A DNA stretch of 43,591 nt from an uncultured Alphaproteobacteria bacterium (GTDB lineage Bacteria > Pseudomonadota > Alphaproteobacteria > Rhodobacterales > Rhodobacteraceae), in NCBI GenBank assembly GCA_902574225.1, contig CACGMO010000018.1:1-43591 (forward strand). Direction: 5' to 3'. Below, piece by piece: positions 1 through 43,591 of the stretch; positions within the stretch are counted from its first letter, which is position 1; every line of letters begins with the position of its first letter. The position numbers and the translations under genes were made by a program. The notes below the pieces were generated by a model. That model was given only the letters and a program-made list of their open reading frames with translations. It had not been told where the DNA came from and made no database searches.

Positions 1-328
1 CTCTCATCTTAAGGGAGCAAGTAAACTACATTTTTGCATTTTAGCTCTTTGATAAAATCTTCTACTTAATTCATGTTAGGTTTGAATATACATAGAAATC
101 AATTTACAGACCACAGTTCAAAATATACGTAACTACAATATCCCCTTGTTAATTCCTACAGGAATTATGGCCCTCTCTTTTTGTTCAGTGAAATAATAAC
201 CATTTGGTATCAATTTATAACTATTGGGGGATGGATTGGGGATAGAATATCTTACCAAGACCTAAGTAATTGAATAATATAATTTTATTACTTGATATGG
301 CAAAGTCTTTAAGAATCCAATAATTTGT
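1..328. other. Left-edge AT-rich stretch without a clear gene
   Basis: I found no convincing coding region here. One plus-strand frame stays open from base 2 for 16 codons to a TGA and could be the tail of a gene outside the window, but so short a piece proves nothing. The rest is AT-rich and follows the stop of the minus-strand DegT-type gene, so it may hold that gene's 3' untranslated region. No clear terminator hairpin was seen. Confidence 0.4.
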
Positions 329-1495
329 CTATAAAAGATCAAGAGCATCTATGGCCTCTTCAATACAATAATGATGATTGCCGATGAACAAACCATTCTT
401 ATCAAGATACTTGGCGTTTTTAAGCTCATCGTGAATGGAGTAATCGAAATATTGTATTACATCATTTTTTGCAAAATTACCGCTAACTATCGGCCTACAT
501 TCGAAGCCCAAATTATTAAGTCGTTGCTGGAGAACAGTGCGGTCATAGGTACACTCTGGGCTAACAATTAATGAAAAGCCAAACCAGCTTGAAATGCCAA
601 TCTCATTCTGAATGATAAAATTAGATTTATTACGCATTTTTGCTTTGAACAATTTAGCATTATTTTGTCGACCAGCAATTATTTTCGGCAACTTTTCCAG
701 TTGAACTTTTCCAATAGCTCCAGACATTTCCAAAGGTCGTAAATTGTAACCTGGTAAAATGAATCTAAAGCTTTCTTCAAAATCATTATCAGACTTCTCT
801 GTAGTAACTTTATTAAACTTAGGTAAATTTCGTGTCCACCCATGCGCACGTAAAGCTAACAATATGTGAAATAATTCCTCCTCATCTGTAACGATGACAC
901 CTCCCTCCATCGTAGAAATATGATGCGAAAAAAAGCATGAAAAAGACCCCATTACTCCAAAGGTACCAGTATATTTATTTTTATAGGTCGCTCCCATCGA
1001 CTCACAATTATCTTCAATCAGAATAATGTCTTTATTATCTATTATACCAGCGATTTGACCAAAATCATTTGGGTTACCTAAGAGGTTTACGGCCATTATG
1101 GCCCGAGTCTTTGGCCCAATTGCATCTGATAAAGCTTCCAGATCATAGTTAAGAGTTGTTAAGTCGATATCGACGAACTTAAGATGCAAACCATATTGTT
1201 GTAACGGAAAAAAAGTAGTTGACCAGCTTACTGCCGGCACGATTATCTCATCACCCCGCATAAGCTTCAACTTTTTGTTTTGAGAATAAAATAGAGCAGC
1301 CGTCATTAAAAGATTTGCAGAGGATCCAGAATTGACCATAATTGCATATTTAGCGCCAAAAAAATTAGCAAAATCGTTCTCAAAACTACTTACTTCAGGT
1401 CCCATCGAATACTGGTTAGATGCAATCACACGCTGGATAGCCTTTATTTCTTCCTCATCCCATGAAGAAGTTGCTAAGGGAAACTTGAAAGTCAT
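329..1495 (-). CDS. DegT/DnrJ/EryC1-family sugar enzyme, His in place of the PLP lysine
   Basis: A 388-aa protein of the sugar aminotransferase fold (PLP/PMP-dependent, cytoplasmic). Visible family blocks are the N-terminal SMGPEVSSFENDFANFFGAKYA, the MVNSGSSANLL cofactor-binding segment at 53-63, and IEDNCESMGA at 160-169. Where aminotransferases carry the Schiff-base lysine, this protein has FFSHHISTMEGG, with His at 191. That substitution marks the dehydratase branch (ColD, GDP-4-keto-6-deoxymannose 3-dehydratase; E1/RfbH, CDP-sugar 3-dehydrase), which uses PMP and removes the C3 hydroxyl. A 3-deoxy-sugar role in surface polysaccharide is likely; the nucleotide sugar cannot be told. The start is supported by an AGAAGG ribosome site. 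No other sugar genes are visible in the window, so its pathway probably lies to the left. Confidence 0.82.
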   Translation of the reverse strand: MTFKFPLATSSWDEEEIKAIQRVIASNQYSMGPEVSSFENDFANFFGAKYAIMVNSGSSANLLMTAALFYSQNKKLKLMRGDEIIVPAVSWSTTFFPLQQYGLHLKFVDIDLTTLNYDLEALSDAIGPKTRAIMAVNLLGNPNDFGQIAGIIDNKDIILIEDNCESMGATYKNKYTGTFGVMGSFSCFFSHHISTMEGGVIVTDEEELFHILLALRAHGWTRNLPKFNKVTTEKSDNDFEESFRFILPGYNLRPLEMSGAIGKVQLEKLPKIIAGRQNNAKLFKAKMRNKSNFIIQNEIGISSWFGFSLIVSPECTYDRTVLQQRLNNLGFECRPIVSGNFAKNDVIQYFDYSIHDELKNAKYLDKNGLFIGNHHYCIEEAIDALDLL

Positions 1496-1543
1496 TGCAC
1501 CACCTTCTCTAAATAATATGAATAAGTTTTCTGTATACCTTGT

Positions 1544-1681
1544 TTAAGTTTTATCTCTGGCTTCCTTCCAGACGGTTTTATCGGACATATTTTGGGTATC
1601 ATAAGCACCCCTGTAAGCTGAAGACTGACTCGTACCTTGGGTAATGAGCTTGACGAAGATTTCTTGTTTAGCTGTTAACAT
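1544..1681 (-). pseudogene. Terminase-small-subunit-like N-terminal fragment (45 aa)
   Basis: A 45-codon reading frame begins MLTAKQEIFVKLITQGTSQS and continues with SAYRGAYDTQNMSDKTVWKEARDKT. The LTxKQExFV...SxxSAYRxAYD...MSxxTVWxxA pattern is the N-terminal DNA-binding helix-turn-helix block of phage terminase small subunits, which are normally 130-200 aa. The frame stops where the rest of that protein should begin, so I read it as a truncated relic. It sits about 200 bp left of the candidate attachment site and near a truncated integrase, which fits a decayed prophage end. It could instead be a small stand-alone DNA-binding protein, since the frame is intact and has an ATG. Confidence 0.5.
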
Positions 1682-1809
1682 TTTAGTTCATCCTCTAAGC
1701 ATTTTTCAGTACATAGATTCTGCTGATGATTAAACAATTTGTTAGGTATAGGGTAGGTGGGGTATTGAAATTTCAATTCTTCATACATCATGTTTTATTA
1801 TTGCCTTGT

Positions 1810-1898
1810 TGTGGGTAATGTTGTGGGTAGCCACAAATAATATAACATAAAATTCAATTTAAACAATAATTTAAGGGATAATTATAGCGGAAGAGGTG
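1810..1898. other. Candidate attachment site: TGTGGG arm pair plus tRNA-Ser-like core
   Basis: Two TGTGGGTA boxes start at 1810 and 1822, 12 bp apart. The bases 1883-1898 (TATAGCGGAAGAGGTG) match the tRNA-Ser 3' end at 29962-29977 (TATGGCGGAGGAGGTG) at 14 of 16 positions, in the same orientation. From the second box to the shared GCGGA is 65 bp here and 65 bp at the tRNA. The truncated integrase starts 134 bp past the core. I infer a degenerate integrase recognition site (arm sites plus core). Because the arms lie left of the core at both places, this copy would be the right end of a further element to the left, abutting the island in tandem. Confidence 0.55.
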
Positions 1899-2031
1899 TC
1901 CCCATTTTACAAGTCCAATAAAGTTCAAAAAAGCGTAATTAACATATAAGATTCAATAGCTTATGTGCTATAATAGGTTCAATTAAATCCACTAATGTTT
2001 ACTAATATTCATGCTTAATTGGGGGATGGGA

Positions 2032-2127
2032 ATGAAGAAATTAACAGCACGATTTGTAGATAGTATTAAAGAGCCTGGGAAATACTACGATGCCAACAAC
2101 TTTTTCTTAAGTGTACTTGTTATGTAA
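2032..2127 (+). pseudogene. Tyrosine integrase, N-terminal fragment only
   Basis: A 31-codon frame starts MKKLTARFVDSIKEPGKYYD, followed by ANNFFLSVLVM and a stop. LTARFVxSIKEPGKYxDxxxLxLxV is the beginning of the arm-binding (DUF4102-type) domain of P4-like tyrosine integrases, which are about 400 aa. Everything after the first strand is missing and the following bases run into the terminator shared with the porin gene, so this is a truncated relic. It lies 134 bp right of a tRNA-Ser-like core, which is where such integrase genes usually sit. Confidence 0.7.
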
Positions 2128-2174
2128 GGGTTAAAATTAAAGTTTACAGAAAAAAATTAGATGACAAAAAATTT

Positions 2175-2204
2175 AAAAAAGGGCAGCATGTAGCCGCCCT
2201 TTTA
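2175..2204 (-). terminator. Rho-independent terminator of the porin gene (works both ways)
   Basis: A stem GGGCAGC / GCCGCCC (one G-T pair) with a 5-base loop at 2188-2192 is flanked by six A before and four T after. Read on the minus strand it is a strong hairpin followed by T6, 20 bp beyond the porin stop. The right-hand T run could also stop plus-strand transcription from the integrase relic. Confidence 0.8.
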
Positions 2205-2223
2205 GAAACAGTACCTCTAAAAT

Positions 2224-3729
2224 TTAGAACTTAAATGAAGCTGTCAATGTTGACGATCCAGTACTTGTCATTACAGCACTTATTGTTCCAGCTGAACCTA
2301 GTGGGCCAGAAGCACCAATTGTTGTCAAGGCGTCATCCTTGTTATAGGTACCATTGAGAGTAATGGTTGGTGAAATCACCATAGAACCAGATGCGATTAG
2401 GTTATCACCAGCTGCGCTTGTTCCAGCCTTCTCTTGATATGTAATACCAACAGAAGTTCCACCACCTGCGTAGCTAAGACCTACTGTACTGATACTCTTG
2501 TGTACCGCCTTAAGTGCAAACACATCGGTGATTGTGTTTGTACCAGCGTATGCTGTGGCTGTATTGGTAAGAGCACTATAGGTAAGGCTCTTATCTTTGA
2601 GACCGTCAGAGTTTTGCGCGTTAGAAGCGTTAAGTGTCATGCCGCTACCAAGATCCACTTTGGCACCTAGACCCATAGAATAGTTAGCACCAGCATTTAC
2701 TCTTGATATTGTAAAGTCGACACTACCCAAACTGGCACCGATTGAGAAACCAAGATCTCCGTCAGCCTGCCATCCGAGGCCGTATGACATTGTACCGTAA
2801 GTACCTTTTATTCCAATTGTTTGGTTCTTTGATTCAAGGTTATCTCCATCGATTTCGTTGTCTAATTTTAAATTAGCACCGCCCAAATCCATAGTAGCTT
2901 GTAGCTGGTTATCAGTAGAGTTTGTATCTAAGCCGACATCCATGCCGAAAATAGTTGACACAGCAGCAGTGGCGGCGTGTTGAGTTTTACCGACTGATAT
3001 GGTCATCATACCATTACTCAGTAATAATGTTCCACTTGAAACAGAGCCACCACCAATGTTAATTGTTCCACCCGTGGTCGCTTTCCAACCGTCGCCAGCA
3101 GACATTGACACACCAAGCGATGCTAACGTATTGATTGATGGAGCTGTCTCATAGGCTTCATCCTCGGCATCTTGTGAAGCTTGGAAGGCTCTGATGTCAT
3201 CATCTAGATCCGCTATCCCTGAACCACTAGTTTGACCGTTGCCATTACCCCAAGCGTGAATTATTACATCCATAGCATTAGAGTGTGAACCTCCCAAAAA
3301 GTCATCTATCACATCTTCTATCACTGATACGTTGGCTGTGGCACCAGCTGCGCCAAAGGTTGTATTTCCGATGGTGTAACTCGTGTGCGCGTTTATCTGT
3401 GTTGCCATTGATGAGAGAATATTAGACGCTCTTGTTTGATTGGCTGTATGATTTGCTACTGCAGCTACCGCAGCTTCTTCACCTGTAACACCAGCATTAT
3501 TATTGTTTCCAAGTAGTCCAAAGAGACGATCTTTTTTTTCATCTTTAGTTTTCATATCAGTTGAATCGCTATTAGATGGATTTGTCAGCTTTATAGACAT
3601 AGCTCCTGACCACGTTATTGGATTCGCATTGTCGAAGTATGGTTGATCAGAAACAGCGCTTGGATCAGCAGTTAACGCTGGTGCTGTGAGCCCAACAATT
3701 GCTGTTGTCGTAAGAAGAAAATTTTTCAT
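2224..3729 (-). CDS. Outer-membrane porin
   Basis: About 501 aa, starting at the internal ATG (MKNFLLTTTAIVGLTAPALT), because AGGA lies 6-7 bases before it; the longer frame's ATG at 3741 has that same AGGA inside the coding sequence. The N-terminus is a Sec signal peptide, probably cut after ALTA. The mature part is rich in Gly, Ser, Thr and Asn with alternating hydrophobic residues, and ends in Phe (SFKF), the usual C-terminal signature for BAM-dependent barrel assembly. The second half (from about residue 270) shows repeated short strand-like segments (LGWQADGDLGFSIGASLGSVDFTISRV). The region at about 60-200 is less regular and may be a large loop or plug. It is monocistronic, with a terminator just downstream. 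Solute specificity cannot be read. Confidence 0.85.
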   Translation of the reverse strand: MKNFLLTTTAIVGLTAPALTADPSAVSDQPYFDNANPITWSGAMSIKLTNPSNSDSTDMKTKDEKKDRLFGLLGNNNNAGVTGEEAAVAAVANHTANQTRASNILSSMATQINAHTSYTIGNTTFGAAGATANVSVIEDVIDDFLGGSHSNAMDVIIHAWGNGNGQTSGSGIADLDDDIRAFQASQDAEDEAYETAPSINTLASLGVSMSAGDGWKATTGGTINIGGGSVSSGTLLLSNGMMTISVGKTQHAATAAVSTIFGMDVGLDTNSTDNQLQATMDLGGANLKLDNEIDGDNLESKNQTIGIKGTYGTMSYGLGWQADGDLGFSIGASLGSVDFTISRVNAGANYSMGLGAKVDLGSGMTLNASNAQNSDGLKDKSLTYSALTNTATAYAGTNTITDVFALKAVHKSISTVGLSYAGGGTSVGITYQEKAGTSAAGDNLIASGSMVISPTITLNGTYNKDDALTTIGASGPLGSAGTISAVMTSTGSSTLTASFKF

Positions 3730-3992
3730 ATCAATCCTCATGTTTTAATCTGTTAACTTAGGTGCAACTGCATAAATACAATACCCGACAAATGAATAAA
3801 GGTTTAAGCAGTTAACTTATTATTTTCATTTTATCCAAAAAGTTCAATATAGATTAAAGAAAATATCAATGCGTCTTTGAAACTTATAAATCGAAAAAAA
3901 ATGTGAGACCACTATCCCTTGCATTAAGAAGGGCAGGAGTTTTGACCCCCACCTATCTCGGCTCCACATCTATAATGGTGTGACGAGTGGGA

Positions 3993-4316
3993 TTAATCCT
4001 TCGGTGGCAACGGTGTTGCACCAGTTTTTCCACGCCATTGCAGTGACTGCTTATTCAAAACGATCAAATCAGCGTCGCCTGAAATTATATCATTACACAA
4101 TTTGACCGCATTCGCTGCTTGATCGGTGGTCAGATTTTTATATGCGGGTCGAGGCAGATAATCGTACCAGACGCCACCGCAAACGGCGTCAAGTATAATG
4201 CGTTGAAAGCAGTGATCATTACTCACTGGCCAATGCTTGTGTGATGTTCGTGCAAGATGTGGCATGACCTCTTTTGTCAGTAAGATATATCGAGATACCA
4301 GATCGGCCGTGCTCAT
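3993..4316 (-). CDS. Small conserved alphaproteobacterial protein, function unknown
   Basis: 107 aa, soluble, no signal peptide. The central block DHCFQRIILDAVCGGVWYDYLPRPAY followed by LTxxQAxxAVxLCxDIISGDADLxxLNxQSLxWRGK is one I associate with a conserved short protein of alphaproteobacteria, sometimes loosely labelled acetyltransferase; I see no acetyl-CoA motif to justify that. The start is supported by GGAGG 7 bases upstream. The base composition is clearly more GC-rich than the island genes, so it is probably core chromosome. Confidence 0.6.
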   Translation of the reverse strand: MSTADLVSRYILLTKEVMPHLARTSHKHWPVSNDHCFQRIILDAVCGGVWYDYLPRPAYKNLTTDQAANAVKLCNDIISGDADLIVLNKQSLQWRGKTGATPLPPKD

Positions 4317-4558
4317 TGCATGCCTCCATGTTCGACCCGTAGCTTAGCAAGATTAGCAACTCAAATAAATAAATAATCGATAGGTGTGGAGAAAAGATAA
4401 CAGCAGATATTCAAAAAAGGCTTGCGGCTCTGTTCGATTAGCTGCGATGTTTTACCGTGGCTTTGGGACCTTTCGCAGTGTTATGTAACTGGATGCGGTC
4501 CCTTATTAAGTTCCCACACATCTAAATCTTGCATTATTTATGAACAGATAAGCTCAAA

Positions 4559-6394
4559 TTATTCGGCTGCATCTATGAAATTTATGAAACCTCCAGATTG
4601 CCTTTTCCAGAAATTTGAATAAATACCATTTTGTTTCAATAAATTAGGATGTGATCCTTGCTCTACAATTTTTCCACGGTCCAATACAATTATCCTATCC
4701 ATGTTTGAAAGGGTCGATAATCGATGGGCAATAGCGAGCACAGTTTTACCATCCATCACTTGCTCAAGAGCTTTTTGTATTGTCGCTTCTACTTCGCTAT
4801 CTAATGCGCTTGTTGCCTCATCAAGTACTAAAACTGGAGCATTTTTTATTATAGCGCGCGCAAGAGCAATACGTTGGCGTTGGCCGCCTGAAAGTTTAAC
4901 TCCACGTTCTCCTAAAAAAGCCTCGTATCCTCTACGGCCATTGTTGTCTATGAGGTCTTTAATAAACTCGTGAGCACCTGCCTTTATGGACGCGGAACTG
5001 ACTTCTTCAAATGAGGCATCAGGTTTTCCATAAAGTATGTTTTCCTTTGCAGACCTGTTAAACATTGAAGTTTCCTGTGACACCATGCCGATCTGACGCC
5101 GAAGGCTGTCTTGGGTTACATGCAAAATGTTTTGCCCATCAATAAAAATCCCACCGGATTCTGGATCGTGCAACCTCAATAGTAAGTTAACTAGTGTAGA
5201 TTTCCCCGCCCCAGACGCTCCAACAAGACCAATCTTTTCTCCAGGCTCTATTGTAAACGAAATTTCATTTACACTGGCGATCTTTTGCCCGTAGGAGAAT
5301 GAGACATTTTTAAATTGAATTTTACCATGTGGTATGATTAGAGTATCTGCATTGTTTCTATCAAGCATAGTCTGAGGGACCGCCAAAGTATGCATGGCGT
5401 CTTCAACTTCACCAAGCTTTGTGTAAATGGTCATTAACGAAAAACCAACCCAGCCTGCCATCATTGTTAGACGCATTGATACTGAACCAGCAGCAACAAT
5501 TTCACCAGGAGATATTTTTCCTTGAAACCAAAGAGCGATAGCAAAGGCAAAAACGGCTGCAAAAACTATGCTAGCATATATCATCATAAAAGTTCGAAAC
5601 CAAACGAGTTCACTACCGTAGATAGTGAGTTTTTTACGAAGCTTTCCAAAAGCTTTCAAGGCAGCTGAGTCCTCGTGTTTTGAGTTCGCAAATATTTTGA
5701 CCACATTGATATTGCTTATAGTGTCTACAATTTGACCCGTGGCAACGGCTTGCGCGTTTGCTGTCGTAGCTGCTTTTGCTTTAATGCGCGGCATGAAAAA
5801 ACGCATTACAAAAACAAAGCCAACAAACCACAAAAGTACAACTGATCCGATCCGCCAATCTATTATGCTTATTATAACTACGGCAGCTATCACTGAAATA
5901 AGAGCGAACAAGACCGTGTGTATACTTTCAACCACTACATCTGTTAACGCATTAGCTGCCTGAACCTCTTTTTGTGCCACACGCCCGGCAAAATCATTTT
6001 CAAAAAAGGTTTTTGAATGACCTAACGTCCATCGATGAATACGGGTGGCTATTAGGGTTCTAATACCTGGCGTCAGTATTACAGACTGGATGTATGCTGA
6101 AACTGCAAAAAATAACGGCCTTGCTCCTAGCAAAAAGACAACGGCAATAATTAGCACAAACAGCTTTTCTGACAACAAAACGCTAGGGTCATTATCGAGT
6201 AATAAATCCAAGATAAACCCCATCAACGCTGCTGTAAGTGTTTCTGCAATCGCAGATAATATACTTGCCACAGCGGCCAAGCCTATTACAAGATGGCTGC
6301 CGCTCAAGCACCAGTAACAAAACTTAAAAAGGCTATCAGGTGGCGTCCCTGATGACTCTTTTAGATGATCTATAGAAAGATACGGCAGTCTCAA
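4559..6394 (-). CDS. ABC exporter, fused membrane and ATPase domains (MsbA-like half-transporter)
   Basis: 611 aa with about six membrane segments in residues 30-325, followed by a nucleotide-binding domain. Walker A is GASGAGKST at 392-400, Q-loop Gln 440, signature LSGGQ at 501-505, Walker B VLVLDEA at 521-527, D-loop SALD at 529-532 and the H-loop His at 557. Length and order are those of type IV (B-family) exporters working as dimers in the inner membrane, such as lipid, drug or peptide exporters. The substrate is not indicated by neighbours: the flanking genes are a small unknown protein and an island remnant. The N-terminal 25 residues are an unusual extension before the first membrane helix. 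All ATPase motifs are intact, so it should be functional. Confidence 0.88.
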   Translation of the reverse strand: MRLPYLSIDHLKESSGTPPDSLFKFCYWCLSGSHLVIGLAAVASILSAIAETLTAALMGFILDLLLDNDPSVLLSEKLFVLIIAVVFLLGARPLFFAVSAYIQSVILTPGIRTLIATRIHRWTLGHSKTFFENDFAGRVAQKEVQAANALTDVVVESIHTVLFALISVIAAVVIISIIDWRIGSVVLLWFVGFVFVMRFFMPRIKAKAATTANAQAVATGQIVDTISNINVVKIFANSKHEDSAALKAFGKLRKKLTIYGSELVWFRTFMMIYASIVFAAVFAFAIALWFQGKISPGEIVAAGSVSMRLTMMAGWVGFSLMTIYTKLGEVEDAMHTLAVPQTMLDRNNADTLIIPHGKIQFKNVSFSYGQKIASVNEISFTIEPGEKIGLVGASGAGKSTLVNLLLRLHDPESGGIFIDGQNILHVTQDSLRRQIGMVSQETSMFNRSAKENILYGKPDASFEEVSSASIKAGAHEFIKDLIDNNGRRGYEAFLGERGVKLSGGQRQRIALARAIIKNAPVLVLDEATSALDSEVEATIQKALEQVMDGKTVLAIAHRLSTLSNMDRIIVLDRGKIVEQGSHPNLLKQNGIYSNFWKRQSGGFINFIDAAE

Positions 6395-6489
6395 TTTTAA
6401 TACTCTATTTGAACTGAATTTTCGTTAATTTTACATACAGCATAAACTCTGATAATTAGCTAGGCTTAAATTTAAAAATTTCTAATTGA

Positions 6490-6735
6490 TTTTATTATAA
6501 ATTATCAAAACGTAGCAAACAGCAATGTAGAAAGGCATCTTCCAAGGGAAAGCGTGTTTGTATGTTCCATGGTGGCAAATCCACGGGGCCAGTTACATAT
6601 GGTGGTAAACAACGATGTGCAGAAGCAAAAACTATTCATGGAAGAGAAACAAGGCTGAAACGTGTAAATCGTTCGGAAAAACTGGCAGAATTAAAGTTCT
6701 ATTTTAATCTGTTAACGGTAAATAAAAATAATTAG
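6490..6735 (+). pseudogene. HGGxSTG-type phage/island protein remnant
   Basis: An open frame with no good upstream start reads CRKASSKGKRVCMFHGGKST then GPVTYGGKQRCAEAKTIHGRETR. The pattern CxxKaxxGKxxCxxHGGKSTGPxTxxGxxRxxxAxxxHGxxTR is the small HGGxSTG protein often seen on phages and islands of proteobacteria. The frame opens after a TGA at 6487 and its only ATG (6562) lies inside the conserved motif, so the N-terminus is missing. I read it as a truncated mobile-element relic that fills most of the 390-bp gap between the ABC exporter and the next gene. Confidence 0.55.
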
Positions 6736-6787
6736 TATGAAGATAATAATCAAATCATGATTTACTTGAGTGCAGGAGAAATCTTAA

Positions 6788-7180
6788 ATGGAAAATAAGA
6801 ACGTTCTAACTTTTGATGATAATGAGATAATCATAAGAATTACGCCAAAAATCACCAATGATTTCGGCTGGGATGGTGATTTAGCAATTAATTTTGAAGT
6901 ATTTGAAAACAACTCACTGGACCCCGATCAATATGCTTCTTTGATGGCTTTAGCACAAATGATGGGGTCGCTACCGTTACTAATGGAAGCGGACGATAAC
7001 ATTAGGCAAAAGGTCGGAGATTTTTATGAAAAAAATAAAAATAAGTCAGGTATAGAGGGACGTACAGGAGGGTTTTATCAGAAAAGCACTAAAAAGAGAA
7101 AGGCCCAAAGTTCAAAAAAATCCGCAAAGAATGGAAACATTATTCAAATGATGAATTATAGACAGCCTGAAAAAAAATAG
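6788..7180 (+). CDS. Unknown 130-aa protein, possibly phage-derived
   Basis: Starts at an ATG with GGAG 9 bases upstream. The first 85 residues are acidic and include WDGDLAINFEVFENNSLDPDQYASLMALAQMMGSLPLLME. The last 45 residues are lysine-rich (KSTKKRKAQSSKKSAKNG) and look disordered and nucleic-acid-binding. The arrangement of a WDGD block and then a helix with a tandem-Met pattern resembles small proteins I associate with marine phages, but I cannot name a family. It follows the HGGxSTG relic and precedes the AlbA_2 gene tail-to-tail with a 45-bp gap, so it may be an island passenger. Confidence 0.55.
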   Translation: MENKNVLTFDDNEIIIRITPKITNDFGWDGDLAINFEVFENNSLDPDQYASLMALAQMMGSLPLLMEADDNIRQKVGDFYEKNKNKSGIEGRTGGFYQKSTKKRKAQSSKKSAKNGNIIQMMNYRQPEKK

Positions 7181-7225
7181 GCGAACGGATTATCTTATTT
7201 TATAAACAATTTTTTATTTTTCTCT

Positions 7226-9106
7226 CTATTCGTTGAAATGATCACGAATATAGTCAGGTTGTTGGCTGGGCGGATAGGATATTGTTTCTGCATTAGTTCT
7301 AACATAAAAAAACTCATGTTTTTGATCATACCCTTTAAGCTTATTGTATTGGGAATGATTACACCATATAGGACTTCGACTAGGATCAACTCGAATAGCA
7401 CAAACATTTTCTGAACCTATCTTAGTTATTTCAATTATAATGTGTTCTACTGAACGTACTGTCAGGCTTTCCTTGATAATGTTTTGAATATCTCTTTTAT
7501 ATTTGTCGATATTTTTGAAATTGTCTTCAAATATACCAGAAATGCCACCACTGTCTTTTACTCCAACAAGAAGGGTTCCTCCCACAGAATTTAGAAATCC
7601 ACCAATAGTTTTTATAGCTGAGTGGGTTATAGCCTCGTCTTTTTTTCCACTATGCTGATTTATGAAAAAAGTTTCCTTGAATTCTACCATCTTATTCTCG
7701 TGGCCATTAATTAAACGTTTAATAAATTTGGGGTTCTTTAAATTTTCATTCCAGCTTTTTTCAACCGAGCTTCCAAAATCTTTTTTTAATTTTTTCGAAA
7801 GTTTCTCAACAAGAGTTGTTTGATAATCCCAATTCCTCTCAAGATAATCAGCATATAAACCTAGTTGGACTAGCTTTTGTCTAACACTCGCAATGGAGTA
7901 TCCTTTTTCATGAATATCTTGCTCGGAAAAATTTGTTCCTAGCAAATAGAGGTCTGGTTCTTTTGGACCCGGCAAACCACTTAACTCTCTCGAAATGGTT
8001 TCAAGCTCTAAACCGTTATTTGCTAATAATGTAAGTCTATTAGTTTTAAGCAAACTCCATTTCTCGAAACCTAACTTGTATTTCTTATCTATATGTTCTG
8101 GCTCATTACCCTCAATGTAGATTCTATAAAAGTTTTCATAAAAACGGAAAACTAAGAAAAAAACTCCAAAACAGGAAAAGCACAATAGTAATACCGCTAA
8201 GCCGTAATTTGTTTGACCCAACCCTAGTGTAAGAAGAATCAAAGATTTTATTGTTTCTGGTACTAAAAAACTTCCAAATATAAGAAAAACGTTTACGAGT
8301 AAAGTCAAAATAAACAGACCTGAAATAACTCTGTTTTTTAAATTAAGCTTTGCTGACGCTTCTCTAGCTCTATCATAAATCTTTTTATCAAAATCAAAAG
8401 CTTCCGCCTTAAATTTAGTAAAATCATCTATTCCATAAGCAGCAAGTAAATCGTCATCTGAAAGAGAATTTATTTCGTTTGTATTTTTCTTTTTAAAGGT
8501 GTTTGATCTGTTTCTTAAAAAAGAAACAACATTTTCTTTACTCTCTAAACGTAGCACATCATTCCCGTTCAAAACTGATAACGATGGGTAAACACTATCT
8601 ATCTTCACTTGGAATGGATCCAAAAATTTGTCCGTTCCCCTCATATATTCACTAAATTCACTCAAAGCTTTTATAAAACTCTTATTCTTAAATCGACTTG
8701 ATATAAGAAGGTTTCTGCTCTTTAAATTTTTAACAATAAGCGTTGGGAGGCATCCAATGACATCAGAAATTTGTACGGCATCGTAGCCAGCTAGCCAATA
8801 TTTCTGAATAACCTCTTTGTCTTCAGCAGTAAGCTTATCCTTCTTTAATTTCTTTCCTGACGATTTAAATCCTACATCTCTTAATGTGAGATTATCAATG
8901 GCTAGAAATTGACTAAGGGTAAGATTTTTCTTTTTAAGAAACTCATGTATTAGTGGTGCTCCAGAAGTATAATTGGTTATGTGAGGGGTTAGGTAAGACT
9001 TATCACTAAAGTTCTTAAGAAGAAGTTCTTTATCTCCAGTATTTTCTATCAGCTGACCTTTTTGGGCGATCTCAAGAAAATTTATTTTTTTCTTCTCTTT
9101 AGCCAT
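7226..9106 (-). CDS. Membrane protein with C-terminal Schlafen/AlbA_2 domain
   Basis: 626 aa. Residues about 92-133 (TAEDKEVIQKYWLAGYDAVQ...) look like a helix-turn-helix. Two membrane segments lie at about 259-283 and 301-323. Residues about 467-610 are an AlbA_2 domain: MVEFKET at 473-479, then GGFLNSVGGTLLVGVKDSGG at 502-521 and YVRTNAET at 601-608. AlbA_2 (Schlafen N-terminal-like) domains bind, and in some families cut, nucleic acid, and they are common in prokaryotic defence loci. Two helices that anchor such a domain at the inner membrane, with both large parts probably cytoplasmic, is an unusual layout. It is transcribed away from the caspase operon and shares a 97-bp gap with it. A role as sensor or effector of module A is possible but unproven. 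Confidence 0.7.
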   Translation of the reverse strand: MAKEKKKINFLEIAQKGQLIENTGDKELLLKNFSDKSYLTPHITNYTSGAPLIHEFLKKKNLTLSQFLAIDNLTLRDVGFKSSGKKLKKDKLTAEDKEVIQKYWLAGYDAVQISDVIGCLPTLIVKNLKSRNLLISSRFKNKSFIKALSEFSEYMRGTDKFLDPFQVKIDSVYPSLSVLNGNDVLRLESKENVVSFLRNRSNTFKKKNTNEINSLSDDDLLAAYGIDDFTKFKAEAFDFDKKIYDRAREASAKLNLKNRVISGLFILTLLVNVFLIFGSFLVPETIKSLILLTLGLGQTNYGLAVLLLCFSCFGVFFLVFRFYENFYRIYIEGNEPEHIDKKYKLGFEKWSLLKTNRLTLLANNGLELETISRELSGLPGPKEPDLYLLGTNFSEQDIHEKGYSIASVRQKLVQLGLYADYLERNWDYQTTLVEKLSKKLKKDFGSSVEKSWNENLKNPKFIKRLINGHENKMVEFKETFFINQHSGKKDEAITHSAIKTIGGFLNSVGGTLLVGVKDSGGISGIFEDNFKNIDKYKRDIQNIIKESLTVRSVEHIIIEITKIGSENVCAIRVDPSRSPIWCNHSQYNKLKGYDQKHEFFYVRTNAETISYPPSQQPDYIRDHFNE

Positions 9107-9203
9107 TAATTAAATTTCCGCTAAACAAAATATTTTATCAATGCTACTTTATCAAAAGTCACTGTTTAGACAAAACTTTAAAAAATGATGCTTTTTTATT
9201 TAA

Positions 9204-9410
9204 TTGAAAATTTTTGAAAAAAAAAATTGCCTTAAGGTTCTGAAGATACCGTTCTTCCTGGTTTCTCTGAGTTTTTTGACCGGCTGCTGGTGGCAAGAGA
9301 TGCTCTGTAATTCCGCAATGAGAGATGAACACAATAATAGTAGAATGTTTTATGATGAATGCACGGCGATTAATGATCCGGCGACAAGGGGCTGGTTACT
9401 TGAACAATAA
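9204..9410 (+). CDS. Small lipoprotein, first gene of the caspase operon
   Basis: 68 aa from a TTG codon. Residues 10-27 are hydrophobic (LKVLKIPFFLVSLSFLTG) and end in a lipobox L-T-G-C with Cys 28, so it should be lipidated and exported. The mature part is only about 40 residues, with two more cysteines (Cys 35 and Cys 53) that could form a disulphide. The ribosome site is weak, so the exact start is uncertain. It lies 18 bp upstream of the next small membrane protein gene and looks co-transcribed with the caspase gene. No function is recognised. Confidence 0.55.
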   Translation: MKIFEKKNCLKVLKIPFFLVSLSFLTGCWWQEMLCNSAMRDEHNNSRMFYDECTAINDPATRGWLLEQ

Positions 9411-9428
9411 AACCATATGGAGTCAGAA

Positions 9429-9716
9429 ATGACAGCTATTCGATATACAGTGATATTGTTAATTTTGTCATCGTGTATGGCCTACGGCTTATATGTTTAT
9501 TTTGACTGGGGATCAGCAAAGGAATTTCAAAAGGATGTTGATTGGCTTTTTTGGGCTTGTGTGAAGATACTACAAGATTGGGGGAGGTGGACAGGTCTTG
9601 GCTACAATCTTTTAAACATTATTATATTTATAATTCTTCAGCCACTACTTATCTTAATATTCTTCGTACTTTGGAGGATAGAGGTGTCAAAAAGAAAAAG
9701 ACGAGATGGTTTCTAA
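9429..9716 (+). CDS. Small two-helix membrane protein (TGLGYNL family)
   Basis: 95 aa from ATG 9429, chosen because GGAG lies 6 bases upstream; the in-frame ATG at 9417 lacks a site. One membrane helix or signal anchor is at about 6-25 and a second at 61-82, followed by a basic tail. The block from about 39 to 90 (FWACVKILQDWG, then TGLGYNLLNIIIFIILQP) is 34 of 52 identical to the 99-aa protein at 15339-15638, on the other side of the sigma factor. It overlaps the caspase gene start by 11 bp, so the two are likely translationally coupled. The function is unknown; the conserved TGxxYNLxNIxIF and QPxLILIFF motifs suggest a specific partner in the membrane. Confidence 0.7.
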   Translation: MTAIRYTVILLILSSCMAYGLYVYFDWGSAKEFQKDVDWLFWACVKILQDWGRWTGLGYNLLNIIIFIILQPLLILIFFVLWRIEVSKRKRRDGF

Positions 9717-12324
9717 TTTTAAAAACTTAAGACCATACAATGCAGCACAATCTTTAGCTTGGATAAAGAGCAGTCGAATATTAAGCGTTCTTATCATGAC
9801 TTTGAGCATAATGTTCTTTGGCTTTGCTTCATATGCTTCCGAAGATATGGATTTAGTGAAACTTAAAAGGTCTGCAGACGCTGGGGTTCCAAAAAGCCAG
9901 TTGGAGTTGGCACTAATATATTCTGAGGGAGCAAACGGTATCAGGAAAAATACTGAAGCGGCTATTAAGTGGTTTCGTCTGGCTGCATCTGCAGGAAATT
10001 CTGATGCACAGGTACTCCTTGCTGATGCAATACGAAGAGGCCTAGGAACACAAAGAGATATAAACGAAGCTATTATTTGGTACAAAATGGCAGCAGAAAA
10101 TGGAAACCCAATGGCCTTTGCAAGCCTTGGTCAAATTTATTTAGAGGGTGAGGGCGTAGTAAAAGATATTACAGAGGCGCTTGAATGGCTTAAACGCGGT
10201 GCAGAAGCTGATAACCCCTATTCACAAATGCGGTTAGGAGACAGTTATTTAGCGGGCCAAGGTGTTGAACGCAGTAAAGCAGAGGCTGAAAAATGGTACG
10301 AAAGAGCGATGACGAACTTAGAGCACCAGCGTCTTTTAAGATTAGGGAATAACTATCTATTTGGGAAAGGTGTTGAAAGAAATTTAGTAACGTCTTTCAA
10401 AAATTTTGCTGAGACGGCGAAGGGGGGGAATGCTGAAGGTCAGTTTAGAGTTGGGGATGCGCTCTACAAAGGTCTCGGAATTCCAAAAAATAAAAGAGAT
10501 GCAATACAGTGGTACAGTAAAGCCGCTAATAAAGGCAACATCTTTGCAAAACATGCCCTGGCACAGGCATATTTTAATGGTGATGGAGTTAGACAGGATA
10601 GATTAAAGGCATTAGAAATGCTTGAGGAAGCGGTAGAAGAAGGACATATTGACAGCTTATTTGCCCTTGGTCAGCTCTATCTACAAGGCGATTTTGTTGA
10701 GAAAAATATTAATAAAGCCTTCACCTTGTTTGAAAAGGCGGCAAAGCAAGGAGATGCAAACAGCCAATATGACGTTGGACTTCTTTTAAAAACAGGTGTG
10801 GGTGTTCAACAAAATGTAAAGGAGGCTTTCAAATGGTTTATGCTTGCCTCTGATCAAAATAATCCTGACGCACAACTAGAATTAGGATTGGCTTTCAGCG
10901 CTGGGAGTGGCGTTGAGAAAAACTTTTCAGAAGCATACAAATGGTTTCTTGTATCTGCGGAGGGAGGAAATAAGATTGCGCAAAACGAAGTTGGCAGAGC
11001 TTTAAGGGATGGATTAGGAGCCCCTAAAGATATGCAACAGGCTTTTGGTTGGTTTGTTAAATCCGCTAATCTTGGTTATAAAGAGGCGATGACAAATGTG
11101 GGGCTAGCCTATCTAGATGGCCAAGGAGTTATCAAAAACATCCAAGACGCAATAGAATGGTTCCGAAAAAGCGCTGATCAGGGTGATGCTAACGCTGAAT
11201 ACCATCTCGCAAAAATGTATTCTTCAGGAGTACATGTTTCTCCTAACCCGACAGAGGCATTCAAATTGATGCAGAGCGCTGCATTAAATGGGCTCGTTGT
11301 GGCGCAAAGGGAGTTAGGCGAGTTTTACAGCAAAGGAGTGGGTACAACAAAAAACCCATCTATGGCATTCGAGTGGCTAAATAAGGCCTCCGAGAACGAT
11401 GATGGTCGTGCCCATTATTTACTTGCTCAGGCTTATTTCAGGGGAGATGGAACGCAGAAAGATAGTAATATGGCCCTCCTTAAAGCTCAAAAAGCTTTAT
11501 CCCTCGGAATTTCAGAAGCATCTTTTTTAGTGGAGGTTTTGTCATCTTCAGCGGACATAAAAAGTAATCCTGTCCTTGATGAGGGTAAAGAGATAGAGTT
11601 TGGTAATTACTATGCTCTTATAATTGGAAATGATGATTATCAAAACGTCGATAAATTAAATACAGGTGCTGTTGATGCGAAGGCTGTAAATGAGATACTT
11701 AAAACAAAATTCAATTTTAAAACCGAATTGCTGATAAACCAATCTCGAACACAGATTTTGGATACATTATATAGTTACAGAACCAAACTTACTGAAAGTG
11801 ATAACTTATTAATTTTTTATTCTGGCCACGGTGAAAAAGATAAAAAGACTAATAGAGGTCACTGGCTTCCAGTTGATGCAGACCCTGAGAAGAAGTACAC
11901 ATGGATTTCCAATAGTGCCATCTTAGACGAAATAGAAGCCTCAGATGCCAAACATATTTTACTCGTTATTGACTCTTGTTTCTCAGGAATATTTGCAGAG
12001 AAACGTCTAAGGGAGAAAGAAGGGGTAAAGTCAATTCAAAGAGAGCTCCTCGAACAGAAAAGTCAATTGAAATCACGATGGGTAATGACTGCTGGTGGTG
12101 ATGAACCTGTCTTCGATGCTGCTCAGGGAGAAAATTCGATTTTTGTTAAGCATTTTTTGTTAGCACTTACTAAAGTTTCACAACCTATTACTGCAATGCA
12201 ACTTTTTGATCAAAGCATTAAAAACAGCGTTGAGCTAAATAGTAACCAAGTGCCTACGTATAGCCAAATTCAGCATGTAGATAGTCGAGGTGGCGAATTT
12301 ATCTTTGTGCGCGCTAAAAACTGA
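9706..12324 (+). CDS. Exported Sel1-repeat protein with C-terminal caspase domain
   Basis: 872 aa. Residues 24-44 are a hydrophobic signal segment ending FASYA, so the protein is probably exported and cut after Ala 44. About fifteen Sel1 (TPR-like) repeats follow, each with the A..L...Y..G.GV..N...A..W...AA..G pattern, up to about residue 610. The caspase (peptidase C14) domain covers about 640-870, with the catalytic His 708 in YSGHGE and Cys 758 in IDSCFSG. Both dyad residues are present, so it should be an active cysteine protease. Sel1 arrays usually bind protein partners. It is the last gene of an operon with two small membrane or lipid-anchored proteins. Its 3' end overlaps the 3' end of the anti-sigma-like gene by 11 bp. 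A role in defence, envelope stress or programmed death is inferred. If the signal segment is instead an anchor, the domains would still face the periplasm. Confidence 0.88.
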   Translation: MVSNFKNLRPYNAAQSLAWIKSSRILSVLIMTLSIMFFGFASYASEDMDLVKLKRSADAGVPKSQLELALIYSEGANGIRKNTEAAIKWFRLAASAGNSDAQVLLADAIRRGLGTQRDINEAIIWYKMAAENGNPMAFASLGQIYLEGEGVVKDITEALEWLKRGAEADNPYSQMRLGDSYLAGQGVERSKAEAEKWYERAMTNLEHQRLLRLGNNYLFGKGVERNLVTSFKNFAETAKGGNAEGQFRVGDALYKGLGIPKNKRDAIQWYSKAANKGNIFAKHALAQAYFNGDGVRQDRLKALEMLEEAVEEGHIDSLFALGQLYLQGDFVEKNINKAFTLFEKAAKQGDANSQYDVGLLLKTGVGVQQNVKEAFKWFMLASDQNNPDAQLELGLAFSAGSGVEKNFSEAYKWFLVSAEGGNKIAQNEVGRALRDGLGAPKDMQQAFGWFVKSANLGYKEAMTNVGLAYLDGQGVIKNIQDAIEWFRKSADQGDANAEYHLAKMYSSGVHVSPNPTEAFKLMQSAALNGLVVAQRELGEFYSKGVGTTKNPSMAFEWLNKASENDDGRAHYLLAQAYFRGDGTQKDSNMALLKAQKALSLGISEASFLVEVLSSSADIKSNPVLDEGKEIEFGNYYALIIGNDDYQNVDKLNTGAVDAKAVNEILKTKFNFKTELLINQSRTQILDTLYSYRTKLTESDNLLIFYSGHGEKDKKTNRGHWLPVDADPEKKYTWISNSAILDEIEASDAKHILLVIDSCFSGIFAEKRLREKEGVKSIQRELLEQKSQLKSRWVMTAGGDEPVFDAAQGENSIFVKHFLLALTKVSQPITAMQLFDQSIKNSVELNSNQVPTYSQIQHVDSRGGEFIFVRAKN

Positions 12325-13648
12325 ATGAGGATCCTTTAGGATAAAGAGGGTAGACTTTCTCAGTTTTCCAATCACCATCCTTATCGATAGCAACTCTATC
12401 AACAACACCATCTTCGTTTTCATCCAACAGCCATCGGAATGAATACTTCCCCTGATTATCAATTGATACCAACCCAAGACCATCTATAACTCTGTTGTCG
12501 TCCCGATCTATAGACATCTGCCATCCTGTATTTTCTTCATTTCGATGGGATATTATATTTGCATACCCACTATCATTTACATCTATATAAAAACTTCCGT
12601 CTCTTTGCCAAATAGCAGTATTAGGATCGCTAATCTCGTTACCATTCTCTGATGCATTATCGGCTATTGATAAAATCGACTTATCAATGATTTTATTACC
12701 CAACTCTATTTTCACCGTTCTGGAAAATAAGGAGCGTGGTACTGCCATAAAATTACTTGATGCCGTTTTTAAAAGATTGTCTCCATTTTTTAGAATTGTG
12801 AATCCAATAATCTGAGACTCAATTTTCTCCTCATTATCGTTAGGTGTATGAATATACTGAATGTAGTCTAGACCAACGGGGCCAATAACTTCATATGGGC
12901 CAAGCGACTTAGTTTCACCTTTCTTTATTGGCTTTCTATCGAGGAGGACCTGTTTTTCTCCTTTTGAGTCTTGATAAATTAAAGTTATGAGGCCAGAGCT
13001 TAATCCCTTTAAATCTATTCCAAGCTCAGCGCCAGTCACAACAAAATCTCCATTATCTAATTTATATGAAAAATCTTTTTTAAGATTAACAGTAATATCA
13101 ATTGTACCTTTCATGTCACCGGATAATGTCCGTCGTTTATCAGACTTCCGCTCAAGACCCTTTTTTTTCAGAGAGCTTTCTTTGTCTAAAAATACACCCA
13201 CATTAGCAAGTTTAATTTCGTTTACCAATTGATCAGAGCGCTCACCTGCTTGGAAGGAAGAATAAAATTCCCTTGCCAAGCTTTCATTACTTGTTGTCTG
13301 CAATTGATAAGCGCCTGTCCCAATGAAAATGCCAAAAGCGGCTATTGAGGCGGCTATAGCTCCACTACCAAAGTTGCCAAAGCTGAAACGAGCCCGCTTC
13401 TTTTTTTCTAAGCTTTCTTCCTTTTCAATTCTTTTCTTTCGGAGTCTTGCATAGAGGAGTTCAGGCATTTCCTTCTTTTCTTTAGTGTGCTTTAGCATCA
13501 CTGTATTTGCCAATTGAAACTTATAAATTCGTGCTTCTAATTCTTTATCTTTTACGCGAGCATTGCTTATATTGCTGGCTAGTTCAGGACTGGCATCGCC
13601 ATCCACATATTGCATTATTTGTTCATCTGTAAAGTCCATTCTACTCAT
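12314..13648 (-). CDS. Membrane-spanning anti-sigma-like protein with Asp-rich periplasmic repeats
   Basis: 444 aa. The N-terminus (DFTDEQIMQYVDGDASPELA) has the look of a short anti-sigma domain without the zinc-binding HxxxCxxC. A charged linker follows and then one membrane helix at about 94-115. Residues 116-444 would be periplasmic. Near the C-terminus there are three Asp/Asn-rich loops, DRDDNRVIDG (381-390), DENEDGVVDR (409-418) and DKDGDW (422-427), like EF-hand or thrombospondin-3 calcium loops. Its start codon overlaps the sigma stop (4 bp), the standard arrangement for an ECF sigma and its anti-sigma. I infer that it holds the sigma factor inactive until the periplasmic part is altered. 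The neighbouring exported caspase is a candidate for that. Confidence 0.75.
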   Translation of the reverse strand: MSRMDFTDEQIMQYVDGDASPELASNISNARVKDKELEARIYKFQLANTVMLKHTKEKKEMPELLYARLRKKRIEKEESLEKKKRARFSFGNFGSGAIAASIAAFGIFIGTGAYQLQTTSNESLAREFYSSFQAGERSDQLVNEIKLANVGVFLDKESSLKKKGLERKSDKRRTLSGDMKGTIDITVNLKKDFSYKLDNGDFVVTGAELGIDLKGLSSGLITLIYQDSKGEKQVLLDRKPIKKGETKSLGPYEVIGPVGLDYIQYIHTPNDNEEKIESQIIGFTILKNGDNLLKTASSNFMAVPRSLFSRTVKIELGNKIIDKSILSIADNASENGNEISDPNTAIWQRDGSFYIDVNDSGYANIISHRNEENTGWQMSIDRDDNRVIDGLGLVSIDNQGKYSFRWLLDENEDGVVDRVAIDKDGDWKTEKVYPLYPKGSSFSF

Positions 13649-14205
13649 TCCTCATTAGTGCTCTGTAATTGCTTATAAAGACAGTTTGAAAATGATTTCT
13701 TTGCTCTTGCAAGGAGAGGTAAGAGGGTTCCAAGTGGCATGCCAAGAAGCTTACTCATTCTTTCGGTTGTCATTGGCTTCCCTGAGCGATCATCGCGTCC
13801 ATTAATTTGCAAATAGAAAACTTGATATTGTTTTTCACTAAGTTTTTTAAGACACGTTTCGTAAGCTATGTTGGTATATACTTCTTCTGATACGTCAACA
13901 TTGAGATATGCTTCTGACATGTTTCTGATATCCGTTAGGATAATGTCATAATTTTTTTTACGCCGCCCTTTATCTATGTATATTCTTTCGAGGATCGTAC
14001 GCGCCCAAGCAAGAAAATGCTTCCCATCGAATTGGTCCATTTTTTCTATGCATCGAACACATGTATCGTGAACTATTTCTTCCGCTTCACTTTCATTCCT
14101 ATAACCATTTTTACTCTGTAGATAAAACATCCTATCAAACAGCTTTTGGTAGGAGTCTTTAAGCTGATCTTCAATCAAAACTTGCCAGTTTGTTTTGCGG
14201 TCCAA
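13645..14205 (-). CDS. ECF-like RNA polymerase sigma factor
   Basis: 186 aa from a TTG with GAGG 9 bases upstream. Region 2 is visible at about 40-85: EAEEIVHDTCVRCIEKMDQF, then DGKHFLAWARTILERIYIDKGRR. Region 4 is at about 115-175, starting LSEKQYQVFYLQ and including TTERMSKLLGMPLGTLLPLLARAKKSF as the promoter-binding helix-turn-helix. Length and the absence of regions 1 and 3 are typical of ECF (group 4) factors. It shares a 130-bp divergent region with the small-gene array, where a candidate promoter of its own type is found, and it is coupled to the anti-sigma-like gene. Likely function: switching on the array and perhaps the caspase operon. Confidence 0.85.
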   Translation of the reverse strand: MDRKTNWQVLIEDQLKDSYQKLFDRMFYLQSKNGYRNESEAEEIVHDTCVRCIEKMDQFDGKHFLAWARTILERIYIDKGRRKKNYDIILTDIRNMSEAYLNVDVSEEVYTNIAYETCLKKLSEKQYQVFYLQINGRDDRSGKPMTTERMSKLLGMPLGTLLPLLARAKKSFSNCLYKQLQSTNEE

Positions 14206-14274
14206 TGCAGAAACCTCGAATCATTTCATCTAAAATCTTTAGGAAAAATAGGACAAACTTTTTTTTTTAACAAC

Positions 14275-14305
14275 TGCAATAAAATCCACCTTCCACTCGT
14301 TAAGT
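14275..14305 (+). promoter_or_regulatory. Candidate ECF promoter of the small-gene array
   Basis: TGCAAT at 14275-14280, 11 bases, then TCCACTCGTTAAGT at 14292-14305. Read as an ECF promoter this is TGCAAT-N17-CGTT, with CGTT at 14298, 38 bp before the ATG at 14336. The same two blocks with the same 11-bp spacer occur at 16608-16638. The site lies in the gap divergent from the sigma gene. That the sigma factor at 13645-14205 uses it is inference. Confidence 0.7.
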
Positions 14306-14335
14306 ACTTTTGATCGCACAAAAATAGGTGAAAAA

Positions 14336-14578
14336 ATGGATAAATTTATAGTCTTTGCAACAATCTTTTTTCAAGGTGAGGTAAAACAGTTGGAATATAA
14401 GGCAATCGATTTCTCAACGAAGGAAGAGTGTTATGAATATATGACTAAACATGACAAGCACTTTGGTGAGGTTGTAGATGACATACGACAAAGCATCCAA
14501 CCTACGGGTAGACTTCTTGTTATTGGTTGTTCCGAGCGGAATAAAATTGTTCGCAATGACAACGGTGAATGGAATTGA
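14336..14578 (+). CDS. Small two-cysteine family protein, copy 1
   Basis: 80 aa, first gene after the candidate ECF promoter. Pattern: a short hydrophobic start (FIVFATIFF), an F-x-T-x-x-x-C-x-x-Y segment with Cys 32, and a C-terminal strand LLVIGC with Cys 65. The two cysteines are 33 residues apart, as in copies 2 and 5, and this copy is plainly most similar to copy 2 (FNGE/FQGE, LEY, CxEYxTK, GxLL). There is no signal peptide, so it is probably cytoplasmic. No known family is recognised; a small alpha/beta protein is likely. Confidence 0.65.
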   Translation: MDKFIVFATIFFQGEVKQLEYKAIDFSTKEECYEYMTKHDKHFGEVVDDIRQSIQPTGRLLVIGCSERNKIVRNDNGEWN

Positions 14579-14584
14579 ATTGAA

Positions 14585-14830
14585 ATGAGTCTTTTTATTA
14601 TTTGGGCAACCGTGGCCTTTAATGGTGAGGCCACTAACTTAGAGTATCAAGGTGGTTTGTTTAAAACACACGAAAAGTGTATTGAGTATTTAACGAAAGA
14701 AGAAAGTTACGTTTTAGAAACTCTCAATGAACATATTGATAATAAATATCCAGATGGAAAATTACTCATGTTGGCGTGTGGCGCTAGATCTAATTTTGAA
14801 AAATATAAACGATTAGATGAAACAATATGA
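14585..14830 (+). CDS. Small two-cysteine family protein, copy 2
   Basis: 81 aa, 6 bp after copy 1 and clearly its duplicate: FIIWATVAFNGEATNLEYQG, then FKTHEKCIEYLTKE (Cys 32) and KLLMLACGAR (Cys 65). It lacks a signal peptide. The positions of both cysteines are identical to copy 1 although the rest has diverged, which suggests that the cysteines matter. It overlaps the start of a possible broken gene by 4 bp. Function unknown. Confidence 0.65.
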   Translation: MSLFIIWATVAFNGEATNLEYQGGLFKTHEKCIEYLTKEESYVLETLNEHIDNKYPDGKLLMLACGARSNFEKYKRLDETI

Positions 14831-14964
14831 ACACGGATGCAGTATCTTTGTCAGAGGTATCCCCTTGAGGAGAAATTGAGATAGAAAGAGTAACTCATGA
14901 GCACAAAGATAAGTTTTCATGCAATGTGTAAGATCAAAATGGAATTTTTAAAATAATTTTTTAA
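14827..14964 (+). pseudogene. Possible broken small gene with two in-frame stops
   Basis: An ATG overlaps the stop of the preceding gene in the ATGA style. The frame reads MNTDAVSLSEVSP, a TGA at 14866-14868, then GEIEIERVTHEHKDKFSCNV, a TAA at 14929-14931, then DQNGIFKIIF and a final stop at 14962-14964. Between the stops the translation looks protein-like, with alternating hydrophobic and charged residues. The array is otherwise packed tightly, so a decayed member is plausible in this 198-bp gap. It may equally be chance. Confidence 0.25.
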
Positions 14965-14966
14965 AA

Positions 14967-14997
14967 CACAATAATACTGCGCTCTCATTCGTTCAGT
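14967..14997 (+). promoter_or_regulatory. Third, weaker copy of the ECF promoter motif
   Basis: CACAAT at 14967-14972, exactly 11 bases, then CTCATTCGTTCAGT at 14984-14997. The second block matches the shared 14-mer at 10 of 14 positions and keeps CGTT. The first block keeps CAAT. CGTT at 14990 is 39 bp before the ATG at 15029, close to the 38 and 34 bp at the two better sites. The conserved geometry is what makes this worth listing. Confidence 0.5.
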
Positions 14998-15028
14998 GAA
15001 TTAGGTAACGATAAACAGGGAGCAAATT

Positions 15029-15316
15029 ATGAGCATTACGCTTGAAAGTAATTTTTCACATCATGCGATAAAGCGATCACAGCAAAGAGGAATAAGACCT
15101 TGGGTTGTAAATTTTATTTTGGAATACGCAGACAAATATAAGCACGCAAACGAAAGTTGCATCTCACAATTTATTTCTAAACGTAGGGTCAAAAAACTCA
15201 TTCAGGAAAATGTTTTGTCACCCGCGAAGGCAGCACTAATAGACGGAGTGGTTGTGATCGCTAAGGATGAAACCATAGTAACTGTCTTCCATAAGAAAAT
15301 GCGCTTTCGTAAATAA
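15029..15316 (+). CDS. DUF4258-like small protein
   Basis: 95 aa, AGGGAG 8 bases upstream. The HHAIKRSQQRGIRPWVVNFI segment near the N-terminus and the C-terminal VVVIAKDETIVTVFHKKMRF match the pattern of DUF4258-like proteins (H..xR..QRGI, then a strand pair ending in T-V-hydrophobic-H/Y). That fold is RelE/BECR-like and some members are thought to be toxins or nucleases; I cannot tell whether this one is active. It sits behind the third candidate promoter and 22 bp before the membrane protein gene, so it is probably first in its own transcript. No antitoxin-like partner is obvious. Confidence 0.55.
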   Translation: MSITLESNFSHHAIKRSQQRGIRPWVVNFILEYADKYKHANESCISQFISKRRVKKLIQENVLSPAKAALIDGVVVIAKDETIVTVFHKKMRFRK

Positions 15317-15338
15317 CTCAAGAAAAGGAAAGAGAATA

Positions 15339-15638
15339 ATGGAAGTTAAAATCCCAATAAAAAAGCCCCCGGTAATCGACACTTTGCCTAACAGTCTAAG
15401 TACAGCTGAGGAACAGCTTAATATGCTTTTGAAGGATAAATTCTTTGGTTTTACTAATTTTATAGATCTGGTCTTTTGGTGGTGTGTGGACATTTTACAT
15501 GTATGGGGAGATATTACTGGTCTTGGCTATAATCTTATAAACATCTTAATTTTTATCCTGCTACAACCCGCTCTAATTTTAATATTCTTCACATTATGGA
15601 TCGTTGAACGTGCACGAAGAGGGGGGTCTCATGGTTAG
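15339..15638 (+). CDS. Small membrane protein (TGLGYNL family), second copy
   Basis: 99 aa. A soluble N-terminal stretch of about 40 residues starts with KIPIKKPPVIDTLP. The shared block at about 43-95 follows (FWWCVDILHVWGDITGLGYN, then LINILIFILLQP and LILIFFTLW), with one clear membrane helix at about 66-87 and a basic end. It is 34 of 52 identical in this block to the protein at 9429-9716, which precedes the caspase. The N-terminal helix of that paralogue is absent here. It overlaps the next gene by 8 bp. A membrane partner for the module is likely; function unknown. Confidence 0.68.
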   Translation: MEVKIPIKKPPVIDTLPNSLSTAEEQLNMLLKDKFFGFTNFIDLVFWWCVDILHVWGDITGLGYNLINILIFILLQPALILIFFTLWIVERARRGGSHG

Positions 15639-15909
15639 TACCACTACATGGATTGTTTTCGCACAACTCGTTATCTTCAACCCTCAGAGCAATGGAAATG
15701 AAAATGAGCTTACTGAATTTAGACAAAGAGAGTTTCCAACGCAAAGCCAATGCTACCAGTTCTTGCACGACAACTATGTGTTTCTCGATACAGCTCTAAA
15801 AAGACATGCGGAAAGACGAAATGGCCGCGTAATAATCTTGGGTTGTGGAGATCGAGCAGAACTAAGTGAGATCTCGTCAGACTATGACCGTCAATACGGA
15901 CGAGGATAA
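15631..15909 (+). CDS. Small two-cysteine family protein, copy 3
   Basis: 92 aa from ATG 15631, chosen because a G-rich site (AGAGGGGGG) lies 5 bases upstream; a longer TTG frame from 15604 would run inside the preceding gene. The family pattern is WIVFAQLVIF, FPTQSQCYQFL with Cys 41, and RVIILGC with Cys 72, 31 residues apart. There is no signal peptide. It is divergent from copies 1 and 2 but aligns at both cysteines and the preceding strands. Function unknown. Confidence 0.62.
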   Translation: MVSTTTWIVFAQLVIFNPQSNGNENELTEFRQREFPTQSQCYQFLHDNYVFLDTALKRHAERRNGRVIILGCGDRAELSEISSDYDRQYGRG

Positions 15910-15939
15910 AAACATTTTAAAAAAGAAAAGGAGAAGAAA

Positions 15940-16152
15940 ATGCCATTTGATGAACATAATTATGAATATGTAAGAGATAATAGTTTCGCTCAAAAAAGAG
16001 CACTTGTTGCTGATAGCAGGTTTAAAATTATTCAAAAGAGACAAACGAAAAAACGATTTGATAAGCCAATTGTATATTTCTTAATAGGTGCGACGCTTTT
16101 TTTCTTGTTTATTCAGATGGGAATAATCACCCCGATGACTTTGCATTCATGA
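15940..16152 (+). CDS. Small single-helix membrane protein
   Basis: 70 aa with a good AGGAG ribosome site 7 bases upstream. A charged N-terminal half (EYVRDNSFAQKRALVADSRF) is followed by a basic patch (KKRFDK) and one membrane helix at about 45-63 (IVYFLIGATLFFLFIQMGI). Positive residues just before the helix suggest that the N-terminus stays in the cytoplasm. Its stop overlaps the next start by 4 bp. Unknown function. Confidence 0.6.
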   Translation: MPFDEHNYEYVRDNSFAQKRALVADSRFKIIQKRQTKKRFDKPIVYFLIGATLFFLFIQMGIITPMTLHS

Positions 16153-16328
16153 ATTGGAAATACATAATAGCTGCTACAGTTCTAGTATATTTCCTAAGGG
16201 GAGATGAGTGGTTTCTATATTTTGCTGCCTATGCAGATTATTGCTATGAATTTCAAGGTATCAACAAAACAACAGAAGACCTTGGCAACTTTTTTTCATG
16301 CTTCTCTAAAGCAGCAACCTTTCAATAG
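16149..16328 (+). CDS. 59-aa membrane-associated protein
   Basis: Starts MNWKYIIAATVLVYFLRGDE, followed by WFLYFAAYADYCYEFQGINK and ends FSKAATFQ. The ATG overlaps the preceding stop (ATGA) and the gene ends 11 bp before the next start, so spacing strongly suggests that it is translated. The first 16 residues can form a signal anchor. Two cysteines (Cys 32 and Cys 51) lie after it. No family is recognised. Confidence 0.5.
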   Translation: MNWKYIIAATVLVYFLRGDEWFLYFAAYADYCYEFQGINKTTEDLGNFFSCFSKAATFQ

Positions 16329-16339
16329 CTAGTTAGATC

Positions 16340-16594
16340 ATGGCAAATATTTGGTATTTGGTAGCTATAATGTTTGGAGTTCATGAAGATGGAAAAGTAG
16401 ACGTTTATATTTTTAAAGAACCAAAAAACGCTCCAGGTTTTTACTCGACCATTTCATGTCAAAATTATGTAAGTGCAAACGCAAGTTACTTAGCTGAAAC
16501 CCTGAGAATTCAATATGGTGATCGTCCTGTGAAACAACTTTTATGTGCCCAAGTAGATAGTGTTAAGTATCTAATCGAAAATACGAAGAGATAA
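16340..16594 (+). CDS. Small two-cysteine family protein, copy 4
   Basis: 84 aa. The family pattern is WYLVAIMFGV, FYSTISCQNYVSANASYLAE with Cys 40, and VKQLLCAQ with Cys 69, 29 residues apart. The C-x-x-Y-x-x-x-N-x-x-x-L stretch is closest to copies 3 and 5. There is no signal peptide. It is the last gene before the second strong promoter motif. The ribosome site is weak, so the ATG is chosen by frame and spacing. Confidence 0.6.
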   Translation: MANIWYLVAIMFGVHEDGKVDVYIFKEPKNAPGFYSTISCQNYVSANASYLAETLRIQYGDRPVKQLLCAQVDSVKYLIENTKR

Positions 16595-16607
16595 AGAGCT
16601 TTAGCAG

Positions 16608-16638
16608 TGCAATATTTTCGAACATCCACTCGTTAAGT
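16608..16638 (+). promoter_or_regulatory. Candidate ECF promoter of the lipoprotein gene
   Basis: TGCAAT at 16608-16613, 11 bases, then TCCACTCGTTAAGT at 16625-16638, identical in both blocks and in spacing to the site at 14275-14305, although the spacer sequences differ. CGTT at 16631 is 34 bp before the GTG start at 16665. Two exact blocks at a fixed distance before two related genes are unlikely by chance. Confidence 0.7.
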
Positions 16639-16664
16639 TAAGAGAAAGTAGGAAAGGATTTAAT

Positions 16665-17072
16665 GTGCAAAACCGATTTATATTTATAGTTTTTTCAGCG
16701 CTCCTTGCTTTAAGTGGTTGCGTGACTACAGATCAGCCCTCTAACGGTTTTACCAAGATAAAAGAAGAAGATATTAGGAGCCTCGAAAAAGAAAAAACGG
16801 AAAAATCAAACGAGAAATCTAGTCAGTACTTTGTTGTTGCACAATTAAGATCAGTTAATGACCAGCCACAAGAATTTCTTGAGTTTAAGAGTAAAAGGTT
16901 CGCGGACATTAGTGCATGCGTGAATTGGATGAGTGAGAATAATAATTTAATAACACAAAGTCTGCAAAAGCATGTAACGAACCGAAAAAAGGGATATTTC
17001 GTCGATAACATCAAGTGTCTTAAGACAAGCATGTTCTTTCAAGTACGTGCAAGTGAAGCTATTAGTGTGTAA
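16665..17072 (+). CDS. Lipoprotein form of the two-cysteine family, copy 5
   Basis: 135 aa from GTG, with AAAGGA 6 bases upstream. The signal peptide has a lipobox L-S-G-C, giving a lipidated Cys 19. A charged linker (about 20-52, rich in Lys and Glu) leads to the family domain: YFVVAQLRSVND, FADISACVNWMSENN with Cys 85, and YFVDNIKC with Cys 118, 33 residues apart. A member with a lipoprotein signal shows that the domain can work outside the inner membrane, whereas the other four lack signals. It has its own candidate ECF promoter. Function unknown. Confidence 0.68.
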   Translation: MQNRFIFIVFSALLALSGCVTTDQPSNGFTKIKEEDIRSLEKEKTEKSNEKSSQYFVVAQLRSVNDQPQEFLEFKSKRFADISACVNWMSENNNLITQSLQKHVTNRKKGYFVDNIKCLKTSMFFQVRASEAISV

Positions 17073-17129
17073 TCGTTATGTATTATACACTCTAATGGCA
17101 TTTCAGTTTGTAGTGTTAAAAGGGCTATC

Positions 17130-17762
17130 TTATTTGTCGTTTTCTTCATTTTCCTTTAGATGATCTGGCTTAATAGGAAAACCTTGGTTCGCTATTCCAT
17201 GAATCGTTATTCCGATGCCTAAACACGCTACAAGAACCGCAAAGGCGGGATTTATATCGATAATCACACCACAAAACGTAATAAATATTACAATTAAAAT
17301 TCCACCAAAAATTTTAAAGCGAGATATATTATCTTTGGCAAGTTCCTCCCGATAAAGAGTTTCTGATTCATTCTGAAAACCCTTATCTATTTCTTTATGA
17401 AGTTTTCTCTTTCTTGCTTTTTTCCAAGATTGCAAAGATCTTCCACGGAAATTTGCACCAACTCTCTCTGGCAAAACCTTGGCTGCATCTCCTGTTACAA
17501 TTGTTATTGAAGTTGGTTTCGCTACTAAATAGGGAAGCTTACTATCTTGCTTTTCTACAAGCGTTAAGTCGGTTCGAAATCTAGTCCCCCATGGATGGTT
17601 ATTTGGAAGGTGTTTGGGAAAAACTATGTGCCAATTTTGGTCAAAAATTTCCAGAGCTCGTACACGAATTTCGTAAGAATTCTTACCCCCTTTTTTTTTA
17701 AAGGTTTCAACAAGCACCTGCTTATGAATTTCTTTCTTTCCTGGTGAGAGTGTATCGTTCAT
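17130..17762 (-). CDS. Unknown protein with two C-terminal membrane helices
   Basis: 210 aa. Residues 1-110 are soluble, beta-rich and basic, with a VLVETFKKKGGKNSYEIRVR start. Residues about 108-150 are a charged helical segment, and two membrane helices follow at about 150-190 (ISRFKIFGGILIVIFITFCG and NPAFAVLVACLGIGITIHGI). It is divergent from the AIPR gene across 150 bp and tail-to-tail with the small-gene array. Whether it belongs to either module cannot be told. A perfect 12-bp palindrome (ACTAATATTAGT, 17770-17781) lies 7 bp before its start. No family recognised. Confidence 0.5.
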   Translation of the reverse strand: MNDTLSPGKKEIHKQVLVETFKKKGGKNSYEIRVRALEIFDQNWHIVFPKHLPNNHPWGTRFRTDLTLVEKQDSKLPYLVAKPTSITIVTGDAAKVLPERVGANFRGRSLQSWKKARKRKLHKEIDKGFQNESETLYREELAKDNISRFKIFGGILIVIFITFCGVIIDINPAFAVLVACLGIGITIHGIANQGFPIKPDHLKENEENDK

Positions 17763-17912
17763 TTGTTTTACTAATATTAGTGATAACCTAATTTTTAGAG
17801 TTTTATGTTAGCATTTAGAAAAATTTTTTATAACCTTTAGAACTATATATTCTTTGAAAATCAAAAAAAAGAAGTAGAATTTTGTGAATTAATTTATGTT
17901 AGAAAAGTAATA

Positions 17913-19988
17913 ATGGACGAGATTGTATCACATAGCTCTATCGAAGAATTACTTAATCATATTAATTTAGAGGTAGCCTCAGCATTAGAGAGTGATGAGG
18001 ATGGAGGATTACCCCACCTAGAGTTTTTAAATTGGTGTATAAATGTTCTCACAGATCTAGATGAAGCCGAAAATCTAATTTATTCCAACCACGTTGAAAA
18101 GGGATCAGCAGTGCATGGGTTTAGCTATTCGGAGTATGATGGGAAGCTGGATTTATATATTACGAGCTATAAGAACTCAAATGAGGAATATACAATACAT
18201 AAAGCCGATGCCTACGCAGCCCTTAATAGGCTTTATAATTTTTCAGAAAAACATCTAAATGCAAAGAAAAACACTCTAAAAGTTGAAGATGATGCATTTG
18301 ATCTTGTAGAAATTATGCGAACAGAAAAGATCAATATTATTAGATTTTTCTTATTTACTGATGGAAAGAGTACCATTGAGCGGTTAGAGGACAGAAATAT
18401 CAACGATATTCCAACGCAAGTTCATATATGGGATATTAATAGATTTTTTAGAACTCAATCAGCTTCAGGTTTCAGCGATGATACCGATATAATTGTCTCT
18501 GATTATGGATATCCTTCTTTAGATTGTTCTTCCACTTTTCAAGATGATGAGGATTTAGAAACATACTTATGTATTGTACCGGGAAATTTTCTTGCTGACA
18601 TTTATATGAATTTCACTACGAGATTGATTGAAAGAAACGTGCGCTCTTTTTTGTCATTTAAATCAAAAATAAACCGCGGAATGCTAAAAACCATTCAAGA
18701 TGAACCCAATAAATTTATTGCTTACAATAATGGTCTTACAGCAACTGCTACCAAAATAGAGATTAACAAAGAAAAAAATAAAATAACAAAAATTTATGGT
18801 CTTCAAATAGTAAATGGTGGTCAAACAACGAATGCTATTTTTCGTGCAAAGCACTCTAATAAAGAGAGTGTTGATAAAGTATCTGTTGCCCTCAAACTTT
18901 GTGTTCTAAGTGAAGAAAACATAGACGAAATTGGGCCGAATATTTCCAGGTATGCAAATACGCAAAATGCTATCCGAAGAACTGATTTCTCTTCCAATAA
19001 TGTCGTTTATCGACAACTTGAGCAAATTTCCAGAAAGATGTTAGCTCCTGCCATGAAGGGATATCAAGTTCAGACGAAATGGTTTTTTGAACGAACTCGA
19101 GGGCAATATACTGATATGCTCTCAATGCACAAAACACCAGGGCAGAAGAAATCCTTTCAGAAGAATTTCCCTCCAAAGCAGAAGTTTGACAAAAGAGATC
19201 TTAGCAAATGCTGGGCGATTTGGTATCAAGATATAGAAAGAGTTTCTCATGGCCCAGAAACCTATAATCCCATATTTTTAGAGGATCTTGAAAGTAATAA
19301 GAAGAAATTTGACAAAGATGATCCTGAAAGGTCATTTCAAAAACTTGTGGGTCTTAAAATAATTTTCGATGCTACTCGAACGATAGTTCGAAAAGAAAAA
19401 TATGGAACAATAGGAATGGGCTTTGTTACAGATTACACAATGGCGCTTATTTCAAATCTTTCCTCTATGAGACTTGATCCAATTAGTGTTTGGAAAGAAC
19501 AAGAGGTTCCAGAAGAGTATATTGAAAATGTAAACTACATAGCCCCTATTGTTGGGGAAACTTTGGCTGAAATTTGTTTAAAGCATGGTTTCCAAGCTAG
19601 AAGTGTCTCGAGAGGAAATAATAAGGTAAATGGAAAATCTTTCTGGACTATCCTTAAAGAAAAAAACCTTAAGTTACCAAAAATGTTTCAAGGTGCTGCA
19701 ATTAAAGGCGCTGAAGATACTCCAACTATTGGGACACCAGTCATTAATGACGAGCAAAGTGAAGCGAAAGATAGAGCAGAAAAAATATCGGGCGAAATAT
19801 TTCTTGAGATTACTGCATGGGCAAAAGAAACGGAAAATCTGCAACCTTATCAGAGAGGAATTCTTTATAGTGTGGGAAGTAGAATTAAAAGGGAGCAAGA
19901 TATTTCCGGAAAACAAGCGGTTCAAGCAATGAAAGCATATGACGAGGCTATTGACCTAGGTTTTAAATCGCAGTTGGAAGATGGCTAA
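17913..19988 (+). CDS. AIPR-family defence protein
   Basis: 691 aa. The AIPR core (abortive infection phage resistance family) is visible at about 220-420: FIAYNNGLTATATKI at 268-282, GLQIVNGGQTTNAIF at 296-310, then ISRYANTQNAIRRTDFSSNN. The N-terminal 150 residues contain a segment (YSEYDGKLDLYITSY, 72-86) placed like the nuclease-like part of other AIPR proteins; I do not see a clean PD-(D/E)XK triad, so nuclease activity is open. The C-terminal 200 residues are unassigned. It is tail-to-tail with the Z1 gene, 15 bp apart. AIPR, Z1 and MORC-like genes are a known association in predicted restriction systems, but there they are usually co-directional; here AIPR faces the other two. Confidence 0.82.
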   Translation: MDEIVSHSSIEELLNHINLEVASALESDEDGGLPHLEFLNWCINVLTDLDEAENLIYSNHVEKGSAVHGFSYSEYDGKLDLYITSYKNSNEEYTIHKADAYAALNRLYNFSEKHLNAKKNTLKVEDDAFDLVEIMRTEKINIIRFFLFTDGKSTIERLEDRNINDIPTQVHIWDINRFFRTQSASGFSDDTDIIVSDYGYPSLDCSSTFQDDEDLETYLCIVPGNFLADIYMNFTTRLIERNVRSFLSFKSKINRGMLKTIQDEPNKFIAYNNGLTATATKIEINKEKNKITKIYGLQIVNGGQTTNAIFRAKHSNKESVDKVSVALKLCVLSEENIDEIGPNISRYANTQNAIRRTDFSSNNVVYRQLEQISRKMLAPAMKGYQVQTKWFFERTRGQYTDMLSMHKTPGQKKSFQKNFPPKQKFDKRDLSKCWAIWYQDIERVSHGPETYNPIFLEDLESNKKKFDKDDPERSFQKLVGLKIIFDATRTIVRKEKYGTIGMGFVTDYTMALISNLSSMRLDPISVWKEQEVPEEYIENVNYIAPIVGETLAEICLKHGFQARSVSRGNNKVNGKSFWTILKEKNLKLPKMFQGAAIKGAEDTPTIGTPVINDEQSEAKDRAEKISGEIFLEITAWAKETENLQPYQRGILYSVGSRIKREQDISGKQAVQAMKAYDEAIDLGFKSQLEDG

Positions 19989-20003
19989 AAAAACCAGAAT
20001 CTT

Positions 20004-22727
20004 TTATAGCTCATCATCTAAATCTTGATTGCCTTCAACACTGTTGACTGTGAACTCTGTTGTTTTTACGTTTTCCGAATTTGGAAAGCTTATTGCACAT
20101 GTTGGTATTATAAGATCTAAATTCGCTTCTCCTATATTTGCATCTATCATATACAATACTAAAAGACCTCTTTCCTTTGGTCTTGCCTGCCTGAAATCCT
20201 CGCGTTTTGCCTTTTTGGGCTTAGGATACAAGCTTTGTATTTGGGCTATCTCACTCGCACTAAAATCAAGCCGTTCTGTCTGTTCGTTCATGATGTTACT
20301 TCTTGAAATAGTCATAACATTTTCATACATGCTATTCTTTCGCTGCAATGGTCGCGATAAAAACTTTCCTACTTTTATCTCGGTATCTTGACCTCTACTT
20401 GAGTTTGAAAAAAGAGCAACCGTCCAATCAGTGAGCTCACTGATCTGATTCATTTGTTTGATATAATTAACTATGGTCTTAGTGTTCCATATCCCGACGA
20501 CGTTTTTACTATAAATAAACTGATTTATAAAATCTATTATGTCACCTGCAGCGACATTCTTTATAAGAGTGTTGTAATTATTTATTTCTTCTTTTTTTCT
20601 TACTGAAATCTTATCTAGGAATTTAGCGCACAATTCGAAATTTTCTTTCTGCACTTCTAAACCTTTGGGACTCAAATCAAACGAGTAAATCTGAGGACTG
20701 CTATTATTATATGAAATTGATAATTTTTTTGCATGATATTGTTTGTTTAGAGCGGTTACCAGCATCATCCCAGGATGCGATTGGATTTGTTGCTGGTATT
20801 CCGTTGGCGCTAATACTCTTGTATTCATTTGCTCAATTCTTGTTCTGAGGCCTTCTGAAGCGTTTGCGATATGTCCATACCAATTGTAAAGTCGTCCAGT
20901 GGTGAATATTCTACAAAGGTCAACATAGTTGTCTCGATACCCAAACCATCGCCCCATTTGCATTAAGGTGTCATACATGCGCGAGGTTCGTAGAAAATAA
21001 CTTGTCATTAAGCCTGGTAAAGTCAATCCTCTAGACAGTTTGTCGCCACCAATCCTGATAGAAGTAAGCCCATTAGGATACTTATCTTCATCAATAACGT
21101 CTTTAAAGTCTCCGTTGATCCCATAAACATGGCCTTTTATTAAAGATGCCGATTTTTTCAACGTAGGTTCAATTTGGTTCCATGAAACCCCTGAATTCTG
21201 AAAATCTTTCTTATAAACAGTTTTTATATGATCAATATGAGTGTTGTGCTCATCATTTAGCTGCTCCATTCTAAGGTCGGCATAAACTTCGTCAATAAAT
21301 CCATCAACTAACTCTACTGCTTGCCTTTGAACATTTTGAAATCGGGTTACATGGATTAACATTGTTTTATGTTCGTATTCATCACCTCTTAAATTTCGAA
21401 TTGATACTCCAACCAAAAATGAGTAAAGAGCCTCTTTAAGACTAAGTGGTAAGTCTCCTAGGTTGAAATCCTTGGTATGTTTATTGGGGAGAAAATCTTG
21501 CCAATCACTATTGTAGGTTAAAGGATTATCTAAGTTTCTAAACCAATCCACTTCAGTCTTTCTTTTAGTTATGTCGATAATGCCATCTTTACTAGTGTCC
21601 TCATCTTCAAACTCACCAAATACATGCGACGGACCAATATAATTTTCTGCTCGGCCTAAACACATAATGAAATTGCGTGGAAATAAATCTTTAGTGTTTT
21701 CAATATCAATCAGAACATTCGCGAACGGCGTGGCGGTATAGCCGATATATGTATTCTTATCAAATAAGCTCAAAAGCTCCTTAATAAGTCTATTGATTGT
21801 AGATGGGTCAAAATCAGGTTTTTTAGTATTGACGGAGGCATGATCTGCCTCATCATCAATTAAAAGAAGAGGTAAGTCTCTATGAGTACTTTGTCCCTCT
21901 GGAATGAAACTTTTTATATATTTTATCAAGCGAGTGAGCGTGTTGACATTTTTCTTATTTATGGAAAAAGTTTTAGTGAAGGTACTATTAGGCTGTTTTA
22001 CTCGAGTAAAGTCGCCCGTGTCGTTTCTTGACGTAATTCCCTCAATCCGAAGTTTCTGAGGGTCATCAATAAATTTTGCAACACCACAAAAGGTTGAAAC
22101 TGCATCAGTTTTTGAATTGCTACCAGTCACACCTTCTTCAAAACGTTCCTGAGTTTGGACTCTTAGATTGTTATGTAGACCAGAAAGAACAATAATTATT
22201 TTATATCCTGCGTCTAAACCTTTATTAATTACGCCCAAGAAATTCGTTGTTTTTCCTGATTGCACATCACCCACAACCAGCCCTCTGGAAGCCCATTTCC
22301 CCTCTCTTAAAGGATCCTCAATTCTACTTAAAATTTTATCAGTCGAATTATCGAGCTCTTCCACGATGAAGTTCGATAGTTTTGAGCTTTGTAGCTTTTT
22401 GTAGGCCTGCCAATGCAAGCCATTTTCAATATCCGCTCGGCGTCTATCCATCCACTCAATATGTTGAGTACTTACCAAGTCAACCACTGAGTGTGTTTCT
22501 GTCTCAATGGAAAGGTTGGTTGCTATCTTATCTGTTAATTTTTCAACATTTATTTTGTCTGCGGGGAAAGATTGTCCTATAGCATCTGATGTTTTCTTTT
22601 TTAAGTCTAAGTGTGCTTCCAACGTTGACTGAATTTGTTCTCTATTAGGTAATATTGTTCCACCATTTAGAAGTCTAAAAACTATCAAATATATTTCTTC
22701 TTCAATATCTTTTATCGAACTACTCAT
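20004..22727 (-). CDS. Z1-domain superfamily 2 helicase-like ATPase
   Basis: 907 aa. Walker A is GDVQSGKT at 153-160, motif II is LLLIDDEADHAS at 287-298, and motif III is YTATPFANVLID at 330-341. The Z1 signature lies at about 558-610 (RIGGDKLSRGLTLPGLMTSY, then MYDTLMQMGRWFGYR and DLCRIF). Z1 proteins are predicted DNA translocases of restriction-like systems and pair with MORC/MutL-type ATPases. The start overlaps the stop of the next gene upstream by 4 bp, so the two are co-translated. Length is typical and all motifs are intact. Confidence 0.88.
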   Translation of the reverse strand: MSSSIKDIEEEIYLIVFRLLNGGTILPNREQIQSTLEAHLDLKKKTSDAIGQSFPADKINVEKLTDKIATNLSIETETHSVVDLVSTQHIEWMDRRRADIENGLHWQAYKKLQSSKLSNFIVEELDNSTDKILSRIEDPLREGKWASRGLVVGDVQSGKTTNFLGVINKGLDAGYKIIIVLSGLHNNLRVQTQERFEEGVTGSNSKTDAVSTFCGVAKFIDDPQKLRIEGITSRNDTGDFTRVKQPNSTFTKTFSINKKNVNTLTRLIKYIKSFIPEGQSTHRDLPLLLIDDEADHASVNTKKPDFDPSTINRLIKELLSLFDKNTYIGYTATPFANVLIDIENTKDLFPRNFIMCLGRAENYIGPSHVFGEFEDEDTSKDGIIDITKRKTEVDWFRNLDNPLTYNSDWQDFLPNKHTKDFNLGDLPLSLKEALYSFLVGVSIRNLRGDEYEHKTMLIHVTRFQNVQRQAVELVDGFIDEVYADLRMEQLNDEHNTHIDHIKTVYKKDFQNSGVSWNQIEPTLKKSASLIKGHVYGINGDFKDVIDEDKYPNGLTSIRIGGDKLSRGLTLPGLMTSYFLRTSRMYDTLMQMGRWFGYRDNYVDLCRIFTTGRLYNWYGHIANASEGLRTRIEQMNTRVLAPTEYQQQIQSHPGMMLVTALNKQYHAKKLSISYNNSSPQIYSFDLSPKGLEVQKENFELCAKFLDKISVRKKEEINNYNTLIKNVAAGDIIDFINQFIYSKNVVGIWNTKTIVNYIKQMNQISELTDWTVALFSNSSRGQDTEIKVGKFLSRPLQRKNSMYENVMTISRSNIMNEQTERLDFSASEIAQIQSLYPKPKKAKREDFRQARPKERGLLVLYMIDANIGEANLDLIIPTCAISFPNSENVKTTEFTVNSVEGNQDLDDEL

Positions 22728-24181
22728 AAAAACTCCTTGATCAATTCCTCTTTATAAGAACGCCATGGCTCATGATATGTCAGGTTCTCCAAAATTTTCT
22801 TTTTACTCATGAGTTCATTAGCTTGCATCAACGCTCCTTCAGTCATTTCTTTTACTGTCTCATAGGGTATCTCACTTTGTTGAATTGTCTCTTTAGCAGT
22901 TTCAACTTGAATAACTTCAGTAGGAAGTAGTCTTTCAATTAACCCTAATAATTTCTCTATATCAGTTTTCCTACCCGCATAGTTTTCTTTTATCAACTTT
23001 ACATATGGGTGATTTCGGTTAATAACGAATTCTTTTGATTGATCTGCTTTCTTTTTCATCTGCCATAAAAATATGTCAGGCGATGCTGTTGTTCTAGAAA
23101 GAACCTTCCCACGATCTCTATACGCTTCATCAGCTTGTTTTCTGACGTGCTTCGCTATAGCTTCCAGACTGTTCTTGATATCACCTGATGGTATCGTTGC
23201 TCGGCTCTTCAACACATCAATTTGCCATACTTCGTCGAAATCTGTATCAATATCAACGAGAATACGAGCTTTATTAATATGTTCTTCAACTTTCATTCGT
23301 TTTAATCCCAGCCAACCTCCATTCACTATTAGCCTTTTATTTCTGTAAACATAAAATCCTTGCTGTTGATTCCAGCCATTAATGCCACCCGCTTTTTTAT
23401 ACTCATCAGGATTTTCAAAAGTGGACTGGTGTGGGAGAATATAGGGCGTAACTCTTATTCCTCTCAATTCTTGTTTTTCCAAAGATCTAGATCCAGGTGG
23501 AATTGGGTCCCATGGCTCTACAGGAATATCGTCTGAATTAACATAAATTTTTAATTTGTTTGGTGATGCTATATATCGGCAAAATATGGTTCCCAGATAG
23601 GAAATTAAATCAATACCCATGTCTTTAAAGGCTTTTGCATTTGCGGAGTTTTTCAGAAGGCGGTCACAGTTTTTCCATAAAACTAATGTACCCTTTTCCC
23701 CAATCTTCAATTTTTCATCAAGAGAGTCGTACCATGCAGGTAGTTTCTTAGATATTAGCCACTTATTTTCTTGCTCTAAGATATCGAGATCCCAAGCTCT
23801 ATAGCAGAGTTGTCCACTTTGAGTTTTACTAAAAACATGAAGCTCCCTAGCCATCGAAAATGATGCTGTTTTTAATCCAAAGCCGAAGCGGCCTAAATCA
23901 TGCTTTTCTCTTTTTTCCCTAGGATGTTTTGACCCTAAAACAACATTTCTTGAAATTGTCTCTTCGGTCATTCCTTCTCCATCATCCAAAATAGCGATAA
24001 AGGGATCCCCATTTCCCCATTCCATATGGATATTTACCTTAGAAGAAAATGCTGAGATCGAGTTATCAATAAGATCTGCAACTGCTGTATTGAAGCTATA
24101 GCCAAAGCTTCTAATAGATTCAATCATTGAGATTGAAGGAGGGACTTCATCAAAATCCGATAGATCTATTTCAGATGCCAT
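22724..24181 (-). CDS. MORC/MutL-like GHKL ATPase
   Basis: 485 aa. GHKL ATP-site motifs are clear: DLIDNSISA with Asn 40, DDGEGM at 66-71 and GRFGFGLKTAS at 97-107. The middle (about 225-340, with YVYRNKRLIVNGGWLGL and WQIDVLKSRATIP) fits the S5-like domain of the MORC-type branch. The C-terminus (about 380-485) is helical and unassigned. Such ATPases form ATP-gated clamps on DNA and are predicted to license restriction. It is first in the two-gene operon with Z1. A 21-bp palindrome lies 30 bp before its start and could be an operator. Confidence 0.85.
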   Translation of the reverse strand: MASEIDLSDFDEVPPSISMIESIRSFGYSFNTAVADLIDNSISAFSSKVNIHMEWGNGDPFIAILDDGEGMTEETISRNVVLGSKHPREKREKHDLGRFGFGLKTASFSMARELHVFSKTQSGQLCYRAWDLDILEQENKWLISKKLPAWYDSLDEKLKIGEKGTLVLWKNCDRLLKNSANAKAFKDMGIDLISYLGTIFCRYIASPNKLKIYVNSDDIPVEPWDPIPPGSRSLEKQELRGIRVTPYILPHQSTFENPDEYKKAGGINGWNQQQGFYVYRNKRLIVNGGWLGLKRMKVEEHINKARILVDIDTDFDEVWQIDVLKSRATIPSGDIKNSLEAIAKHVRKQADEAYRDRGKVLSRTTASPDIFLWQMKKKADQSKEFVINRNHPYVKLIKENYAGRKTDIEKLLGLIERLLPTEVIQVETAKETIQQSEIPYETVKEMTEGALMQANELMSKKKILENLTYHEPWRSYKEELIKEFL

Positions 24182-24210
24182 TGTCTATTCCTTATAAAAA
24201 CGGTAATATA

Positions 24211-24231
24211 CATTAATTAAATTAATTAATG
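24211..24231. promoter_or_regulatory. 21-bp perfect palindrome, candidate operator
   Basis: Ten-base arms CATTAATTAA and TTAATTAATG around a single A. It sits 30 bp upstream of the MORC-like gene and 77 bp left of the long inverted repeat of the divergent operon. Symmetry of this length fits a dimeric repressor site, but the AT-only composition makes chance symmetry easier. No repressor gene is next to it. Confidence 0.4.
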
Positions 24232-24307
24232 AATGAAAATTCAAGAGTTGCTCTAAGAGGAAAGTGTTGACTTTTTAAGTTTTTTCTTTTAACGTTTCGT
24301 CTTCAGT

Positions 24308-24391
24308 TTATCTTCCTTTTATTTTTAAAAATTTCTCAACTGCATACGGTTGGTAAAAGTTAATAAATTTTTAAAAATAAAAGGAAGATAA
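24308..24391 (+). repeat. Perfect 27-bp inverted repeat burying the ribosome site of the UvrD operon
   Basis: Left arm 24308-24334 and right arm 24365-24391 are exact reverse complements, separated by a 30-base loop. The right arm contains AAGGAAG, the ribosome site of the gene starting at 24394. If the repeat is transcribed, the leader RNA would fold into a 27-bp hairpin that hides this site. It could be a translational switch, a terminator-like block or a double-stranded RNA/processing site. As DNA it could also be a cruciform or a remnant of an inserted element. Confidence 0.85.
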
Positions 24392-24393
24392 CT

Positions 24394-24876
24394 ATGACAA
24401 TCCAAACAAAAATTCCATACAATCTAGAAATGACTATTTCAGCTGAGGCTCTTGAAAAAACTCAGTTTCTTCTAAAGTCTCTTGGTTTCGATTTATTTGA
24501 AATTTGGCAGCATGACTCAGGTTTAAGTTATGAAATTTGGAAAAGCGAAAAAAACTCTGTTCGGGTAAATATATCTCAGGATCAATTACAAAAAGATGCT
24601 TCTAGGGCTGATGTCGTGGAAGAAATTGATTATCTTTATTGGGAGCTAAGAGCTATTAAAAATATACTTATTGATCATGTTTATGAACCAGATGTTGAAA
24701 ATTTGGAAGTTGAAAAAACACCTCAACAGGAATTTGCAGAAGCTATAGCGTCACTAAAAGAACTTGACGCTTTTGAAGATTCTGAAAAAACGTTCTTGTT
24801 TAAAAAGCATGTTGATCCGATACTGATAGCGTATTTGTCGATGGACCAGGATCAAAGAAAAGCAATACAGCAGTAG
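24394..24876 (+). CDS. Unknown acidic 160-aa protein, first gene of the helicase-nuclease cassette
   Basis: Soluble, no signal peptide. The first 60 residues (YNLEMTISAEALEKTQFLLK, FDLFEIWQHDSGLSYEIWKS) look alpha/beta. The rest is mostly helical and acidic, ending LSMDQDQRKAIQQ. It precedes the UvrD-like gene by 10 bp, so it is co-transcribed and probably a partner of the helicase. Its ribosome site lies inside the 27-bp inverted repeat, so it is the gene most directly controlled by that hairpin. No family recognised. Confidence 0.6.
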   Translation: MTIQTKIPYNLEMTISAEALEKTQFLLKSLGFDLFEIWQHDSGLSYEIWKSEKNSVRVNISQDQLQKDASRADVVEEIDYLYWELRAIKNILIDHVYEPDVENLEVEKTPQQEFAEAIASLKELDAFEDSEKTFLFKKHVDPILIAYLSMDQDQRKAIQQ

Positions 24877-24886
24877 GGAGGAAAAT

Positions 24887-27082
24887 ATGTTAGAACTTAA
24901 TCAAGAACAAAAACTAGCTGCCCAGCATTCGAGTGAACGTTTGCTAGTACTTGCTGGACCGGGAACGGGTAAGACATCAGCGCTTATAGGACGTTACTTA
25001 CATCTTTTAGAAAATGGCGTTCCCTCTGAAAAAATACTTTGCTGCTCATTTTCTAAAAAAGCTGCAGAAGAGATAAAAACGAGAGTTAAAAAAGAAACCG
25101 ATGTCAATATAGAGAATGGAAACCTTACGACCTTTCATGCCTTGGGAAACAAGATTGTTAAAGAATATGCACACTTAATCAATATCAGTCCCCCAACAAA
25201 AATACTCTCTCTGCATAGTCAAAGGGTTGCTGTCGTCAATAAAATTAGAAAGGAAAAAGCGGATATTCTCAAAGAAACTACGGCAGAAAAAATTATCTAC
25301 TGTGGTGATATTTTAGGTCAAATAGACATATTTCGACAAAATCTCTTGGATCCCGAAGATGCAGCTATCAAAGCTTCTGAGAAATCAGATGTTCTTTTTG
25401 AAATTAGCTCGAGAGTTTATGAACATTATGAAAAATTTTTAAGTGATAACAACGAGATTGATTTTGAAAGAATGATTCAATTGTCCACAAAAATACTCGA
25501 TATTGACTCTTCTGGTGATAAGTCATTTGTAAGTAAATTTGATCATGTTTTAGTGGATGAATTTCAAGACATAAATTACTCCCAAAAAGTTATGATTGAC
25601 CACATATTGAAGGGTGGCGCTAACTACTGGGTTGTGGGCGATGATGATCAAGCAATCTACGGCTGGAGAGGTAGCGATGTCAAATTTATTCTAGGATTTG
25701 AAAATGATTATCCAGGTGCAGCAAAAGTTAATTTAGTGAAAAACTATAGGTCTGGATCATCTATTGTTCTTATGGCTAAGCAAATGGCTCAGCACTTAAC
25801 CTCCAGGCATATAAAAGAACTGAATGCGGTTAAAAGCGAACAAGGGCAAGTCAAGAAGTTCAATTTTGCAAATGAGTATACCGAAGCCGATGAGATTGTA
25901 GAAATTATTAAGTCGCAAAAAAAAGAGGGTTTGAAGAACAAAGACATAGCCGTTTTGGCTAGAACAAATGAGCTTCCAGCTGCTGTTGCATCAAAACTCG
26001 CATTAGCAAATATACCGTACTTTACTAAGGATGGCTCTGGTATGTTTTCAGATCGATTTTCAAAGCAGCTTCTTAATGCTTTAGCTGAAAGTGAAGGAAA
26101 ATCACTTCACAAAAAATGGGCTACAAAATTTAATCCCCAGCTAGCCAGTTTTGCAAAAGCACTGAAAGATGATCCTTGGAAGAAAAAGGTCACATCGTTA
26201 TCAACTTATATTTTAAATCGCGTCCCGGATGGAATGTCTGAAGATGATGTGCTGGCAGCCAAAGAAACAGTTGAAATTCATAAAAAGTACTTTTTGGGGA
26301 AAGAAAATCCTGAAGAGATATTTCGGGATCTTAATGCCCAAGCAGAGGGTGACGAAACTTCTGATGCTGTGTACTTAGGTACGATACACGGTGCCAAGGG
26401 TTTAGAGTGGGAAAGTGTTTTCATTATAGGTTGGGAGGAAAGTATTCTGCCTCATTCACTTGCAATTGATAGGCTGGATGAGGAGAGGCGATTGGCCTAT
26501 GTAGGGCTTACAAGGGCAAAACAAAATCTGTTTATGACGTATGTCGACAAGCGCAAGGGTAAAGAAAAAGTGCCTTCATTCTTTTTGACTGACTTATTTT
26601 TGGCTCCTGCTGCTCAGATCTTAGGTGATAATGAAAATTGGCCGGATGATAAACTTGCTAAAGTCAGTGATAGGACGCCGGAAGATATAAAAGCTGATTT
26701 GACTAGATTGATTGATGAGTCTGTGAAGGCAAGAAATGACGCTGCTTATGAATTTGATGCCGCAGAAGGGCTGCTTTCATATGTTGGGTATAGTGCGAGT
26801 AAAAACGGACCCTCCGATCAAAGGCGACAAATGATTCTTGCAGACGTTTTCTATGACTCAATTGAGTATCCCGAGTTCCTTAAAGCATCTGTACTACTTC
26901 AATGGGGAAAGCCAAAATCACCTGAGAGATTTAAAAAGTTAAGAAATTCATTAAATTCATTCAAAAGTTTGAATGAGGGAAAAACTAATAAGTCTCAACA
27001 AGCAATTGAAAAATGGGAAAAAGATATAGAATATTTGGACAATGTGCTTGCTGAATCTGTCGAGAATGATGATGAGACTTGA
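24887..27082 (+). CDS. UvrD/PcrA-like superfamily 1A helicase
   Basis: 731 aa. Q-motif LNQEQKLAA near residue 4, Walker A GPGTGKT at 24-30, motif II DEFQD at 224-228, motif III GDDDQAIYGWRG at 251-262, then NYRSG, and motif V/VI segments GTIHGAKGLEW and ERRLAYVGLTRAKQ. All helicase motifs are intact. The 1B/2B insertions look reduced relative to UvrD, and the last 130 residues (about 600-731) are not part of the usual helicase and may contact its partners. AGGAGG 8 bases upstream supports the start. Helicases of this kind occur with nucleases in defence cassettes. It is followed by a GIY-YIG-like and an SRA-HNH gene, so a DNA-unwinding motor for restriction is likely. Confidence 0.85.
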   Translation: MLELNQEQKLAAQHSSERLLVLAGPGTGKTSALIGRYLHLLENGVPSEKILCCSFSKKAAEEIKTRVKKETDVNIENGNLTTFHALGNKIVKEYAHLINISPPTKILSLHSQRVAVVNKIRKEKADILKETTAEKIIYCGDILGQIDIFRQNLLDPEDAAIKASEKSDVLFEISSRVYEHYEKFLSDNNEIDFERMIQLSTKILDIDSSGDKSFVSKFDHVLVDEFQDINYSQKVMIDHILKGGANYWVVGDDDQAIYGWRGSDVKFILGFENDYPGAAKVNLVKNYRSGSSIVLMAKQMAQHLTSRHIKELNAVKSEQGQVKKFNFANEYTEADEIVEIIKSQKKEGLKNKDIAVLARTNELPAAVASKLALANIPYFTKDGSGMFSDRFSKQLLNALAESEGKSLHKKWATKFNPQLASFAKALKDDPWKKKVTSLSTYILNRVPDGMSEDDVLAAKETVEIHKKYFLGKENPEEIFRDLNAQAEGDETSDAVYLGTIHGAKGLEWESVFIIGWEESILPHSLAIDRLDEERRLAYVGLTRAKQNLFMTYVDKRKGKEKVPSFFLTDLFLAPAAQILGDNENWPDDKLAKVSDRTPEDIKADLTRLIDESVKARNDAAYEFDAAEGLLSYVGYSASKNGPSDQRRQMILADVFYDSIEYPEFLKASVLLQWGKPKSPERFKKLRNSLNSFKSLNEGKTNKSQQAIEKWEKDIEYLDNVLAESVENDDET

Positions 27083-27776
27083 TGACTATAGATCTAAGTT
27101 AAGAGACAAAAATTCACGATTTAAAGATAGATTATACGTAGATTTTTCTACCAGTGAATTAGTTGAGGCAAGCACCGTATTTCTTTCCTCAAAGCAACTT
27201 GATTTAGAGATATCCACGTTAATTGATCATGAACTTAGAAAGCGAAGATCTTTGGATAAAAATGCAGAAAATGTTGAAGCTTGCAAGGAGATATACAAAA
27301 ATTTTAAAGAAGCTAAATTAAAACCAATAGAGTGGCTCTACCGTGCTAGAGTTAGGTTGAGAAAAATTCATAATGCGCCAGATGTTTTTGGAACATTTTC
27401 TACATACGTTATCTTGTTAGATTGGCTTGATAAGAATAACAATTATGGAGTTTATGTCGGTCAAACAAGAAAGATTCCTGAAGAAAGATTTGCTCAGCAT
27501 AAAAGGGGAGAAAAAGCAGGGCGTAATGTTATGGAAAGGGGAAGGCAACTTCTTTGGTCTTTAATGCCATATGGACAAAATGTCTTAAAAGCAAAGACAA
27601 GAAGGTTGTATGAGGGGGCTGTTCACCATTGCCTTGCATCTGTTAAAGCAAAGGGATTTAAAAATGATCTTCTCAAAGTAGGAGGAGACGGAAAAAATGA
27701 AAATCCGGATGAGTGGCCAGGCAGCTTTCAAATTAAACTTAGAAATTTTTTGAGGGAAGAAACTATTGAGAATTAA
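27066..27776 (+). CDS. GIY-YIG-like nuclease
   Basis: About 235 aa. Three consecutive ATGs (27066, 27069, 27072) overlap the end of the helicase gene; the longest frame from 27042 lacks a ribosome site. The C-terminal half carries YVILLDWLDKNNNYGVYVGQ then TRKIPEERFAQHKRGEKAG, a GIY-YIG pattern (Y-V-I...Y-V-G, then the R..QH helix). RLYEGAVHHCLA supplies a candidate metal-binding Glu. The N-terminal 110 residues are helical and charged. It is coupled to the helicase and followed 2 bp later by the SRA-HNH gene. The first motif is Y-V-I rather than G-I-Y, so activity is likely but not certain. Confidence 0.68.
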   Translation: MMMRLDDYRSKLRDKNSRFKDRLYVDFSTSELVEASTVFLSSKQLDLEISTLIDHELRKRRSLDKNAENVEACKEIYKNFKEAKLKPIEWLYRARVRLRKIHNAPDVFGTFSTYVILLDWLDKNNNYGVYVGQTRKIPEERFAQHKRGEKAGRNVMERGRQLLWSLMPYGQNVLKAKTRRLYEGAVHHCLASVKAKGFKNDLLKVGGDGKNENPDEWPGSFQIKLRNFLREETIEN

Positions 27777-27778
27777 TA

Positions 27779-28657
27779 ATGCCATTTAAATTTGGTTCTA
27801 TAGAGGGGGTGGCAAAAGGCGATACATTCCCTTCACGCAAAAGCCTTGGGGAGTCCGGGGTTCATGCTCCAATTCAGGCTGGTATTTGGGGAAGAGAAAA
27901 AGAGGGTGCATGCTCAATAGTTTTATCTGGTGGCTATGAAAATGATATCGATGATCTGGACTACATAAAATACACCGGGGAAGGAGGCCTCGACTCGAGA
28001 AAAAAGCTGGTTAGAAATCAAGAATTCACTCGAGGAAATAGGGCGCTGCAGCTAAGCTTTGAATATAACTTACCTGTACGGGTTTCAAGGGGTTATCAAA
28101 TACCTAATGGCCCTACCGAGGGCTATCGCTACGACGGCTTGTATTATGTGAGTTTCGTCGAAAGAGTGAGGGTAGATAACGGATTTTTTATTTGTAGATT
28201 TCATCTTCAGAGCGAAGATTCATTTGCTGATTTAGAAAAGAAGCTTTTAAAAACTTTTAAAGAAAGTTATTCAATAACCAGACGAGTAGCTACTAGTATT
28301 AGTCGTATTGAAAGAAACGTAGCTCTTGCAGAGAAGATAAAGGATTTATACCAAAATCGATGTCAAGTATGTGGTGTCCATCTAAAAAAACCATCGGGGG
28401 CTATCTCTGTTGGAGCACATATAAGGGGACTTGGAAAGCCGCATGATGGCCCCGATAGTATTCAGAATATGATGTGTTTATGCCCTAATCATCATGCACA
28501 ATTTGATGCTTTTACTTTTTATATAGAGCCAAATAATTTTGAAATTGTTGGTTTGGAAGGATATGAAGGTAAAAAAATTAAAGTTTCTGCTAGGCATAAA
28601 ATAGACAGATCATTTCTTAATTATCATAAGGGGCTTTGTTTAGACGTAATTACATGA
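27779..28657 (+). CDS. SRA-HNH modification-dependent restriction endonuclease
   Basis: 292 aa. Residues 4-145 are an SRA/YDG domain: GSIEGVAKGDTFPSRKSL, GVHAPIQAGI, SIVLSGGYENDIDD, YTGEGG, RGNRAL, VRVSRGY and GYRYDGLYYV. SRA domains flip and read 5-methyl- or hydroxymethylcytosine. Residues 190-250 are an HNH nuclease: CQVCG (Cys 195 and Cys 198), AHIRGLGKPHDGPDSIQNMM and CLCPNHHAQFDA with Asp 243. This is the build of type IV enzymes such as TagI-like SRA-HNH nucleases. It is the last gene of the helicase cassette. No cytosine methyltransferase is present in the window, which fits an enzyme that attacks modified foreign DNA. Confidence 0.88.
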   Translation: MPFKFGSIEGVAKGDTFPSRKSLGESGVHAPIQAGIWGREKEGACSIVLSGGYENDIDDLDYIKYTGEGGLDSRKKLVRNQEFTRGNRALQLSFEYNLPVRVSRGYQIPNGPTEGYRYDGLYYVSFVERVRVDNGFFICRFHLQSEDSFADLEKKLLKTFKESYSITRRVATSISRIERNVALAEKIKDLYQNRCQVCGVHLKKPSGAISVGAHIRGLGKPHDGPDSIQNMMCLCPNHHAQFDAFTFYIEPNNFEIVGLEGYEGKKIKVSARHKIDRSFLNYHKGLCLDVIT

Positions 28658-28706
28658 ACGAAAAAGAGGAAAATCTTTATGTTGAAAAGGCACTCTCTTT
28701 TGGAAA

Positions 28707-29321
28707 CTAATTTGAGAGTGTGACGGTTGGACCGAAAGTTAAATAAGGTTCGCTTTTCAAAAAAGCTTCTAATGTGGGAATGCCAGTGGCAGTCCTTTTC
28801 GTTTCTGAAAATAAAAAAAAGGGAGCTGTTTCTACCAAGAGCTTTAACTTCTTATTCATAAGCCAAGTGTTTGCTAGTTGCCATACTGTTTTGAAAGAGG
28901 GTTCATCTAAATATATGTAAACCGCAATATCTAGACCTTCATTGCAAATTATAAAAGTTTTATTTGAGGAATCTTTTATATCTCTGTCATCATCCCATTT
29001 TTTGAATTCTTTTCTAAAATCAAGCGTGTCTGTCTGGTTTGCGTCAGCAATAGAAAAAAAAATATCTTCGCTTTGATAGACACTTAATTCGGTTGAAAAA
29101 TAGCTTTTCTTTTTTTGCAAAAACTTCCCTTTTTCTCTTATTGTCTTCTTTGGACTGACAGGAGGAAAATCTATTGGCTCATCATCGTCGTAGTTTACAC
29201 TACTAGTATTCAAAATTGATTGCCCGACCAAGTTTATTTCCTTATCATATTCTTGTTTGCCAATATCATCTCTCCCTGTTGCAGAGCCAACAGACGTATA
29301 TTGAGTTTCAAATATTAGCAT
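28707..29321 (-). CDS. Unknown 204-aa island protein
   Basis: Soluble. The N-terminal 70 residues are polar and probably disordered (SSVNYDDDEPIDFPPVSPKK). The C-terminal 110 residues look folded (FIICNEGLDIAVYIYLDEPS, FKTVWQLANTWLMNKKLKLL). It converges on the SRA-HNH gene with 49 bp between the stops, where CACTCTC and GAGAGTG arms could form a weak hairpin. No homologous family is recognised; it may be an island passenger. Confidence 0.5.
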   Translation of the reverse strand: MLIFETQYTSVGSATGRDDIGKQEYDKEINLVGQSILNTSSVNYDDDEPIDFPPVSPKKTIREKGKFLQKKKSYFSTELSVYQSEDIFFSIADANQTDTLDFRKEFKKWDDDRDIKDSSNKTFIICNEGLDIAVYIYLDEPSFKTVWQLANTWLMNKKLKLLVETAPFFLFSETKRTATGIPTLEAFLKSEPYLTFGPTVTLSN

Positions 29322-29572
29322 GTATAGCCTCCACGATTTTAGGTTATCGCATTTTTAGATTAACACAAATCATAAAGCGTTTGGCTAACCCCTAGGCTAA
29401 ACGATATTTTTTAAATAATTGTAAATAAATACCAGATGTGTAATTCATCTGCGCTTATTATAATAACTATATAATGTTTGGAGTCCCAAATACTAAAGTG
29501 GGGGTCCCCGGGGGGTATGGTATTAGAGGGAACGTCAGCCACCTCCCTGTCATTATTAACCTAGTGTTATTA

Positions 29573-29800
29573 TTAATTACTCATAAAATCTAAAGCTACA
29601 TCTTTATCAGTATGGTAAATATCATAGGTGTGCTTCATGGCTTTTAAAGATTCAAGGGGAATATCTGGACCATGTTCTTTCATTAATGCTTTTACGCCCC
29701 GTTCAATTTGCGACCATTGTTTGTGAGATAAGTTTTCAAGTGGCCCGTATACTTCTTTTAACAACGCATACGTTTTATTCAATTGTGAATTTTCTGGCAC
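29573..29800 (-). CDS. Small helical protein beside the tRNA-Ser attachment site
   Basis: 75 aa from a GTG at 29800, preferred because GGAG lies 6 bases before it; a frame to 29842 lacks a site. The sequence (QLNKTYALLKEVYGPLENLS, then HKQWSQIERGVKALMKEHG) is all helical. It is the last gene before the tRNA and could be an island-end gene such as an excisionase-like or unknown passenger, but there is no clear DNA-binding motif. Confidence 0.5.
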   Translation of the reverse strand: MPENSQLNKTYALLKEVYGPLENLSHKQWSQIERGVKALMKEHGPDIPLESLKAMKHTYDIYHTDKDVALDFMSN

Positions 29801-29888
29801 AGTTATCTCCTTTTTTAAAATAGATTTTAGCATAAGTGACAAGTAGCTAAAAGTGAGGATCTCACAACTTTGCAGGCAGTAGACTAAA

Positions 29889-29977
29889 TGTGGGCCTTAA
29901 TGTGGGCCTAGCAATATCATATATTTTTAAGTTGCTGATTTATATGACATTTTAAGGATTGTATGGCGGAGGAGGTG
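29889..29977. other. Candidate attachment site at tRNA-Ser: TGTGGG arm pair plus tRNA core
   Basis: TGTGGGCC boxes start at 29889 and 29901 (12 bp apart). The core TATGGCGGAGGAGGTG at 29962-29977 is the tRNA-Ser 3' end, including the encoded CCA. The GCGGA of the core begins 65 bp after the second box, the same as at 1822/1887. Here the arms lie inside the proposed island, as expected for an integrase site of an element inserted at the tRNA. Confidence 0.6.
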
Positions 29978-30053
29978 GGATTCGAACCCACGGTAGACTT
30001 TCACCTACGTCGGTTTTCAAGACCGGTGCATTCAACCACTCTGCCACTCCTCC
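29964..30053 (-). tRNA. tRNA-Ser (anticodon UGA)
   Basis: 90 nt on the minus strand. The acceptor stem GGAGGAG pairs with CTCCTCC, the CCA end is encoded, and the T-arm GTGGGTTCGAATCCCAC is intact. The anticodon loop CTTGAAA gives UGA at 30017-30019. A variable arm of the long class II type follows, as expected for serine. The 3' end faces the accessory region on the left. Confidence 0.95.
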
Positions 30054-30175
30054 GACTACCGAAATCATATAAAGAAATTTTTTTTTTTCAATTGAAAAGA
30101 TCTTTATTAATTAAACACTAATATCTATACTAATCAGAGACAGGTAAGTTATTTTTATGTATCGAGGAGAGTGTG

Positions 30176-31183
30176 ATGAGAGTTAAAGCATATGCAGCAA
30201 AAAACGAAAAAGGACTGTTAGAACCTTATGAATACGAATTAGGGGAAATAGGGCCTGATGATGTTGATATAGAGATAGAAAACTGCGGACTTTGCTATAG
30301 TGATGTTCACTACATAGACAATGATTTTTCAAACAACGAATATCCCTTTGTTCCTGGCCATGAGGTCATTGGAAAAATAACAGCAATTGGCAGCCAAGTT
30401 AAAGACAGATATATTGGGCAAAGGGTAGGAGTCGGATTTCAGGCTGGTTATTGTAAGACATGTGAATGTTGCTATAACGGTGATCATAATCTATGTGATG
30501 ATAGAGTGGGTGTTTTCGTGGGGCGAAACGGGGGTTTTGCCGACAAAATAAGAGTTCAAGATTTAAGTGCTATTCCAATCCCTGACGCACTTGATCCCCG
30601 AACTGCCGGTCCACTAATGTGCGGTGGTATTACTGTCTTCAATCCCTTCGTCCAGTATGCAGTAAAACCTACAGATAGCGTATGTATTTTTGGAATAGGT
30701 GGGCTTGGACACATGGCTATTAAGTTTGCTAATGCTTGGGGTTGTGAAGTGACCGCTATTACCGGCTCTGAAAGTAAAGTAGATGAGGCAAAGAGTTACG
30801 GAGCACACAAAGTGGTTATTGCCAGTGATATTGACGCTATTAAGAAACTAAAAAAATCTTTCGATTATTTATTTTTCACAGGCCATGCATTTGAAGGTAA
30901 ATGGGGTTTGTTTATGAATACTCTTAAGCCAAAAGGCAGGCTTCATTTTCTTGGACTATTGCCCGAGCCTTTAAATATAACTATGTTTCACATGCTGAGG
31001 GGACAAAATTCAGTATCTGCAAGCCCTGTTGGAGGACCCGAAGCAATGAAGAAAATGGTAGACTTTTGTGCAAGACATAAAATCATTCCCGAGGTAGAGT
31101 TTTTCAAAATGTCAGATATCAACGAAGCCATAGCCCATCTTAAGAGTGGTAAGGCAAGATACAGGATAGTTTTGGAAAACTAA
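30176..31183 (+). CDS. ahr: Zinc-dependent aldehyde reductase (Ahr-like MDR)
   Basis: 335 aa from ATG 30176 (AGGAG 6 bases before); a GTG one codon upstream is less likely. Catalytic zinc ligands are Cys 40, His 62 and Glu 63 (GHE), with Cys 149. The structural zinc cysteines are 93, 96, 99 and 107. The nucleotide site is GIGGLG at 173-178. The LMCGGITVF and LKSGKARYRIVL stretches closely follow E. coli Ahr/YjgB, the NADPH-dependent broad-range aldehyde reductase of the cinnamyl-alcohol dehydrogenase group. It probably reduces aldehydes to alcohols in the cytoplasm. It stands alone next to the tRNA, before a convergent gene. The precise substrate is unknown. Confidence 0.82.
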   Translation: MRVKAYAAKNEKGLLEPYEYELGEIGPDDVDIEIENCGLCYSDVHYIDNDFSNNEYPFVPGHEVIGKITAIGSQVKDRYIGQRVGVGFQAGYCKTCECCYNGDHNLCDDRVGVFVGRNGGFADKIRVQDLSAIPIPDALDPRTAGPLMCGGITVFNPFVQYAVKPTDSVCIFGIGGLGHMAIKFANAWGCEVTAITGSESKVDEAKSYGAHKVVIASDIDAIKKLKKSFDYLFFTGHAFEGKWGLFMNTLKPKGRLHFLGLLPEPLNITMFHMLRGQNSVSASPVGGPEAMKKMVDFCARHKIIPEVEFFKMSDINEAIAHLKSGKARYRIVLEN

Positions 31184-31189
31184 TAGTGA

Positions 31190-31924
31190 TCAGTTTTTAA
31201 TTTTGATTGAAATCATTTCGGCGACGGAATTCTGATTTTCATTAACCTTTTCTTGTAAGTCATTAATACGTTCACGCCTCTCCGATATTTGCACCGAGTT
31301 CTTCATGATGTCTATAGCATTTGTCTGTGTCTTAGACTGGATTTCTATAATACGCTTTTGGTTCTCAGAAGCCAATTCCTCTATTTTTATACATCTCTTT
31401 GTGTTCTGGTCTATGCGCTTCTTGTTATCCTTTTCAGTAGCCTTGGACGGATGGAACTCACCCTTTAGAAATTTCTCATTTGTAGTTAAGTTTTCTGTAT
31501 TGAACTGGAGGGTTTCCTCATTTTTTTTCATAATCATTCTGTTAAGCTCAATTAGCTTTTTGTTTATCTCAGTGAGTTGTTTATTTACTTCAAGAATAGT
31601 CTTATTTACAGAAGATTTGTGCTCCAGAAAATCTAGTTGAGCTTTATTGTTCATTGACTCTCTAAAATTTATTTCAACCTCCTTTTCAGCAATCATATTG
31701 CTCATAATAGCTAACCTATTCCTTAAGATTTCATCTGTTTCTTGATTAGCTAGGTGATGGTTGCCCATGTAAGCTGCATTGTAGTTTCTCATGATTGAGG
31801 CATAATTTTGTTCGATAGAGGCTCTACATACTTCTACTTTTGTTTTGTTTGAATTAATAAGTATTTCAAGCTCGAATATTTTTCTACGATTAGATTGTAT
31901 TTGTGCCTTATTTTCCGGGTTCAT
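31190..31924 (-). CDS. Coiled-coil protein rich in Asn/Ile heptads, function unknown
   Basis: 244 aa, no signal peptide or membrane helix. Almost the whole chain is predicted helical, with repeated I/L-x-x-N and N-x-x-x-I spacing (NRRKIFELEILINSNKTKVE, LELNRMIMKKN-type stretches, QKRIIEIQSKTQTNAIDIMK). The opening MNPENKAQIQSNRRKIFELE and the ARNYNAAYMGNHHLANQ-like segment (about 46-62) resemble a protein type I associate with marine microbial genomes, but I know no function. Asn at core positions suggests a polar-core coiled coil, often oligomeric. It converges with the aldehyde reductase gene, with 6 bp between the stops. A filament or scaffold is possible. Confidence 0.6.
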   Translation of the reverse strand: MNPENKAQIQSNRRKIFELEILINSNKTKVEVCRASIEQNYASIMRNYNAAYMGNHHLANQETDEILRNRLAIMSNMIAEKEVEINFRESMNNKAQLDFLEHKSSVNKTILEVNKQLTEINKKLIELNRMIMKKNEETLQFNTENLTTNEKFLKGEFHPSKATEKDNKKRIDQNTKRCIKIEELASENQKRIIEIQSKTQTNAIDIMKNSVQISERRERINDLQEKVNENQNSVAEMISIKIKN

Positions 31925-32048
31925 ACGTCACCTCTTTCAAAATATATTGATTGTTAAATCTTTACTACCTATCACTTTAAACTACTATAACTAATTAAAG
32001 ATATAAAAATATTAAATTTTGGTAAACCGATTTTAGGATTAGAAAAAA

Positions 32049-32897
32049 ATGTATAGAGAATTATTGACTTCGCAGCGTGGAGATGCTTTCGTGATTTCGC
32101 TTAACAGACCGGAAAAGTTAAACGCTTTTACAAAAACCATGCAGGATGAACTCATCACAGCCTTTGATTACGCCGACCAGACTGATGAGATTAAATTCGT
32201 TGTAATTACTGGTGAAGGGCGTGCCTATTGCGCTGGGGCAGATTTAGTTGATGGTCCAAATACTTTTAATTATGCAGAAGAAGGTAACAGGCTTTCTAAT
32301 GACGATCATCGTGATGGAGGCGGGTTAGTAGCGCTTAGAATTTTTAGATCTAAGAAGCCAGTAATAGGTGCGATTAATGGGGATGCTGTTGGTGTAGGAG
32401 CGACAATGACTTTACCAATGGATATAAGAATTGCCTCTAAATCGGCTCGGTTTGGATTTGTGTTTTCAAGAAGAGGTGCAGTACCCGAAGCGTGTTCCAG
32501 CTGGTTTCTTCCAAGAATAGTAGGTATTTCTAAAGCTCTGGATTGGTGCTACACTGGGAAAGTATTTAATTCTCAAGAAGCCTTGCAACATGGATTGGTT
32601 TCGGAAGTAATATCCGATGATATTTTGATAGATAGAGCACTTGACATTGGAGCAAGCTACAGTGGTAAAACCTCCGCGATATCAGTATCCCTTGCAAGGC
32701 AAATGATGTGGAATATGCTAGCCGCAACCCACCCAGAGGAAGCACATATTTTAGACTCTATGGCGATGGAAAAAATGGGAAAGTCCCCAGATATTAAGGA
32801 AGGAATAGCGTCGTTTTTAGAAAAGAGAGAACCTAATTTTCCAATGAAAGTCAGCAAAGATTTACCTGACCTATCTGCTGCTATTAATTCCGAGTAG
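32049..32897 (+). CDS. Enoyl-CoA hydratase/isomerase family protein (crotonase)
   Basis: 282 aa. Crotonase landmarks are the N-terminal SLNRPEKLNAFTKTMQDEL, the oxyanion-hole segment GEGRAYCAGADL, and GDAVGVGATMTLPMDIRIAS. The catalytic-loop segment RRGAVPEACSSWFLPRIVG retains the Glu of PEA. The C-terminal FLEKREPNFP is typical of acyl-CoA hydratases of beta-oxidation or side-chain degradation. It is separate from the tight operon that follows, lies tail-to-tail with the FAD oxidoreductase, and has no clear ribosome site. Substrate unknown. Confidence 0.82.
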   Translation: MYRELLTSQRGDAFVISLNRPEKLNAFTKTMQDELITAFDYADQTDEIKFVVITGEGRAYCAGADLVDGPNTFNYAEEGNRLSNDDHRDGGGLVALRIFRSKKPVIGAINGDAVGVGATMTLPMDIRIASKSARFGFVFSRRGAVPEACSSWFLPRIVGISKALDWCYTGKVFNSQEALQHGLVSEVISDDILIDRALDIGASYSGKTSAISVSLARQMMWNMLAATHPEEAHILDSMAMEKMGKSPDIKEGIASFLEKREPNFPMKVSKDLPDLSAAINSE

Positions 32898-32905
32898 TGA
32901 TAAGC

Positions 32906-34171
32906 TTACATTTTAAAAGATTTTAAAGAATTGTTTGCTACGGCTACCATTTCATAGAAAGTGCTCTTCTCTCTTGTGAAAGCCTCTTTGTATTGTCTAA
33001 CGGCAGAAACAGGTAGAACAGATAAGTTTTGCGATAATAAGGCTGAAGCACAAGCTTTTCCAAAAAGAGTTCCCGGCGCAATGCCCCTTCCTGAATATCC
33101 GAAACACGATAGAGCATTCTCTTCAAAGTTGACAATTTTTGGTATATGGTCTTTAGTCATTGCAATCTTACCGGACCATTGATAGTCAAATTCTACGTCT
33201 GGTAAAAAGGGAAATAGGTCCTTAAGCTTTCTTTTTGCCCAATTCAAATGAACATATTGTCCTAAGCCATCAGTGTTGCCCATTGTTCCAATAATAAGGC
33301 GCCCAGCGTCATCTACCCTAAATGAAGACATAATTGTTGCTGTATCCCAACAACCCTCCTTGCCGGGTAAGATCGTACTCATTTCATTAGAATTTAGAGG
33401 TCTTGTGGCAAATTGAGAATAATAAACCGTGGAAAATTTACCCGTATTGTATGGCTTATCTAAATCTTGATAGGCATTCATCGCGAGTAATAAATATTTG
33501 CTTTTAATCTCAATGCCTCGTACATAGGTTTTCCATATACCATTTTGTTTTCTAAAGTGAGATACTCTTGATTTTTCATAAATCTTTACGCCTAATTCTT
33601 TTGCTTTTCGTGCGAGGCCTCTACAATAAGCCAATGGATGTATTGTTCCAGCTCTAGGGTCATGAAGTGATCCAAAAAATTTTGAGCTTCCCAATTTATT
33701 GTCAGTTTCAGTTTTATTGATCAGAGTTAGAGGCTCTTCAAAAATTTTACCTTGATCAAATCTTTCACTTAGATATTCCATTCCCTTTTCAGAATGAGCG
33801 CAATGCAAAGTTCCATTTCTTTCAGGATCACATTTAATTTGATTTTCTTCAATAATTGAGAAAACTAAATCAGGGGCTGATGCGAGTGCGGATATAAGAG
33901 TTCTACCTTGCTCTTCTCCTAAAATGGAAATGATTTTTTTTGGTGGTAGCCATAGTCCTGCATTTACCAAGCCAACATTTCTACCGGAACCACCGAACCC
34001 AATGGTCTCACATTCCAGTAATACTGCTTTGGCTCCCTGTTTTGCTGCTTCTAAAGCGGCAGAGCACCCTGTAAAACCTCCACCAATTATCAATAAATCA
34101 GTAGTAATGCTTTCAGGGTCCTCAGAAAAATTCTCTTTTTCTTTAGACGTATTTTCCCATAAATTGTTCAT
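32906..34171 (-). CDS. FAD-dependent amine/amino-acid oxidoreductase (DAO family)
   Basis: 421 aa. The N-terminal dinucleotide fold is LLIIGGGFTGCSAALEAAKQ followed by the acidic end of strand 2 (VLLECE) and the GFGGSGRNVGLVNAG segment typical of gamma-glutamylputrescine oxidase-like enzymes (PuuB/OrdL group). The C-terminal FCYSGRGIAPGTLFGK-type motif (CFGYSGRGIAPGTLFGKACA) completes the FAD site. It likely oxidises an amine or N-methyl amino acid with oxygen or a carrier. The gene is 49 bp upstream of the SDR gene on the same strand, so the two may be co-transcribed (SDR first). Confidence 0.8.
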   Translation of the reverse strand: MNNLWENTSKEKENFSEDPESITTDLLIIGGGFTGCSAALEAAKQGAKAVLLECETIGFGGSGRNVGLVNAGLWLPPKKIISILGEEQGRTLISALASAPDLVFSIIEENQIKCDPERNGTLHCAHSEKGMEYLSERFDQGKIFEEPLTLINKTETDNKLGSSKFFGSLHDPRAGTIHPLAYCRGLARKAKELGVKIYEKSRVSHFRKQNGIWKTYVRGIEIKSKYLLLAMNAYQDLDKPYNTGKFSTVYYSQFATRPLNSNEMSTILPGKEGCWDTATIMSSFRVDDAGRLIIGTMGNTDGLGQYVHLNWAKRKLKDLFPFLPDVEFDYQWSGKIAMTKDHIPKIVNFEENALSCFGYSGRGIAPGTLFGKACASALLSQNLSVLPVSAVRQYKEAFTREKSTFYEMVAVANNSLKSFKM

Positions 34172-34220
34172 TGCAATAATCTATACTTATTTGAAAAATT
34201 ACGTATGTATGGCCAGCTAC

Positions 34221-35009
34221 TCAATCTAATTTTAATGGCATGCCGATAAGCAAACCGCCATCAACTGCTAACAGTTGGCCTGTAACATGATTGCTTAAAT
34301 CACTAGCAAAAAAAAGTATTGACCCAATTATGTCTTCAGCGGTAGGGCATTCGCCAAGGGGATTTTTATTTTCATACGCTAATATCGCTTCCTTAAACTT
34401 CTGATCTCCAAGGCTATTTTTCCACCAGTCGGTTGCTACAAAACCTGGACATACCGCATTAACCCTTATTCCATCTGGACCTAGTGAGCGAGAAAGTGCC
34501 ATTGTCATGGAGTTAAGGGCACCCTTAGACGCAGCATAGGCAATTGATGACCCCATTCCTCGTAGGCCAGCAACAGATGAGATATTCACGATACTACTTT
34601 TTCTATTTCTGGCGAGATGAGGTCGTGCATATTTGATTAACTCATAGTTGCTATTAAGGTTTAAAGCCAAAATATTTTCAAAGTCATCTCTTTGCAATGC
34701 ATCTAAGTTAGAATGATCGGCAAACTTTGTTCTGCCGGCATTATTTATTAAAATGTTGATTGCATTAAATTCGCCGAGCGCTTTATCAATTAAATGCTTG
34801 CATCCTTCATCAGTTGCAATATCAGACTTTACTATAAGAGGCGATTTTCCGAGTTGTGAGCATTTATGCGCCACTTCCTCTGCTGCCTCTTTGCTCTTGG
34901 AATAATTAATTGTAACCCTACCACCTAAAGCAGTTATTTTTTTCGCTGCCTCGGCGCCAATTCCTAACGAAGATCCAGTGATAACAGCAACCTTACCGTC
35001 AAAATTCAT
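34221..35009 (-). CDS. Short-chain dehydrogenase/reductase
   Basis: 262 aa from the second of two ATGs near GGAGG (5 bases before it); the frame from 35033 lacks a site. TGSSLGIG gives the NAD(P) site near residue 11. NNAG lies in the middle, the active-site Ser is in NISSVAG and Tyr/Lys in YAASK. The C-terminal substrate-binding end is VTGQLLAVDGG. This is the classical SDR family (FabG-like); the substrate, a 3-hydroxyacyl or other secondary alcohol, is not evident. It is divergent from the GST gene with a 137-bp gap, and upstream of the FAD oxidoreductase. Confidence 0.85.
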   Translation of the reverse strand: MNFDGKVAVITGSSLGIGAEAAKKITALGGRVTINYSKSKEAAEEVAHKCSQLGKSPLIVKSDIATDEGCKHLIDKALGEFNAINILINNAGRTKFADHSNLDALQRDDFENILALNLNSNYELIKYARPHLARNRKSSIVNISSVAGLRGMGSSIAYAASKGALNSMTMALSRSLGPDGIRVNAVCPGFVATDWWKNSLGDQKFKEAILAYENKNPLGECPTAEDIIGSILFFASDLSNHVTGQLLAVDGGLLIGMPLKLD

Positions 35010-35145
35010 CATATCCTCCGAATAAACTTTCATTTAACAAAAGAATATTTCAAAATTAAAAATATTTTAAGAGATACTTTATATTTTAAAAAGATTGGTT
35101 CATGATATAAACTTAAGCATTGTTTTAGATAGAAGGAAAATGCAT

Positions 35146-35751
35146 ATGAAGCTTTATTTTGCACCAAATTCAAGGGCAGTAAGGATAGCTTGGTTGCTGG
35201 AGGAGCTAGGCTTAGATTACGAAGTTGAAAAATATTCAGTGGGAGACAGAGCACTTCGAACACCTGAATACTACAAAATACATCCTATGGGGCGCATTCC
35301 GGTATTAGAAGACGGGCAAGTCAGGATATATGAGTCAGGTGCTATTGTTCAATATTTATTGGCGCGATATGGAGACGGAAAATTTTCTCCAGACGTCGAA
35401 GACCCCATGTTTCCCGAATACTTACAATGGCTTCATTATGCTGAAGGTTCGATAATGGGCCAAGTAAATATTTTAGTAGTAGAAACAATACTTCTTCCTC
35501 CAGAAAAGAGGAATGATGTAAATGTAAACCGAGCTAAAAAATTGCTTGGCGTAGCACTCGGTAACGTCGATAGCAGGCTAGTAGACCGAGATTATTTAAC
35601 CGGCACTTTTTCAGGAGCGGATATAATGACAGGCCACGCTTGCTTTGGTGCCATGAGAGCAGGCGCAGATATTTCAGAGATGACGAACCTAGATTCCTAC
35701 GTTAATCGTTTGCTGAAGAGACCAGCTTTGGAAAAGGCGAGATCATTATGA
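35146..35751 (+). CDS. Glutathione S-transferase family protein
   Basis: 201 aa from ATG 35146 (AAGGA 8 bases before); the longer frames have no site. The N-terminal thioredoxin fold begins MKLYFAPNSRAVRIAWLLEE, with Ser 9 in the catalytic region, then HPMGRIPVLEDGQVRIYESGAI with the cis-Pro before V. The C-terminal helical domain contains YLTGTFSGADIMTG. This resembles bacterial GSTs in catabolic operons that open epoxides or isomerise thiol adducts. It is the first gene of a compact plus-strand run to 42286 and overlaps the next gene by 4 bp. Confidence 0.85.
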   Translation: MKLYFAPNSRAVRIAWLLEELGLDYEVEKYSVGDRALRTPEYYKIHPMGRIPVLEDGQVRIYESGAIVQYLLARYGDGKFSPDVEDPMFPEYLQWLHYAEGSIMGQVNILVVETILLPPEKRNDVNVNRAKKLLGVALGNVDSRLVDRDYLTGTFSGADIMTGHACFGAMRAGADISEMTNLDSYVNRLLKRPALEKARSL

Positions 35752-36578
35752 TTAAAAGTAATATAATAAAACACACTGATCACTTACAAGCGGAAATAAG
35801 AGATAATATTGGTTTGATAGCATTTAATCGACCTGAGTCAAAAAATGCATTATCAGATGAACTAACACCAGCTTTGAGGACGACTTTAGAAAATTTTGAG
35901 AGTGATAAAAATGTACGAGTAATTTTAATCACTGGTAATGGAGGAGCGTTCTGTTCTGGAGGAGATGTAAAAAGCTTTGCAAACAATAGTGATCCAGGAT
36001 TATCGAGTGATTTGTCTGTTGAACAAAAAGTTAGAAAATTACAAATTGGTCAGGAGGGAGTTTCCTTAAAGATACATGAAATGCCAAAACCAACTATAGC
36101 CGTACTTCCGGGAGCAGCTGCTGGTGCTGGAATGTCAATAGCGTTGGCTTGTGACATTAGAATTGCCTCAGAGGATGCTTTTTTTGTTCCTGGGTTTGGC
36201 GGTATAGGGCTCTCGGGTGATTATGGTGGAAGTTGGTCCCTTGGACAACTAGTAGGACCTTCTAAGGCAAAAGACATTTACTTTTCCAATAAGAGAATTA
36301 GTGCTTCCGAGGCATTAAATGAAGGTATCGTTAATTATGTAGTTTCAAATGAAGAACTTGAAGAGTTCTCATTTAAAAAAGCACAAAATATAGCTTATTT
36401 CTCTCCTACTGCTCTTCAATATATGAAAGAGAATCATAATAGAGCTACTTTTTCTACAATGAAAGAAAGCCTAGCTATGGAAGCGGATAGAATGATCAGA
36501 TGCTTTCAAACGGAAGATCATAAAAATGCAGCAAAATCTTTCGTAAATAAAGAGAAACCAATTTTCAAGGGTCAATAA
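35748..36578 (+). CDS. PaaG-like enoyl-CoA isomerase/hydratase (crotonase)
   Basis: 276 aa, start overlapping the GST stop (ATGA). Crotonase landmarks are IAFNRPESKNALSDEL, GNGGAFCSGGDVKSF, and LPGAAAGAGMSIALACDIRI. The catalytic loop is GGIGLSGDYGGSWSLGQLVG, with Asp in place of the usual Glu, as in PaaG-type isomerases. It may isomerise or hydrate an unsaturated or epoxide-type CoA thioester. Coupling to the GST suggests that both act on one pathway. Confidence 0.82.
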   Translation: MIKSNIIKHTDHLQAEIRDNIGLIAFNRPESKNALSDELTPALRTTLENFESDKNVRVILITGNGGAFCSGGDVKSFANNSDPGLSSDLSVEQKVRKLQIGQEGVSLKIHEMPKPTIAVLPGAAAGAGMSIALACDIRIASEDAFFVPGFGGIGLSGDYGGSWSLGQLVGPSKAKDIYFSNKRISASEALNEGIVNYVVSNEELEEFSFKKAQNIAYFSPTALQYMKENHNRATFSTMKESLAMEADRMIRCFQTEDHKNAAKSFVNKEKPIFKGQ

Positions 36579-36592
36579 TTAGGAGGAGTTAT

Positions 36593-37198
36593 ATGGTCGA
36601 ATTTAAATTTATTTTTGATTTTGGAAGTCCAAAAGCATATCTCGTTTACAATATGGTTCCAGGCATTGAGGAACGAACTGGCGTTAAAGCAGACTATGTC
36701 CCTGTTTTACTTGGTGGCATATTCAAATCAACAAATAACGTTTCTCCTATTGAGGCATTTAAAACAGTTCCTGCTAAGGGTAAATATGATGATTTAGACA
36801 CAGCGAGATTTGTAAAGAAGCATGGTATCGATTTTAACTTTAATTCTCATTTCCCTATTAATACTTTAAACCTTATGCGAGGAGCAATATATGCTAAGGA
36901 AAATGATTTTTTTGAAGACTATATTAAGGTTATTTTTAAAAGTATGTGGGTTGATAACAAAAAAATGGATGAGTTAGATGTTATAAAAACTGTTTTAGAG
37001 GAAAATAAGTTACCAGCTCAAAATATTTTCGAAGGCACTCAAGATCAGAATATTAAATCGAAGCTTATAGAAAATACTTCTAAAGCAGTGGAAGATGGAT
37101 TATTTGGAGTTCCAAGCTTTTTGATTGATAACGAACTTTTTTTTGGTAAAGAAACACTTCAAGATGTTGAAGACTTAATTAAAGGTAAAGTTGCTTGA
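36593..37198 (+). CDS. HCCA-isomerase-like protein (kappa-class GST fold)
   Basis: 201 aa with AGGAGG 8 bases upstream. The N-terminus FKFIFDFGSPKAYLVYN gives the catalytic Ser at residue 12 of the DsbA-like fold; 2-hydroxychromene-2-carboxylate isomerases use glutathione at this place. The C-terminal EDGLFGVPSFLIDNELFFGK is the conserved cis-Pro region. This supports a glutathione-dependent isomerisation in the same pathway as the upstream GST. The stop overlaps the next start by 4 bp. Confidence 0.8.
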   Translation: MVEFKFIFDFGSPKAYLVYNMVPGIEERTGVKADYVPVLLGGIFKSTNNVSPIEAFKTVPAKGKYDDLDTARFVKKHGIDFNFNSHFPINTLNLMRGAIYAKENDFFEDYIKVIFKSMWVDNKKMDELDVIKTVLEENKLPAQNIFEGTQDQNIKSKLIENTSKAVEDGLFGVPSFLIDNELFFGKETLQDVEDLIKGKVA

Positions 37199-38214
37199 TT
37201 ACGAAACAATTTATTCTAAAAGACGCTCCAGACGCAAAATTGAATGTCTCTAATTTTGAGTTGCAAGAGGTAGAGTTGCCCGAACTAGTGGATGGTGAAG
37301 TTCTAATTCGTAATATATTATTATCCATTGATGCTGCAAATAGAACTTGGATGCAGGGAAGAACTTATAGGGACCAAGTCATAGCTGGGGATGTAATGCC
37401 GAGTTACTCGGTCGCTGAGATTATAGAAAGTAAAGATCCAGAGTTTGAAAAAGGCCAGATAGTGACGGCGGATAGCTTTTGGGCAGAGTATAGCGTTATT
37501 CAGTCAAAAGACTTAAATAAGTGCCCAGACAATATATCGTTGCCAAATTTGTTGTCTCTTTTTGGGATAGCTGGTCTAACGGCTTATCATGGATTATTTG
37601 ACGTAGGGAAGGCAAAACCTTCTGACACGGTAGTAGTATCAGCTGCAGCTGGGTCAGTTGGTGTGTACGTCGGCCAGTTGGCTAAAGCTATTGGCTGTAA
37701 AGTTGTTGGAATTGCGGGTGGTGATACAAAATGCAAAAAAGTAGTTAAAGAGCTGGGCTTTGATGGATGTGTAGATTATAAAAATGCAAATTTAGTGCGG
37801 GATTTAAAGACTCATTGTCCCGAGGGAATTGATATTTATTTCGACAACGTAGGAGGCACAGTGCTTGAAGCGGTTTTAATTAGAATGAAAAACAAGGGAA
37901 GAGTTGTTTGCTGCGGGGCAGTCAGTCAATATGAAAGCGCTTCTCCAATTGGACCTAGGAATGTACCAGGCTTTGTTATTACCAAAAGGCTAAAATTGGA
38001 GGGATTCATTGTTATGGATTTCAAAGAGAAGCACCTGGAAGCAATCACCCACATGAAAAAATTATTAAATGAAGGAAAGATTTCCATAGTTGAAGATATA
38101 ACCGAGGGTCTTCCAAGTGCCCCAAAGGCGCTTGTCAATCTCCTGAATGGAAAAAACTTTGGTAAGAGTATGGTGAGAGTGGGTCCGGATCCCGATAAGC
38201 GAAAAATGAACTAA
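37195..38214 (+). CDS. NADPH-dependent MDR oxidoreductase (CurA/leukotriene-reductase-like)
   Basis: 339 aa from a TTG that overlaps the preceding stop. There are no zinc-ligand cysteines in the usual places. The nucleotide-binding segment is AAAGSVGVYVGQLAKAIGCK (150-169), and FDNVGGTVLEAVL plus the GRVVCCGAVSQY stretch fit the zinc-free MDR branch that reduces alkenal or enone double bonds. It is expected to work in the cytoplasm, perhaps as an enoyl reductase in this operon. Confidence 0.82.
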   Translation: MITKQFILKDAPDAKLNVSNFELQEVELPELVDGEVLIRNILLSIDAANRTWMQGRTYRDQVIAGDVMPSYSVAEIIESKDPEFEKGQIVTADSFWAEYSVIQSKDLNKCPDNISLPNLLSLFGIAGLTAYHGLFDVGKAKPSDTVVVSAAAGSVGVYVGQLAKAIGCKVVGIAGGDTKCKKVVKELGFDGCVDYKNANLVRDLKTHCPEGIDIYFDNVGGTVLEAVLIRMKNKGRVVCCGAVSQYESASPIGPRNVPGFVITKRLKLEGFIVMDFKEKHLEAITHMKKLLNEGKISIVEDITEGLPSAPKALVNLLNGKNFGKSMVRVGPDPDKRKMN

Positions 38215-38220
38215 TTCAAA

Positions 38221-39909
38221 ATGGATTTTGAAGAGGCAACTAAAAAGGTTTTAGAGACTGACGATTTATATCAGTTTTCTCAATACACACATGACGGCCA
38301 AATTTACAAGACCTTCGTAAATACCCCACAGACATTGCATGAATTGCTTGAGTATGGAAAAAAAACTCGTCAGTGGGACGAATTTATTATTTATGAGAAT
38401 GAACGAATTACATATTCGGAGTTTTTAGAAAAAGTGAATAGCGTGGCCGCTTTCCTTCAGAAAGAGTTGGGAGTAAAAAAAGGTGACAAAGTTGCAATAG
38501 CAATGCGAAACTTTCCCGAATATCCAATTCTATTGATGGGTATCGTATCCTTAGGAGCAATAGTTGTTTTTGTAAACGCTTGGTGGACAACAAGTGAAAT
38601 GGAGTATGGTTTTAATGATAGTTCGGCAAAAATATGCTTCGCAGATAAAGAAAGATTAAATGTTATTCTTCCGTTTGCAAAAGCCTATGGAATTAAATTA
38701 ATTGGTATTCGATCGGAACATGATAACAACGTTTTAGACTATGAAGAGGAAGTGGCCTCCTATCCATCAAAAAGTTTGAAGGCACCTAATATTGACCCAA
38801 AAGACGATTTTGGAATTATGTATACTTCTGGATCAACTGGAAACCCTAAAGGCGTTGTTCTTACTCACAGGGGAGCTATTTCAGCGGTATTTTCTTGGTT
38901 AATGATGGAAAAGATTGGTTCTTATGTGTATCCTGAAAAAGTGGCTGCTAAAAAACCATCTAGCATTCTTCTACTTTCTCCTTTTTTTCATGTAAATGGA
39001 TCTCATCCAAACTTCTTATATGGGATTGCGAAAGGGTCAAAGATTATCTTGATGTACAGGTGGGACCCAAAACAAGCGGTTGATATAATCGAAAATGAAA
39101 ACATAACTCTTATTCGAGCTGTTCCAACTGTTATTTCTGATCTTGTTGAGGAAGCTATAACGCAAAATAAATCTTTGAGCTCTTTGGAAACACTGAATGC
39201 CGGAGGTGCGAAACGGCCACCTCCAAATGTGGCTCGTGAAAAAAAAGCGCTTCCTTCAACAGATATTTCTTCTGGATATGGAATGACAGAGACCAACGCT
39301 TTAGGCGTGAGTGTATCTGGTGATGAGTATTTAGAAAATCCTGAATTGGCTGGTAGGTTAATTGGCGTCCTTCAAGACATAAAAATAGTTGATGAGAATG
39401 ATAAGGAAGTTAAGAGTGGGGAGGTTGGTGAAATTGCAATAAAAAGCCCAGCCAATATGCGGTGTTACCTCAACAAAAAGATAGAAACCGATGAGGTTCT
39501 TATAGATGGCTGGATGCATACTGGTGATTTAGGCTTTATAAATAGTCAAGGTTTGGTAACGATTGTCGATCGAAAAAAAAATATAATCATCAGAGGAGGT
39601 GAAAATATATCGTGTTTAGAGGTTGAGGGTATGCTTCAAAAGCATCAATCAATACTAGAGTCTATAGTTTTTGCAGTACCAAATGAACGATTTGGAGAAG
39701 AGGTTGGTGTCTGTATTAATTTAAAGAAAAAAGAAACTTTAAAAAAAGAAGACATAAATCAATTTCTTAATGATAAGCTAGCAAAGTTTAAAATACCTAC
39801 CCATTATTGGCTGTCAGATGATAGCCTGCCTAGGGGTGCTACGGATAAACTTGATAGAATTAAAACTCGTAAGCTTTGCTTGAATAATAAAATAAAAAGT
39901 TTGCTGTAA
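38221..39909 (+). CDS. Acyl-CoA ligase (AMP-forming)
   Basis: 562 aa. P-loop-like YTSGSTGNPKGVVLTHRG from 201, A5 motif GYGMTETNALG, A7 DGWMHTGDLG, A8 VDRKKNIIIRGGENIS, and near the C-terminus LPRGATDKLDR, where the usual catalytic A10 Lys segment lies. It activates a carboxylic acid to its CoA ester and is probably the entry step of the operon. Substrate specificity (fatty or aryl acid) cannot be read reliably. It follows the MDR gene by 6 bp, with a weak ribosome site. Confidence 0.85.
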   Translation: MDFEEATKKVLETDDLYQFSQYTHDGQIYKTFVNTPQTLHELLEYGKKTRQWDEFIIYENERITYSEFLEKVNSVAAFLQKELGVKKGDKVAIAMRNFPEYPILLMGIVSLGAIVVFVNAWWTTSEMEYGFNDSSAKICFADKERLNVILPFAKAYGIKLIGIRSEHDNNVLDYEEEVASYPSKSLKAPNIDPKDDFGIMYTSGSTGNPKGVVLTHRGAISAVFSWLMMEKIGSYVYPEKVAAKKPSSILLLSPFFHVNGSHPNFLYGIAKGSKIILMYRWDPKQAVDIIENENITLIRAVPTVISDLVEEAITQNKSLSSLETLNAGGAKRPPPNVAREKKALPSTDISSGYGMTETNALGVSVSGDEYLENPELAGRLIGVLQDIKIVDENDKEVKSGEVGEIAIKSPANMRCYLNKKIETDEVLIDGWMHTGDLGFINSQGLVTIVDRKKNIIIRGGENISCLEVEGMLQKHQSILESIVFAVPNERFGEEVGVCINLKKKETLKKEDINQFLNDKLAKFKIPTHYWLSDDSLPRGATDKLDRIKTRKLCLNNKIKSLL

Positions 39910-39925
39910 AAAAGAGAGGAATAAC

Positions 39926-40711
39926 ATGAAAGAGTATGAATTTGTTAGGGTGCGAATTGATGATCACATAATGTCGGTAACAATTAATCGGCCAGAAGTT
40001 TATAACGCTGTGCATCCACCATTGAGTTTAGAATTAAATGAAATATGGGATAATTTTGGTAAAGATAAAGACCTTTGGGTTGCTGTTTTGACTGGAAAAG
40101 GAGATAAGGCTTTTTCAGCTGGAAATGACCTGAAATACTCGGCTTTACCGTCAGAACAAAAAGTTCAGCAACCGTCAACAGGATTTGCTGGATTAACTAG
40201 AAGGTTCGATAGAACAAAACCAATTATAGCAGCTGTTAACGGCTTTGCAATGGGAGGAGGAATGGAAACTGCTTTATGCTGCGACATAATTATTGCCTCT
40301 GAAAATGCTAAATTTGCTTTGCCAGAAGTAAAGGTAGGATTTTTTGCTGCGGCAGGAGGAGTTCAAAGGCTTAGTCGTCAAATTGGTAAAAAGGCAGCTG
40401 TGGAGATAATGTTAACAGGAAGGAATGTTTTAGCAGCGGAGGCTTTGGAATTGGGAATTATTAATGAAGTCGTGCCGCATTCTTCTCTAATGGAAATCGC
40501 GATGGAAAAAGCGAAAGCTATTGCCTCCAATTGTCCATCATCGATACGGTATTCAATGGAAGCGCTAAACCACATGGACCACCTTGAAAACTATCCCGAT
40601 GCTTTACGTAAAAGTGCGGAATTGATTGAGTTACTCCGACAAACTGAGGACCATAAAGAAGGTGTTTCTGCTTTTGTAGAAAAAAGAAAACCTAATTGGA
40701 AAAATCAATAA
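39926..40711 (+). CDS. Enoyl-CoA hydratase/carnitinyl-CoA dehydratase-like crotonase
   Basis: 261 aa, with GAGAGGA 6-7 bases upstream. TINRPEVYNAVHPPL, GKGDKAFSAGNDLKY, FAMGGGMETALCCDIIIAS, and the catalytic loop LPEVKVGFFAAAGGVQRLSR keep the first Glu (PEV). The C-terminus FVEKRKPNWKN is typical. Probable hydration step of the CoA pathway; it is the third crotonase in the window and the second in this operon. Confidence 0.83.
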   Translation: MKEYEFVRVRIDDHIMSVTINRPEVYNAVHPPLSLELNEIWDNFGKDKDLWVAVLTGKGDKAFSAGNDLKYSALPSEQKVQQPSTGFAGLTRRFDRTKPIIAAVNGFAMGGGMETALCCDIIIASENAKFALPEVKVGFFAAAGGVQRLSRQIGKKAAVEIMLTGRNVLAAEALELGIINEVVPHSSLMEIAMEKAKAIASNCPSSIRYSMEALNHMDHLENYPDALRKSAELIELLRQTEDHKEGVSAFVEKRKPNWKNQ

Positions 40712-40725
40712 AAAAAGGAAATTTT

Positions 40726-41499
40726 ATGACCAATCTTTTTGATCTTACAGGAAAGACTTGTCTTCTAACGGGCGCATCCAAGGGTATTGGAAAATCTATG
40801 GCGATTGCTCTCGCACAATATGGAGGCACTTTAATAATTTCAAGTAGAAAGATAGACGTTCTTAAGAAGACAGCTGAAGAAATAAATGAAACAATAGGGG
40901 AAGAGAGAGTTTTTCCGGTAGCAGCAAATGCAGGGAGAAAGGACGAACTAGAAAACTTGGTTAATGCAGCACGGCAGCTTTCCGGGAAAATAGATGTACT
41001 GGTTTGTAATGCTGGGGTTAATCCTCACTATGGACCAATGTCAGATATATCAGACGAAGCTTATGATAAAACGATGGCAACAAACGTAAAATCAAATCAT
41101 TGGCTATGCCAAATGGTTGTTCCAGATATGGTGGAGAGGGGAGGAGGATCAATCATGATTACTTCTAGTGTAGGAGCATTCGAACCATCTCTGAATTTAG
41201 GCACTTACCATATTTCAAAGTTAGCGGTAATAGGATTAGTTAGAAATTTAGCTGCTGAATATGGGCCTCAAAATATTAGAGTCAATGCAATATGTCCTGC
41301 AATAATTAAAACGGATTTTGCCAAGGCATTATGGGATGATGATACAAAGGCTAAGGAGGCAATTTCTAAAATACCGCTTGGTCGTTTAGGAGAACCAGAG
41401 GATCTGCAAGGGCTCGCGGTATTTCTAGCATCTAAAGCAAGTAGTTATATCACAGGCCAGGCGATGACTGTATGTGGTGGTGGCTATATGTGGCGTTAA
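40726..41499 (+). CDS. Short-chain dehydrogenase/reductase (FabG-like)
   Basis: 257 aa from ATG 40726 (AAAGGA 5 bases before), not the TTG at 40696 inside the previous gene. TGASKGIG at 15-22, VLVCNAGVN, catalytic Ser in ITSSVGAF, and YHISK. The end YITGQAMTVCGGGYMWR is the usual C-terminal pattern. Likely oxidises a 3-hydroxyacyl-CoA or similar product of the hydratase. Confidence 0.85.
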   Translation: MTNLFDLTGKTCLLTGASKGIGKSMAIALAQYGGTLIISSRKIDVLKKTAEEINETIGEERVFPVAANAGRKDELENLVNAARQLSGKIDVLVCNAGVNPHYGPMSDISDEAYDKTMATNVKSNHWLCQMVVPDMVERGGGSIMITSSVGAFEPSLNLGTYHISKLAVIGLVRNLAAEYGPQNIRVNAICPAIIKTDFAKALWDDDTKAKEAISKIPLGRLGEPEDLQGLAVFLASKASSYITGQAMTVCGGGYMWR

Positions 41500-41515
41500 T
41501 AAATGGGAGATAGAT

Positions 41516-42286
41516 ATGGATATTAAAGATAGAGTAATAGTCGTAACTGGAGCCGCCAGTGGAATAGGTAGATCTCTTGTCAAAATCTTTTATAAACATG
41601 GCGCAAAGCATGTTGTGAGTGCAGATGTAAATACAGACGGAATAAGCAAAGTCGCGAAGGAATATGGCGGAACTGCGATGAGATGTGATGTTAGTCGGGA
41701 AGGGGATATTGCAAAAGTTATACGAACAACAGAAAGAGAAATTGGCCCAATATCAATTTTTTGTTCAAATGCAGGCATTGGTCATTTAGGAGGCATCGAG
41801 GTTCCGAATGATGATTGGCAAAAAATTTGGGAAATTAATCTGATGTCACACGTATGGGCTGCCAGGCACTTGGTTCCTTTAATGGAGAAAAGAGGAGAGG
41901 GATACTTATTAAATACGGCATCCGCTGCTGGTCTTTTGTCACAAGTTGGTGATGCATCCTATTCAACGACTAAACATGCTGCAATTGGTTTAGGAGAATG
42001 GCTTGCTTTTTCATACGCGAAAAAGGGGATAAAGGTTTCTATGTTGTGCCCCCAGGGAGTGAGAACCGCAATGACGGATGGATTGGATCCAGAGCTCGCT
42101 GTCGCTATGAAAGATGGAATGCTTGAACCCGATGATGTTGCCGAGGAATGTGTTAAAACGATAAATGAAGAGCGTTTCTTAGTACTGCCTCACCCTATAG
42201 TTGAAAAATATATTCAATATAAGACATCCAATTATGACGGATGGATAGCTGGGATGGCGAAATTAAATGAGAGATTTAGGTATTAA
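41516..42286 (+). CDS. Short-chain dehydrogenase/reductase
   Basis: 256 aa from ATG 41516 (GGGAG 7 bases before); the longer frame overlaps the previous gene. TGAASGIG at 11-18, FCSNAGIG, catalytic Ser in NTASAAG, and YSTTK. The C-terminal part is less FabG-like, with HPIVEKYIQYKTSNYDGW. Last gene of the plus-strand operon; its end overlaps the end of the convergent thioesterase gene by 4 bp. Substrate unknown. Confidence 0.83.
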   Translation: MDIKDRVIVVTGAASGIGRSLVKIFYKHGAKHVVSADVNTDGISKVAKEYGGTAMRCDVSREGDIAKVIRTTEREIGPISIFCSNAGIGHLGGIEVPNDDWQKIWEINLMSHVWAARHLVPLMEKRGEGYLLNTASAAGLLSQVGDASYSTTKHAAIGLGEWLAFSYAKKGIKVSMLCPQGVRTAMTDGLDPELAVAMKDGMLEPDDVAEECVKTINEERFLVLPHPIVEKYIQYKTSNYDGWIAGMAKLNERFRY

Positions 42287-43146
42287 GGCTTGCGTTTTAG
42301 AGGACGCATCAGTCCTTCTTGAGCAACGCTTGCAACGAGGGTTCCGTTCTGTGAAAAAACTTTTCCTCTATTGAGACTTCTCGCAGCCCCTGAAAATGGA
42401 CTATCCATTTCATACAAGTACCAATCATTAAAGTTAATTTTTTCATGAAACCACATTGCGTGATCCAAACTGGCCAGCATAACGTCTCCAGAATAAGCTG
42501 ATACACCGTGAGGACGATTACCAGAGCCTAACAATGATACGTCAGAGGCGTATGCAAGAAAGCAATGATGTACCCACTGGTCTTTTGTATCAAGGGTCCC
42601 ATCCACTTTAAACCACAAAAAGTTTTTGTCTGAAGTTGGTTCCGGATTGAATAAATCGGGTGGATCAACATCTCTTATTTCAATTGGCTTTGGGTTTAAA
42701 AAATTTGCGCGTCTTTTCTCGGGAACTTTATCCGCAATGAGTTTTCTCTGTTCGTTTCTATTAAGAACTCCCGAAGGCCCTTTTACTACTTTCATTTTAT
42801 GCTGATGAGACCAACCCTCTTCTTCAATATGAAATGACGCAGCCATATTGAATATTTGTTTGCCATTTTGTATGGCAACCACTCTTCTCGTTGTGAAGCT
42901 TCCACCATCGCGTGCTCTGTCAACCTCATATATAATGGGTGTCGATGGATCTCCGGGTCTTATAAAATAAGCATGAAGAGAATGGCAAAGCCGTTCCTCA
43001 ACGGTTTTGTAGGCCGCTGCTAATGCCTGTGCAATAACATGACCACCAAACACTCGTGATGCAACCTCGCCACCTTCGCCTTGCCCTCGAAAAAGATCGC
43101 GGTCCAAAGTTTCAATATCAAGAAGCTTTTCTATTTTTTCTTTCAT
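42283..43146 (-). CDS. tesB: Acyl-CoA thioesterase II (TesB)
   Basis: 287 aa, standard length. Double hot-dog fold: RVFGGHVIAQALAAA at 31-45, HSLHAYFIRPGD at 55-66, GGSFTTRRV at 81-89. Catalytic residues expected from E. coli TesB are present as Asp 202 (AYASDVSLL) and Gln 276 (AQEGLMR), with the third site near SLDHAMWFH. It hydrolyses medium- and long-chain acyl-CoA to free CoA. Its start overlaps the stop of the downstream-transcribed APH-family gene by 4 bp, so they form one minus-strand operon. Confidence 0.88.
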   Translation of the reverse strand: MKEKIEKLLDIETLDRDLFRGQGEGGEVASRVFGGHVIAQALAAAYKTVEERLCHSLHAYFIRPGDPSTPIIYEVDRARDGGSFTTRRVVAIQNGKQIFNMAASFHIEEEGWSHQHKMKVVKGPSGVLNRNEQRKLIADKVPEKRRANFLNPKPIEIRDVDPPDLFNPEPTSDKNFLWFKVDGTLDTKDQWVHHCFLAYASDVSLLGSGNRPHGVSAYSGDVMLASLDHAMWFHEKINFNDWYLYEMDSPFSGAARSLNRGKVFSQNGTLVASVAQEGLMRPLKRKP

Positions 43147-43591
43147 AGTGCCTTCATTAGTTCATACGCACGCTTAGCCAGCTTTGGAACAGATAATGTT
43201 TCACGATTTGAGCGTTCAGGATTAGCGGCAATCCCAGATAAAGCCCTCTTTTTTACACCCTGTATAACACATGCCATTCGAAAAAAACAGAATGCGAGAT
43301 AAAAATTAAAATCTTTTATGTAGTCGATATTTCTTAACTCGCAATATTCTTTAATAAAACCTTCATCGCTTGGTATTCCGAGAGGCTCTCTTTCAATACC
43401 TTGTAGTCCCCTACTAATTTTTCCTGCTGTTTGTTCCCACTGCATGATTAAAGATGCGAGGTCAGCAATGGGATGTCCAGTTGTACAAATCTCCCAGTCT
43501 ATAATTGCCAGTAGTTTTGGCTCATGTTTATCAAATATCATATTATCGAGTCGAAAATCACCATGAACTAATGAACGAGGAGAGTTATCCA
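43143..43591 (-). CDS. Phosphotransferase of the APH/ACAD10-like family, cut by the right edge
   Basis: The frame runs past the internal Met to the window edge: the bases to 43591 give NSPRSLVHGDFRLDNMIFDK, with the catalytic HGD motif and the downstream LAIIDWEICTTGHPIADLA metal-binding Asp. The N-terminal kinase lobe lies outside. Proteins of this type next to acyl-CoA genes (as in ACAD10/11) phosphorylate 4-hydroxyacyl-CoA or related hydroxy acids; that function is inference from family and context. It is co-transcribed with tesB. Confidence 0.82.
   Translation of the reverse strand, partial: DNSPRSLVHGDFRLDNMIFDKHEPKLLAIIDWEICTTGHPIADLASLIMQWEQTAGKISRGLQGIEREPLGIPSDEGFIKEYCELRNIDYIKDFNFYLAFCFFRMACVIQGVKKRALSGIAANPERSNRETLSVPKLAKRAYELMKAL

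Follow-up and report, generated by a model that had tools for sequence, protein, structure and literature searches.

A candidate transmembrane caspase-to-sigma factor switch with a predicted small-protein regulon in marine Alphaproteobacteria

Caspases of prokaryotes (peptidase family C14) cleave after Arg or Lys, and to our knowledge little is settled about what bacterial caspases do, the exported ones in particular. The DegS-RseA-RseP-sigmaE system is an envelope stress pathway with an ECF sigma factor, a single-span anti-sigma factor, and a genome-wide regulon. Operons combining caspase and sigma-70 genes were noted in 2012 in Myxococcus (M. xanthus) and others across several phyla (PMC3501461); the section of that paper devoted to them names no anti-sigma factor, export, or small-protein regulon. 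Sel1/TPR orthocaspases, which combine a Peptidase_C14 domain, repeats, and a His-Cys dyad, appear in the same paper. The Csx29-Csx30-CASP-sigma system (Craspase/DiCASP, type III-E CRISPR) is cytoplasmic and RNA guided; in it, a caspase-fold protease relieves a sigma inhibitor (PMC10028731).

We analyzed a 43,591-nucleotide stretch of DNA from an uncultured Rhodobacteraceae bacterium (contig CACGMO010000018.1), referred to here as the window. It contains a cassette of 14 genes (positions 9204 to 17072; Table 1). Located via the anti-sigma gene, the cassette was present in seven of the 22 genomes examined from the genus, kept as a unit with differing flanks, and was absent from 79 other relatives (0/79). 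Given that orthologues of the cassette genes occur in the six other genomes (about 36 to 100% identity), these genes are not chance ORFs. All parts named in the first-pass annotation were present, including the paralogous membrane-protein pair, mpA and mpB, which match each other in BLAST and have family homologues in SAR11. The search of other genomes that it had proposed established the cassette as a real, repeatedly inherited unit. At the start of the caspase operon, lpx was less regular: BLAST detected a homologue or fragment in four of six relatives, two of them displaced or truncated; several relatives carry the gene as a fragment or at another place or gave no match.

Table 1. Positions (in the window), strands, and identification of cassette genes and predicted promoters
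Feature	Position	Strand	Description and basis
lpx	9204..9410	+	Short Cys-rich gene, lipoprotein-like N-terminus, TTG start; start of caspase operon
mpA	9417..9716	+	Small membrane protein, paralogue of mpB; two hydrophobic spans
Caspase	9706..12324	+	872 aa; hydrophobic N-terminus, 15 Sel1 repeats, Peptidase_C14, H708/C758
Anti-sigma	12314..13648	-	N-terminal domain of ~90 residues, one span (93-111), large putative periplasmic part
ECF sigma factor	13645..14205	-	Sigma70_r2, E = 2.4e-8; TIGR02937, E = 2.6e-13
Predicted sigma promoter 1	14275..14305	+	Before s1-s2; exact motif; in 7/7 cassettes
s1	14336..14578	+	Small protein, beta-beta-alpha-alpha-beta model; paralogue alignment
s2	14585..14830	+	Paralogue of s1
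Predicted sigma promoter 2	14967..14997	+	Before DUF4258-like operon
DUF4258-like small protein	15029..15316	+	Pfam E = 0.0056, below cut-off; PHROG 6182, E = 7e-7
mpB	15339..15638	+	Small membrane protein; BLAST to mpA, hydropathy, SAR11 family homologues
s3	15631..15909	+	Paralogue of s1
t1	15940..16152	+	Small protein, one hydrophobic span; orthologues in 5/6 relatives
t2	16149..16328	+	Short protein, no span over 1.6 hydropathy cut; orthologues in 5/6 relatives
s4	16340..16594	+	Paralogue of s1, in 4/7 cassettes
Predicted sigma promoter 3	16608..16638	+	Before s5
s5	16665..17072	+	Lipoprotein-like signal and s domain

The caspase is a prokaryotic caspase of the C14 type, with the domain well over its curated cut-off (E = 4.2e-21; 76.1 bits versus 21.4), a DSCFSG motif, and strongly matched Sel1 repeats (E = 1.2e-121). 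The dyad, previously described as intact, is invariant (His708 and Cys758) in 7/7 orthologues. NCBIfam NF047832 (caspase, EACC1-associated type) matched below its cut-off (E = 2.3e-18), and a search with the caspase domain returned no solved structure at 1e-3. The hydrophobic stretch at residues 20 to 38 (hydropathy) suggests that the protein is exported. A class-wide caspase count gave 87 of 385, a lower bound because the count missed the caspase of the window itself.

The sigma factor, a protein of about 190 aa, matched the superfamily model of ECF (group IV) sigma factors (TIGR02937, 49.9 bits versus a cut-off of 42.9) and Sigma70_r2 (34.1 versus 24), with region 4 alone under its cut-off (14.4 versus 25.7 bits), and it is 87 to 99% identical across the seven cassettes. 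Its gene overlaps that of the putative anti-sigma, for which hydropathy showed one span, as first described, and a large C-terminal part. The C-terminal part (~330 residues) ends in Asp-rich, calcium-loop-like repeats. No Pfam or NCBIfam family, and no anti-sigma family, matched the protein; hhalign aligned its residues 9 to 115 with the SAR11 anti-sigma (probability, 89%; E = 2.4e-6), and a SAR11 homologue matched PRK13920 anti-sigmaE below the cut-off of that model (E = 9.7e-5). DUF4384 was no more than a lead (E = 0.024 in one of three orthologues scanned; hhalign probability, 21%). The structure model was poor (pLDDT, 38) and was set aside for fold searching.

On the other side of the sigma gene, the array of tiny genes reported at first pass was borne out by a paralogue alignment, in which s1 to s5 are five paralogues with two Cys invariant across 30 sequences (G013 s3, with a frame-shifted end, excluded). 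The earlier gene list is amended in that the DUF4258-like gene, t1, and t2 also belong to the array and s5 is lipoprotein-like with an s domain. In some relatives, s5 lies away from the cassette and retains its promoter. In a fold search, the s1 model (pLDDT, 77) came closest to a protein of an uncultured virus (E = 1.6e-6). No relatives of mpB or s1 were found in phages, nor of s1 in viral contigs; s2 had one marginal match (E = 0.7).

Three copies per cassette of an ECF-type promoter motif (CAATA-N15-TCGTT-N-RGT) lie ahead of the small-protein genes, giving 21 sites in the seven cassettes (17 exact and 4 variants; 13 of the sites scored with the matrix had also served to train it). Exact matches occurred in the seven cassette genomes and in 0/15 sisters without the cassette; this 22-genome scan ruled out a chance motif. 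Two further exact matches (G010:C7 and G012:C18) were set aside as chance because they fall inside coding sequence. Allowing two mismatches in the window alone gave 5 matches versus 2.57 by chance, which was uninformative, and the analysis was therefore confined to exact and matrix matches. The small proteins are the predicted regulon of the sigma, to which the promoter is linked, as a prediction, by co-occurrence only. The motif was found ahead of small-protein genes in 7/7 loci and upstream of the caspase or sigma genes in 0/7. The earlier interpretation stands in part: the unit is real and inherited, but the suggestion that the caspase is an effector controlled by the sigma is rejected for the cassette, since no motif precedes the caspase operon.

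Remote versions of the set were found at eight loci, six of them of SAR11 type. The sigma, anti-sigma, and MORN-repeat caspase genes are consecutive and overlapping in five SAR11 loci, whose arrays carry a related promoter; 23 of 26 such sites lie 6 to 23 bases ahead of a small ORF (letter shuffles, 0.18 to 0.3 sites per locus), and all 14 strict sites in five whole genomes fall at the locus. No significant likeness between the cassette and SAR11 sigma factors was detected by hhalign. The set is rare in SAR11: among 247 genomes of the order, only the one that supplied the query had it. In seven of the eight remote loci, the anti-sigma and an adjoining trypsin/HtrA-like protease have an Arg motif in common, which is a candidate cut site. 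It occurs once per anti-sigma in seven proteins (five SAR11 and two others), twice per protein in five SAR11 trypsin/HtrA-like proteins, and once in the two other trypsins; it is absent from SAR11 locus L096. The protease of SAR11 locus L103 exceeded the Trypsin_2 cut-off and matched HtrA/Do (E = 2.5e-31) and DegS (E = 7.9e-16), each below the model cut-off; trypsin-like proteases were found in other remote loci as well. In the window lineage, the aligned position of the anti-sigma reads IKxAN and the Arg motif is not clear; a conserved Arg precedes TLS at residues 172/173.

The wider caspase family presents a different picture. Among the best 80 of 179 caspase loci, our own profiles detected no sigma in the flanks of 62 of 74 non-cassette loci (34 of the 74 under 15 kb), a difference from the cassette, whose caspase has the C14 domain, repeats, and dyad in common with the Sel1/TPR orthocaspases. 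The first-pass annotation had named, as counting against its reading, homologous caspases that mostly lack the sigma pair; this pattern holds for the wide family as far as these flanks show but not within the cassette lineage (7/7 paired, located through the anti-sigma). A single origin of the sigma-linked caspases was not supported, as a quick caspase-domain tree did not unite them (L096 and L075 being long branches). Given that tree and the many loci without a sigma, the association was gained more than once or often lost.

Compared with these described systems, the cassette shares with the Myxococcus-type operons a caspase and a sigma gene in one operon. With Craspase (PMC10028731), it shares a caspase-fold protease bearing repeats, a sigma of ECF type with a (here putative) inhibitor, predicted sigma motifs within the locus, and a defense setting. 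Craspase, however, lies in a CRISPR locus, whereas no CRISPR genes were seen with the cassette: no Cas7-11 gene was present among the window proteins scanned, and direct repeats of at least 18 bases (positions 6300 to 31300) formed no CRISPR-type array. The cassette differs further in its export-type N-terminus and putative membrane-spanning anti-sigma, and it and its SAR11 versions have Sel1 or MORN repeats with a C14 domain in place of TPR-CHAT. The DegS pathway has an ECF sigma and a single-span anti-sigma (putative in the cassette) in common with the cassette, and the SAR11, L104, and L113 versions add an HtrA/trypsin-like protease; the RseA likeness of the L113 anti-sigma is weak (RseA_N, E = 0.002, below cut-off). 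In the cassette, unlike the DegS pathway, the caspase is the constant protease and the predicted regulon is local.

Against PADLOC-DB 2023, the caspase, anti-sigma, and sigma matched no known anti-phage system; the two caspase hits were to a generic caspase model (E = 4.9e-13) and, of repeat type, to PtuA (E = 4.3e-11), the sigma gave one marginal GajB match (E = 0.00096), and the anti-sigma none. The view that no named system has this set must be tempered: caspase/sigma-70 operons were already on record, and Csx29-Csx30-CASP-sigma follows the logic proposed here. What is new here is the promoter and regulon, the remote SAR11-type versions with the Arg motif, and the adjacency to defense genes. 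Mza, Zorya, and Pbe/Dnd-like anti-phage genes adjoin at least four of the seven cassettes (PADLOC scan of seven flanking ORFs from three relatives and seven ORFs of the window); none matched among 133 control ORFs. Defense neighbors also occur at SAR11 locus L096. These neighbors may reflect a shared insertion hotspot. A phage or plasmid origin was rejected, because sigma and anti-sigma had no relatives in viral contigs and the sigma had none in plasmids.

We regard a transmembrane caspase-to-sigma switch as the best explanation, with a probability of roughly 0.45. The sigma would be held at the inner membrane by the anti-sigma, and the caspase, whose expression would not depend on the sigma, would be located in the periplasm, with its Sel1 array as the likely recognition part. 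Envelope damage or invasion would trigger it, with phage the foremost candidate in view of the neighboring defense genes. The triggered caspase would cut the anti-sigma linker or activate another protease that does so, and host intramembrane and cytoplasmic proteases would complete the removal. The freed sigma would then switch on the local array only (s1 to s5, the DUF4258-like gene, mpB, t1, and t2), the small, partly membrane-bound products of which would be the effectors. In the SAR11 version, the trypsin/HtrA-like protease would be an extra step, with the same Arg motif in its pro-region and in the anti-sigma linker. A protease role upstream of the anti-sigma fits the anatomy best, and our best reading is that the caspase triggers the anti-sigma directly or via a partner protease; we infer anti-sigma cleavage, caspase export, and a defense role. 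The fuller proposal, a periplasmic caspase immune system of marine Alphaproteobacteria that relays phage entry or envelope injury through anti-sigma and sigma to tiny, partly phage-protein-like effectors (in SAR11 via a caspase-trypsin cascade) and is an extracytoplasmic counterpart of Craspase, is possible yet doubtful.

In a rather unlikely alternative, the caspase would leave the anti-sigma untouched and act in parallel in the periplasm, as an effector or a processing enzyme (e.g., maturing s5 or other exported small proteins), and the anti-sigma would sense a signal alone through its large periplasmic part. The size and conservation of that part suggest a sensor of its own, as do its Asp-rich repeats, which resemble those that close the SAR11 protease (the top BLAST pair in a 14-sequence set, G007 anti-sigma and L110 protease, was 35% identical along 85 residues; E = 1.8e-6, composition biased); the largely sigma-free caspase family and the lack of the Arg motif where the window anti-sigma aligns with it point the same way. 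The presence of the caspase in all seven cassettes, the overlapping genes in five SAR11 loci, and the Arg motif common to anti-sigma and protease argue against this alternative.

The trypsin-like protease itself could be the cutter. That it is the real DegS-like site-1 protease in SAR11, with the caspase just its activator and an unrelated host protease acting in the window, is improbable. Its HtrA/DegS similarity and the zymogen-like placement of the Arg motif just ahead of the protease domain favor this, as does Asp in two of six proteins read (L104 and L113) at what we take to be the equivalent of trypsin residue 189, placed by counting back from the catalytic Ser; four SAR11 copies (L115 left out), however, have Pro there, and a Pfam scan of ten cassette proteins of the window turned up no protease of this kind. 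Least probable is a selfish or addiction-type island module in which sigma and anti-sigma merely silence the DUF4258-like and small membrane proteins, which would suit the accessory, patchy spread, the hotspot location, and the small membrane proteins of the array but not the absence of an integrase (20 window proteins, Pfam) and of att-like direct repeats (within 25 kb, the promoter pair was the sole repeat family of at least 18 bases), nor the absence of viral-contig and plasmid relatives described above.

Some ocean bacteria, rare SAR11 relatives among them, may thus possess an alarm system that has not been described before. With a defined sigma, a candidate promoter, and a small regulon, it makes one bacterial caspase directly testable. 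If the proposed switch is true, a bacterial caspase pathway would signal across a membrane, the streamlined SAR11 lineage would, in a few of its members, have an unexpected dedicated sigma circuit, and an extra candidate defense module would stand beside the Zorya, Mza, and Pbe/Dnd-like genes.

The cassette lies on contig 18 of a 2.09-Mb genome (88% complete), with an AlbA_2/Schlafen-like gene on one side and a defence cluster on the other. Its caspase combines a C14 domain, scoring above the cut-off, with 15 Sel1 repeats, and the caspase dyad that the first-pass annotation had described as intact was invariant in all seven orthologues. The sigma factor was ECF-like according to domain and family models. 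The anti-sigma factor has a single hydrophobic span with a large C-terminal portion after it, and searches of family models found no named family for it.

Positions and strands of features in the window and in related loci (L numbers)
Sequence	Position	Strand	Feature
Window	7226-9106		Protein with C-terminal Schlafen AlbA_2 domain (E 8.4e-15), immediately 5' of cassette
Window	9204-17072		Cassette, 14 genes
Window		plus	lpx (short, Cys-rich), mpA (small membrane protein), caspase
Window		minus	Anti-sigma, sigma; tail to tail with caspase
Window		plus	s1, s2, DUF4258-like gene, mpB (mpA paralogue), s3, t1, t2, s4, s5, in that order (s1-s5, paralogous small proteins; t1 and t2, short genes)
Window	29964-30053		tRNA-Ser, near the island's right end
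L025 (relative G003)	422-865		Adhesin_E-like gene (28.1 bits, cut-off 23.7; E 2.5e-6)
L096 (SAR11)	3780-4007		Array member with repeats
L103 (SAR11)	7000-7215		Array member with repeats
L104 (alphaproteobacterium)	3788-6859		Protein of 1022-1023 aa beside sigma operon
L113 (alphaproteobacterium)	3761-6829		Protein of 1022-1023 aa beside sigma operon
L145 (alphaproteobacterium)	4565-9530		DUF4384-, OmpA-like (named by eye), and caspase genes, adjoining

We searched 22 genomes of the genus and 79 other relatives (101 in total); the anti-sigma factor was found in 7, all within the genus. In a class-wide sample of 385 genomes, no sigma relatives were detected at 1e-8 besides the window's own, and the anti-sigma factor had weak matches alone (E 1.9e-4 to 0.0085), in four genomes. 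Gene order, compared in 18.6- to 19.9-kb stretches of six relatives, was largely conserved on either strand and in varied surroundings. Every cassette encoded the sigma factor, anti-sigma factor, caspase, DUF4258-like protein, mpB, s2, s3 (with a shifted end in G013), and s5 (about 7 kb away from the cassette in G003), while s1, t1, and t2 were found in six, a complete mpA in six, and s4 in four. Judged from these sequence comparisons, the cassette is passed on as a unit. The ABC-transporter gene that flanks the window's cassette also flanks that of G003 (97%), together with a homologue (45%) of the window's 130-aa neighbour; another such homologue (43%) adjoins the G013 cassette, and the G007 cassette lies near the alcohol dehydrogenase (96%) of the window's other flank. 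These common flanking genes suggest one insertion hotspot, with other sites also used. No att-like direct repeat of at least 18 bases was found between 6300 and 31300. Between G007 and the window, mpA was 94% and the caspase 67% identical, with an apparent recombination breakpoint within the Sel1 array.

A motif (CAATA, 15 bases, TCGTT-N-[AG]GT) was found upstream of s1, the DUF4258-like gene, and s5. The exact motif occurred 19 times in the 22 genomes of the genus and was confined to the 7 with the cassette; 17 copies preceded these array genes or stood at the same place in G007, where s1 is lost, and 2 were inside unrelated coding sequence. Four further copies differed by at least one base (matrix scores, 18 to 23; next best, 11), giving 21 predicted promoter sites in total, i.e., three for each of the seven cassettes; the training set of the matrix comprised 13 of the 21 sites that it scores. 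According to a repeat finder, the s1-site/s5-site pair was the sole direct repeat family of at least 18 bases in 25 kb. Upstream of the sigma gene and of the caspase operon, no such site was present (no matrix score exceeded 3.0). Given that the motif precedes array genes and neither of the latter, the small proteins are the predicted regulon of the sigma factor. The putative assignment of the motif to this sigma factor rests on co-occurrence and an ECF-like form.

Two Cys residues were invariant across s1 to s5 (30 aligned sequences). The s1 model (pLDDT 77) best matched A0A218MLC5, an uncultured-virus protein (Foldseek E 1.6e-6; TM 0.85; 33% identity), which was its sole match below 0.001; at the sequence level, s1 and s2 had no significant matches in phage and viral collections. 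In G003, s5 is followed downstream by the Adhesin_E-like gene and an lpx-like gene.

Known or candidate defence proteins (PADLOC, E 1e-40 or better) adjoined at least four of the seven cassettes, a lower bound because PADLOC covered part of the flanks, chosen partly on Pfam defence hints. These were MzaB, MzaC, and MzaE with a GajB-like (generic UvrD) helicase in the window; ZorB, ZorC, and ZorD, 131 bases past s5, in G012; a PbeC/DndD-like protein in G010; and a ZorD/DpdE-like helicase in G002. Pfam hints were present in flanking ORFs of at least 250 codons at the relatives' loci L010 (3 of 6), L009 (1 of 5), and L011 (3 of 7), and in none at L012 to L014. The control set comprised 133 ORFs in ten regions of 20 kb, drawn from five of the same genomes; an eleventh region was left out for size, and some regions appear to be orthologues of one another. 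In this set, ShosA, PDC-S68, and typeIV_RecD had one member each, and Zorya, Mza, Pbe, and Dnd had none. A shared insertion hotspot could account for part of this defence neighbourhood. The SAR11 locus L096 also encoded MzaC and MzaE at E 1e-40 or better and MzaD at 1.1e-25.

The caspase domain had 179 relatives in a scan of 84,980 species genomes. We kept the best 80, among which six represented the cassette. Near the other 74, we sought sigma/anti-sigma pairs with iterated profiles and inspection. Among these best-ranked relatives, a pair adjoined the caspase in 8 of 74 loci, i.e., six from Pelagibacterales/SAR11 (L094, L096, L103, L110, L115, and L116) and two from other alphaproteobacterial genomes (L104 and L113). 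A Pfam-confirmed sigma factor lay 1.7 to 6 kb from the caspase in L060, L086, L100, and L106, and these profiles found none in 62 of 74 loci, 34 of the 74 being shorter than 15 kb. L100 (Burkholderiales) has a row of caspase, OmpA-like, sigma, and anti-sigma-like genes (OmpA-like and anti-sigma-like named by eye). The L103 sigma factor matched NF058625 (E 4.3e-14) and TIGR02937 (E 5.5e-8), and its anti-sigma factor matched PRK13920 (E 9.7e-5), all under cut-off; the sigma factor had no Pfam match at 0.05. Cassette and SAR11 anti-sigma factors were homologous over residues 9 to 115 (hhalign probability, 89%), and hhalign detected no significant likeness between the sigma factors.

In five SAR11 loci, the sigma, anti-sigma, and MORN-repeat caspase genes overlap head to tail, the gene for a trypsin/HtrA-like protease directly adjoins them, and one or two additional caspase genes lie nearby. 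The array genes there stand 3' of GAATA-N15-CGT[TC], with 26 sites in the five loci (mean in letter-shuffled loci, 0.18 to 0.3). Of these sites, 23 were 6 to 23 bases upstream of an ORF of 33 to 95 codons, 1 was within a caspase gene, and 2 lacked an ORF of at least 30 codons. A stricter form occurred 14 times in five whole SAR11 genomes, always at this locus. Two SAR11 loci also encode members of the mpA/mpB family (E 1.8e-12 and 2.5e-11 in a non-iterated search; 9.5e-27 and 3.7e-25 in an iterated search that included them). The SAR11 system was rare: among 247 genomes of the order, it was found only in the one that supplied the query. The cassette, SAR11, and L104/L113 copies stayed separate in the caspase-domain tree. 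Some SAR11 array members (L103, L096, and others) have three KYNPxxGxWxYE-type repeats after a signal-like N-terminus, and in several others the 5' leader is nearly identical and reads like MNTNKQLTKGNKMKK. The large L104 and L113 proteins have a signal-like N-terminus and a KKYRS motif at residue 696.

The pattern [LIVMKF][KVMLQ][LMFYTKI]R[GS] occurred once in each of seven anti-sigma factors (five SAR11, L104, and L113), with its Arg 11 or 36 residues past the span in the four measured; L096 lacked it. The five SAR11 trypsin/HtrA-like proteins had it twice each, just past the signal-like N-terminus and about 20 to 30 residues ahead of the protease domain (limits from L103, whose protease matched HtrA/Do at E 2.5e-31 and DegS at 7.9e-16, both under model cut-offs); the L104 and L113 proteases had it once, about 30 residues ahead. 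The eight loci contained 34 copies, some in caspase domains or elsewhere, versus 6.8 in shuffled proteins, a ratio that is not a probability because the sequences are related. This Arg pattern is a candidate cut site in SAR11-type systems. Window-lineage anti-sigma factors keep an Arg at 172/173 before TLS and have IKxAN at the place aligned with the SAR11 pattern.

In the literature searched (titles and abstract openings, most subscription journals lying outside it), we found no description of this set of caspase, ECF sigma factor, and anti-sigma factor, in SAR11/Pelagibacter or elsewhere. A 2012 report describes operons that combine caspase and sigma-70 genes in Myxococcus and others (PMC3501461). 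In Craspase, Csx29 cuts Csx30, which frees CASP-sigma, and sigma motifs lie within its own locus (PMC10028731). We judge the present system to be a putative form of protease-released sigma factor whose protease, location, and regulon are all unusual.
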